From the IMG/VR virus record IMGVR_UViG_3300030329_005603, positions 1 through 39,825 of that record: 39,825 bases of DNA; one strand, written 5' to 3'. Source of the DNA: a virus. The notes under the pieces were generated by a model. The model was not told the origin of the DNA, did no database searches, and saw only the letters and a list, made by a program, of their open reading frames with translations. The stretch's first letter is position 1, and each line of letters begins with the position of its first letter. This document shows, in pieces, positions 1-39,825 of the stretch. Both the position numbers and the translations under genes were made by a program.

Positions 1-721
1 CCGCAGCCCCTGCCACGTCTGCAATCTCCATCTTGATAGATGTGATGTTGCCGTCGAGCGCTGCTGTGATAGCTGGCAGCGTTACGGTGCACGGCGCTCC
101 GCTCTTTTGGATCAATACAGTGTCAACCATAGCCGCGATGGCGACAGTGGCAGAGCTTAGATACTCTTGGGTTGGCGTGGATGACCCACCGCCCCCAGAG
201 CTAACTCCTGGTAGAACAGCAAACCGGCCTGAAACGGAACTCTTGTACACCCCAACGCTGGCGTAGTCTGTGCTGATAACGTAAGTCGAAGCGCTTGAGT
301 CGACAAAGGTGCTGGAGCAGGAGATGGTGATATTGTTTGTGCTGGCGTTTCCCCCGACATCCTTAATTGTGTATATTATGTCTGGGTCTATATCCCCACC
401 TGTCGCCTTTTCCAAGACAACGGTTGCAACATCGCTAACTGTCGACACCTCTATTCTTTGGGAGTCGGCATACCCTGTGGTGCTATCCACGATTGCGCTG
501 CCAGATTTTGAGACAAAGGACTTGCCGATCGTTGCGGGGGCTCCGGTGCTTGAGACGGATAGCATGCTTGAAACGGCACCGTCTGGGCCACCGAAGTCGC
601 TAAGAAAGTCTTCTGGGGTTGTCGATATAACCACCGACTCCCCAGGATCCAAGAGGCCTTTGTAGGGGTATAGGTTCAGGGCTTGCCTGCTGGTGTTGGT
701 CACGATTGTATTGCGGGCCAT
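1..721 (-). CDS. Tail appendage-like structural protein, C-terminus cut by window edge
   Basis: An open frame of 240 codons runs from an ATG at 721 to the left edge with no stop. Its Shine-Dalgarno site AAGGAG lies inside the last codons of the upstream gene. The product is rich in Ser, Thr, Gly and Val, has almost no long helices, and begins MARNTIVTNTSRQ. A Gly-Ser-rich linker near residue 180 is followed by a beta-rich stretch containing a VTLPAITAAL segment, a pattern common in phage tail fibre or appendage proteins. That assignment is inference from composition and from its position after the lysis genes. If the molecule is circular the gene continues at the right end on the minus strand. 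Joining base 1 directly to base 39825 gives a stop after three more codons, while the other frame there reads 12 codons to a stop, so the true C-terminus is unknown. Confidence 0.7.
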   Translation of the reverse strand, partial: MARNTIVTNTSRQALNLYPYKGLLDPGESVVISTTPEDFLSDFGGPDGAVSSMLSVSSTGAPATIGKSFVSKSGSAIVDSTTGYADSQRIEVSTVSDVATVVLEKATGGDIDPDIIYTIKDVGGNASTNNITISCSSTFVDSSASTYVISTDYASVGVYKSSVSGRFAVLPGVSSGGGGSSTPTQEYLSSATVAIAAMVDTVLIQKSGAPCTVTLPAITAALDGNITSIKMEIADVAGAA

Positions 722-724
722 CGA

Positions 725-973
725 TTACTCCTTGCAACTCTTAGATATGTAGGCCAGTAGGGCCGCCCTGGTTTTTAGCATATGCGCCATCCATCCGGCA
801 GTCACTAAATATTTGCCATCAGGCTGCTTCACTACCTCACTCTTTTCCACTATCAATGTCTGTGGGCCTAATGATGCCCTTGGACAACAACTCCAGTTCA
901 GTGCGTACAAACTCGCCAGCAATATCGTCACCATCACCGCCGAGTGCCGTAGCCGCTTTGTCGATGTCGTCAT
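725..973 (-). CDS. Small membrane-anchored protein, spanin-like candidate
   Basis: Eighty-two residues starting at an ATG preceded by GAGG with good spacing. After a basic N-terminus (TKRLRH) comes one hydrophobic segment, roughly residues 12-30, ending in two cysteines, followed by a soluble C-terminal part. Its first 137 bases overlap the end of the preceding gene in another frame, recalling the Rz/Rz1 spanin arrangement. The lipobox is poor (Asn-Trp-Ser before the first Cys), so a lipoprotein is not well supported. It lies after the holin and transglycosylase genes, consistent with lysis, but the role is inference. Its last codons supply the Shine-Dalgarno site of the next gene. Confidence 0.6.
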   Translation of the reverse strand: MTTSTKRLRHSAVMVTILLASLYALNWSCCPRASLGPQTLIVEKSEVVKQPDGKYLVTAGWMAHMLKTRAALLAYISKSCKE

Positions 974-1079
974 AGAACCTCTTTTTGGCTGCCCTTTCCT
1001 TCAGCATGGGCTCATAAATCTCAAGCAGCCTTGTGGCTATCTCCAGGAACGCTGTTAGAGCCCTGAAAAATTGAATCAC
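837..1079 (-). CDS. Small helical protein overlapping holin end and next gene
   Basis: Eighty residues starting at a GTG that overlaps the holin stop codon (GTGA). The N-terminal third is amphipathic and probably helical (MIQFFRALTAFLEIATRLLEI). Residues 25-40 are strongly charged and the C-terminus is acidic and polar. No confident transmembrane span is seen. The GC-rich GGGAGG lies immediately before the start, so initiation probably depends on coupling to holin translation. The downstream membrane protein begins within it in another frame. The family is not recognised; a role in lysis or membrane attachment is inferred from position only. Confidence 0.5.
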   Translation of the reverse strand: MIQFFRALTAFLEIATRLLEIYEPMLKERAAKKRFYDDIDKAATALGGDGDDIAGEFVRTELELLSKGIIRPTDIDSGKE

Positions 1080-1381
1080 CCTCCCGCCTTCTGGCGGCCA
1101 TGAAGCTCTTCAAACCTAGCGGTCGCCTGCTCAGACACTTTCTTAGTGACCTTCATCTTCTTATTTGCCAGGAGAACTTTGAGTTGAGCGAGGCCTTCAG
1201 CCGCTTTGTCATCAACCTTTGATTCGGTTGTGTGTTTCATGTTCTCAACAATGTAGAAGGCCGCGTCCACTGCCTTTTCTATGATCTCACGGCGTGACTG
1301 GAGTTTCTTCCATGTCGTGATCATGACGAATGCGACGGTGGCTAGGATGTATGGGATGTTGCTGATAAGCAGTTCTTTCAT
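1076..1381 (-). CDS. Holin, LLH-like
   Basis: One hundred and one residues. The N-terminus (about residues 5-23, ISNIPYILATVAFVMIT) is a single hydrophobic transmembrane segment. It is followed by a long charged helical region with regularly spaced alanines and lysines (EIIEKAVDAAFYIVENM, then an acidic/basic repeat to the C-terminus). This layout matches the LL-H type phage holin superfamily, which makes membrane lesions that end the lytic cycle. It lies two genes downstream of the transglycosylase. The start is an ATG with GGAGG seven bases away, but that site can be buried in a hairpin (see 1386-1409), suggesting timed translation. The holin call rests on architecture and neighbourhood and is moderately strong. 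Confidence 0.7.
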   Translation of the reverse strand: MKELLISNIPYILATVAFVMITTWKKLQSRREIIEKAVDAAFYIVENMKHTTESKVDDKAAEGLAQLKVLLANKKMKVTKKVSEQATARFEELHGRQKAGG

Positions 1382-1385
1382 GTTA

Positions 1386-1409
1386 CCTCCGCTGACATGA
1401 TTGCGGAGG
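1386..1409 (-). promoter_or_regulatory. Hairpin sequestering the holin Shine-Dalgarno site
   Basis: On the minus strand CCTCCGC and GCGGAGG form a perfect 7-bp stem around a 10-base loop. The GGAGG in the 3' arm is the only good ribosome binding site for the holin ATG at 1381, so the folded RNA would hide it. The hairpin fills most of the 35-base gap between the upstream stop and the holin start. Confidence 0.65.
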
Positions 1410-1416
1410 CGTCAAA

Positions 1417-1740
1417 TTATTTCAAGACACCTTTTTCTCGCCACTGGTCATAACACGTCCTGCAAAGGCAGAATTTCCTGTTCAGTATGCCGATTCTGGA
1501 GCAGCCAAGGCAGATGGCGGTGGTGTTGTTTATTATTTTGGGTTTCAAATTCAATAGTCGGCCGATTCTATAGACAGACGCAACGGACCTCTTGTGGTTA
1601 AGCCCCCTCTCCATCGCCTTCTCTCTGACCGCTTCCCAGAATTTGTTTCCGTTTGCTTGCTCTTCGCACTCTCCTACAGCCCAAAGAATCCAACTCTTTT
1701 CTTCGTCTGTCCAGGGTGGCATTCGCCCCTTCTTTCTCAT
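1417..1740 (-). CDS. Myb/SANT-like plus zinc-ribbon DNA-binding protein
   Basis: One hundred and seven residues, starting at an ATG that overlaps the transglycosylase stop (ATGA). Residues 8-65 have the Trp-rich, three-helix look of a Myb/SANT-like domain (PPWTDEEK, NKFWEAV, then a basic helix ending RLLNLKPK). A Cys4 zinc ribbon follows: C77, C80, C93, C96, with an extra Cys at 91. The same order of parts occurs in the N-terminal half of the protein at 4577-5194 (shared NKFW, NLKPK/NLRPK, CxxC and CxxCY), so the two are probably paralogues. A DNA-binding or regulatory role is inferred. Its position inside the lysis cluster suggests it may control late leftward genes. Confidence 0.7.
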   Translation of the reverse strand: MRKKGRMPPWTDEEKSWILWAVGECEEQANGNKFWEAVREKAMERGLNHKRSVASVYRIGRLLNLKPKIINNTTAICLGCSRIGILNRKFCLCRTCYDQWREKGVLK

Positions 1741-2132
1741 CTAACCGCCCTCCTATAACCGGCAGGATCGGTTTTTCTCCACCGTCTGAGAACCAAAACA
1801 GCATAACCTCTCGCCCTTGTTGATCTATTGCGAAGGCCGATATTGCCCGCATTATACGCCATTATGGCGTGTTTCCAGTCTGGAGCGCGACGTCGCCACC
1901 GAGAAAGAATCCTGGTGCCCTCATGCACATTGACTGATGGTAGCCAAAGTGACCACTTTGGGAGTCTTCTGTCCCTGAACCGAGGCATGACCTGCATGAG
2001 CCCCATCGCCCCAGCGCGACTCTCAGCAAAAATATGCCCCCTGCTCTCGTGATACTGAATAGACTCGACAAGCCCCGCAGGTATGCCATGATAATTTGCC
2101 CCAAACAAGATAATAGATGCAAGAAATAACAT
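1737..2132 (-). CDS. Lytic transglycosylase (SLT-type endolysin)
   Basis: One hundred and thirty-one residues from an ATG that overlaps the primase stop as TAATG; this start removes a poor 16-residue extension. An N-terminal hydrophobic segment (residues 1-13) could act as a signal anchor for export. The SLT fold is marked by HES with the catalytic Glu at residue 29, AMGLMQVMP at 42-50 and YNAGN at 91-95. The family cleaves the MurNAc-GlcNAc bond of peptidoglycan to form 1,6-anhydro ends. At this size and next to a holin it most likely serves as the phage endolysin. Many arginines in the C-terminal part are notable. Confidence 0.85.
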   Translation of the reverse strand: MLFLASIILFGANYHGIPAGLVESIQYHESRGHIFAESRAGAMGLMQVMPRFRDRRLPKWSLWLPSVNVHEGTRILSRWRRRAPDWKHAIMAYNAGNIGLRNRSTRARGYAVLVLRRWRKTDPAGYRRAVR

Positions 2133-4369
2133 TAGTGTACATCCTCCCTTCTTTCGGCAGAAAGACCAACGCCCGACCACTGCCTGACCCCACCCTTGCG
2201 AACATCAAGGAACCCGGCTCTCCTCATGCGCTCACCCATGGCTATCGCTGACAACTCTCTCGTGCCACTAATCTTACACCAATCTATATACGCCTTTCTA
2301 AGAGAAGATCTTGGAACAATCGCGTCCTTCACCACCACACACCTGTCGATGATAAAGCTCCCGAAACCATCTTCCTGAGCCCTATATTCCTCTGTCGCCT
2401 CTGCAACAGCAGGGCACTTTACGAAACCGTTCTTGTACCATGAAACACACCCATCAACCAACTTTGCCAGTATTCCAGCCCTCTCTCCCCACAACTTTCT
2501 ATCTAAGTCCCTGTCGATATCCTTATCATCCACCTGAAACTTGAATGGGATCAACTTCATTCGCCGCCAAACACCGTTATCTGTACCAACAATCTTTGGT
2601 TTATGATTGCCAGATATCCACATTGAATGAGTTGGTTTGAACGTCACATACGCACCACCCTTTGGGTCTGCGGTTATTGGGTCGCCTCCTGTGAGGTTTT
2701 TCATCCTAGACTCATTCAGCCGCCGATCCTCCTTCGTCTCAGCGCCAACAGCCATTCTCAGGCCGCGCAACATAATCAACTCAGCCAAATGTTTGTCATG
2801 CGCCCTGGCCTCCAACATCCCCTCTGGCAGCGCCGCTGCATAATCCCCCATAATGTCCATGGTTAAATTTAATAATGTCCCCTTGCCATTTGCGCCAGTT
2901 CCGTAACAGAAGAAAAAGACATGCTCTTTTACGGAACCAGCCAAGCTAAAGCCCAGGGCCTGTATTACATAATTTATAAGGTCATCATTGCCTTCAAATA
3001 TCTGGTCCAAAAAAGCGTCAAATATCGGGGTCTTGGTGGATGGATTATATTCGGCTGCCGCCATCTTGGTGCACAACTTTGATGGGTCGTGGGGTCTTAT
3101 TTCACCAGTCCGTAGATCAACCATGCCGTTTGGGCAATTGAGCAACCAGATATCTTTGTCCATATCCTCCACGCTTATCGGCACGTTAGGCTCAGACCTA
3201 GCCATACGCAACATGCAACCAACCTTATCGGAAGACCGGCTTTTACCAGCCCACTGAAGCTTTGCTCTCCCCTCATCGCCATCGAGTTCTTCTGCCTCTC
3301 TATATATCAGGCCGCTTGTCTCTTTTGCTAATGAATGGACCATCAACTTCTTGTCTTTGGCCCACACCTTCCCATCCCAGACATGCCAGCCATCCTTTTC
3401 ATCGCAATATCTGACGATATCTCCAAAGTAGTGGGCAAACCTTTGACCATTACCTATGTCGGTGTTTTCCTTCTGAACAACCTTCATTTTGGCAAGACTT
3501 TCAAAAAATGACGTGTCCACACGGCCATATGAATACTGCCTTGTCGGCATCGACCCCACTGGATTGGCCCCATACTCGGCCGCATTTCTAAGCTTGAGTC
3601 TCAATTCGGCTTCGGTCCATGGTGGCTGGCATTTTTGATTCCAGTCGGCCATTATGTTGTAAGCGTCATGCTCATCTAGGCCAAAGTCGCGCACCATTTT
3701 GGCGCATGTGACGAAGGTGTGGTGATCTCCCCCTGCTCCTTGAACGGCCGGGTCTCGTTTGGCCAGCCATCTCCTGGCGCGGTCTAACTTATTGAAGTCC
3801 ATCACCGTGCCGGCTGGTGCCATCTCAACCTGCCGGACCTCCCTCGTTACTGGCAGCCAGGAGCCATCATATTGCGGCAGGTCTTCTATCCAGGGGTAGT
3901 TGTAACTGCCGTTATGCCACTTATAAACAACCCCGGTCTTGTGAACAGATGGAGGCATCGCAACCCAGCCGCCATCACCTCGCAAATCAATATCTCTGCC
4001 GCCACACCTGACCCTGTTCTTCACCCTCTCACCAGGATGTCGGTAACCCCAATGTTCACCAGAGTTCTCCCTGCCGGTCGTCACCCTCCATTTGGTTGGC
4101 GGTAGGTTTTGGTTTCCCCACTCGATTGCTTCCGGCCCGTCCAGGTCTACTACGACTAGGTTTGATATTTCCCCGGTAACCACCCCCCAGTTGTGGTCTG
4201 GGTTTCTGTCGAACCAGTCCCAAACTTCCTCTGGCGTAAGTCTCTTCTCCTGAAGCGCCTTCCACTTCATCATCGGCATCTTGGCTCCATTTACATACGC
4301 CCATGGAATCACGCTCAAACCGCCCATCGCAGCGTCCACAGCCAATTGCCTTATTGCGTTTCCAGTCAT
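2132..4369 (-). CDS. Primase-helicase: PrimPol domain fused to D5/SF3 helicase
   Basis: Seven hundred and forty-five residues from an ATG with GAGGGGG eight bases upstream; a longer frame to 4411 lacks such a site. The N-terminal 165 residues are a bifunctional primase/polymerase (PrimPol) domain: VVVDLD with the metal-binding D75 and D77, the GEHWGY histidine at 106, and GGRDIDLRGDGGW. A linker leads to a D5-type SF3 helicase with Walker A GTGANGKGT at 490-498, SGNHKP at 586-591 and VWRRM at 600-604. This is the layout of P4/D5-like phage replicases that unwind the origin and prime synthesis. With no DNA polymerase in the window, it probably recruits the host replisome (inference). It is the penultimate replication function before the lysis genes. 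Confidence 0.92.
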   Translation of the reverse strand: MTGNAIRQLAVDAAMGGLSVIPWAYVNGAKMPMMKWKALQEKRLTPEEVWDWFDRNPDHNWGVVTGEISNLVVVDLDGPEAIEWGNQNLPPTKWRVTTGRENSGEHWGYRHPGERVKNRVRCGGRDIDLRGDGGWVAMPPSVHKTGVVYKWHNGSYNYPWIEDLPQYDGSWLPVTREVRQVEMAPAGTVMDFNKLDRARRWLAKRDPAVQGAGGDHHTFVTCAKMVRDFGLDEHDAYNIMADWNQKCQPPWTEAELRLKLRNAAEYGANPVGSMPTRQYSYGRVDTSFFESLAKMKVVQKENTDIGNGQRFAHYFGDIVRYCDEKDGWHVWDGKVWAKDKKLMVHSLAKETSGLIYREAEELDGDEGRAKLQWAGKSRSSDKVGCMLRMARSEPNVPISVEDMDKDIWLLNCPNGMVDLRTGEIRPHDPSKLCTKMAAAEYNPSTKTPIFDAFLDQIFEGNDDLINYVIQALGFSLAGSVKEHVFFFCYGTGANGKGTLLNLTMDIMGDYAAALPEGMLEARAHDKHLAELIMLRGLRMAVGAETKEDRRLNESRMKNLTGGDPITADPKGGAYVTFKPTHSMWISGNHKPKIVGTDNGVWRRMKLIPFKFQVDDKDIDRDLDRKLWGERAGILAKLVDGCVSWYKNGFVKCPAVAEATEEYRAQEDGFGSFIIDRCVVVKDAIVPRSSLRKAYIDWCKISGTRELSAIAMGERMRRAGFLDVRKGGVRQWSGVGLSAERREDVH

Positions 4370-4667
4370 TTTTCGCCCCCTCATAAACGTTGTGGTAGTA
4401 TCCACTATCAACAGTGGATTGGTAGTTGTTGGTCTCTACAGAAAAATACCCCTCATTGCCGTCAATCCCATATTTCCAATTAACATTAGAGTAGTCATCA
4501 CTAACCCCAAGCTTGTGAACGGCATATTCACAAAAACGAAGCATCTCGTGGAATTCCCTGTGTCTTCCACAAAGGATTATGTTTTTATTGGAAGGTCCAC
4601 GTAGTTTCCAGTAGAAATAGTCTCCGCTTTTACCCCTATTATTTCTTTTAGTCTTTTGTCTGGCCAT
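4056..4667 (-). CDS. Hypothetical protein heavily overlapping both neighbours
   Basis: Two hundred and three residues from an ATG with AGGA just upstream. It shares 91 bases with the end of the upstream gene and 314 bases with the start of the primase, so only about 207 bases are its own. The unique part is Tyr/Asn-rich (WKYGIDGNEGYFSVETNNY) and looks genuinely coding. The C-terminal half, inside the primase frame, is Gly/Arg/Lys-rich and may be a by-product of that frame. A real gene may therefore be shorter than drawn, or have lost its own end by frameshift. The family is not recognised. Confidence 0.4.
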   Translation of the reverse strand: MARQKTKRNNRGKSGDYFYWKLRGPSNKNIILCGRHREFHEMLRFCEYAVHKLGVSDDYSNVNWKYGIDGNEGYFSVETNNYQSTVDSGYYHNVYEGAKNDWKRNKAIGCGRCDGRFERDSMGVCKWSQDADDEVEGASGEETYARGSLGLVRQKPRPQLGGGYRGNIKPSRSRPGRAGSNRVGKPKPTANQMEGDDRQGELW

Positions 4668-5194
4668 TTTCCTGGATACATTGAATTGGCCCTTATCAGC
4701 AATTTGTAGGCAGCTTGGACATTCCCAATCTTCCCGCGATTAAGGCAGTTATAAATTGCTTGTCGAGATAGGCCTGCTAGCGCAGCTATCTCTCTCATGC
4801 TGGTGTCTAGGTCATCTACCAACTCCACTAGGGCCGGATTCTGCTCAACATAATGCTCTCTAGCTCTTTTTTCCCGCCCTGGATTCTTGATTGAATAGCA
4901 GACAGAGCAGAGTTTTTTGTTGCGATAAACCCCTCTGACACCGCATTCATTACATCTTGGCAAGACAACTTTGGGGCGAAGATTGATTGCACGGGCCTTA
5001 TTTCTAACTGAAATCCAACCACGATCCCTCATAAAACTAGCCACATGCTTCCAGAACTTATTCTCGCTTTCCTTTGCCGCGCACCTTGCGTGTAGGTCCC
5101 TCAACAACCTTGTCTCTGCCCTCGACCACCTTCCCGGCCTTTTTGCTGTAGGAGCCCTTGTGCTCTCTCCATTCCCTTGACTTTCCGATTGCAT
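4577..5194 (-). CDS. Myb/SANT-like, zinc-ribbon and HTH DNA-binding protein
   Basis: Two hundred and five residues. Although it begins 137 bases inside the nuclease gene, the start is well supported by AGGAGG six bases before the ATG. Residues 20-72 form a Myb/SANT-like region (GRWSRAETRLL, NKFWKHV, RNKARAINLRPK). A zinc ribbon with C81, C84, C96 and C99 follows. Residues 131-165 are a helix-turn-helix (SMREIAALAGLSRQAIYNCL). The first two parts match the 107-residue protein at 1417-1740. It is probably a sequence-specific DNA-binding regulator, or a replication accessory factor given the primase and nuclease neighbours. Function is inference; the domain pattern is visible directly. Confidence 0.75.
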   Translation of the reverse strand: MQSESQGNGESTRAPTAKRPGRWSRAETRLLRDLHARCAAKESENKFWKHVASFMRDRGWISVRNKARAINLRPKVVLPRCNECGVRGVYRNKKLCSVCYSIKNPGREKRAREHYVEQNPALVELVDDLDTSMREIAALAGLSRQAIYNCLNRGKIGNVQAAYKLLIRANSMYPGKWPDKRLKEIIGVKAETISTGNYVDLPIKT

Positions 5195-5510
5195 CCATAA
5201 CCTCCTCTACGCTGCGGCAAACGCAATAGTGTCCCAATCCAAAGCGCTTCTCCCACACCTTGGCCTGCCATTTCTCTTGAGCCTTACTTTGGCGGCCCTT
5301 CTTTGTTTTCAACTCAATAGCGTATGCTATTGGGCCACGGTTGCTTGCCACCAATATCAACAAATCTGACTGTCCCGTCATTTGGTTTAGATCTATAACA
5401 CGACCACCCATTTCTCTGACACGGCCAACATGACTGGTGTCGTATAGAAGGACGTCTGGTATCGTCATAACGGCCTTCTCAACATCCTTCTGCAAGTCCT
5501 TCTCTCTCAT
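5058..5510 (-). CDS. VRR-NUC domain nuclease
   Basis: One hundred and fifty residues from an ATG preceded by AGGAGAGG. The PD-(D/E)XK core is clear: GQSDLLIL with D49, AIELKTKKG with E66 and K68, then a Gln-rich helix around residues 74-82 (QSKAQEKWQ). This is the standalone VRR-NUC family found in many phages near helicase genes, whose members are Holliday-junction or structure-specific nucleases. A short basic tail after residue 113 (SKKAG, RKVRGKGKRE) is unusual and overlaps the start of the next gene, so it may partly exist to carry that gene's ribosome site. It probably works with the SF2 helicase upstream. Confidence 0.87.
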   Translation of the reverse strand: MREKDLQKDVEKAVMTIPDVLLYDTSHVGRVREMGGRVIDLNQMTGQSDLLILVASNRGPIAYAIELKTKKGRQSKAQEKWQAKVWEKRFGLGHYCVCRSVEEVMDAIGKSREWREHKGSYSKKAGKVVEGRDKVVEGPTRKVRGKGKRE

Positions 5511-5517
5511 GCCTCTC

Positions 5518-5763
5518 CTAATGAACAAAATCTTTAAATAGGCTGCACCATTCCACCATCATGCAATTAGGCTCCCTATCCCGGAGCAGCATTCCGTTGT
5601 ATGCCTTCCCAGATCTAAATTGCAGGAGAAGCATTTCTACACCATCACGGCCCATAACTTTCCATGCCTTTCGAATGTCGTCACCAAATTCCTCGACAAG
5701 AATCCTGTCAAGATCTTCCACTACCCAGTATTGAGCCCCGTTTATATCTACCACCATACTCAT
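5518..5763 (-). CDS. Small hypothetical protein in the replication operon
   Basis: Eighty-one residues. The ATG at 5763 has a near-perfect ribosome site (GGAGGTG) formed by the end of the helicase gene, so a GTG six bases earlier is less likely. The protein is acidic and mixed alpha/beta (MSMVVDINGAQYWVVEDLDRIL), with no motif I can assign. It lies between the helicase and the VRR-NUC nuclease, so an accessory replication or recombination role is plausible but unproven. Confidence 0.7.
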   Translation of the reverse strand: MSMVVDINGAQYWVVEDLDRILVEEFGDDIRKAWKVMGRDGVEMLLLQFRSGKAYNGMLLRDREPNCMMVEWCSLFKDFVH

Positions 5764-5765
5764 AA

Positions 5766-7130
5766 TCACCTCCTCGACCTGGAAACAAAACGCACCATAC
5801 GTCGCTCAATTTCGGCATGAGTCTCTCGCATCTGCCGATATTTCTTTTTTGGCGCGGTCTTTGGTTTCACCTCTACCAGCATCCCCTCCCTGGTAAGTAT
5901 TTCCCTTTTTGTTAGGAGGGGGCTGCCACAGGAGGCACAATTTGTTGCTGTAATTTCGTTTGCGAACCTGCATTCGTCACAAATCTTAGCAAAGATGTCG
6001 CGGTCCACCCCTCTTGGGACACCAGGGGTCCTCTCTCTGGTGGCTATAGACCACTCATTCTCATAGTCCGGTGTCCCTAGACGCAGTACGCATCCCCCGT
6101 GATCTAATACGATATAGTCTTTCTTCCCTGGGTGTGGACGTGCCGCCCGTCCAACCATTTGCAGGTATTTTGATAGACTTCTTGTGGGCACCGCTATTGA
6201 GATCGCCCCGATGGATGTGATGTCAAGACCCTCAACAAGGACCGAGCAATTGCATATCACCTGAATTTCACCAGACTCCAGCCCTGATAGCATCTCTGCT
6301 CTTTTCTCTTTGCTGGTTGTGCCGTCAAGGTGTTCGGCCGCAACTCCAATCTTCCTGAACTGATCTCTAACTCTGGATGAGTGTTCAATTGATGTGCAGA
6401 AAACAATCCCCTTCCTGTCGCCGGCATGCTTTATATATTCGTCTACGACGCCCCCTACGAGCGCCTGACGCTCGTATTGCATTGCAGCGGCCCTGAGATC
6501 GTACTCACCTCGCCTGTCCCTCCTGATGGCTGCTAGGTCGGCCATAGGTATTGAGAAGCATCTTGCCGGAACGAGGCCGGTATTGTTGTTGTGTTTCCAC
6601 ATCTCATTCATCTGAGATACAGTAGGTCCCATAACTAATTTGGTCCCCAGGTTTTCAAATCCCACACCATCCATGCGCCAGGGTGTTGCTGATAGGCCTA
6701 ATCGTGGCACGTCTTTGTAGTGTTCAAGGATGTCTTGGTAGGTTTTCGCGCCACTGAGATGACATTCGTCCATTATTATATATCGCGGTCGTCTAATCGG
6801 CTCTTTGCCGAGGCGATTCCTGAGCGTTTTGACCATCGCTATTTGAACTTGCGCCAGTGGGTTCTTGTTCTTGCCGAATTTGGCGGCGATAATCCCGTAT
6901 TCGAGTCCGAACCGGGAGAGCTTGTCAGCGGTTTGTCTAACAAGCTCATCCCGGTGGACTATCAGAAGCACTGGTCGGCCACTTAGGGCCATGCGGCGGC
7001 ATGGCTCTGCAATTCCGGCAACGGTTTTGCCGGCCCCTGTTGGCATCTGGGCTACCACTCCCAGGTGACCATCAAGGTGGGCTTGCCGGATTTGGCCAAG
7101 CCAGTGCTCCTGATAGGGGCGAAGCTTCAC
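5766..7130 (-). CDS. SF2 DEAD/DEAH-type helicase with C-terminal zinc ribbon
   Basis: Four hundred and fifty-four residues from a GTG that overlaps the upstream stop (GTGA), with GAGGAAG before it. Superfamily 2 motifs are complete: Walker A MPTGAGKT (29-36), DECH at 121-124, LSATP at 146-150, and motif VI QMVGRAARP at 323-331. The arrangement resembles ResIII/UvsW-like phage helicases that remodel replication and recombination intermediates. After the second RecA-like domain there is a zinc ribbon (C383, C386, C397, C400) and a basic tail. The adjoining VRR-NUC nuclease is a frequent phage partner. Confidence 0.92.
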   Translation of the reverse strand: MKLRPYQEHWLGQIRQAHLDGHLGVVAQMPTGAGKTVAGIAEPCRRMALSGRPVLLIVHRDELVRQTADKLSRFGLEYGIIAAKFGKNKNPLAQVQIAMVKTLRNRLGKEPIRRPRYIIMDECHLSGAKTYQDILEHYKDVPRLGLSATPWRMDGVGFENLGTKLVMGPTVSQMNEMWKHNNNTGLVPARCFSIPMADLAAIRRDRRGEYDLRAAAMQYERQALVGGVVDEYIKHAGDRKGIVFCTSIEHSSRVRDQFRKIGVAAEHLDGTTSKEKRAEMLSGLESGEIQVICNCSVLVEGLDITSIGAISIAVPTRSLSKYLQMVGRAARPHPGKKDYIVLDHGGCVLRLGTPDYENEWSIATRERTPGVPRGVDRDIFAKICDECRFANEITATNCASCGSPLLTKREILTREGMLVEVKPKTAPKKKYRQMRETHAEIERRMVRFVSRSRR

Positions 7131-7324
7131 CTGTCTTCCTCTGGCACTATGGTGTAGCCGCGAGGACCTTCCTCTCGATTATCACAATGTGCCCACCTGT
7201 GACCAGGGGTGGCACTGTGTAAGTGGACGTCATCGCACCAGGGGCAGTGTATTTTATACTGACTACCATCCTTTGAGAGTTTTCCGTAAACTATCCACTT
7301 CTTTTTTTCTTTCACATTTTCCAT
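7127..7324 (-). CDS. Small zinc-finger-like protein
   Basis: Sixty-five residues from an ATG with TAGGAGGAAGCC before it. HCPWC, followed by two histidines and then AHC, looks like a small zinc-binding knuckle (CxxC plus His/Cys). The N-terminus is basic. It is coupled to the helicase start by a GTGA overlap. Such small zinc proteins are common in phage replication operons; no specific role can be given. Confidence 0.65.
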   Translation of the reverse strand: MENVKEKKKWIVYGKLSKDGSQYKIHCPWCDDVHLHSATPGHRWAHCDNREEGPRGYTIVPEEDR

Positions 7325-7333
7325 GGCTTCCTC

Positions 7334-7594
7334 CTAAAAAAATCCCCAGTCCTTCTTCCATTGTCGATATTGGTCTGGTGGCATTAGCACGGCCTTCCCG
7401 TGATCTGTTAGGTGGTATAGTCCTTCAGCCTCCATAATCAGACCGCGATCTATTAGTGTTGGTATTAGCCTTTGAGATCGTTTGCCTACCGCCCTATCTT
7501 GGATATACTCTTTGGTGCGGGGTTTGGTTGCCAACCACTGGAGTACGGCCAGTTGCCTGCCGCCGACATCATTCCATTTTCTAGTCGCCGTCAT
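7334..7594 (-). CDS. Winged-helix DNA-binding protein
   Basis: Eighty-six residues, starting at an ATG that overlaps the previous stop (ATGA). The order of helices and the LIDRGLIMEAEGLYHLTDHGKAVL segment (about residues 46-68) fit a winged helix with its beta wing. RQLAVLQWLATKPRTKEYIQD at the N-terminus would form the first helices. It probably binds DNA or modulates transcription of the replication operon. It lies directly after a MerR-like protein, so the two may act together. Confidence 0.65.
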   Translation of the reverse strand: MTATRKWNDVGGRQLAVLQWLATKPRTKEYIQDRAVGKRSQRLIPTLIDRGLIMEAEGLYHLTDHGKAVLMPPDQYRQWKKDWGFF

Positions 7595-7980
7595 TTTACC
7601 AAGAACCTCCTTACTCTAGCGAGCATGGCGTTGATTGACTCCAACTGGGCCTTTAGCTCCTTAAAGTGGTCATCAATTGAGGTGCTAACAATTTCCATGC
7701 GCTTCATTGCCATGTTGAGCTTTGCCTCTTCATCACAAAGGTGGACCACGATCTCCTCCATGGAGTAGTTTAACCTGACCAGCCTGTCTATTTCCCTTAC
7801 TCTCTCAATAACCCATGGTTCATATGCCATGTGCTTCCCTGGGCCACCTTTGTGATGAGGAACTTTAGTTCCCTTTATCAAGCCCCACTCGTTCTCCCAC
7901 CTTCTGATTGTCTGGACCGATCTATGCGCTGCCCTGGCAAGGTCGGCTCTGGTCACATATGTGTCAGGATGTCTTATCAT
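7591..7980 (-). CDS. MerR-like HTH protein with coiled-coil tail
   Basis: One hundred and twenty-nine residues from an ATG preceded by GGAGA. The N-terminal half is a MerR-type winged helix: YVTRADLARAAHRSVQTIRRWE (recognition helix with RRWE), a basic loop, then a helix beginning with YEPWVIERV. The C-terminal 50 residues are a heptad-like coiled coil, expected to dimerise the protein. No cysteine pattern for metal sensing is seen. A transcription regulator within the leftward operon is the likeliest role. Confidence 0.7.
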   Translation of the reverse strand: MIRHPDTYVTRADLARAAHRSVQTIRRWENEWGLIKGTKVPHHKGGPGKHMAYEPWVIERVREIDRLVRLNYSMEEIVVHLCDEEAKLNMAMKRMEIVSTSIDDHFKELKAQLESINAMLARVRRFLVK

Positions 7981-7983
7981 CGG

Positions 7984-8457
7984 CTATCTCCTTGGTAGCT
8001 CCTGTGTCAGGAATCTTGGCACCCTTCTGTTATCATCAAATACCAGGAGGCAGGATGGTGCCGGTGCCCCTCCTCTGGCAGCCCCAAACGATATGCGGCC
8101 AGGGATAAGGCGTATTTCAGCGGCCTTCATGGCCCATCTGTGCCACCACTTGGTGTCTGTCCTACAGAATATAAGGCAGACCACCGTCGATCCCATTTTC
8201 GACTGCTCATAGGCTTTCTCAACCCAACGCCCTACGCCACGACCGTATGGTGGGTTGAGCCACACCACCCCTGGCCAATCACATACGAGCGCATCATCCT
8301 TCTCTGTGAGAAAGCTCTCGCACTTGGCGTTGGTCTCATCCGCAGCAGCGTCCAGGGTGAAGGCGAATTCCTTATTCACCTCATCAAATAGAGCTTGTGG
8401 CGTAGACCAGTCCTGTTTGTCGGAAGAGAAGAGGATCTCTTTAGTCCACACTGTCAT
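7984..8457 (-). CDS. Phage DNA N6-adenine methyltransferase (Dam family)
   Basis: One hundred and fifty-seven residues. It shows the compact phage Dam family signature: DWSTPQALFDEVNKEF (16-31), TLDAAAD (34-40), WLNPPYG with the catalytic NPPY at 68-71, and a C-terminal GAPAPSCLLVF. The family methylates adenine N6 in phage DNA and often protects against host restriction or marks DNA for replication. The start ATG overlaps the upstream gene by 17 bases. Recognition specificity cannot be read from the sequence. Confidence 0.93.
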   Translation of the reverse strand: MTVWTKEILFSSDKQDWSTPQALFDEVNKEFAFTLDAAADETNAKCESFLTEKDDALVCDWPGVVWLNPPYGRGVGRWVEKAYEQSKMGSTVVCLIFCRTDTKWWHRWAMKAAEIRLIPGRISFGAARGGAPAPSCLLVFDDNRRVPRFLTQELPRR

Positions 8458-8824
8458 GCGCCACCAATTTCAATTGAGGTCCTACCCGGTAGATATTCTC
8501 AAAGGCATCGGATTCGTCGATCCACCTGACCAGCTTGTTCTTCTTTGACATTGGGCTAAATATACCACCGCAAATCTTACCGCCAGGGGAAATAAAGCCA
8601 TCAGAGCCGCCAGCCACTGATTGATTGAATTTTACAATCAGGTTCCACTTACGCCCAGTGCGGAGGCAAACCCCATACCAAGCGTTATTTACCTGGAGGT
8701 CTTGAGGGACCTCCTCTGGTCTGAACAAACTATTTAGGAGGTCGACATCAACAGGCTCAGGCCTGATTAGAAACCTATCCTCATTCGCATCAACATAACC
8801 GCAATACATTCCAACATCACTCAT
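8441..8824 (-). CDS. Hypothetical protein
   Basis: One hundred and twenty-seven residues from an ATG coupled by ATGA overlap to the gene before it. The protein is mixed alpha/beta with a Gly-rich loop (AGGSDGFISPGGKICGG) near residues 71-87 and no recognised catalytic motif. It sits between an unknown 119-residue protein and the Dam methyltransferase. The tight coupling argues that it is a real replication-operon gene; its function is not recognised. Confidence 0.7.
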   Translation of the reverse strand: MSDVGMYCGYVDANEDRFLIRPEPVDVDLLNSLFRPEEVPQDLQVNNAWYGVCLRTGRKWNLIVKFNQSVAGGSDGFISPGGKICGGIFSPMSKKNKLVRWIDESDAFENIYRVGPQLKLVAHDSVD

Positions 8825-9180
8825 AACTCACCTCCACGAGACTTCATTGCCTCATCAAATCGCTTATCGCTCATCTCGATTGAATAGCCCTTTCCAGTCC
8901 AATATTTCTTGCCATCATGATCGCCGCTCTTGACCAGATGCTTGAGTAGGCCGCCAAGGCCATCGCAGACGCGCCATAAGACAGAATCAAGGCGATCCTC
9001 TCCGTGGCGGTAATATATCCTCATCCCATCTTCAATATCCCCGATAGAATCCTTTACTTCCTTGTCAATCGCATTTTGGTTTTTGATGTAACCTGTCCAA
9101 AACTCAAGACGACTTCGAGCCCCCATCGGGTCTAAAAGATTTATGGATGGTGCCTTTTTCGGTTGGTCTGTATCACTCAC
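8821..9180 (-). CDS. Hypothetical charged protein
   Basis: One hundred and nineteen residues from a GTG start that overlaps the exonuclease stop (GTGA) and has AGGAGGG seven bases upstream. It is rich in Asp, Lys and Gly, mostly helical, and has no recognised motif. It is expressed with the exonuclease and may be its partner. That is inference from coupling only. Confidence 0.7.
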   Translation of the reverse strand: MSDTDQPKKAPSINLLDPMGARSRLEFWTGYIKNQNAIDKEVKDSIGDIEDGMRIYYRHGEDRLDSVLWRVCDGLGGLLKHLVKSGDHDGKKYWTGKGYSIEMSDKRFDEAMKSRGGEL

Positions 9181-10241
9181 TTCACCCTCCTACTCACCTT
9201 CCATTCATTGACCATGGGGATTCCTGGGATGGCTGGTTTATCGTTGCCGGCTGCTAGTTGGGCTTTGATCTCAGCTTTGATGGCTGAGTCATTGAGCTTC
9301 AGGAACTTGCTGGGTATCTTAGAATAGTCCAGCCCATCATCTGCTGGTCGCCAAACCCTCTCGCGCTTTGCGGAGCCATATTCCGTCTTGATTGTAATCT
9401 CAGACCCTTGGCCAAATGCGTCCTGATCAAGGTATGCACAGTATATGCCATCTAATCGGTCCTTCTCCTGGTCAATTTGGTCGCGGATCTTCTTAAACTC
9501 AGCATTTACCTTTCTGGCTAGTCGGGTAGGTTCTTCCACGATCTCTTTGCGGCGTTTCTCCAGAGAGTTACGAAGCGCCTGATAGGTGTTGACGACATTA
9601 TCCACCTTGATTGCATCACCAGTTGTTTCAATAGACAGTGACCGGCTCAATTCTATGTATTGTCTTAGCCGGACAAAGAATGGTTCCAGGTGGCTGGGGT
9701 CGAATTCCATCAACCCCGTCTTATTCTCCACCTCTTCAAACTGGTCGCGGTATAGGTGGCGACAAATGTCGATTAGAACCAACACGTCCTTATCGGCCTT
9801 GTGCATGTCTTCGGTGTCTAAATCATAATAACCAGCAACGGTGGCAAGTCGATGGTTATCCAGCCCTGGTAAGGTCTCTCTAGCCGTCTTGCAAGCGTCA
9901 ATCCACTCACATTTGGGGAATGGCACCCTAGCTCGTCTAAACTCGGCCTCAAGCATGCGGCGGTCGAAGTGGGCGTTGTAGGCTACCACCGGGAGGCCGG
10001 ATGTCAGGAATGGTATTAGATCGCGGGGGTTGAACCTGGGCTTGTCAGCTAGGTCTCGTTTCCAGTCCAGGCCGTTTATCTCAGCGGCCTTTGGATGCAA
10101 TTCCATTTCTGGATTGTAGAATGCGTGATGGGTCTCAACGATCTCCCAGTTCTTAGTGCAAACCAACATCAACTCACACACTCTATCATGTGATTTCAAG
10201 CCGGTAGTTTCAGTGTCAATATAGATAGCGGTGGGACGCAT
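9177..10241 (-). CDS. DnaQ-like 3'-5' exonuclease fused to a Gp157-like C-terminal region
   Basis: Three hundred and fifty-four residues from an ATG with AAGGAG upstream. Residues 1-165 are a DEDDh exonuclease: DTET (D9, E11), AYNAHFD (D93), and H147 with D152 near HKADKD. This fold removes 3' nucleotides for proofreading or end processing. Residues 195-345 form a long coiled coil followed by a basic, Lys-rich end with IPGIPMVNEW. This resembles the C-terminus of phage Gp157/DUF1351-type proteins, which usually occur as separate genes. The fusion is the unusual part. It leads the replication operon after the 180-residue protein and the inverted-repeat region. Confidence 0.85.
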   Translation of the reverse strand: MRPTAIYIDTETTGLKSHDRVCELMLVCTKNWEIVETHHAFYNPEMELHPKAAEINGLDWKRDLADKPRFNPRDLIPFLTSGLPVVAYNAHFDRRMLEAEFRRARVPFPKCEWIDACKTARETLPGLDNHRLATVAGYYDLDTEDMHKADKDVLVLIDICRHLYRDQFEEVENKTGLMEFDPSHLEPFFVRLRQYIELSRSLSIETTGDAIKVDNVVNTYQALRNSLEKRRKEIVEEPTRLARKVNAEFKKIRDQIDQEKDRLDGIYCAYLDQDAFGQGSEITIKTEYGSAKRERVWRPADDGLDYSKIPSKFLKLNDSAIKAEIKAQLAAGNDKPAIPGIPMVNEWKVSRRVK

Positions 10242-10252
10242 GATAGCTCCTT

Positions 10253-10398
10253 GGTGTCAGGTGGCGGGTGTGGTTGATCAAGGCGGGTCCACGGCTCTAT
10301 TGGGTCGCCACTCTGTGACGATGACGGTCCCGAGCCGTGGTGAGGGTGGTGGGGTTTAGGAGGGGTTTTTTTTACACAGATTCCCACCACCTGACACC
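10253..10398. repeat. Nested inverted repeats in a 163-bp non-coding gap
   Basis: The outer arms GGTGTCAGGTGG (10253-10264) and its exact complement (10387-10398) extend to 16 bp with one mismatch. Inside are the 9-bp arms CCACGGCTC (10289-10297) and GAGCCGTGG (10332-10340). The region separates the exonuclease gene from the 180-residue gene and holds no convincing gene. It could fold as a branched RNA in the leftward transcript or as a cruciform at a replication origin. Confidence 0.7.
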
Positions 10399-10408
10399 GC
10401 AATTGAGA

Positions 10409-10951
10409 CTAGAACGGAATGTCTGTTTTGTCCCCACCATATTCCGAGATGTGGCAAAGAAACTTTATGTCAATAAACCCACCGACACGGCCGTTGGGAT
10501 ATTGAATTTCAGTTCGCTTGAACTCAAACACAGCCTCATCTGACATTTTCTGAAAGAATTCAGCTTGTCTTGCAACAGAACCATCCCATCCCATCTTTTT
10601 CATCACCTCTTGGGTGACTGGATCGAAGTCATTGCACCAATATTGTCGCGGGGTGGCTTTCATGACAACAGGCTCAGGCAAGGGGTGGACCTTGTACCCG
10701 TCTTTTTTATTCACGCCCTCGGCAAGAACTTCAATCAGAAAGTCAAGAACTTTTATTGTCCCATCCTTCTGAAAGTTTAGCTCTTCTCGAAGGCCAAGGA
10801 CCTCAACCAGTCTGGCGTGACATGTCACGCCCAAAGGGCTGAACTTGAAATATTTCTTTTGTCGTGTTGGTTGTTTTAGGGCTGAAAATCCGCTGATCAG
10901 ATATGCCTCTGGATCTTTATTTTGTTTTTGAGTAGTATTATAGATGTTCAT
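10409..10951 (-). CDS. Hypothetical protein with SSB-like DIPF C-terminal tip
   Basis: One hundred and eighty residues from an ATG with AAGAAGGA upstream, behind a likely promoter. It starts with a polar tail (NIYNTTQKQNK), has a mixed alpha/beta body, and ends GGDKTDIPF. Single-stranded DNA-binding proteins of bacteria and phages end in an acidic tail closing with DIPF, which docks partner enzymes. Here the acidic run is weaker. As first gene of the replication operon, before the exonuclease and helicase, it is a good candidate for the phage SSB or an SSB-mimicking adaptor. An OB fold is not obvious by eye. Confidence 0.6.
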   Translation of the reverse strand: MNIYNTTQKQNKDPEAYLISGFSALKQPTRQKKYFKFSPLGVTCHARLVEVLGLREELNFQKDGTIKVLDFLIEVLAEGVNKKDGYKVHPLPEPVVMKATPRQYWCNDFDPVTQEVMKKMGWDGSVARQAEFFQKMSDEAVFEFKRTEIQYPNGRVGGFIDIKFLCHISEYGGDKTDIPF

Positions 10952-10982
10952 AATTTTATTCCTTCTTTTTTGTTTTGAGTAG

Positions 10983-10997
10983 CGGGTGTGTCACCCG
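10983..10997. promoter_or_regulatory. Short palindromic hairpin or operator downstream of promoter
   Basis: CGGGTG-TGT-CACCCG is a perfect 6-bp stem with a 3-base loop, just downstream of the predicted leftward -10 element. It has no T-tract, so a regulator-binding site or a 5' UTR hairpin is more likely than a terminator. Confidence 0.45.
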
Positions 10998-11005
10998 TAC
11001 TTGAC

Positions 11006-11034
11006 ATGTTAGTGCGCTGAAAAGAAGGAGTCAA
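11006..11034 (-). promoter_or_regulatory. Leftward promoter of the replication operon
   Basis: Reading leftward, TTGACT (11034-11029) and TAACAT (11011-11006) are 17 bases apart, a reasonable sigma-70-type pair. Transcription would begin near 11000 and lead to the gene starting at 10951, then the tightly overlapped replication genes. The -10 match is 4 of 6. Confidence 0.5.
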
Positions 11035-11039
11035 CTAAA

Positions 11040-11273
11040 TTATGAGTGAAAATCCCGTGCTTGGATAATTAAATTCTGGGCTGTAGATCGTGCCGAGTCG
11101 ATCGTGCTTTGGTCCCCTGCCCAATCCTTGATAGTGGCGGCATGAAGCCTTTCAACAACGACCCCCACGGCAGCTCGCATGGCCCCTCCGATCGTGGCAG
11201 CATAAATGATGACGCCATCAGACTCGATCGAGTAGACGTTATTCTCTTTGGAAATTTGAATTGTAATCGGCAT
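11040..11273 (-). CDS. Small hypothetical early protein
   Basis: Seventy-seven residues. It starts at an ATG directly after an A-run that follows two copies of a 20-bp repeat, with no close Shine-Dalgarno site. The N-terminus is beta-like (MPITIQISKENNVYSIESDGVIIY) and an Ala-rich helix follows. The family is not recognised. It is the last gene before the replication promoter. The repeat element in its leader suggests shared control with the gene at 11879-12583. Confidence 0.6.
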   Translation of the reverse strand: MPITIQISKENNVYSIESDGVIIYAATIGGAMRAAVGVVVERLHAATIKDWAGDQSTIDSARSTAQNLIIQARDFHS

Positions 11274-11277
11274 TTTT

Positions 11278-11320
11278 TTGCGATGCCCTTCACAGGAAAA
11301 TTGCGATGCCCTTCACAGGA
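11278..11320 (-). repeat. Tandem 20-bp leader repeat
   Basis: Two exact copies of TTGCGATGCCCTTCACAGGA lie at 11278-11297 and 11301-11320, directly before the ATG at 11273 on the minus strand. A third near-copy (17 bases, one mismatch) is in another gene leader at 12615-12631. A shared regulatory or RNA element is likely. Confidence 0.75.
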
Positions 11321-11373
11321 TGGGCCGCCCCTGGGGTGATAACAGCCAGGAGGGGGGATGGCAAAGCCCCTTT

Positions 11374-11400
11374 GGGGGCGGTCCGTATTGAACCGCCCCC
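11374..11400 (-). terminator. Strong GC hairpin after a gene
   Basis: GGGGGCGGT and ACCGCCCCC form a perfect 9-bp stem with a 9-base loop, starting 8 bases past the stop of the gene at 11408. No U-tract follows on the minus strand, so it may act as a weak terminator or RNA stabiliser. Confidence 0.5.
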
Positions 11401-11407
11401 TTGTGGA

Positions 11408-11629
11408 TTAGGTGTTGTGTAAATATGCTGATTGCCCTGTGGTTGTCAGCCAAAAGCCGCGCCAATTGTGACGAATAGCGTCTATATTCAAAAGAGACCG
11501 CAAAACCTCGGCCCCTTTATTGCCTAAAACTTTGTCAATCTCGGCCAAGGTCTCTTGTTTTGTTTTGTGGTTGGAGTGCATGAAAGAGACGATCAGCAAA
11601 ACCGTTTCTTGTTCTTCAGTAAACTTCAT
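11408..11629 (-). CDS. Small hypothetical early protein
   Basis: Seventy-three residues from an ATG that overlaps the upstream stop (ATGA), with AAGGGG about nine bases away. The protein is mostly helical. Residues 25-72 have a winged-helix feel (AEIDKVLGNKGAEVLRSLLNIDAIRHNWRG... then LTTTGQSAYL), reminiscent of small phage DNA-binding proteins. That is suggestive only. It is followed by a strong hairpin. Confidence 0.6.
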   Translation of the reverse strand: MKFTEEQETVLLIVSFMHSNHKTKQETLAEIDKVLGNKGAEVLRSLLNIDAIRHNWRGFWLTTTGQSAYLHNT

Positions 11630-11886
11630 ATCGAAAACCCCTTGATAGGCCCAGCGGCAATAATTGCCTTTGATGATAGTTTAATGCGGCCGTTTAATTG
11701 TAGCTGAGCAAAAATTGGCTGTAAGCGCCGATATAAAACAGACCATGAATTATTGAATTCATCACGGCCCATACAAAACTTAATCGGATAACGCCACAAC
11801 CAACCATCATTAAACACGCCAATATAAATAACCCACCTTGTCATAGTGTCTTGGCGTTGCCGCCATATATAATAGCGATCATCCAT
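11626..11886 (-). CDS. Small hypothetical early protein
   Basis: Eighty-six residues from an ATG overlapping the end of the upstream gene (ATGGATGA) with GAGGTG seven bases before it; longer frames from 11964 lack a site. It is rich in Trp, Tyr and Arg (DDRYYIWRQRQDTMTRWVIYIG) and ends in a basic/hydrophobic tail. No family is recognised. It is coupled to both neighbours, which argues that it is real. Confidence 0.55.
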   Translation of the reverse strand: MDDRYYIWRQRQDTMTRWVIYIGVFNDGWLWRYPIKFCMGRDEFNNSWSVLYRRLQPIFAQLQLNGRIKLSSKAIIAAGPIKGFSI

Positions 11887-12583
11887 TATACACCTCGACA
11901 GACTGAGCCGCCAACTTTTGCTGGCTGCCATGGTAGGGAAATAAAACAACGATCTTTCGATCAAACAATCGATCGCCGTCCATGCACTTTCGACAATTCG
12001 CGCAGGTTAGAACGTCTTTCTTGGCTGGACATTGAACTAACTTAAAGCCATCGACCACTGAAAACTTCTTGGCCTCAGTAGCTTTGACCGTCATCGATGC
12101 CGGATAACCTAATGCCCTGGCCTCTTTGACTTCTTCCATATTATGGCAACTTGCCAAGACTGAGACATTGCCCCAACTTGCCCGGTCAATATTGCGCCAT
12201 GAATGGGTGAAGGTATAAGTGGCAGTTTCACGCAATCGCTTGTCGTGGCGATCGGATGCCGCTGAAACAATTCGCGCCTCAGCATCGCCAACGCAATCGC
12301 CCGAAACATGCAATCTTAAATCGTGAAACCCCGGCAAGGCATTGATTGCGGCCGCCTCCTCTTTGGCGATGGCCAAAGATTCATCAGAACCAGACAATAA
12401 TCGCCTTGCATGCATGCCGGCACGTCCCACGGCAGCAAAGCAACCACCGCCCCCGTCCTGGCCGCCAAGGTCAGGAGGTAGGAAAGGACAAGTTGACGGG
12501 CAACTTTTGTGGCTGGCATAGGTGGCTGAACAGCCTTTAATTTTTGACGCGCTTGAATATTCAACAGCAAATGCAGATCTCAT
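11879..12583 (-). CDS. Conserved cysteine-rich phage protein
   Basis: Two hundred and thirty-four residues from an ATG with AGAGAGG upstream. Conserved elements of a widespread phage family are visible: KSCPSTCPFLP near the N-terminus, GRAGMHARRLL, LRLHVSGDCVGD, YTFTHSW, SVLASC, and a C-terminal LTCANCRKC cluster followed by VVLFPYHG. The Cys pairs (CPSTC, CANCRKC) suggest a metal or Fe-S site. From memory, this type is common in phages and called DUF7227 or similar; its biochemical function is unknown. Its leader carries the TTGCGATGCCCT-type repeat. Confidence 0.8.
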   Translation of the reverse strand: MRSAFAVEYSSASKIKGCSATYASHKSCPSTCPFLPPDLGGQDGGGGCFAAVGRAGMHARRLLSGSDESLAIAKEEAAAINALPGFHDLRLHVSGDCVGDAEARIVSAASDRHDKRLRETATYTFTHSWRNIDRASWGNVSVLASCHNMEEVKEARALGYPASMTVKATEAKKFSVVDGFKLVQCPAKKDVLTCANCRKCMDGDRLFDRKIVVLFPYHGSQQKLAAQSVEVYNG

Positions 12584-12614
12584 AGTGGTAGCCTCTCTGC
12601 CCCAGTGGTAGTTT

Positions 12615-12631
12615 TTGCGATGCCCTACACA
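12615..12631 (-). repeat. Third copy of the TTGCGATGCCCT leader element
   Basis: TTGCGATGCCCTACACA differs at one base from the paired repeats at 11278-11320. It lies 32 bases before the ATG at 12583 on the minus strand. An AGTGGTAG sequence is also repeated 20 bp apart between it and the start. Confidence 0.65.
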
Positions 12632-12643
12632 AGTAGAACGCCG

Positions 12644-12688
12644 CCCGGACACCACACCCCTTAAGGGGCAATAGGGGTGGGGTCCGGG
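12644..12688 (-). terminator. Large imperfect hairpin between early genes
   Basis: CCCGGAC (12644-12650) pairs with GTCCGGG (12682-12688), and further pairing continues inward with small bulges. The 12-base palindrome CCCCTTAAGGGG lies within. It follows the 53-codon gene and precedes the next leader. There is no T-tract, so it may be a terminator, attenuator or stability element. Confidence 0.5.
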
Positions 12689-12696
12689 TGCCCCGT

Positions 12697-12858
12697 CTAG
12701 GGGGCAGGGGTGCGTTCCCTATTCCTTGCCCTGATTATTTTATAACAAGAAGTATGGGCGACTTTAGCCCGACGGTGAGAAAACCAAAGCACACCTTGAC
12801 GAACAGCGATCAGCCGATGGCAATGAATGCACTTTGCTGGGAATTTATTAGTTGGCAT
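12697..12858 (-). CDS. Small zinc-finger-like protein, 53 residues
   Basis: An ATG at 12858 is preceded by the very strong site CAAGGAGG with an eight-base gap. The product starts MPTNKFPAKCIHCHRLIAV and carries a CxxC pair (C10, C13), then a beta-hairpin-like turn (QGVLWFSHRR) and AHTSC (H35, C38). This is a typical small treble-clef or zinc-knuckle layout. The C-terminus is basic. It lies between two hairpins in the early cluster. Short length makes it easy to miss; a nucleic-acid-binding early regulator is a fair guess. Confidence 0.7.
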   Translation of the reverse strand: MPTNKFPAKCIHCHRLIAVRQGVLWFSHRRAKVAHTSCYKIIRARNRERTPAP

Positions 12859-12885
12859 GTTTCAAAACCTCCTTGTGAAATAGAA

Positions 12886-12913
12886 CCCGGCCACGACCGC
12901 CGCCGTGACCGGG
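12886..12913 (-). terminator. Hairpin between early genes
   Basis: Reading leftward, CCCGGTCACG and CGTGGCCGGG make a 10-bp stem with one G-U pair and an 8-base GC-rich loop. It is followed by TTCTATTT, then by the ribosome site of the 53-codon gene. It is terminator-like or attenuator-like. Confidence 0.55.
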
Positions 12914-12922
12914 CTTATCTGA

Positions 12923-13354
12923 TTAGATGATCAACTCGTGGAGCTTGTTTGACTCCCGCTCGCAAGATTCAGCATTAACCAAAATATCTTTACGATTTGT
13001 TTCGGCTTGTTCCGCCAAAATATCAACACGCGCCAAAAGCCGACCTAACGTTTTATCATCAAGTGTCCTGACTTGCGTCCACAATTCGAGCTTTTTTGTC
13101 AGATCTTCAACTTGCTTGGCCGTTTGACTTGCCAAGTCCGCCACGTCTGACCAACGAAAAGCCGCCGCCGCTTTTTGCTGTTGGCTACCAGTGCGAAGCA
13201 AGTCCATGATGGCAAAACCCAAGTCTGAAGAGACCGAGATCCCCAAGCCAAAAAGATAAACTTTCATCTTATCGACCGATTGACGATCATCATCACAAGC
13301 TAAACCAGCCACGGCCGCCGCAATTGGTGCCAATTGTTCATCTGTATATTTCAT
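12923..13354 (-). CDS. Hypothetical helical early protein
   Basis: One hundred and forty-three residues from an ATG with TAGGGGTTTAAG before it. The C-terminal half is a long coiled coil (about residues 70-130, heptad-like with AKQVEDLTKKLELW). The N-terminal half is Ala-rich and helical. There is no recognised domain. The gene is flanked by hairpins on both sides, and its leader is the second copy of the intergenic cassette, so its expression may be set by read-through. Confidence 0.65.
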   Translation of the reverse strand: MKYTDEQLAPIAAAVAGLACDDDRQSVDKMKVYLFGLGISVSSDLGFAIMDLLRTGSQQQKAAAAFRWSDVADLASQTAKQVEDLTKKLELWTQVRTLDDKTLGRLLARVDILAEQAETNRKDILVNAESCERESNKLHELII

Positions 13355-13367
13355 CTTAAACCCCTAC

Positions 13368-13438
13368 TAAAAAACCTGGATCATCCCAGGGCCGAAACCA
13401 CCAGCAAAAAATGCTGATGGCTTCTCGCCCTGTTATCA
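13368..13438 (-). repeat. Intergenic terminator-RBS cassette, copy B
   Basis: Homologous over about 70 bases to 14219-14284. On the minus strand it has a 9-bp hairpin arm pair (13398-13406/13412-13420, one mismatch), then the hairpin CCTGG-GATGAT-CCAGG followed by T6, then the ribosome site TAGGGGTTT of the next gene. It fills the whole gap between two genes. Confidence 0.7.
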
Positions 13439-13439
13439 T

Positions 13440-14204
13440 TCAAGCATTTACAGAGATTTGAACTGGCTCAGGCACATGGCCGATCAGGCCACGGAAAAAT
13501 TGATGAGCCTCAGCATGACGATCCATAATCCCACCGGCTGGCCCTTTCTTAAGTCCCTCGGTGAAGCAATTGTACAAAGACCACAAATTTCGCTCTGCAA
13601 AATCTTCATGACGTGGCGTGCGCCAATCGCGGTAGACAATGTTTTGCTGATGACTGGTGATAACACCATGCCCGCCCGCAATACCAATCAACTCATAGCC
13701 ACGATTAAGATCGACGCCGATCCCTTTCATGGCTTCGCATTCCCGGCCGATTCTCTGGTAAACCACTTCTGACCGCTGCAACACGGCTCCGATTTTCGAC
13801 TTAACATCCCCCTCAGCATTAAGCGTATGCTTCCGCATAAAGGTTAAGTCATCGCCAGAAAAACAGAGATTATCGCAAACAAAAACCTGTGCCCCCATTG
13901 CCACACCTATTGACAAAGATTTGTCATAGGAATTGCGAACACCAATGGCCAGCCCCTTTTGTGATTCGCCCATGTCAAGAGTTATTACCCCGAACATTTG
14001 CTGATCTTTTCTGGATAAACCGTACTTTTCTTGGCGAATGCCAACCCCTGGCAAATAGCTATCAATTTGATGATGCAGCCAATTTATTAGCTCACCATTG
14101 GAAACCGGCTTGTAGCTTTTTGTTGCCTCTGGCATTGGCACCGCCAAAACCTCATCTAAACCAACCCGGTGACCATCTTCAGTGTGAATCATTAAACCAT
14201 TCAT
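13440..14204 (-). CDS. DUF932-like phage protein
   Basis: Two hundred and fifty-four residues from an ATG with AAAGGGGTTTCTT before it; a longer frame to 14297 would run through the hairpin leader. The segments IGVRNSYDKSLSIGVAMG, VFVCDNLCFSG and LTFMRKHT match the DUF932 family of phage and plasmid proteins. The function of this family is unknown, though it is often found among early or plasmid-type genes. The protein is probably soluble and alpha/beta. Its leader is copy A of the intergenic cassette. Confidence 0.8.
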   Translation of the reverse strand: MNGLMIHTEDGHRVGLDEVLAVPMPEATKSYKPVSNGELINWLHHQIDSYLPGVGIRQEKYGLSRKDQQMFGVITLDMGESQKGLAIGVRNSYDKSLSIGVAMGAQVFVCDNLCFSGDDLTFMRKHTLNAEGDVKSKIGAVLQRSEVVYQRIGRECEAMKGIGVDLNRGYELIGIAGGHGVITSHQQNIVYRDWRTPRHEDFAERNLWSLYNCFTEGLKKGPAGGIMDRHAEAHQFFRGLIGHVPEPVQISVNA

Positions 14205-14218
14205 AAGAAACCCCTTTC

Positions 14219-14284
14219 TAAAAAACCTGGAAAATCCCAGGAAAAGACCCACCAACAAAAAAGCTGACGAGCCTTGTCCTATGA
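14219..14284 (-). repeat. Intergenic terminator-RBS cassette, copy A
   Basis: On the minus strand, a CTGACGAGCC-type region is followed by CCTGG-GATTTT-CCAGG, T6, and then AAAGGGGTTTC, the ribosome site for the ATG at 14204. It is homologous to copy B at 13368-13438. It is a weak intrinsic terminator placed directly before a start codon. Confidence 0.7.
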
Positions 14285-14731
14285 TCATCCTCCACAATCA
14301 GAACAATCCGAACAAGTGACGCAAGACCAATTGGACAAATCAACAAAACCAGCGCCGCGCTTGGCTGAAATCATGCATCTAAACTCATCAAAAAAGTGAT
14401 TGAGATAGTCTAAATCACCTGGATCGCATGGGTTTAGCTCTCGCTCAAAATGACAAATCAATTCAAAACCACAAACCTCACACCAATCACAGCCAGGTTC
14501 AGCCGGAAAAACTTCACAGCACAAATCAACAAAACCAGGAAATCCAAACTCAAGTGAAATTTCAACCCGTACCGGCGGCAGAACACCACAAGCAAACTTG
14601 ATGGCTTCAGACCTCAGCCGCCGAAACTCACGGTTGAACTTTGCCCGATGGCGTTGACGCTCCCGCTTGGCTGCTACCAGATCAGGATCAGGAAATAAAT
14701 CAGACAAAACATAATGGTCAACCTCACTCAT
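14285..14731 (-). CDS. Hypothetical cysteine-rich early protein
   Basis: One hundred and forty-eight residues from the ATG at 14731, which overlaps the stop of the 26-codon gene (TGATG). A highly basic stretch (KRERQRHRAKFNREFRRLR) at residues 22-40 precedes an acidic, Cys-rich region with CDWCEVC and, at the very end, CVTCSDCSDCGG. Several Cys pairs suggest zinc binding. It may be a nucleic-acid-binding early protein; the family is not recognised. Confidence 0.65.
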   Translation of the reverse strand: MSEVDHYVLSDLFPDPDLVAAKRERQRHRAKFNREFRRLRSEAIKFACGVLPPVRVEISLEFGFPGFVDLCCEVFPAEPGCDWCEVCGFELICHFERELNPCDPGDLDYLNHFFDEFRCMISAKRGAGFVDLSNWSCVTCSDCSDCGG

Positions 14732-14811
14732 CACATACCCCCATTATCAAAAAACAACGACCAGCCGATCACCACGACAGCCAGCCACAACCAGCAAATA
14801 GTTAAGATCAT
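14731..14811 (-). CDS. 26-residue hydrophobic membrane peptide
   Basis: The ATG at 14811 overlaps the previous stop as ATGA and has the ribosome site AGGAGG six bases upstream. The product is MILTICWLWLAVVVIGWSLF followed by a short polar end, a single membrane span covering nearly the whole peptide, with four Trp. Its TGA overlaps the next ATG (TGATG). Coupling on both sides and the strong site argue for a real gene. Function is unknown; an early membrane-active or superinfection-exclusion peptide is a guess. Confidence 0.6.
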   Translation of the reverse strand: MILTICWLWLAVVVIGWSLFFDNGGM

Positions 14812-15206
14812 GACTGCCTCCTCTTTTCAAAATACTCTGGTAACTCCTGGATAGGACCGGAAGCCGTGCAGGACTCTAGCCAAAAGCCAACCCGCCCCCG
14901 ACGATCAACGCCGCCAAGAACCGAAAGCAAAGAATCGCGGATTAAATCCATTGACCAGCCATAATCAGCCAAAACCAGATCGCGACCGACACCAACCCGA
15001 GTGAAACCACTCCCGCGTTGACGTTGGTGAAGTAGATCATAAACCCGGACAGCCCCCGACCGATCACCGCCAAAATGAATCAGATCAATTGAACCCTCAA
15101 TCCCGGAATCAGATCGCAACTGGTAGCAAATCTTCCATCGCTCCATGGAATCTTGACGCTCAAGCCTGACCCGTTGGTCAGCCCAGATTCGTTGTATTTT
15201 TCTCAT
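14808..15206 (-). CDS. Hypothetical first gene of the leftward arm
   Basis: One hundred and thirty-two residues. The ATG at 15206 is chosen because GAAGGGGTTTGTG precedes it. Upstream in-frame ATGs overlap or precede the predicted -10 element, so they would not be in the transcript. The protein is basic at its N-terminus (MRKIQRIWADQRVRLERQ) and alpha/beta afterwards, with several Arg-Gly pairs. The family is not recognised. Being first after the early promoter, it may act against or rewire host functions. Confidence 0.65.
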   Translation of the reverse strand: MRKIQRIWADQRVRLERQDSMERWKICYQLRSDSGIEGSIDLIHFGGDRSGAVRVYDLLHQRQRGSGFTRVGVGRDLVLADYGWSMDLIRDSLLSVLGGVDRRGRVGFWLESCTASGPIQELPEYFEKRRQS

Positions 15207-15255
15207 CACAAACCCCTTCGCCGCCGCCGCGGCCAAAACACTATTTTCATCTTTC

Positions 15256-15283
15256 ATTATAACACGCCTATTCACAGTGTAAA
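15256..15283 (-). promoter_or_regulatory. Early leftward promoter
   Basis: Reading leftward, TTTACA (15283-15278) and TATAAT (15261-15256) are 16 bases apart. The -10 is a perfect consensus. Transcription would begin near 15249, giving a leader of about 43 bases before the ATG at 15206. The -35 lies inside a perfect palindrome, so it is likely repressed by a bound regulator. Confidence 0.75.
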
Positions 15284-15307
15284 GTTACCTTTACAAGCTA
15301 ATAGGCG
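15265..15307. promoter_or_regulatory. Operator-like nested palindrome over the leftward -35
   Basis: TGTAAAG-N4-CTTTACA (15278-15295) is perfect and covers the -35. It is flanked by CGCCTATT (15265-15272) and AATAGGCG (15300-15307), a second, outer inverted repeat. This is typical of a dimeric or tetrameric repressor site. Confidence 0.65.
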
Positions 15308-15308
15308 T

Positions 15309-15346
15309 TTTCAAGGGGCAAAGTCTGACAAAATAAGCCCTTGAAA
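15309..15346. repeat. Hairpin in the divergent control region
   Basis: TTTCAAGGG (15309-15317) and CCCTTGAAA (15338-15346) form a 9-bp stem around a 20-base loop that contains GTCTGACAAAAT (15323-15334). A near-copy of that loop motif (11 of 12) occurs at 15488-15499. The role is unknown. Confidence 0.5.
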
Positions 15347-15354
15347 CTATTGGG

Positions 15355-15464
15355 TTATGTCAGAGTTGACAGAGTTTTGTCTTTACCAGAAAAAGTACGA
15401 GAAAACAGAGTAAAAAAGCCCCGCTGGCCGCTGCGATACAACTAATCTGTCAACTCTGACATAA
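15355..15464. promoter_or_regulatory. Paired 19-bp inverted repeats, each holding a TGTCA-N4-TGACA dyad
   Basis: The 19 bases at 15355-15373 are repeated exactly in inverse at 15446-15464, 72 bp apart. Each copy contains the dyad TGTCA-N4-TGACA. A CATAAT sequence at the outer edge of the right copy could be a weak rightward -10. A pair of operators for a looping repressor, or an origin element, is likely. The rest of 15207-15582 holds no gene. Confidence 0.65.
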
Positions 15465-15582
15465 TACCGATCACTCGCCCGTTTAGGGTCTGGCAAAATC
15501 TGACAACTAGACTTAAGAAGGAATTGGCCATAGCCTGGATGAAACAGCGCCAATTTCCAACGGTGCCAGCAAGGAAAATCAG

Positions 15583-16068
15583 TTGAGCAACAAAACAGCC
15601 CCAATTTTCCTAGCTCCAGAAGAAGAAGCCACGCTCCACACCCTGGCAGCCACCCCAGGCGATAACGAAAAATCAGAAAGAACGAGAAAACGCGCAACAA
15701 TAATCTTACAATGGGCAGCAGGGGAAACCATCAAATCATCAGCCGCCCTGATGAACGTCTCAGAAAGTCAGATCAGTTACAGCCGCCACAACTACAGGAA
15801 AAAAGGCCTCAAATGGTTTGACCCAGAACGACGAACGACTACAGACTTGGCAGCCCTGGCAGACAAGGCGCTAAAATCTGGCAACCCGGTCTCGGTGGCT
15901 GATGTTTCAGCGCTAACACTGGCGCACCTGTCAAACATGCAAGAAACAAATGGTGCCAACGCAAAAGTAGCGCTTGATTCTCTGGCCGTGCTCTTGAGAT
16001 GCAGCCAACACCTTGAGCCCAAAAAAGCAGGGGACATTGCTGCCGCCATCGATGAGGCCATGGATTGA
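15583..16068 (+). CDS. HTH protein, candidate small terminase or regulator
   Basis: One hundred and sixty-one residues from a TTG start with AAGGA eight bases upstream. Residues 30-80 have an IS630-type helix-turn-helix (ERTRKRATIILQWAAGE, then ALMNVSESQISYSRHNYRKKG, then LKWFDPERR). The remainder is Ala/Ser-rich helix. It is the first gene of the rightward arm, next to the operator region and 0.4 kb before the terminase gene pair. It could be the DNA-recognition (small) terminase subunit or a regulator that binds the nearby palindromes. I cannot separate the two from the sequence. Confidence 0.75.
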   Translation: MSNKTAPIFLAPEEEATLHTLAATPGDNEKSERTRKRATIILQWAAGETIKSSAALMNVSESQISYSRHNYRKKGLKWFDPERRTTTDLAALADKALKSGNPVSVADVSALTLAHLSNMQETNGANAKVALDSLAVLLRCSQHLEPKKAGDIAAAIDEAMD

Positions 16069-16457
16069 AAATTTGCGAGGCCCTACAGCAAGATCACCAG
16101 CCGACCAGGAGAAAAATAGAGGCCAGACGAAAAAAAATTTTTCGGGCTCTACATGAAACATATTGCAATCAAGTATTAGCTACCCAAAGGACTTTAAGGA
16201 TGCTTCGTACCTCAGCGCCCCTACAGATGGCTCGAAGCCTCGCTAGTCGCTCGGCCTCGCCCACGTTGGAATGCAGTGGAGTACATGGAGGTAGGCAGCC
16301 GCGAAGGCAAGCAGACCCTCCTCACGTCGATAGAGGCAGTGGTGGTGCAGAGGCGGTCAACCCGGGTGTGCTTCGCCCCCCCGGGGGCCGCGTATTGGGT
16401 CCCATTGGAATTTTATTACGGCCCCCATTTTTTAAACCGACTTGGAGAAACCAATGA
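16065..16457 (+). CDS. Doubtful open frame in an atypical gap
   Basis: An open frame of 130 codons begins at a TTG overlapping the preceding stop, with GAGG upstream. The first 40 residues are basic and helical and could be coding. After that the product is Arg/Pro/Gly-rich and resembles random GC-rich sequence. A second frame (16276-16461) is open for 61 codons. The 385-bp stretch to the next ATG has no other convincing gene; it also contains an A8T5 block at 16128-16144. Confidence 0.25.
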   Translation: MKICEALQQDHQPTRRKIEARRKKIFRALHETYCNQVLATQRTLRMLRTSAPLQMARSLASRSASPTLECSGVHGGRQPRRQADPPHVDRGSGGAEAVNPGVLRPPGGRVLGPIGILLRPPFFKPTWRNQ

Positions 16458-16906
16458 CTGAAGAAAACGCATCACTGGAAGAGATTAAGCCTGCACTCAT
16501 AGTCGAGGGGGTTCTATGCAATAAGATTGAAAGCATGACTGGCGCACTAGAATGCCTCAGAGCGCCAGACCTCCTGGGCATGGACCCAATGACCAACGTG
16601 AGAACGACGTATCATATTATGAGGATTGAGGTTCAAGAGATGGTTGACCTCCTGAAGCCCTATAACCAAGCGTCACTCGCGCCAAAGCACAGACTCGCCA
16701 GACGTCTGTTCAAGAAGTTTCTAAAGCACATGCAAGAGAATGATGTCATGAATACCGAGTTGAAGACGGCCAATGACCCTGTTTGTCTTGCCTTCGCCAC
16801 AGAGGCCGTTAGGTTTATAAAGGCCTTTCATGAGGTCATGCTGGAGAGGAATACTGCCAAGAAACGCACTATGACAACGCAGGTGTATTGTGCCTCCAGC
16901 AATTGA
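16454..16906 (+). CDS. Hypothetical protein upstream of the large terminase
   Basis: One hundred and fifty residues from an ATG with GGAG seven bases upstream. It is mostly helical with a basic patch (KHRLARRLFKKFLKHM) around residues 75-92. It overlaps the large terminase gene by 17 bases. In many phages the gene immediately before the large terminase is the small subunit, and length and helical content fit. No HTH is evident, so the upstream HTH protein remains a competing candidate for that role. Confidence 0.65.
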   Translation: MTEENASLEEIKPALIVEGVLCNKIESMTGALECLRAPDLLGMDPMTNVRTTYHIMRIEVQEMVDLLKPYNQASLAPKHRLARRLFKKFLKHMQENDVMNTELKTANDPVCLAFATEAVRFIKAFHEVMLERNTAKKRTMTTQVYCASSN

Positions 16907-18551
16907 GCTATCTCAGCAAGAGCGCCGCATCGTATGGTTGAAGCGTGAGGTTCATCGATGCAAGATGGATTTTTATTACTTCTGCCGCACCTACCTCAAG
17001 ATTGTTGATAAGAAGAATAAGCTTATTAGTCTACAGCCAAAGCCTTCTCAGAGAGAGTTGATCACGCTTCTTGAGGTCAAGACGATGATCTACAATTTGA
17101 AGGCTCGAAAGATGGGTTCATCCACCGCGATAGCGGCCTACTTCTTTTGGAAAGGACATTTTACAAAGAACCTCCGCACCCTCGTGGCAGCCCATACGAT
17201 GGAGGCAGCCGAAGAGATCTTCCAGATATACTCGAATTTTTATGAGAACCTGCCGGTTTGGCTCAAGCAAGGCCCGTTTTCCCTAAAAAAGGACAATGTG
17301 AGGGCTATGAAATATGAGCATGGAGGTGGGGTCAGGGTGACAACAGCATCGAGCCCATCCGCCCGTGGCGGTACGCCCCATCAACTTCATCTATCTGAAT
17401 TTGCCCACTACACCAACATGGAGGTGACTATCGGGGCTATTATGGCCAGCCTTCCAGACGGATGCACCATCGTAAAGGAGACCACGGCCAATGGACTCAA
17501 TGATGCGTACGCCGCATGGGTAGCTGATGACGGGACCGAAAAAGTCTTCTTCCCGTGGACCAAAGACCCAGACTACACCACCAAAGAAAAGCCCAAGAGA
17601 GTGCCGCCTAAGATGAGGGCTTATGCCAAGAAGCATGGGGTCTCTAAAGAGCAACTCAACTGGGCGGCCACTGCTTTTTATGAAAGATGTGCTGGGCAAT
17701 GGAAACTTTGGGACCAAGAATTTCCGATCACAGCCGAAACAGCGTTTGTAACCAGTGGTGACAAGTTTTTTAGCCTGTCTTTTCCGCACTGCCGTATGAC
17801 GAGGGATAATTATCATGACTATGAAGGATATGTTGAATACGAAAAGCCCAAACCTCACCATATTTATAGTCTTGGCGTGGACGTTGCTTCAGGCTCTAAA
17901 AATGGGGACTATTCAGCTTTTGTGCTATTAGATGTAACAAATAAAAAACGCCCCACATTGGTAGCCTCTAGTTACACTAAAAAGCCACCAGAAGCCTTTG
18001 CCATTGATGTACACGAGGCTGCAAAACGTTTCAACGCCATGACGACCATCGAAATCAATGGCTACGGTCTGTCTGTTGTCAACTATATGGTGCAGAAGCA
18101 CTGGCCACACATGTACAGGCGAACACAGCATAACAAGACGACAGGCCAAACACAGGTGTATCTGGGCTTTTCGACAAACAAGGCTACCAGAGGGCTTATT
18201 CTAGCCCGATTGCATAGTTACATCGAAAAACGAATGATCGATGTCACATGTGACATACGAGTTTGCTCCGAAATAAATCAGATGATTTATAAGAATGGCA
18301 AACCCCAATGCGCTGAAGGTGAGTTCAGCCATGACGATATTTTGATGGCATTTGCCATGGCGCTCGAAGGCATGAGCCAAATATCAAAACTAGAAGAGGA
18401 AGTTAAGTCTAAAAGGCCGAAGACAAGGCAAGAGATCATCCAATGGGAGATGCGAAATTGCCGAATCTTTGACCCCTCAGAATTTGACGACGACTTTATT
18501 GACACGTCACAAGCAGAATCTGTCCTGGACGCGATGGAATCTATCTTGTAG
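16890..18551 (+). CDS. terL: Terminase large subunit
   Basis: Five hundred and fifty-three residues from a GTG start. The ATPase has a Walker A variant KARKMGSST (71-79), Walker B LHLSEF with the catalytic Glu at 170, and a coupling-type KETTANG (196-202). The C-terminal RNase H-like nuclease has GVDVASG (D331), a second Asp at 340, TTIEING (E388) and SHDDILMA (D482/D483). It cuts concatemeric DNA and pumps it into the prohead through the portal. The length is usual for the family. Confidence 0.95.
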   Translation: MPPAIELSQQERRIVWLKREVHRCKMDFYYFCRTYLKIVDKKNKLISLQPKPSQRELITLLEVKTMIYNLKARKMGSSTAIAAYFFWKGHFTKNLRTLVAAHTMEAAEEIFQIYSNFYENLPVWLKQGPFSLKKDNVRAMKYEHGGGVRVTTASSPSARGGTPHQLHLSEFAHYTNMEVTIGAIMASLPDGCTIVKETTANGLNDAYAAWVADDGTEKVFFPWTKDPDYTTKEKPKRVPPKMRAYAKKHGVSKEQLNWAATAFYERCAGQWKLWDQEFPITAETAFVTSGDKFFSLSFPHCRMTRDNYHDYEGYVEYEKPKPHHIYSLGVDVASGSKNGDYSAFVLLDVTNKKRPTLVASSYTKKPPEAFAIDVHEAAKRFNAMTTIEINGYGLSVVNYMVQKHWPHMYRRTQHNKTTGQTQVYLGFSTNKATRGLILARLHSYIEKRMIDVTCDIRVCSEINQMIYKNGKPQCAEGEFSHDDILMAFAMALEGMSQISKLEEEVKSKRPKTRQEIIQWEMRNCRIFDPSEFDDDFIDTSQAESVLDAMESIL

Positions 18552-18558
18552 CTTACTC

Positions 18559-18589
18559 TTGAACCATGGCTTCTTCCGGGCCTTATAAA
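18559..18589 (+). promoter_or_regulatory. Possible promoter before scaffold and capsid genes
   Basis: TTGAAC (18559-18564) and TATAAA (18584-18589) are 19 bases apart in the short gap after the terminase gene. The spacing is long for sigma-70, so support is modest. It would drive separate high expression of the capsid genes. Confidence 0.3.
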
Positions 18590-18612
18590 TCGGTCGTAAA
18601 TTGGAGGTTCTA

Positions 18613-19254
18613 ATGTTGGATCAGGATGCACTTGCAGCACAGGCTGAAAAAATCAATGAGACTATTGTCGAGGCGGCCCCCGAGGAAGAGGTAGAGGCGG
18701 CTGTCGAGGCGACTGAGAGCGCAGAGGAGGAAAATCGCATTCCTTATTCGAGACTGCAACAGGCAATTCACGAGCGAAATGAATTGCGGGAGCAGATCGA
18801 TGCCCTCAAATCGCAGAACGAAAGTCTGCGTGAAAGCTCTTTTCTCGATGAAGAGGAGCCAGTTGACCACAACGCACAAGAGTTGAAACAACTCAGAGCA
18901 GAAGTGGACAAAATGAAACAGGCCCAATTTGAAGAGATTCTTCACCAACAGTTCCGCGAAGTGCAATCCAAGTATCCTGGCGTTTCAAAGGAAGAGATCG
19001 TCTTCTACTCAAATATGAGTGAGAACGAATCCCTTACGATGGAACAATTAGGGGAAAAAATCTTTAATAAACGAAAAAATGACGTTGATGCGGCAGTTCA
19101 AAAAGAACTTGAGCGAATAAAGCAAGCTCCCAAACGCGCCAAATCTTCCAGTTATTCGGTCTCCGAATCAGCGTCTAAACCAAAGAGCACCGAAGATCGT
19201 TGGGAACAAATTTACTCCAACGCCAGAAAGAAATTCGGGCTCATGACTGATTAA
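18613..19254 (+). CDS. Scaffold protein
   Basis: Two hundred and thirteen residues from the ATG at 18613 with GGAGG five bases upstream. It is strongly acidic at residues 20-45 (Glu-rich), then forms a long coiled coil (about 50-115), with a basic Ser-rich region near the C-terminus (PKRAKSSSYS). This composition and the place directly before the major capsid gene are typical for phage scaffolding proteins, which guide shell assembly and then leave. Confidence 0.85.
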   Translation: MLDQDALAAQAEKINETIVEAAPEEEVEAAVEATESAEEENRIPYSRLQQAIHERNELREQIDALKSQNESLRESSFLDEEEPVDHNAQELKQLRAEVDKMKQAQFEEILHQQFREVQSKYPGVSKEEIVFYSNMSENESLTMEQLGEKIFNKRKNDVDAAVQKELERIKQAPKRAKSSSYSVSESASKPKSTEDRWEQIYSNARKKFGLMTD

Positions 19255-19265
19255 CGGAGACTATT

Positions 19266-20711
19266 ATGGCCGGTTCAACACTCGACACCATCCAGGCGAT
19301 CCTCAAAGAGGATTACCAAGGTGCTGTCAGAGATCAGCTTCTTCGAGAGGTGAAGCTGTTACAATTATTTAAGAAAGGTAAAACTACATGGCAGGGTAAA
19401 GAGTTTGTTGTAGGTCTCAGGACCGGACCAACAGACGCAATCGGATTTCGTTCAGAGACCGAGACCCTTCCAGAAGGTGGGAATCAATCGTTTGTCCGCA
19501 TCCTAAACAAAGCCAAATTCCTTTATGGTGCGTTTGAGATTGGTGGCCCAGACATCGCAGCCTCCTCTAATGGCGGCTCCATGGCCCTGGCCAACACTCT
19601 TCACGACGAGATGAAGTGGCTGGTGGAGGATATCAAGCATTTCTGTGACAAGGTTATGTACACAGGGGGCCAGACCCGTGGTTTGATTAGCACGACTGGA
19701 ACTCAACTGTCATCTGGAGCCCAAGACACACCGGGCACCCCAATAACCGTTGGCTACACAGGCAGCTTTGAGTACTTCCCAGAATCGGCCGCAACGGCTG
19801 CCGATTGGGTTCGGGTGAAGATTGTTCGTCTTGATAGCTATGTTGATATCGCTTCGTTAACTGCCACTGCTGGTGTTTTCGTTAGCGCATACAACAAGGC
19901 GAACATGACGATCACTTTGCAGATGCAGGACAGCGCCGCTGTTCCCGCCTCAAAGATCTTCAGCTCCACCCCTGGTGACGCTGAAGAAGTTCCAGATGGT
20001 GTTGGTTGTGCAGTTCTTCTGCATGACACGCAGTATGCCGATAGTACTGCGACCAATGTTGGGACCTTTAAGTTTAACAACGGAGCAGCAGGTGGTGGCG
20101 TTCAACCTGGGACTGATGATGCGGAAAAAGAGTTTTCTGGAATTCTGGATAACCTCTGTAATCCAGTTCATCACTCGATCTCTCGTGTTGATGGAGCAGC
20201 CAAGAATGCGGAGGTTCTTCAGTCAACCATCCTGCCTATGGGGGCCACGCAGATAGCTGCTGGTGCCACCCCTGCGTTGGTCGACATCGATCCAGACCGT
20301 ATTCAATACGGCCTGGATACTGTGAGGACTGTTTCTCACAGGGGCGTTGACCTTTGGTTGACCAACCCAATGACCCGCCATAAGTACGTAGCACTTGCCA
20401 CACTTGAGACAAGTGTGCGTATTTCTGGCAAGGCTGGTGGTCTGGATTATGGTGCCAATACCGAGGACCTTGGTTTCGGTGGCGTTCGTATCCAGATTGA
20501 CTCCAACTGCCCAAAGAGCATGCTCATTGGACTTAACCTCTCTTCATGGAGTGTTTACGAGCTAAAAGGTGGCGACTTTGACGACACTGACGGCCGCATC
20601 CTCCACTGGAAAGCTGGAAAAGACCGCTATGAGGGTCTGTGGAAGTGGTACTTGCAAATAATGTGTCATTTCCCGAACAGAAACCTCATCATGTATGGGT
20701 TTGCGTTCTAG
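19266..20711 (+). CDS. Major capsid protein (HK97-fold candidate)
   Basis: Four hundred and eighty-one residues with CGGAGA seven bases before the ATG. An N-terminal helical arm (STLDTIQAILKEDYQGAV) is followed by beta-rich and Gly-rich stretches and a C-terminal FPNRNLIMYGF end. The size, the placement between scaffold and portal, and the FGGVRIQIDSN region late in the protein fit an HK97-like capsid subunit. Insertion-like Ala/Gly/Thr-rich stretches at residues 140-230 may form a surface domain. A hairpin follows the gene. Confidence 0.9.
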   Translation: MAGSTLDTIQAILKEDYQGAVRDQLLREVKLLQLFKKGKTTWQGKEFVVGLRTGPTDAIGFRSETETLPEGGNQSFVRILNKAKFLYGAFEIGGPDIAASSNGGSMALANTLHDEMKWLVEDIKHFCDKVMYTGGQTRGLISTTGTQLSSGAQDTPGTPITVGYTGSFEYFPESAATAADWVRVKIVRLDSYVDIASLTATAGVFVSAYNKANMTITLQMQDSAAVPASKIFSSTPGDAEEVPDGVGCAVLLHDTQYADSTATNVGTFKFNNGAAGGGVQPGTDDAEKEFSGILDNLCNPVHHSISRVDGAAKNAEVLQSTILPMGATQIAAGATPALVDIDPDRIQYGLDTVRTVSHRGVDLWLTNPMTRHKYVALATLETSVRISGKAGGLDYGANTEDLGFGGVRIQIDSNCPKSMLIGLNLSSWSVYELKGGDFDDTDGRILHWKAGKDRYEGLWKWYLQIMCHFPNRNLIMYGFAF

Positions 20712-20725
20712 TGTTGACTCTGATT

Positions 20726-20754
20726 GGGGGTGGGGCCTATACAGCCCCACCCCC
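20726..20754 (+). terminator. Strong hairpin after the capsid gene
   Basis: GGGGGTGGGGC and GCCCCACCCCC form a perfect 11-bp GC stem with a 7-base loop, 15 bases after the capsid stop. No U-tract follows, so it may give partial termination or protect the capsid mRNA 3' end, lowering expression of the portal and tail genes. Confidence 0.6.
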
Positions 20755-20772
20755 TCTCACCCAGAGGTTGTT

Positions 20773-20952
20773 ATGAAACTTGAGTTTGGACTGAAATCGT
20801 CAGATGGAATGTTCAGAATCCTGTTTTTTGAGTTCCACTTTGAATTGCCGGCCTACTTCAAATCCCTCTTCCTAAAGGCGCGGGAAGAGAGAGAGCTTTT
20901 GGACAGTCCAGCCCAACCTCAAGAGATGGGGTTTCCCAATGGCCAGTTATAA
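20773..20952 (+). CDS. Small hypothetical protein after the capsid gene
   Basis: Fifty-nine residues from the ATG at 20773 with GAGG five bases upstream. It has an aromatic-rich middle (FRILFFEFHFELPAYFKSLF) and a charged end. It overlaps the next small gene by 14 bases. The family is not recognised; possibly a minor head protein. Confidence 0.55.
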   Translation: MKLEFGLKSSDGMFRILFFEFHFELPAYFKSLFLKAREERELLDSPAQPQEMGFPNGQL

Positions 20953-21124
20953 GAAGTCCAAAGTTGGTAATGGTGCCCTCGCGTCAGTGATTGCCACTAT
21001 TGCCAAGGACTATTATCCCGCTGCCGGCCTTGCGGTTGAATCAAAAAAGTCTACTAAAGACGACGTAGATGGTCTAAAAGAGAGCATGAAGTCTGGTAAG
21101 TGGGCGAAAAGCTACAAGGAATGA
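20939..21124 (+). CDS. Small basic hypothetical protein
   Basis: Sixty-one residues with a basic, Lys-rich N-terminus and C-terminus (MASYKKSKVGNG, ending KWAKSYKE). A GGGG site is about seven bases upstream. It is located between the capsid and portal genes, so it may be a minor virion component. There is no recognisable domain. Confidence 0.6.
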   Translation: MASYKKSKVGNGALASVIATIAKDYYPAAGLAVESKKSTKDDVDGLKESMKSGKWAKSYKE

Positions 21125-21125
21125 A

Positions 21126-23021
21126 ATGGCTTACTACATTTCTGCTGCGGAAAAAGAATATCCAAGCGATATCGCGGACATTCTGGAGGAGAGCCGGCGC
21201 GACCGCCTTGCTCATGCCGCTGCATGGGACGTTTGCCTCCACTATCTCCAAGGCCATCAGCATCTGGACAGAGATGCGCCAGATAAGAATTGGGTTATCG
21301 ACAAAACCAACCGCAACCGCACCACCACTAACAAAATTCTGCCGATCTACAGGACTGTTGTCTCCAAGCTAGCTGTCATGTACCCATCCATGGGCGTGAC
21401 CCCCGCCTCTGGTAGCTGGGAGGACATTACCAAGGGACTGGCATCAGAGCAGGCGCTTCATTACTACTGGGTTACAGAGAAGCTCAAGTATAAGATTGGT
21501 GTTGAGGCGTCTTCATGGCTGGTCTCTTGCGGCACATGCGGTGTCCACACATATTACGATCCTGATAAAAGCAAGGTAGGGACTGAGATAATCAGCCCGT
21601 ATAATCTGTTTTTTGAGCCAAAAGCTAGAGACCTGGAGCTTTCCAGCTTCATCGCCATTAGAAGCATCCATCATAAAGACGATCTTTGCGCGGCATATCC
21701 TGACCACAAGGATGATGTTGAGAGCGCACCAGAGGCTACGGCAGAAAAATACGGTCATAAGGTGCCGGATGATAGCCGATACCTCTACACAATATACTGG
21801 CGCGATGGCAAATGCGCCCATGTGGTTGGAAATTCTTATGTTTATAAGGGTGAAACGCCATACGGCGTCATGCCGGTTGACATTATCAGATACACCAAAA
21901 TGCCGAATAAGATTTGGGGGATTGGTCTTATTTCGCCGCTTATTGGGCCTCAAGACCAATATAATGAACAGCGCAGCCAGCAACTGCTTTTTATCAGGCT
22001 AAATGCTAATGCACCATGGCTTGCGTCCCGCCAAAGCCAACTTGGCCGCATTACCAACAAGCAGGGCCAAAAGATCTTGTGGTCTGGTCTCGGCCCGGAG
22101 CCCAAGCGTATGGTTCCAGCGAGCCTTCCCAACGATGTCTGGACGAACGTCAATATTATTGAGAAGGAAATGCAGGATATTGCCGGTGTCCACCATGTCT
22201 CGATGGGCCGGTCTGTACCGGCGATCAAGTCTGGCAAGGCCATCGAGGCCATCACCAGCAAGGATGAGGGTCAGCTCAAGATAACCACAGAAGAAATTGA
22301 GATAGCAGTCGCAAACATGTGCCAGACGGTGCTTTGCTACATGAAGAAGTATTACACCAAAGGCTTGATGGTGAAGATGTTTGACCATTATGGTGCCCCC
22401 ATGTTCCGTGAGATAAAAGCCACCGATTTTGTTAGTATACCAGAGGTCCTTGTTCAGCCAGGATCTCTGTTTGCTGCTGATGTTGAGAAAAGGGATGAGG
22501 CCTTGCTTGCCATGCTCGACAGAGGGCTCTTGCCGCCAGAGAAGGTGGTTGAGGAGCTTTCAATGCGTACCGGCAATAAGTTCATCGCTGACAAGATGGC
22601 CGCATTGTCTCATGCCAGGGATATTCTTGAGGCCTGTAAGGTTGGTCTCCTTGTTGAGATTCATCCGTCAGACGACCTGGATTCTTTCAAGAAGGTGTTT
22701 GGGGAGTTCTTGCGCTCAGAGGAGTACTACGTTCCCAAACCAGAGACCCTCAAGTATCTCAATGAGCAGGGTGCTGCTTGGAGCGAGATACAGAAGTATA
22801 TTCGGGATGTATACGTCTCAGTCATTACCTTTGGCCAGGATATTGAGGCGTATCAGGCGCAGAGTTTGGCCAAAGTCTTCCCTAGACAGGACAAGCCTTC
22901 TGAATCGAATGAGGGCTTGGTCGCTACTGGGAGTGACGCCGGCAGGGGGCAGATGATCTCTGAGCAGCAGGCCGGTCATGCGAGAAGAGATGTGCAACAA
23001 ACACCAGAGGTGTTGTCGTGA
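21126..23021 (+). CDS. Portal protein
   Basis: Six hundred and thirty-one residues from an ATG with AAGGAATG before it. The middle region (SPLIGPQDQYNEQRSQQLLF, then a Gly/Pro-rich stretch and a long helix) and the C-terminal helices fit the podoviral (P22-like) portal family, which forms the dodecameric DNA gate. The next gene begins inside its stop (GTGA). The placement right after the capsid module and before the adaptor supports this. The length is normal for short-tailed phages. Confidence 0.88.
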   Translation: MAYYISAAEKEYPSDIADILEESRRDRLAHAAAWDVCLHYLQGHQHLDRDAPDKNWVIDKTNRNRTTTNKILPIYRTVVSKLAVMYPSMGVTPASGSWEDITKGLASEQALHYYWVTEKLKYKIGVEASSWLVSCGTCGVHTYYDPDKSKVGTEIISPYNLFFEPKARDLELSSFIAIRSIHHKDDLCAAYPDHKDDVESAPEATAEKYGHKVPDDSRYLYTIYWRDGKCAHVVGNSYVYKGETPYGVMPVDIIRYTKMPNKIWGIGLISPLIGPQDQYNEQRSQQLLFIRLNANAPWLASRQSQLGRITNKQGQKILWSGLGPEPKRMVPASLPNDVWTNVNIIEKEMQDIAGVHHVSMGRSVPAIKSGKAIEAITSKDEGQLKITTEEIEIAVANMCQTVLCYMKKYYTKGLMVKMFDHYGAPMFREIKATDFVSIPEVLVQPGSLFAADVEKRDEALLAMLDRGLLPPEKVVEELSMRTGNKFIADKMAALSHARDILEACKVGLLVEIHPSDDLDSFKKVFGEFLRSEEYYVPKPETLKYLNEQGAAWSEIQKYIRDVYVSVITFGQDIEAYQAQSLAKVFPRQDKPSESNEGLVATGSDAGRGQMISEQQAGHARRDVQQTPEVLS

Positions 23022-23686
23022 ATGTTGGCGAGCTAACTACCTTATTCAGGGATTATATTGATGAGTCGGATGTAACATTTGTTACCGACGCCAATGTGCA
23101 GCAGTATCTAAAGATTGGCTATGACAGGTTTAGGAAGCTGGTTAATTCTGTAGATGAGATGAGGTATGCGAAGGAGTATGATGCGACGTTTTCTGGCCGA
23201 ACATTCAATTTGGATGGGGTGCTTATGGGTTCGACGGCCCCGGCAGGCAGTCGGCTACAATCCATCTTATCTGTAACGAGCGTGAACTCTGATGGACTTC
23301 CCTTGTATGAGTATGTGGCTGTGTCCAGGCCGAAGGAGCTTGCTTATTATGGAAGCATGCGTTCGGGGGCTAGGGTTGCTCGCTATTATCTTCGCGACAG
23401 GTTGATGAGGTTCGATTCGGAGGTGTCTGGAACGGTTAGGATTACATACATCCCGTACCAGAACATATCATGGTCTAGTTCTAGTGATTATATTGACGAT
23501 TTGGAGCAGTTTCACGATCTAATAGCGTTATTTGCCTACTCGAACTATGCTGTGAGGGATGGTGAGATAAACGAGCCATTAAGGATGCTGTTAGAGGAGA
23601 GGAAGGTTGAGTTCAGAGAGTATTTGATGGAAGGGATGAATAGAGAGCAAAGCCTTTCTGTCCATGACGACCCGGATTGGTTATGA
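23018..23686 (+). CDS. Head-tail adaptor-like protein
   Basis: Two hundred and twenty-two residues from a GTG that overlaps the portal stop by four bases. An N-terminal helical start (MNVGELTTLFRDYIDESD) and a tyrosine-rich middle with an ITYIPYQNI strand are seen. Position and size suggest an adaptor that joins portal to tail, in the manner of P22 gp4 or T7 gp11. This rests mostly on context; I do not see a diagnostic motif. Confidence 0.6.
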   Translation: MNVGELTTLFRDYIDESDVTFVTDANVQQYLKIGYDRFRKLVNSVDEMRYAKEYDATFSGRTFNLDGVLMGSTAPAGSRLQSILSVTSVNSDGLPLYEYVAVSRPKELAYYGSMRSGARVARYYLRDRLMRFDSEVSGTVRITYIPYQNISWSSSSDYIDDLEQFHDLIALFAYSNYAVRDGEINEPLRMLLEERKVEFREYLMEGMNREQSLSVHDDPDWL

Positions 23687-24282
23687 ATGCTGACGAATAT
23701 AATCAGAGACAATTAGACGATGCTGCTGTTGATGGGGCACATATCACGGCGATGGCGACGATCTATCAAGAAGTAAATGGGTTAGAAGTAGATGGGAAAT
23801 TTGGACCGAACACGGCAGCCAAGATTGATAGTAACCACCCTGACAGGGTTGCTCGTGCTCGTAGTGCTGTTGGTAGAGGAACGAAATATGTCCTTGGAAA
23901 GGGAGGCTGGAATCCTCAAGCAGAGCATCCGGGGGCTCAATGTGACTGTTCCGGGTTCGTCTCCTGGGTTATCTCCAAGTCAAGGCATTACAAGTACGGG
24001 AGCCACAGTTGGATTTCCACGACAGACATCTATAACGATGCCCGCGATGGTAATCACCTCTTCCGACAAATCTCAACACCCGAACCCGGCTGCATTGTCG
24101 TCTACGGTGACGCTGGAGGCCGTCAAGGTCACTGCGCCATCGTTACCAAGGTTGACCCCCTCGAAGGGGTTGACTGTTCATCCAGCCAGTCTAAGCGAAC
24201 GGGTGACGCGATAAGCGAAAGGAATCTGACATTCTTCTTGAAAAAGAACTTTATATATGTGGTGCCTTTAGGGGATGACTGA
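23683..24282 (+). CDS. Virion-type NlpC/P60-like peptidoglycan peptidase
   Basis: One hundred and ninety-nine residues from the ATG at 23683, which overlaps the previous stop (ATGA). Residues 22-50 resemble a peptidoglycan-binding domain (GLEVDGKFGPNTAAKI). The peptidase part has the catalytic Cys at 89 in CDCSGF and His at 150 in QGHCAIV. It probably cuts cell-wall stem peptides when DNA enters the host, since it lies inside the structural operon rather than the lysis cluster. Confidence 0.8.
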   Translation: MNADEYNQRQLDDAAVDGAHITAMATIYQEVNGLEVDGKFGPNTAAKIDSNHPDRVARARSAVGRGTKYVLGKGGWNPQAEHPGAQCDCSGFVSWVISKSRHYKYGSHSWISTTDIYNDARDGNHLFRQISTPEPGCIVVYGDAGGRQGHCAIVTKVDPLEGVDCSSSQSKRTGDAISERNLTFFLKKNFIYVVPLGDD

Positions 24283-26864
24283 TGGCCGTCAAAGGAAAAG
24301 AGGTTGAGCTTCTCATAAGCGGCACTGATCAGAACCGGCCAGCTAAAGGCCAGTATTACCAGAACATGTACTACAAGAATGGGGCACTGAACACCCGTTC
24401 AGGTCTTGGTCAGGTGGCCCAATACGACACCACCATGTCCATGAGGTCTGATGATGCGTCGACCGTTGGCTACACCCAACATCTCGGCAGCTCTATCATG
24501 GTGACGGACTTTGGTCATACTCAAATTATTAGCGTCATGTCATCATCTTGCTATACTGGGGACCATGCCAGCACAGGTCTCTGGACGAGCGTTTATTCCG
24601 TCAACATTTATGACGTTACTACCGGAGAGAGGTGGGAGGAGATAATCCATCGTCATACTTCAGAGATGAAGGACTCCGTTTCGCCGCCCGCTGAATGGCA
24701 TGGTATCTATGAGACAACAAGGGATGAGAGTTATGGCAATTGGGTCAGGGCCTCATATGGGCAGTTCTTCTTTGAAGAGGCTTTCGACGTCATGTTCTTC
24801 GGATCCAAAGATGTCGGCTTGTACTGCTATTACCCGGCAGATTTCAATGGCAACAGGCGAAAGCAGGTCGCCGGCACAGTAGATGTCAATTCACGGCTCC
24901 CGTATAGCGAAAGCAGCATCATCACCCCGGTCGCAGTTGCCCCCGGAGCTTATAGAGGTGCCTACCTCTATGTAGAAAAGGAGGCGTTCCAGAATCCAGT
25001 AGATGCCGCCCTTTTCCTTGGCCGCCTAGCTGTGGCAAGGGGCAGGACAATATACTTCTCGGATTTGGGTAAGCCGGCCAGTTATATTGCTTTGAACAAC
25101 ATTGAGGTTCCTGCTGAGAAGGAAATTACGGCCATAGAGTCTGTGAATGATGTTCTGGTCATCTTTACCGAAACAGAGTCATTTGTTTATCAGCCGAATG
25201 TGCGCGGCACTCTCGTTAATATGGGTCGCATCAGTAGTATGTCGGCAAATATAGGGTGTGTTGGTCCGGGCGGTGTTAGCAAGACGGAGGGCTCTCTGGT
25301 CTGGGTCGATGCTAATGGCGTTTATTCGACCAGCGGCAGGGCCGATGTTTTGCCAATATCGTCAGAGATACAGCCGTTTTTTGATTCAACGCTGAGTAAT
25401 CCGCTGACATCTTATTATCAGAACAACGGTGAGACAGACCTGCGAATGCAGCAGCCGAGGTCGAATTACAGCAGCCGAAACCTGTCCTCATGTAACGTGT
25501 GTTACTGCGCCCCCAAAGAGATGACTATCATATCGGTCCCGAATATGAACATTGCCTTGGTGTATCAGGCAAAGAGGTGGATCGTATGGAGTGTTGAAAG
25601 CCTTGTTGTCACCCCGGATGGTGCCAAGACAGAGGCTGGAGTAGACCCCAAGATAAACGCGCCGTGGTTTCTGACCATGGGGCATGATATTTATACTGTA
25701 GGCGGCCTGGAGCAGCATTTAGCCATCGATGCCGTGACTCCCGCCAAACCTGCCGCAACAACCTCCTTCTACATCCTAAAATTTGGTCGCGGTGGTGGGT
25801 TGGACAGGACCGTCCACGCATCGGAAGACATGAGGGGTCTTGCTGCTTATTACGAGTCGTCTGGACCAGTGGACGACGTAGCGTTCTACCTCGACCCCCT
25901 TATAGAAAGAGCTGATGGTACATATCTATTGCCTATTTATCTGAAGGACAAACAGAACACCTCGCCTTATAACGGTCCCGACAGGATCTCGTTGATATTC
26001 GACATAGACGCCACTCAATGGCAGCCGGTTGGTGGGGTGATCTCTCCGATTTATCCATCAGAAAGGCTTGCGACCGCCGGTGGATGGACGACCACATGGG
26101 CTTCATCTGGCTTGGTCACTCTCTACTGGGACGGCACTACCCCTGGCCACCAGATGGGGCCAAACATGAATCTCAGCACAGGGATAAGGAACCTTCTGAT
26201 GTTCATTCCAGTAGAAAAGGTGGTCCCAACTGGCGATAAAATGTCACTTGGGGTGGCGTTTTCGTCAGGGTATACAGAGTTAAATTTGGCGCAGGTGGCC
26301 GCCGGAATCTATTACTTCAACACCCCAAGCGTTACCAGCCTGAATAAAGACGACAATGTTGCCAGACCTGTGGACTGGGTTATAAAGAGTGGTCAGGTTG
26401 GCTATGGAGAGGGGGTTCAGGTAAAGCTCAGGACCATTTATTCCAGCCTGAAGTCCAAAGGCCCCGCGAGAGAGTCGGCAGTGGACTTCGACTGGAACAC
26501 CGGCCTTCTGAACATGACCATTTCATCTGACTGGAAGGATTACGTCACCCAATCAACAGACATTGGTGGTGGTCAGAAGCAGGATGCCAACGGCAACACC
26601 ATCCGCAACAGGCTAAATGGCAACGCCAAGACGTTTGGTGAGCCGGGGACAGCCACCTGGAGCGGAGTCTCAGATCCAGATCACGGCAATATCCTGATAG
26701 ACGAAGAAGGTCTGGACACAATATCTAGCAGCAACTCGGTCAAGGGCGAGCATGTCTCTGTTATGGCTTTTGGCCATGTCAGGAATCGCGCAGAGGGCAT
26801 GGTTGTGGACTCAATGAAGGCCACCATTCGCCCTGTTGGTGGGCGTAGAAGGAAGGGTCGATGA
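24282..26864 (+). CDS. Tail nozzle-like protein
   Basis: Eight hundred and sixty residues, beta-rich. Residues 325-368 carry the typical nozzle signature: IGCVGPGGV, VWVDANGVYSTSG and LPISSEIQPFF. The N-terminus (YYQNMYYKNGALNTRSGL) also matches this class of tail tube-end proteins, such as P22 gp10-like and T7-like nozzles. It would cap the adaptor and form the DNA exit channel. Its start shares a base with the preceding stop (TGATG). Confidence 0.8.
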   Translation: MAVKGKEVELLISGTDQNRPAKGQYYQNMYYKNGALNTRSGLGQVAQYDTTMSMRSDDASTVGYTQHLGSSIMVTDFGHTQIISVMSSSCYTGDHASTGLWTSVYSVNIYDVTTGERWEEIIHRHTSEMKDSVSPPAEWHGIYETTRDESYGNWVRASYGQFFFEEAFDVMFFGSKDVGLYCYYPADFNGNRRKQVAGTVDVNSRLPYSESSIITPVAVAPGAYRGAYLYVEKEAFQNPVDAALFLGRLAVARGRTIYFSDLGKPASYIALNNIEVPAEKEITAIESVNDVLVIFTETESFVYQPNVRGTLVNMGRISSMSANIGCVGPGGVSKTEGSLVWVDANGVYSTSGRADVLPISSEIQPFFDSTLSNPLTSYYQNNGETDLRMQQPRSNYSSRNLSSCNVCYCAPKEMTIISVPNMNIALVYQAKRWIVWSVESLVVTPDGAKTEAGVDPKINAPWFLTMGHDIYTVGGLEQHLAIDAVTPAKPAATTSFYILKFGRGGGLDRTVHASEDMRGLAAYYESSGPVDDVAFYLDPLIERADGTYLLPIYLKDKQNTSPYNGPDRISLIFDIDATQWQPVGGVISPIYPSERLATAGGWTTTWASSGLVTLYWDGTTPGHQMGPNMNLSTGIRNLLMFIPVEKVVPTGDKMSLGVAFSSGYTELNLAQVAAGIYYFNTPSVTSLNKDDNVARPVDWVIKSGQVGYGEGVQVKLRTIYSSLKSKGPARESAVDFDWNTGLLNMTISSDWKDYVTQSTDIGGGQKQDANGNTIRNRLNGNAKTFGEPGTATWSGVSDPDHGNILIDEEGLDTISSSNSVKGEHVSVMAFGHVRNRAEGMVVDSMKATIRPVGGRRRKGR

Positions 26865-27436
26865 GCGTTTACGAGTTGACCGGCGATGGCGACGGCAGGA
26901 GCGCTCTTATCAACCAGATGGAGCGTGATGACGTAAAACGCAATGAGATCGCCATAACCACGACATCAATGGCCATCACAGAGCCAAAGACGGCAAATAA
27001 CGGTATATTGCTGCAATCAGGCTCACATGGCGGCGCGAGACTATCAGCGGACAGGACGGTTATAAATGCTTTACCAGGGGCCAATATCACGATGCCGGTG
27101 GAAATCGATTCTACATGCAGGCTTGTCGGCATTCGCTTTCACTCTAATAGTGACTCAATTCCTGTTGTTGTTACTAGCGCTACTGTTACAGTCACTTTTA
27201 TTGGTTGCGAATTCGAGAAAACCAATATCAAAGGAAATCCATCTTTCGTAAAGATTGCTGATGGCGCAAAGGCTCATTTCATAGGATGCTCTTTCTACCC
27301 GGCTGTGACCGTGGCTGGTGATGTGATAGAAAATGTCATTGGCAATGCCGCCAACGTCAATGTTGTGGCATGCTCCAATGTAACAGGGCAGTCGATTGGT
27401 AACGTGCAGGCAGCTCCAATATCGGTGACGACATGA
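26861..27436 (+). CDS. Beta-helix-like tail protein
   Basis: One hundred and ninety-one residues, starting by ATGA overlap. After a polar helical N-terminus (about residues 1-60) the product has repeated short strands with Val, Ile, Asn and Gly and stacked Cys-containing turns (VTFIGCEF, HFIGCSFYP, VNVVACSNV) spaced about 20-30 residues apart, a right-handed beta-helix look. It may be a short spike or adaptor for one. No catalytic site is visible. Confidence 0.6.
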   Translation: MSVYELTGDGDGRSALINQMERDDVKRNEIAITTTSMAITEPKTANNGILLQSGSHGGARLSADRTVINALPGANITMPVEIDSTCRLVGIRFHSNSDSIPVVVTSATVTVTFIGCEFEKTNIKGNPSFVKIADGAKAHFIGCSFYPAVTVAGDVIENVIGNAANVNVVACSNVTGQSIGNVQAAPISVTT

Positions 27437-28353
27437 GCAAGACTATACGAGAGGTCACCCAAGAACAGTTTGCTGACGGCACCACCATTGATGGCCGTCG
27501 TCTTGATAGTGCGATGGCTGATGTGGTTGACAGAGCTAACGCTGTTACCAAAAAAGATCTACAGAGACGGTGGATGCAGACTCAGTATGTGGGTGGCTGG
27601 ATGCCTATGATGGGTGCTGGTGCCAGTGAAAGCCACTTTCCTTTTCTCAACATGCGTAATGATGATGCCGCATTGTTCCCAGCAACTTCCTACCCAGATG
27701 GAAAAGCTCATAATGAGTTTCGCCTAAAAGGTCACAGCTTGTCAGCCCCATCTATCCTTGGCATCCCATCCGGGATGAGGCAGTATGCGGTCACCAACTC
27801 CTTTTACTTCAGAAAGCCCGTGGTGCTGACTGGGTGCTCTCTTGTTCTATCATCTGGCACAGAGGACTCAGTTCCCGGAAGCTCCCCCCTCAACGACTTT
27901 CATTATAGCTCCGACGCCAATCTTGTTCCTTATGGAAAGGAAAACCAGTTCCTGGACGATTTATATGTCGGGATTGTTGTCGACAACCCCTTCCTGCCGG
28001 AAGATCGAAGGCTGAATTCGGTGGTTTATCATCGCATGGGGTTTAGTGTTGAGACCCACCTGATGAAGGTTGACCAAAATCCATCATCATGGACCCCAGC
28101 GCCCACTACGATGAGGCCGGTTTTTCCGGGAGAGCTTTTTCATGCCATATTCTTGGACGACCAGAACCTTAATATACCTCTAGCGAGAGACAGCAGGGTC
28201 AGGTTCGCGTTTGCGATTCCAGAGTATGGAGACCCGGCTGTTGGAACCAATGCGGGTGCCTGGGGCCAAGAAGTTTATGACGAGTGGATCGGTTTTTGGA
28301 TTTCGCAATATTATTCATGGACGCTTACCGTCCTAGAGAGCGTGGAGGATTAG
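27433..28353 (+). CDS. Structural tail appendage protein
   Basis: Three hundred and six residues from an ATG overlapping the previous stop. The first 40 residues are polar and helical, then the protein becomes beta-rich with many Pro, Phe and Asn, ending in an aromatic, Trp-containing strand (WIGFWISQYYSWTLTVL). This is likely a receptor-binding or baseplate-type protein; no specific family is recognised. The next gene starts directly at its stop codon. Confidence 0.6.
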   Translation: MSKTIREVTQEQFADGTTIDGRRLDSAMADVVDRANAVTKKDLQRRWMQTQYVGGWMPMMGAGASESHFPFLNMRNDDAALFPATSYPDGKAHNEFRLKGHSLSAPSILGIPSGMRQYAVTNSFYFRKPVVLTGCSLVLSSGTEDSVPGSSPLNDFHYSSDANLVPYGKENQFLDDLYVGIVVDNPFLPEDRRLNSVVYHRMGFSVETHLMKVDQNPSSWTPAPTTMRPVFPGELFHAIFLDDQNLNIPLARDSRVRFAFAIPEYGDPAVGTNAGAWGQEVYDEWIGFWISQYYSWTLTVLESVED

Positions 28354-28701
28354 ATGGCTGAATGCGCTGTTTGTAAGGCGACTGGCGAAAGATTCAAGTT
28401 GAAATTCAGTTTTAGAGAGGAGATTAACAATTGTAGTTTCAAGAGGTGTTCCAACCCCATGTTGCAAAAGGCTTATAACGAGCATGGTAGGAGTGGTTTT
28501 TATGGGGACGTATACATCCCGGTTGTGAAGAGGTTTCTTGGTAAGTATTCTGAGGACGGAGATTTGCTCGGCACCTATGTTGATGCGGCAGCCGCTGCTA
28601 AGGATCTGGGCAAAAAGAGTTCTAAGCATCTTGAAAGAGAGATAAAAGGCGATGGCAAGGCCTATGGCTTTGTTTGGAAGTTTGTAGATGTCGAAGATTA
28701 G
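28354..28701 (+). CDS. NUMOD1-like protein with Cys pairs
   Basis: One hundred and fifteen residues. Residues 64-112 match the NUMOD1 DNA-binding repeat of homing endonucleases: KYSEDGDLLGTYVDAAAAAKDLGKK, then KHLEREIKGDGKAYGFVWKF. The N-terminal half has C4, C7, C27 and C32, a possible zinc site. No HNH or GIY-YIG catalytic core is present. It is inserted between two appendage genes, and its ATG follows the upstream stop with no gap. It may be a degraded homing endonuclease or a stand-alone regulator. Confidence 0.7.
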   Translation: MAECAVCKATGERFKLKFSFREEINNCSFKRCSNPMLQKAYNEHGRSGFYGDVYIPVVKRFLGKYSEDGDLLGTYVDAAAAAKDLGKKSSKHLEREIKGDGKAYGFVWKFVDVED

Positions 28702-30367
28702 TCGAAAAAAGCTCGCAAAGGGCGTAAAGCTAACCACAGACCATATCTATCAGCCCCTGACAGATATAGGCAGCTCTATTGCAGTCCCTACAGACAGAAT
28801 GAAATGCCCAAACGGGGTGTTTCGTCTAAACTTCTCTGTGCCAGTTATCAATCACGGTGTGTCTAAAACGAAAAGCGACTACCATGTCGCGCAACCAGCC
28901 CCACCAGCAGCACCAAGGGAGATGAATGCCGCCGAGTGCATCCCCTTTATATTACCACCATTGCAGGAGTTTTTTGACGCCACCGAACCGAGGAACACAA
29001 CGAAGGATACACCTTCAATCACATTGGAGGAGATATCCATATCTTTTGATACAAGGGGTGAGGCTGCTGCCATCAGGTTTGGAAAGGACGCTAACCTTGA
29101 CTATTCTTCGATTGACAAATCAAGCATTCAGGTCTCCATTGTTGAGAAACCAATATCCAAGACGCTTGTGAAGCCAACCAGAGAAGTGGAGTCGATAAAG
29201 ATTGACCACATAATGATGGACAACATAATCGACAGGCAGAATCCGTTCGTTATCGACAATCTGGGCCGCCCAATAGACCCCTACGGAGCCTACCTCCTTA
29301 AGATAGAGGCCAACGACCTCCATGTGTTGGGCGTTGGTGCCACACCCATCCAAATCGTTAGCCTCCATATCTCCTTGAAATTCAAACACCCACTGGTCGC
29401 AAGGGCGTCCTCCGATCTCATTCAAAATGCCCCGGACAAACCGGCCCCGAGCCGGGAGACAATCAATATCCAGGTGCCAGCGACAGATACAGTGGTGGCT
29501 GCGGATGGCAATGAGGGTGTTCAGGACGAAATAAAGAGGATTGACGACCTATTCATCAACAGGCTCCAGGCTGGAATGGGTAAGGACGGGGCCGAGGGGG
29601 CTTACAGCCATCTCAGGGCAGATTCTTCTTATGAGGTTATTGCTGTGCCCATGTGGGGCAACTTTGGCAAGTATCAGATAGTGACCTCTGCGAACGTCAA
29701 AGATTCCATGTATTTCAGTGCTGGGTCTGTTTGCGACAGGCGCATCATATCCATCAACTACCCCCTCATCATCCATCACGTCATAGCGGCATGCAATTAC
29801 ACCGACGTCTTCTGTGGCGGCTCTGCCGCAACATTGACCACCATCCCAGTCATGCCGGGGAGTCACTTTACTCATAAGGTTGGTGTCGGTCTTGGCTCAG
29901 GTGTGCGTAGTGATTTTGCTGGATATCAAGAGATTGCCTATTTGGAATTTGCCGCCAATGCGGCCGCCACACCAAATACCATCGACAGAATGATTAGCCA
30001 TCACAATAGCTCAATGTGCTATGGTCCATGGGAATTTGAAACATGGAACATCCCGATTCACGCAACACCCACTCCGGGGGTTGGGTTTGGGACCCAAGGC
30101 CAGCCCTACTATGTCGGGAGAAGCTCTTCCAACACATCCACAAGGACCATGGTCGGGGACCCGCTCAACCCAGGACAAGCCACGGCCCCGGCCACGGAAG
30201 GTAGGGAGCAGTGGGTTGAGGTCAGGTGGTCCCTGAACAGTTCAGGTGTCGGCGGCACCCTGAATGACCCGACCGCGAATGAACTTTACGTTGGAAGCGG
30301 CGGCAACTGGGTGTATCTTATATGCCAGAAGCCCTTGGTTGGCGGCCAAGGGGACTTGAATATCTAA
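28688..30367 (+). CDS. Large structural protein, likely tail appendage
   Basis: Five hundred and fifty-nine residues, starting 14 bases inside the NUMOD1-like gene. A basic, lysine-rich N-terminus (MSKISRKKLAKGVKLT) is followed by a long beta-rich part. The C-terminal half has many Gly, Asn, Ser and Thr and an aromatic-rich end. It could be a spike or receptor-binding protein. No family is recognised and no catalytic residues are visible. Confidence 0.65.
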   Translation: MSKISRKKLAKGVKLTTDHIYQPLTDIGSSIAVPTDRMKCPNGVFRLNFSVPVINHGVSKTKSDYHVAQPAPPAAPREMNAAECIPFILPPLQEFFDATEPRNTTKDTPSITLEEISISFDTRGEAAAIRFGKDANLDYSSIDKSSIQVSIVEKPISKTLVKPTREVESIKIDHIMMDNIIDRQNPFVIDNLGRPIDPYGAYLLKIEANDLHVLGVGATPIQIVSLHISLKFKHPLVARASSDLIQNAPDKPAPSRETINIQVPATDTVVAADGNEGVQDEIKRIDDLFINRLQAGMGKDGAEGAYSHLRADSSYEVIAVPMWGNFGKYQIVTSANVKDSMYFSAGSVCDRRIISINYPLIIHHVIAACNYTDVFCGGSAATLTTIPVMPGSHFTHKVGVGLGSGVRSDFAGYQEIAYLEFAANAAATPNTIDRMISHHNSSMCYGPWEFETWNIPIHATPTPGVGFGTQGQPYYVGRSSSNTSTRTMVGDPLNPGQATAPATEGREQWVEVRWSLNSSGVGGTLNDPTANELYVGSGGNWVYLICQKPLVGGQGDLNI

Positions 30368-30376
30368 GGGGGTGTT

Positions 30377-31048
30377 ATGGCTAAGAAGGAAACAGTAGAG
30401 CCAAGGTTTGGCGCAGGGGCTTTTGAAAGGCAGCAGAGGCTGGCTCAACAGCAGATTGAAAACCTGAGAACATCAGCCATGCAGCAAAGAGAGTTTGCCG
30501 ATTCCTATACCCAAAGAAGGGCCGATGCACTTAGCGCCTTCAGAGAAGCCTCCCAACAGGGTATGCAGGAGGCCCGCAGGGCCACTTCAGCCTCCCTGGC
30601 GGGGGCCATTGGGTCTGCTCCACAAACAGGGCTTGGAGCCCGCTATGCGGCGGGCAGGCAGGCGGCAATGGATTCGGGCAACCAGATGGCGGGCTTGGTT
30701 GCCAAGGGGGCTTTGACTGAGGCCCAGCTTGGCGAGAGGTTTTTGGAGCGTCAGAATCTGGCCCGCCAACAGGCATCTAAGGCAGAGACGAAATCTTTGT
30801 CATTTCAGTCGGAGCTTAGTGAGGCCGGAAACAAGAAGGTCCAGGATTATAATGCCAGGATCGATAGGTTGATTGACCAGAAGCAAGGATGGTTGGGTGG
30901 CAACAAGGATGATGTTGCTGATGTGGTAGACCAGTGGGCTTTAATCGAGGGTGACCCAGATGTTCAGAAGTGGCTAATGGACATGTCAGCGGATATAAGA
31001 TCTGGGAAAAGAAAGTTGGGTGGATCTCTTGAGGATCTTTTTGGATAG
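30377..31048 (+). CDS. Helical virion (ejection-type) protein
   Basis: Two hundred and twenty-three residues with AAGGGGG in front of the ATG. Rich in Ala, Gln, Arg and Glu, almost all helical (ERQQRLAQQQIENLRTSAM, GMQEARRATSASLAG). Such proteins are packed in the head of short-tailed phages and leave with the DNA to form a periplasmic channel. The assignment is from composition and from neighbouring larger internal proteins. Confidence 0.65.
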   Translation: MAKKETVEPRFGAGAFERQQRLAQQQIENLRTSAMQQREFADSYTQRRADALSAFREASQQGMQEARRATSASLAGAIGSAPQTGLGARYAAGRQAAMDSGNQMAGLVAKGALTEAQLGERFLERQNLARQQASKAETKSLSFQSELSEAGNKKVQDYNARIDRLIDQKQGWLGGNKDDVADVVDQWALIEGDPDVQKWLMDMSADIRSGKRKLGGSLEDLFG

Positions 31049-31060
31049 GGGGAGCGTAGG

Positions 31061-32974
31061 ATGGCCATTATTGTCGGAAGACGAGACAATAACCCGTTCA
31101 CCAGTGAGGTGGCTGATGTTTACGTTCAGACTGAAACGGCCGGTCAGAAGGTTGCTCGTGATGTCAACACCATAAAGACCGCTGTTGATGTTGTTGGTGA
31201 TATAGGTAGTTTTGCTGGCAAAGCGTTTGCGGCAGGATCGTATCTCTTTGGCGAGGACCAGAGAGAGGTTGCCAGGGCGAATGCTGCCGAAACTGTAAGG
31301 GCAAAGCTAAAGGGTGAGAGAGACGCTGTTATCAGAGGTGGTGCTGCTGAGATTGAGGCGGGGAAAAGGGCTATGGACGAGGCCAGAAAGCTTTACAGCG
31401 AAGACACCGACCCCCAAACACACGCCCCAACAAATCTGGCGGCCAAAGAGGGGCTTGATAAACCATACCCAGACCCAAGCTCTCAGGTCCAAAGGCGTCA
31501 CCCGGTTGATCAAGCGGTGGATATAGCCTCTATAGAGTTTCCTGAAGTCGCCAAGATGGTGGAGGGGCAAACTCAAATCCCACAAGGTCAATTGCAGCTT
31601 TCCAAAGATAAGCTTGTTATGGATACCCCGCCAGATGTAAGTCATCTGGGGAGGGGGATGGCACGACCTAGCGTTTCTATTGCAGATAAGGGTCCTGTTC
31701 CGACATATAACCTAGATGCAGTGGACGCCAGTGGTTATCAAGAGGCTGGCCCAACAAAAAAGATGGCTGCTTATAGAGGTGGAATGCCCACCGTTCAGAC
31801 GGACGAGCAAATAGAGGAAAGGGCAAGGGCAGCAGGTTTGGCGGCAGCGGCTAAAATTATTACGCCCAAAGAAGCCAAACTACAGCTTAGGCAGGCCTAC
31901 CGAGCAGGCGACTGGAAAAAGGCCGAAGAAGTCATGGCCAACCTCCGCACCTCTGGCGGCTATGGCATTCGACCAAAGACATTCTCAGACGTTCTGTTTG
32001 GCACCCACATCACCGCAGCACATGCCGATGTTGAAAAGCTCCTTAATGTAGACAGATGGGCCAATAGAAAGTCGCAGCTCCTGGGTATGCAACTCAAGAA
32101 GGCCAAGACGAAGAATGAGAGGTTGAAGTATAAGAGGGACCTTGCCGAGCACAATGAATGGATGGAGATGAAGGGGCTTAGAAGGCGCAAGGTGGAGGCC
32201 GATGTTGAGGGTAAAGAGACCGGGACCAAGTTAAAGAAAAAGGAACTTAAGTGGTATGATCGAGATAAGAAATCTCAAATCAACTTGAGAAGCTCTAGCT
32301 CCTCGCTTAATTGGATACGAAGGCGAAAAATAGAGAAGATGATGCCGGTAGAGTTTGCCACCAAAGAGTTGGAACATTACGGCAAGCAACTGGATGTGGG
32401 GAAAAAGAGTGTAGAAATGCCATACAATCGAGTCATCAAAATTAAACAAGCGGAGAAGGCTGTTAGAGATGCGGAAGCAGCGGCTATTAAGGCCGAGACA
32501 CAGGGAGAGAGAGATCGGCTTGATATAAGGTTGAAGAGGGCTCAGGCTGAACTTACAGAAATACGCGGCAAGGAAGCTGCGGGTGCCAAAACCAAAAAGA
32601 TTATAAAGTTAGCGGGCGAAAACACCACTAAGGTTGTTCTGTCGAAAGGCAAGATCTTGAGCGGTCTGAAGATGCTGGGTCGGAGTATATCGGCTGAGGA
32701 CGCGGCATTGTTTGCCGACAAGGACTTCGTTTTTGATAAAAGAGAGGGGGCAAGTGGCAGGCCTGAAGACAGAGGGGCGTTCTATAAATATAAGGGGTAT
32801 TGGTATATCAGCCCAGACAAGGTTGGTCACATCCTAACCGTCATTGACGAGGAAAGGAGAGGGGAAACCAGCATCCTCGGCAACAGAAGCGCCCTAAGAA
32901 GACTGAGTTCAGAAATCATGCGCCTAGCCTCATCCATCAACCAAAACAACAAAAACATTCGATCTCTGAAATAG
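31061..32974 (+). CDS. Internal virion protein
   Basis: Six hundred and thirty-seven residues with GGGGGAGC before the ATG. It has an N-terminal Gly/Ala-rich region that could span a membrane (about residues 45-65, VDVVGDIGSFAGKAFAAGSY). Long highly charged helices (Lys/Glu/Arg repeats) run from about 280 to 520. It fits a core or ejection protein. The neighbouring 223- and 2146-residue proteins are similar in nature, so the three may form one DNA-delivery complex. Confidence 0.65.
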   Translation: MAIIVGRRDNNPFTSEVADVYVQTETAGQKVARDVNTIKTAVDVVGDIGSFAGKAFAAGSYLFGEDQREVARANAAETVRAKLKGERDAVIRGGAAEIEAGKRAMDEARKLYSEDTDPQTHAPTNLAAKEGLDKPYPDPSSQVQRRHPVDQAVDIASIEFPEVAKMVEGQTQIPQGQLQLSKDKLVMDTPPDVSHLGRGMARPSVSIADKGPVPTYNLDAVDASGYQEAGPTKKMAAYRGGMPTVQTDEQIEERARAAGLAAAAKIITPKEAKLQLRQAYRAGDWKKAEEVMANLRTSGGYGIRPKTFSDVLFGTHITAAHADVEKLLNVDRWANRKSQLLGMQLKKAKTKNERLKYKRDLAEHNEWMEMKGLRRRKVEADVEGKETGTKLKKKELKWYDRDKKSQINLRSSSSSLNWIRRRKIEKMMPVEFATKELEHYGKQLDVGKKSVEMPYNRVIKIKQAEKAVRDAEAAAIKAETQGERDRLDIRLKRAQAELTEIRGKEAAGAKTKKIIKLAGENTTKVVLSKGKILSGLKMLGRSISAEDAALFADKDFVFDKREGASGRPEDRGAFYKYKGYWYISPDKVGHILTVIDEERRGETSILGNRSALRRLSSEIMRLASSINQNNKNIRSLK

Positions 32975-32981
32975 GTGAAAC

Positions 32982-35900
32982 ATGGCAGAGCCAAATATCC
33001 CAGAGCTTCCAGAGGATTTTGGCGGCAATATCCCCACACTTCCCGGAGAAGATGATGGTGTCCCCTCCCTCCCACCGGGCTTTGACCTGCCAGAGTCCGG
33101 GCCAACCATCCACCAGCCATCCCTATTCTCAGAGGCCCAGTCGGCCATAGAGAGTGGTGTCAAGCCGGAAGAGATGAATGAGGCCTTCAAGAAGGTCTAC
33201 GGAAAAACATTCGATCAGGTAACAGCCATTGTCGGCCCGTTCGCCACGATGCAAGACATATCGCCACCAGTACCAGAGGAGGGGGCCGCCGAACTTAGAC
33301 CGGCAGGCCTGTATCAGCTTGGCCTCCCTGTCGGCCTCCCCGATGAGGCCACCACATTTTCAGAAGGGGACACCCCTGTCTCGGAATTGAAACCAAAAGA
33401 ATACTTCCTCTCCCGCCTCCCTGGCGGCCTATACGGAGCCGTTCCCGGCCTCGCTGGTGGTGCCGCCAAGGCTTTTGCAGAGATGGCGGGGGTGGAGGTT
33501 GGTAAGAAGGGGGCTAAAAAAAGACTCACTCTTATAGAGGATGCAGAGAAGGCGATCAAGGAAGATCTGCTGGATCGAGTCGGCATGGACATGTACAAGC
33601 AGATCGTCACCGATGGTGTCCAGGTCTCAGAGGACCTGTTTGGCTTATTCCTCGATACCATGGGATCAACTCCACCATCCCCCAAGGATAGGGCTTGGGC
33701 GGAAAAGAACCCGAACCTTGGAGGGAAGGGAAATCCCTCCGAGGAATTTATGGCCCAACTCAAGCACAGCTATGACACATGGGAACACATGGTCCCAGGC
33801 ATGATAGGCCTTGCCAAAGCATACTGGGACCTTGGGTCCCGTGGGGCGGTATGGCGTAGGGACGAGAAGCGACCCGAGGGTGTGAGCCAACTGGACCACA
33901 CCATAGAAGGTTATCAGGCGATCCTCTCCCGCCCCTGGACGCTTGCAATGGCCATAGCTCCAGTGCTGAAGGCCGTCAAACTAAGAGCCAGGGCACATGG
34001 TGTTACAGACGTAGCTGCGGAGATGACCAACAAACTAAAGTCGGACCTAAACAAAACTATCATACAAACAAGCGACATAATACGGGCCAAAGACATGCAA
34101 CATCGCGCCTATGCTTTCGACAAGGCCACAGGGGTGCTGAAGGATGTGGGGACTGTTGCATCCCAATTCAATAAATACACATACCTAAGAGGCATGGTGT
34201 ATGGCGATGTGGTTGGTGGAACCGTCACGGGAATGTCAATGGCCATGGCCGATGCCTTCCTCAGACAACGGCTACCAAGGACCAGGATTGGAGCCATGGC
34301 GGCAGATGCCGTGATGAACTTCGTCTTTGACGCAAGGTTCTCCACCGTTGAATCAATTGGCGACAATCTGAACCTTATCTATGATGAGCCGAGGTTCAAC
34401 CAAGCCGCCATAGAGGCGGAAGGGGTGCGTTACGGCAAGCAGATAGAGAAAGGGGAGGGCAAGCTAAGAGTTGTTGGCCCAAAGAAGCCTGGGATTAAGA
34501 TCGATCGCGGCCCGGAACCGACCCCACAAAAGGGAGTGTCATCAAGAACCCCGCCCCCAGAAGCCTTTTCAAAGTCTGGGGCATGGAGCCATCTCACAAA
34601 GGAGCAGAGAGATTTTATTAGGAGTTTCATTCCTAAAGAAGACATGGAGACCTTCGTAAGACACTTGGTCTCTCGACAGGCAGAGCTTATTGCGAGGGCA
34701 GACAGGCCGGTAAGCGTAAGAAATGCAAGTGGTGGCAAGTTAGACCCGTGGACACATGACCCAGACATGCCAAGGACAAAAGTTTCGGGTGATTGGAGAG
34801 CCAGTCTCGATCGAACCATAAAGAACTATGAGGCGGCCCAGCGCCAGAAAAGTATGTTTGATGACGCGGCGTCCATGGAGTACGCAGAGTTTGAGCGTTC
34901 TGAGGGAAGGGTTGTCACGTCGACGGCCGACAGGAGTTCTGTAATTCAGAAGGAAGGGTGGGGCTCGATGCCTACAGAGGCCGCCCAAGCATACAAGGCT
35001 GCACAGCAGGCTGAGTTCGATCTATTCAGGGCCATGGAGGGGGCGAACGAGCTTCGCCGGCCAGAAAAGTCGATACTGGCAACAACCCTGGACCCAATCG
35101 TCCAGGAAATTGCGGATGCTTTTGGGGGGGAGATTTCAATCCTAGACCCCCTTCTTGGGGAGCATGTGCCGATCCCATCTGGCCCAAAGAAGCCCGGAAT
35201 AAAGATTGACCGTGGCCCAGAACTGACCATCAAGACCGATCCCAGCAAAGCACAAACAGTGGCCGGCACCGAACTGCACCCAGAGGGAGCCACATGGAAA
35301 GGCGGCAAGCTGGGCATAGACGCCCCTCCCCCCGCTGGCGGCAAGAAGGCTCCATTCGACGAAGGAGCGATTCAGCGAGGGAATAAGCCATGGGCCGAGG
35401 GCATACCAGGAGCCTCTCAGGACGTGATGAAAGCTCCGGGGGCCAAAAGTAAGGCAGAGTGGATAAAGCGAAAGCATCAGGCCGAGAAGTCAGAGGCGTT
35501 TGAAGGAGCGTTTGGCCGTGGCGGCTCACACCTCCAAAGGGGCTTTGCATCCGAACTTGAGTTTCACCAACACCATGGGACGTTGCCCGGATATATTGAT
35601 GACTTTATCGTCGCATCCTCTAAAAATCCAAAAGGAAGGGAAATCAAAAACAGGCCGGTCGATCCCACCGGGGAAGCGCATGACCATGCCTTTGAGCCAC
35701 CAGCTAGGGGGCAGGACCTCCCCAAGATGTTTGAGTCGCCAGACCATCCTGCGGCAGTCCTGTTCAAAAAAGAACTGATTGAGAGGGTTGGGGAGATAGC
35801 AAAGAAGGTCGAGCAGCCAAGCAAGGCTATCTTGGCCGAAGCAGAGCGACTATATCCAAAACCAAAGCCCACTGGCGGCCCCGAAATGGAAGTAAAAAAA

Positions 35901-38900
35901 TCAGGACGGAAACGCGGTCAAGGAACCATGTTTGCTGGCGACCCTGGCAATACCTACTTCAGAAGCGATGGCAAGATCGTAAAGTCACTGACCCAGGCAG
36001 AGCTGAGTGGCGCTCCAGAAAAGATAACAATCCATAAAGATGCGAAAATCCTAAAAGAGGGCTCCAAAGAATTCCAAGTACTTGTTGGCAAAGACAAGGG
36101 CGGGGACTTTGTAGAAAGGGCCGTTGAGGTGGCCAGGGAGAAGGACTATTCGGTAATTGAGTTCAAAGAGCATGGGGTGGAGATCCTCACAAAGGACGCC
36201 ATTGTCAGTGTTGAAAAAGTAGGCGAAAAAGCAACAGGGGCTGCCCCAGCAGCGGCCAGGAGCCCGGTTTCACTTGATGGCGAAGGAGTTGCCAGGACAA
36301 AGGCCGACTCCACATTTGTCTCAGAAGCTGAGGTCAGAGCGCCAAGGGAGATGAAAGGAAAGGTTAGTGGCGATGTCTCCAATAAATCCAGACTAAACCT
36401 GGATGACAAGGACCCGGGCCTAAAGGAGTATATCCAAAGCAAGAGGATGCAGAAGATACTTCACGTCAACGAGGCGGGAGAGGTCGTTCTCTCACCAACA
36501 GGCGAAAACTTCCAGGTCATCGCCGGCCGACATGTCACATCCAAAGTAATTGGCGGCAAAAGAGTCCAGCGAGAAGGGCTAATGGACTCCCTCAAAGAGC
36601 TTTACGCTCTAGAGTCTACATTCACAGACTCACTTCCCATTGGGGCCAGAGGTAAGACGCTGCCACCAACACGAGAGTATCGGCTTGCAAACAGACTGTA
36701 TTTAGACACGCTGAGAGACAATAGCACCATGCTCTACCATAACGCTGGAGCAAGACAAAGCCTGAAGCTCCAGGCCGCAAAGGATGTTGGCCTTAGCAAT
36801 AAGGCTGCACAAAGGTTCGCCAACAACAGTGACGTTGACGCCACAGTGAGGCAGTTCATTAGAGACTCATTCAAAGAGATGGGTAAGATTGAGGAGGGTA
36901 AAAGAGTACAGTTTCAAGATGTGTCCATCAGGTTTGAAGGCAAGACCATCTCCCTGACAGATGATGCTGGACCAGCGTTCGTTAGATTCATGCAAAAGCA
37001 TAGCCCCAAAGAGCTTGCGAAAATTCAAGGGGCTGCGGCGTCTACCTTCTTTGAGGGTCTTGCTAGGAAAAACGCCAAACTTACCTTCCTTCGACAGGTT
37101 GGAAAGATGATTGACGAAAGGTCAGCGTCAAAAATAGCCCTCGACATGATCAACGGTAAGGCGATCCCAGCCATCGACCCAAAGGTAACCAGACAACAAC
37201 TGAGGGTCGAGCTAGATGCGCTGAAGACATCGGGGCGATTCAGTGAGGCACAGAAGACACAAGCTGAAATGATGTACAGCAGGCTCGTTGAGACCAAGCT
37301 AGATCTAAACCAGCTTAGGAAGCAGATTCAAGAGGAGGTGTTTCCCGGTAAAGAGCCAGAATTTTTGAACCTTGCTGGCAAATGGAAAAATGGCATGCTG
37401 GTAGACAGGCAGCTTAACTGGGCCATCACCGCGATGAAACAAGTCCATTCAATAGTTGACGCCCATATATATTTAAAAACGACGATGGGGATCCACAGGG
37501 GGATGAAAAAGTCGTTCGCAATGAAAAACCCATCAACAGTCGTTCGCAACGCAGCACAGGCCTCATTCATGATTATGATGGAAGAGGGCCGTGGAATATC
37601 TCTTGTAGGGGACTTCTATAAATTAGCCAGGTTCTGGAAAAGATATCTGGACGGCGAGGAGATGTCCCCGAAAGACCTGCGTAGAGCCCGAATCTTCCGC
37701 GACTCTGGCGGCCACGACGTAGACCATGCCGTCGCTGAACTGGGGGATGTCTTTCGCGGGCACTTTGATGATCCAACAGCGACCAAGGTTGGTAGAGCGC
37801 TCGGTAAGGCCGGCACCTGGGCGGGAAAAATCTCAAAGGCCGGGGAGTTCCCATACAGGGCCGGCGATGCTGGGCCTAGAGCCTATAAGATGTTCAAGAC
37901 CATCGACACACACATCAACTACCTTGAGAGGCTGAACCCTGGTGAATATGCGACAATGGCCATCAGTCCAAACAAAAGCGTGACCTTGTTCAAAAATAAG
38001 GACGGCACCTTCACCATGAACAACAGGAAGCTCTCCAGGAAGCAGCTTGATAAGGTGATTGGGAAGGCGGCGAAGGCCCCCGTCGATCTTAATGTATTCG
38101 ACTATGGGGATGTGCCTCTTGGTCAGAGGCTCCTCAGAGAAATGCCGGTCATTAGCTCCCTCTATCCAACTTGGATCACAAAGGCCGCATTCGGCAACAG
38201 AAAGAGCCTCCCCATATCAATGATTGACGCGACTGACGGCATCAACTTCATAACCAACAACAAAGGCATAAATATAGAGATGTCTAACGCCGCCGCAGCC
38301 CTGTCTGTCAGGCGAGCCATCTTCTTCAGCTTCCTGCAATCCCTGGAAAGTGACCCAGATAAATTCGACATGTCCAAACTGCGACCACTCATGGGCTTCG
38401 ATCTGTCATCCGGTGTTATTGGCAGTGCTGTTATGAGACCGGAGAGCTTCCAAGGGAAGAAGACAACCGTCAAACAATTCGGCCTATCCAGCGCCAACAA
38501 CATGGAAGGCTTGGCCATGGTAATGCGGATTGGGGAGTCTATGGCAGGACTGCCAAGATATCTTATGGAACTCGGCCTCAATGACACACAGAAGCTCAAA
38601 AGGTACGACAAAGAACTGGCCGAGCTTTGGGACAAAAAGGGCAAGACCAAGGCCGAGATAACTAGAATAAACAACATGAAGGCATTTTGGGCCAGAAGGA
38701 GAATGTATGACCCAAGACGGGACGTAAGAACCCTGCTCGCCCTCGCTGGCGGCCCCATTCTTGACGCATTCGCCTTTGACATGGAGAAGCGTAACAGGCT
38801 ATCGGCGTACAAAGAAGATAAGATCCAGAAAATGATGTGGAAAGGACTTTTGACGGGATACATTGAACCCATCAGAGAGTACCTATTCGTCAACAGGAAG

Positions 38901-39422
38901 GAATTTGTAGATCGCCCGTTCGATGACTATCGAATGACACCATCCAAACACATGGTGGATCAGATAACAGGAGTCGCCTTCAAGACCGCCGTCTATGGGG
39001 GTGACAAGGATGCCGCCAGATATAATAAGAAGCAAATAATTGAGTCGCTGAATGCTTCAATTACCGTCGCGGCCAGGAAAAGGGAGAAGGAAGCAGAGAA
39101 GAACCTTGTGAAGGCCAAGCGGTCCAAGAAGTCTGCATTGCTGGAGAATGCCCGCACACCAGGGAAGAACGACATCTCAAAATTTGATAAGAGAATTGAG
39201 GACGCAAGGACTCTGCTGAAAACAAAGCAGCAGATCCACCAACACGCCCAGAGATATGTCGCCGCCCTAGATCGCTATTGGGAAGAAAGGCTCCAGGATT
39301 TCTATAAAGAACTGAGAACTAAAACCATGGGGAAGTATGGAAGCGGCAGAGAGAGGAGCAGGAGGCCCGATAGGATAAAGAACGTCGGGGCACCAAAGCA
39401 GGGGATCAGGATCGAGCGGTGA
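32982..39422 (+). CDS. Giant internal virion / polyvalent protein, 2146 residues
   Basis: The largest gene of the window, from an ATG with AGGTG before it. A Pro-rich start with repeated xPxLP motifs is followed by charged helical regions. A 14-residue motif GPKKPGIKIDRGPE occurs at 499-512 and 734-747, and a relative closes the protein (2136-2146). Residues about 980-1080 have a pattern like phage ADP-ribosyltransferase/polyvalent domains (VAREKDYSVIEFKEHGVEIL). Residues about 1510-1600 (NPSTVVRNAAQ) recall large-polyvalent-protein associated domains. Such giants are co-ejected with DNA in podoviruses. The domain calls are tentative; virion location is likely. Confidence 0.75.
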   Translation: MAEPNIPELPEDFGGNIPTLPGEDDGVPSLPPGFDLPESGPTIHQPSLFSEAQSAIESGVKPEEMNEAFKKVYGKTFDQVTAIVGPFATMQDISPPVPEEGAAELRPAGLYQLGLPVGLPDEATTFSEGDTPVSELKPKEYFLSRLPGGLYGAVPGLAGGAAKAFAEMAGVEVGKKGAKKRLTLIEDAEKAIKEDLLDRVGMDMYKQIVTDGVQVSEDLFGLFLDTMGSTPPSPKDRAWAEKNPNLGGKGNPSEEFMAQLKHSYDTWEHMVPGMIGLAKAYWDLGSRGAVWRRDEKRPEGVSQLDHTIEGYQAILSRPWTLAMAIAPVLKAVKLRARAHGVTDVAAEMTNKLKSDLNKTIIQTSDIIRAKDMQHRAYAFDKATGVLKDVGTVASQFNKYTYLRGMVYGDVVGGTVTGMSMAMADAFLRQRLPRTRIGAMAADAVMNFVFDARFSTVESIGDNLNLIYDEPRFNQAAIEAEGVRYGKQIEKGEGKLRVVGPKKPGIKIDRGPEPTPQKGVSSRTPPPEAFSKSGAWSHLTKEQRDFIRSFIPKEDMETFVRHLVSRQAELIARADRPVSVRNASGGKLDPWTHDPDMPRTKVSGDWRASLDRTIKNYEAAQRQKSMFDDAASMEYAEFERSEGRVVTSTADRSSVIQKEGWGSMPTEAAQAYKAAQQAEFDLFRAMEGANELRRPEKSILATTLDPIVQEIADAFGGEISILDPLLGEHVPIPSGPKKPGIKIDRGPELTIKTDPSKAQTVAGTELHPEGATWKGGKLGIDAPPPAGGKKAPFDEGAIQRGNKPWAEGIPGASQDVMKAPGAKSKAEWIKRKHQAEKSEAFEGAFGRGGSHLQRGFASELEFHQHHGTLPGYIDDFIVASSKNPKGREIKNRPVDPTGEAHDHAFEPPARGQDLPKMFESPDHPAAVLFKKELIERVGEIAKKVEQPSKAILAEAERLYPKPKPTGGPEMEVKKSGRKRGQGTMFAGDPGNTYFRSDGKIVKSLTQAELSGAPEKITIHKDAKILKEGSKEFQVLVGKDKGGDFVERAVEVAREKDYSVIEFKEHGVEILTKDAIVSVEKVGEKATGAAPAAARSPVSLDGEGVARTKADSTFVSEAEVRAPREMKGKVSGDVSNKSRLNLDDKDPGLKEYIQSKRMQKILHVNEAGEVVLSPTGENFQVIAGRHVTSKVIGGKRVQREGLMDSLKELYALESTFTDSLPIGARGKTLPPTREYRLANRLYLDTLRDNSTMLYHNAGARQSLKLQAAKDVGLSNKAAQRFANNSDVDATVRQFIRDSFKEMGKIEEGKRVQFQDVSIRFEGKTISLTDDAGPAFVRFMQKHSPKELAKIQGAAASTFFEGLARKNAKLTFLRQVGKMIDERSASKIALDMINGKAIPAIDPKVTRQQLRVELDALKTSGRFSEAQKTQAEMMYSRLVETKLDLNQLRKQIQEEVFPGKEPEFLNLAGKWKNGMLVDRQLNWAITAMKQVHSIVDAHIYLKTTMGIHRGMKKSFAMKNPSTVVRNAAQASFMIMMEEGRGISLVGDFYKLARFWKRYLDGEEMSPKDLRRARIFRDSGGHDVDHAVAELGDVFRGHFDDPTATKVGRALGKAGTWAGKISKAGEFPYRAGDAGPRAYKMFKTIDTHINYLERLNPGEYATMAISPNKSVTLFKNKDGTFTMNNRKLSRKQLDKVIGKAAKAPVDLNVFDYGDVPLGQRLLREMPVISSLYPTWITKAAFGNRKSLPISMIDATDGINFITNNKGINIEMSNAAAALSVRRAIFFSFLQSLESDPDKFDMSKLRPLMGFDLSSGVIGSAVMRPESFQGKKTTVKQFGLSSANNMEGLAMVMRIGESMAGLPRYLMELGLNDTQKLKRYDKELAELWDKKGKTKAEITRINNMKAFWARRRMYDPRRDVRTLLALAGGPILDAFAFDMEKRNRLSAYKEDKIQKMMWKGLLTGYIEPIREYLFVNRKEFVDRPFDDYRMTPSKHMVDQITGVAFKTAVYGGDKDAARYNKKQIIESLNASITVAARKREKEAEKNLVKAKRSKKSALLENARTPGKNDISKFDKRIEDARTLLKTKQQIHQHAQRYVAALDRYWEERLQDFYKELRTKTMGKYGSGRERSRRPDRIKNVGAPKQGIRIER

Positions 39423-39428
39423 CCAAAC

Positions 39429-39701
39429 CTAATGTACAGCAGCCCCCGCCTGCAACTGCTCAACCTTGACCTCTAGCTTCGTTACCTTCTCGGCCATCAC
39501 ATCCACACGCTCGTGGCCGCGAGAGGCTTTTCTATCTGTCTCTGCCAGCTTACTCTCAACAGTCTCCAGTGTGTTGTTGACACGCGCCAGCATCAGGCTG
39601 ACCTTCGCCATCTGTCCTCTTAAATACCAAGAGAAGCTAATCAAGCTGCCGACCAAGCCAATCAGGCTCATTACGTCTTTTATCGAGAGTGTTAGGTCCA
39701 T
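39429..39701 (-). CDS. Single-span membrane protein with coiled coil
   Basis: Ninety residues from the ATG at 39701, chosen for the site GGCAGGAG before it. Residues 6-28 are one hydrophobic span (IKDVMSLIGLVGSLISFSWYL) and the rest is a coiled coil with heptads (LARVNNTLETVESKLAE, VMAEKVTKLEVKVEQL). This layout fits an inner-membrane spanin or a holin accessory, and it would complete the lysis module if the genome is circular. Its stop faces the stop of the giant gene across 6 bases. Confidence 0.6.
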   Translation of the reverse strand: MDLTLSIKDVMSLIGLVGSLISFSWYLRGQMAKVSLMLARVNNTLETVESKLAETDRKASRGHERVDVMAEKVTKLEVKVEQLQAGAAVH

Positions 39702-39786
39702 TCTATTCTCCTGCCGAGTGGCGACCGGGCTCAAAGCAATTGCAATCCTGTATGGTCACCACCTCCCCCGCTCAGGGTTTCGGACT

Positions 39787-39825
39787 TTACTCGGCGTCTG
39801 GTAACTCCACAGATTCAACCACCTC
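39787..39825 (-). CDS. C-terminal fragment of a gene entering from the right edge
   Basis: Twelve codons then TAA, read from the right edge on the minus strand: EVVESVELPDAE. It may be the end of the tail gene that leaves the left edge, but a direct join of the two ends is one frame off. Too short to be certain that it is coding. Confidence 0.35.
   Translation of the reverse strand, partial: EVVESVELPDAE

Follow-up and report, generated by a model that had tools for sequence, protein, structure and literature searches.

In phage lambda, the cosB site lies upstream of terS and comprises the R1–R3 sites that are bound by gpNu1, together with a bend introduced by IHF. The pac region of phage SPP1 contains three sets of direct repeats and is cut between pacL and pacR (PMC4737164, PMC6316719). 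It spans the promoters of the terminase small subunit (TerS) and the start of its gene, and TerS attaches at pacL and pacR, on either side of the cut (PMC6316719). According to work cited in the SPP1 review, the terminase also represses its own synthesis (PMC6316719). For the TerS of SF6, binding was reported to depend little on the pac repeats and more on DNA bending (PMC4737164).

The window analyzed here is one whole virus record of 39.8 kb that represents an uncultured phage. An array of short repeats occupies the gap separating its leftward from its rightward genes, and the reading we favor, to which we give slightly less than an even chance, is that the array constitutes a pac-like region for packaging initiation and autoregulation comparable to SPP1 pac. 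The leftward genes encode a D5 primase-helicase (2132–4411, assigned by family scan), a ResIII/DEAD helicase, an exonuclease, a Dam methylase and a MerR-like protein (7591–7980), and the first gene of the leftward operon (14808–15206, minus strand) specifies an orphan protein of 132 amino acids. The rightward genes encode an HTH_23 protein, a helical protein, the terminase large subunit (TerL), the major head protein and a P22-like portal. TerL (16890–18551, plus strand) matches PHROG_2 (2.2e-25), and its nearest annotated matches are the terminases of T4-like cyanophages and pelagiphages. Other features of the window include an ORF of 2146 amino acids at 32982–39422 that has no Pfam or PHROG match, a 15-bp perfect inverted repeat, TCATCACAAAGGTGG, whose arms lie 99 nt apart within the MerR-like gene (7730–7858), and a perfect 18-bp palindrome, GGCGTGACATGTCACGCC, at 10814–10831 within a leftward gene.

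An unbiased scan over all 7-letter words in which one position was left free picked out TCTGNCA, a word that all of the non-promoter sites of the region have in common. It occurs in seven copies within 182 bp (15324–15505), a clustering matched by 0 of 300 dinucleotide shuffles and by 0 of 391 other windows of the same genome, so that the repetition beyond chance that characterizes pac- and cosB-type sites is present at this locus. The first copy (15324–15330, plus strand) stands alone. The second and third (starts 15358 and 15367, minus strand) lie in the left arm of a 19-bp perfect inverted repeat (15355–15373/15446–15464), the fourth and fifth (starts 15446 and 15455, plus strand) lie in its right arm, and the last two (starts 15489 and 15499, plus strand) occupy 15489–15505. 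The paired copies follow each other at 9 bp in the two arms and at 10 bp in the outermost pair, a spacing of about one helical turn, and the copies flank on either side the 72-nt centre that separates the arms; three of the seven lie outside the palindromes. The inverted repeat is the longest perfect one in the window (arms within 260 nt; the runner-up has 15 bp), and each of its arms contains TGTCA-N4-TGACA, which is the TCTGNCA sequence read as two opposed halves. Three A-tracts are located in the centre (15390–15417), a kind of triplet that the window contains at just one other place, and their phasing at steps of 11–11.5 bp predicts, from the letters of the sequence, that the centre is bent.

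Two smaller features accompany the array. A 9-bp hairpin, TTTCAAGGG / CCCTTGAAA (15309–15317/15338–15346), carries one TCTGACA in its loop and has a size that, taken alone, is within chance, and GTCTG[A/G]CAAAAT occurs just twice in the window, with starts at 15323 and at 15488. An earlier sequence-only reading of this DNA had pointed out both of these features as well as the 19-bp pair with its TGTCA-N4-TGACA cores, and all of them are borne out. The small palindromes and the hairpin are individually no larger than expected by chance, but the statistics of the seven-copy word, an inverted repeat longer than any other in the window and an independent contig (L007, see below) with the same layout at the same place contradict both a coincidental gathering of unrelated short repeats and an assembly artefact; we regard either explanation as scarcely credible. 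The array is a real, non-random element and probably a functional one. When phage records were searched with the region at the nucleotide level, only short chance matches came back, and the array has no match in Rfam. A search of IMG/VR for pairs of TGTCA-N4-TGACA lying 62–90 nt apart yielded 43 loci, which were treated as chance matches because they are mostly unrelated and coding (37 lie inside coding genes).

The gene directly after the array, which heads the late rightward genes, encodes an HTH_23 (homeodomain-like) protein of 161 amino acids (15583–16068, plus strand, TTG start; Pfam HTH_23, 3.5e-07). The protein displays the traits anticipated for a TerS, that is, an HTH domain followed by a helical remainder, a length of about 150–190 residues and a location near TerL, although the helical part is seen only in a poor predicted structure (pLDDT 54). 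The sequence matches no TerS family in PHROGs, Pfam or NCBIfam, and neither does that of its homologue in L007, which has 186 residues and likewise lies upstream of TerL. The best function-assigned PHROG match of the protein is a CII-like regulator (0.0019), and its similarity to the TerS profile of the relatives is weak (hhalign probability 24%, p = 8e-4). In more distant relatives, whose TerL is about 40% identical, a TerS matching phrog_4102 (best 1.2e-23) is found near TerL, and in one of them (L021) it is the first rightward gene and takes the place that the HTH_23 gene has in the window.

A conserved helical-bundle protein precedes TerL (16442–16906, plus strand; an ATG at 16454 is also possible). 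Its family is conserved, with members close to TerL in about 30 loci of related viruses, and its confidently predicted structure has no significant match in the PDB. The protein was rejected as TerS, as the two occur together in many relatives. Because nothing in the window matches the phrog_4102 profile and the helical protein is found alongside TerS in relatives, elimination leaves the HTH_23 protein as the candidate, which is also the sole one by position, and we infer that it is the TerS of this phage. Searches with the first leftward protein, the HTH protein or the HTH alignment revealed no close relatives in viral contigs besides L007, and none in bacterial genome contigs or phage records.

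Two close relatives were retrieved from IMG/VR by means of TerL, with identities of 84 and 64%. The contig L006 (of L004) stops inside the gene preceding TerL, and L007 (contig of L005; 9.9 kb, TerL 64% identical) is the sole syntenic relative that covers the junction. Its gene order is that of the window, with leftward genes, a gap, the HTH homologue (27% identical), the helical protein (30% identical) and TerL. The gap of L007 has no alignable similarity to that of the window, but it contains an array of its own, with five copies of CCCGTGAA, the minus-strand copies at the left and the plus-strand copies at the right. The word CNGTGAA, which occurs six times including the five copies of CCCGTGAA, is matched by 0 of 300 shuffles and by 1 of 88 windows. 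The inverted arms of L007 are longer and imperfect, and lie 81 nt apart as compared with 72 nt in the window. Opposite-facing repeat clusters around a centre are thus found in both phages. The same architecture in different letters is what would be expected if the binder were the fast-changing HTH protein encoded next to it, and the repeat motif, as judged by comparing the two sequences, seems to follow the downstream HTH protein.

The array is not universal in this phage group. The TerS leader of L031 includes three palindromic repeats of the AATTTCCAATTGGAAA type at 130–195, in keeping with the pac-like reading, whereas that of L033 has only a 12-bp inverted repeat with arms 65 nt apart, and that of L021 has neither an array nor a repeated word above chance. 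In most relatives, TerS lies directly behind another gene, and the inverted repeats found there do not exceed background. A further locus, L025, displays four repeats of the TCTAAACGGGA type at 20–130, one pair of them palindromic, in about 0.9 kb devoid of long ORFs before a rightward gene set.

The only strong non-coding match between the window and L007 is located on the far side of the HTH gene. It is a 57-bp element (16377–16433) that is 83% identical to positions 2261–2317 of L007, with an alignment score of 65 against a maximum of 26 for shuffled versions of these gaps. Identity between the TerL codons of the two phages amounts to 61% in total and to 36% at third positions, which is near saturation, so that neutral DNA should not align. 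No other copy of the element was found among the related loci searched, and it has no match in Rfam. A conserved RNA was rejected, since the RNA folds of the element differ between the two phages and are not better than those of shuffles. The element is a candidate for the place where the DNA is cut for packaging or for a transcription signal, and a terminator would likewise agree with its GC-rich inverted repeat and the T-run behind it. A two-part signal may be envisaged, in which a fast-changing TerS array coevolves with an as yet unrecognized HTH_23-type TerS, while TerL cuts at the conserved 57-bp element about 0.9 kb further on, beyond terS; we consider this arrangement distinctly improbable.

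On the other side of the array, a leftward promoter is found at 15256–15283 (minus strand), with a -35 box TTTACA (15283–15278), a 16-bp spacer and an extended TGn -10 box, TGTTATAAT, that ends at 15256. TTTACA-16-TATAAT is the sole 11/12 match to the sigma-70 consensus in the 39.8 kb, as determined by a consensus scan. A palindrome, TGTAAAG-TTAC-CTTTACA (15278–15295), covers the -35 box as a candidate operator of this promoter, and an outer inverted repeat, AACACGCCTATT / AATAGGCGTTTT (15261–15272/15300–15311; 92% complementary, 27 nt between the arms), flanks it. The perfect -10, the palindromic -35 cover and the outer palindrome had all been described from the sequence and are present as described. 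Since the window contains 24 palindromes of equal quality, the one covering the -35 box is alone at chance level. It also agrees with the TyrR box, TGTAAA-N6-TTTACA. The palindrome would represent an ordinary control element, separate from the array.

The regulatory scheme proposed in the sequence-only reading fares less well than its elements. MerR sites lie between the -35 and -10 boxes in spacers of 19–20 bp; the palindrome here covers the -35 box and the spacer has 16 bp, so that, although the MerR-like gene exists, control of the leftward promoter by MerR was rejected. The protein at 1417–1740, proposed to be Myb/SANT-like, has no Pfam match. The idea of two regulators retains support, as two unrelated site types, one at the leftward promoter and the other, TCTGNCA, nearer the rightward genes, make two DNA-binding proteins plausible. 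The suggested switch between early leftward and late rightward transcription, by contrast, is not supported. A consensus scan of 15200–15583 revealed no rightward sigma-70 promoter, and neither an integrase nor a known repressor is among the best 25 families listed in the family scans; a lysogeny switch of the CI/Cro type was rejected on the same grounds, only a leftward promoter being present. Packaging combined with autoregulation fits better than a switch, because the comparison with L007 links the array to the HTH gene that follows it, whose product is the TerS candidate by position.

An operator array would account for part of these observations. The HTH protein, or some other regulator of phage or host origin, would occupy the two 14-bp TGTCA-N4-TGACA sites about 90 bp apart and loop the bent DNA between them, thereby controlling its own gene and perhaps the leftward promoter. 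Every arm is indeed a perfect pair of half-palindromes, the strong leftward promoter adjoins, and the weak CII-like match of the HTH protein points in the same direction, while the terminator-like hairpin and T-run in the 57-bp element could possibly make the HTH gene a unit of its own. Operators of this kind are nevertheless difficult to reconcile with the non-palindromic word CCCGTGAA of L007, with the TCTGNCA copies outside the palindromes and with the missing rightward promoter. The HTH gene is moreover the head of the late rightward genes, and the palindrome pairs retrieved from the collection are mostly coding chance matches. We therefore consider an operator array fairly unlikely.

The cumulative GC skew reaches its minimum at 15.0–16.5 kb. 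This is compatible with an iteron replication origin, in which the D5 primase-helicase encoded at 2132–4411, or a partner, would bind the repeats and melt the A-rich centre, but the minimum is confounded because transcription diverges at the same spot. The repeats in both orientations beside an A-rich, probably bent stretch are in keeping with such an origin, and the origins of SPP1 consist of repeats plus AT-rich DNA (PMC6316719). The array precedes the HTH gene in both phages, a position that speaks against an origin as far as the 9.9 kb of L007 allow a comparison with the location of an initiator gene; we hold this reading to be improbable.

According to the pac-like reading, the HTH protein, as the putative TerS, would bind the TCTGNCA copies that flank the 72-nt centre bent by the phased A-tracts. 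Binding would wrap the DNA, and the single complex so formed would recruit TerL; the DNA would be cut here, and packaging would start. As the array lies in the leader of the HTH gene, the protein probably represses its own synthesis as well. Given that bending is reported to matter more than the repeats for SF6 TerS, the A-tract centre may equal the repeats in importance. If this reading is correct, a phage group that has no annotated close relative in the collections searched gains both a packaging site and a candidate TerS. It would also constitute a natural case in which a docking motif and its protein change together while a nearby non-coding element stays fixed, so that a division between recognition by TerS and cutting by TerL could be probed on two small pieces of DNA. 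Should the array be an operator or an origin instead, it would belong to ordinary phage regulation.

A comparison with known systems reveals likenesses and differences in each case. The array resembles lambda cosB in having several short candidate TerS sites and a predicted bend upstream of the putative terS, but the TerL of this phage matches PHROG_2, and the annotated proteins nearest to it are terminases of T4-like cyanophages and pelagiphages. Its pair of 14-bp palindromes, separated by about 90 bp with bendable DNA between them, recalls the looped repressor operators of the gal and lac type, from which it differs by the extra copies outside the palindromes in the window and by the non-palindromic word of L007. 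With the iteron origins of SPP1 (oriL/oriR) and P4 (ori/crr) it shares multiple short repeats near A-rich DNA, and the phage encodes a D5 primase-helicase, but in either phage the array occupies the leader of an HTH gene on the late side. The pacL-pacC-pacR arrangement of SPP1 and SF6 corresponds to it in the repeat boxes on both sides of a centre, in the bent DNA, predicted for the array, and, provided that the HTH_23 protein is TerS, in the location at the terS promoter or leader and in the HTH-type TerS (PMC4737164, PMC6316719). It differs in that the repeat sequences of this phage are unrelated, and in that the array stops short of the gene and has its repeats in inverted orientation about the centre. 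The array is most likely a docking site of a known kind, built from new sequences.

Follow-up and report, generated by a model that had tools for sequence, protein, structure and literature searches.

What could be the role of a short peptide that occurs twice, residue for residue, in a very large phage protein that is otherwise unrecognisable? The window analysed here is the whole virus record IMGVR_UViG_3300030329_005603 (39,825 bases), a single genome on which all the findings are based, and its last plus-strand gene (32982-39422) encodes a giant protein of 2146 residues containing two exact copies of the 14-residue peptide GPKKPGIKIDRGPE. The loading and ordering of very large internal proteins by podophages are poorly understood, and a constrained repeat in a protein of this kind offers 14 defined residues with which to attempt pull-down or to search among uncultured relatives.

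Gene Context of the Giant Protein

The late cluster is encoded on the plus strand in the order large terminase (16890-18551), scaffold-like protein (18601-19254; a weak Phage_scaffold match below the cut-off, located between the terminase and capsid genes), major capsid protein (19266-20711; phrog_14242, E 4e-19), P22-type portal protein (21126-23021; PF16510, E 2.7e-17), CHAP-domain lysin (23677-24282), tail proteins, a 223-residue protein (30377-31048), a 637-residue protein (31061-32974) and the giant. Since the giant closes a cluster that encodes a P22-type portal and follows two smaller orphan proteins there, which is the place of a P22-like ejection protein, we infer from its gene position that it is an internal (ejection-type) virion protein. 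The 637-residue neighbour is a candidate second ejection-type protein and the 223-residue neighbour, by its position, a candidate third. Sequence and profile searches of the giant (limits E up to 0.001 in PHROGs and 0.05 in Pfam) gave no Pfam, PHROG or PDB-sequence match, nor any match to known ejection proteins, and the catalytic and associated domains of polyvalent proteins were not detected in it with PHROGs and Pfam.

No relatives of the giant were found by peptide scans and motif-pattern scans of viral contigs or by tblastn against 50,697 phage and 72,556 plasmid records. The nearest relatives of the phage, L003 (IMGVR_UViG_3300020411_001777) and L004 (IMGVR_UViG_3300020428_001932), with terminases 84% and 64% identical to that of the window, respectively, have the same gene order wherever they overlap with it, and both contigs end short of the giant gene, as do four more distant contigs (L010-L013, terminases 37-39% identical). 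Together with the present phage these six contigs form a small, rarely sampled phage group, and the conserved portal and terminase used as queries against bacterial genomes gave no match. Among distant relatives, Microbacterium phage Shocker, ctEqG8 and ctLwi270 encode a similar portal and capsid and have a very large gene close to where the late cluster ends; self-comparison of these three giant genes revealed no comparable repeated linker motif.

The left third of the window consists of minus-strand genes. A replication block (2132-7130, minus strand) comprises a Prim-Pol with a D5-type helicase (2132-4411), a VRR-NUC nuclease just below the cut-off (5058-5528) and a ResIII/DEAD helicase (5766-7130). 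At its left end the window cuts through an open frame on the minus strand (1-723), of which 241 residues are present, including a glycine/serine-rich stretch; a terminal repeat was looked for and not found. The record may thus be either incomplete or circularly permuted. Two similar 5' leaders (13355-13425 and 14206-14276, minus strand) lie directly upstream of neighbouring minus-strand genes whose ATG starts are at 13354 and, for the second, at about 14204; this second gene is weakly DUF932-like, and the ORF listing assigns to it an earlier TTG start that would overlap its leader. Two hairpins form in each leader (z -4.7 and -3.6). One has a 13-bp stem that pairs in both copies although the sequences of its arms are not the same in the two; the other is formed by CCUGGGAUNNUCCAGG and is followed by six U and then by a ribosome-binding-like AGGGG. 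No Rfam match was obtained for the leaders, and no third copy was found in the window or in the fetched loci. The pair has the appearance of a regulator or attenuator in a duplicated leader.

A Repeat Maintained at the Protein Level

The two exact copies are located at 34476-34517 (residues 499-512) and 35181-35222 (residues 734-747), plus strand, in frame 1 of the ORF. The codon comparison confirmed what an earlier note on this DNA had described, a 14-residue repeat with zero residue changes and seven silent changes in 42 bases: all seven differences are at codon position 3 and all seven are synonymous. In self-comparison of the giant the repeat scores 80, against 43 +/- 4.5 and a maximum of 63 in 200 shuffles of the protein, and is thus far above chance. 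Similarity between the copies spans 16 residues (GPKKPGIKIDRGPE-P/L-T; 49 nt) and stops abruptly on both sides, with flanks that share nothing, which marks the repeat as a discrete element rather than the product of a domain duplication.

If changes were random, all seven would be silent with a probability of 5e-5 to 3e-4 at transition/transversion ratios from 1 to 8. With seven changes on about 10 synonymous sites, pS between the copies is 0.70, near saturation and similar to the values of 0.67-0.79 obtained for whole genes between this phage and L003, its nearest relative. In the five virion proteins that these genes encode, 16-31% of the residues differ between these two phages (dN 0.11-0.25). 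The motif has 32 non-synonymous sites, on which these rates, if the age is similar, predict some 3 to 7 replacements, and 0 are observed. The comparison rests on only about 10 synonymous sites in one genome, a small sample with a clear direction. The selection at the protein level implied by the earlier note was borne out by the absence of replacements against seven silent changes, by the pS of 0.70 and by the shuffle test, and constitutes strong evidence that GPKKPGIKIDRGPE is held by selection on the protein sequence. The peptide is probably functional, since none of its amino acids was lost although the bases changed at most silent positions.

A role of the repeat as nucleic acid was rejected because every difference between the copies is at the third position of a codon. 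The antisense frame across the repeat is also nearly conserved (SGPRSI[L/F]IPGFFGP); this was considered a by-product of wobble positions that coincide there, and this frame shows one replacement versus none in the sense frame.

A Probable Third Copy and the Linker Setting

Translation of the giant confirmed that it ends in the related motif GAPKQGIRIER (39387-39419, plus strand; residues 2136-2146), as had been noticed before, which aligns to GPKKPGIKIDR of the exact copies. In shuffled proteins a match of this quality has P = 0.0012 for the C-terminal window and 0.14 for an equal match anywhere. At the DNA level the match to copy 1 runs over 26 aligned bases and lacks one codon (P = 2e-4 relative to random codons); its score is not reached by any of 2044 other gene windows. 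Against copy 2, P is 0.02. Altogether, these data suggest that GAPKQGIRIER is probably a third, degenerate copy of the motif.

The profile search supported no further copy in any other protein of the window. The segment GMARPSVSIADKGPVPT in the 637-residue neighbour (31655-31705, plus strand) resembles the extended copy 1 (P = 0.003 with a 16-residue copy-1 query) and was rejected as a fourth copy, with P of 0.13 when the 14-residue motif was used and support neither from DNA nor from the profile. By the profile search, the neighbouring ejection-like proteins have no supported copy of the motif.

Within the giant, both exact copies are at the 98th percentile of a disorder-propensity scale and at the 94th-97th percentile of proline plus glycine, in surroundings rich in proline, glycine and lysine and poor in hydrophobic residues. 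Structure predictions made without an alignment are too poor for use as a whole (mean pLDDT 42 and 39); in one such poor model the 219-residue stretch between the exact copies (34524-35180, plus strand; residues 515-733) is the only part with pLDDT > 70 and displays long helices, a helix-rich character that is suggested by this weak prediction together with composition. The picture drawn from the models and from composition is that of modules joined by flexible linkers, with the exact copies at predicted module boundaries.

Possible Functions of the Motif

As is typical of short linear motifs, the peptide is discrete, falls within 3-20 residues, lies in unrelated flexible contexts and was kept as protein while silent sites changed. 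Its location in linkers and, probably, at the C-terminus would suit a cargo-loading or capsid-targeting tag, in a protein that is by gene order a putative virion protein. Two of the roles proposed by the earlier note, an assembly tag and a linker recognised by another virion protein, both fit this location as read from the sequence. It can be tentatively hypothesized, with a probability of about 0.4, that GPKKPGIKIDRGPE is a multivalent short linear docking motif that packages or positions the giant in the head, the virion role being that suggested by gene position. The two or three copies in each giant, each at a flexible site (behind modules 1 and 2 and, probably, at the C-terminus), would bind the same site on one multi-copy partner, which may be the scaffolding protein, the coat protein or the portal; the scaffold-like protein and the major capsid protein of the window are candidate partners. 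Several weak contacts would load the giant into the prohead or position it there, and, as these contacts would be able to release, the modules could exit through the tail like beads on a string. This reading is weakened by the absence of a supported copy from the neighbouring ejection-like proteins, of a comparable motif from the giant genes of the three distant relatives, and of sequence likeness to known packaging tags. If shown to be a loading tag, the peptide could be transferred to other proteins as a signal for directing them into phage heads.

The location of both exact copies at module boundaries would also suit a structural linker or an intramolecular contact, in which the peptide folds back on the giant or joins giant copies and thereby sets the spacing of modules. 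IKID added as a beta-strand to a neighbouring module would be one example. The core GIKIDR alternates polar and apolar residues, and no supported copy is found outside the giant. A plain spacer, however, need not keep every residue over near-saturated silent divergence, and the flanks of the two copies are unrelated; this explanation is regarded as unlikely. The same protein-level conservation, in a peptide that is basic, short and accessible, could instead reflect docking on the host side, where after ejection of the giant, which is conceivable by its position, the motif would bind a host protein, a membrane or nucleic acid and its copies would give avidity. This would be improbable, as ejection is itself putative and no peptide similar to the motif was found in solved structures.

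The arrangement of a motif that ends two modules, and probably the third, resembles a fusion of three proteins that share one tail sequence and recalls a processing site at which the giant would be cut into separate mature proteins, and polyvalent phage proteins can indeed be processed (PMC5512222). This proposal of the earlier note did not find support: apart from the cell-wall lysin (CHAP), no peptidase domain was detected in the scanned ORFs of the window, and HExxH is absent from every frame of 100 or more codons. Cleavage by a phage-encoded protease is therefore disfavoured, although a host or unrecognised protease might act. A cut at the probable copy that closes the protein would also set nothing free, and processing is decidedly doubtful. 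Short homology with abrupt ends, together with a probable C-terminal copy that is degenerate, would be expected if the motif were left over from module shuffling, as a short linker that was duplicated, marks points of module insertion and has little function of its own. At a pS of 0.70 several replacements should then have accumulated, and the 14 residues have 0, which makes such a relic quite improbable as well.

Comparison With Known Systems

Several systems offer precedents for a docking motif in an internal virion protein. Encapsulin cargo, T4, P22 and N4 are all unrelated to the giant in sequence, and known packaging tags have no sequence likeness to GPKKPGIKIDRGPE; the resemblance would lie in how the motif may work and not in membership of any of these systems. 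Phage polyvalent proteins are very large, multidomain, possibly carried in the virion and amenable to processing (PMC5512222); the giant is likewise very large and apparently composed of many modules, and, unlike them, yielded no Pfam or PHROG domain.

The virion RNA polymerase of N4 (gp50) is described as a giant internal protein organised as beads on a string with long linkers (PMC12633501), and another report cites, as unpublished data, that its C-terminal domain is required for encapsidation (PMC4496689). The giant would share with it the condition of a very large internal protein with many modules and flexible linkers, as its gene position and composition suggest. In contrast to N4 vRNAP, with which it has no sequence match, the giant shows no sign of a polymerase, and the available portions of these sources describe no repeated linker motif for the N4 protein.

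For the ejection proteins of P22, loading needs the scaffolding protein (PMC8402733). The gene of the giant, like those of gp7, gp16 and gp20, is located in a late cluster with a P22-type portal. Unlike the giant, these proteins have no repeated linker motif described in the accessible part of that source, and no sequence or profile similarity between them and the giant was detected. P22 ejection proteins are also much smaller than the giant.

The same source indicates that ten residues of T4 IpIII suffice for packaging, the capsid targeting sequence at the IpIII N-terminus being, as the present motif might be, a very short peptide that brings an internal, ejected protein into the prohead (PMC8402733). 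T4 is a myovirus, and its tag differs from the present motif in being N-terminal, single and of unrelated sequence. The T4 tag is cut off by the prohead protease, whereas no prohead protease was found in the scanned ORFs of this phage.

The closest layout is that of the terpene-cyclase cargo of Family 2B encapsulins, in which a short Gly/Pro motif occurs in disordered stretches, both between domains and at the C-terminus, and is proposed as a possible signal directing cargo to a shell of HK97 fold (PMC8346489). In the geosmin-synthase-like cargo the motif GPTGLGTSAAR separates the two cyclase domains and recurs at the C-terminus; the authors state only that motifs of this type may function as targeting sequences (PMC8346489). 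The encapsulin motifs differ from the present one in that they have no sequence relation to it and belong to a bacterial nanocompartment, not to a phage. On this analogy, it is conceivable, although rather unlikely, that GPKKPGIKIDRGPE is a multivalent tag, placed between domains and at the C-terminus as in encapsulin cargo, that loads the giant onto the head shell. If this were true, such a tag would represent a packaging code that connects the ejection proteins of phages with the cargo of encapsulins.
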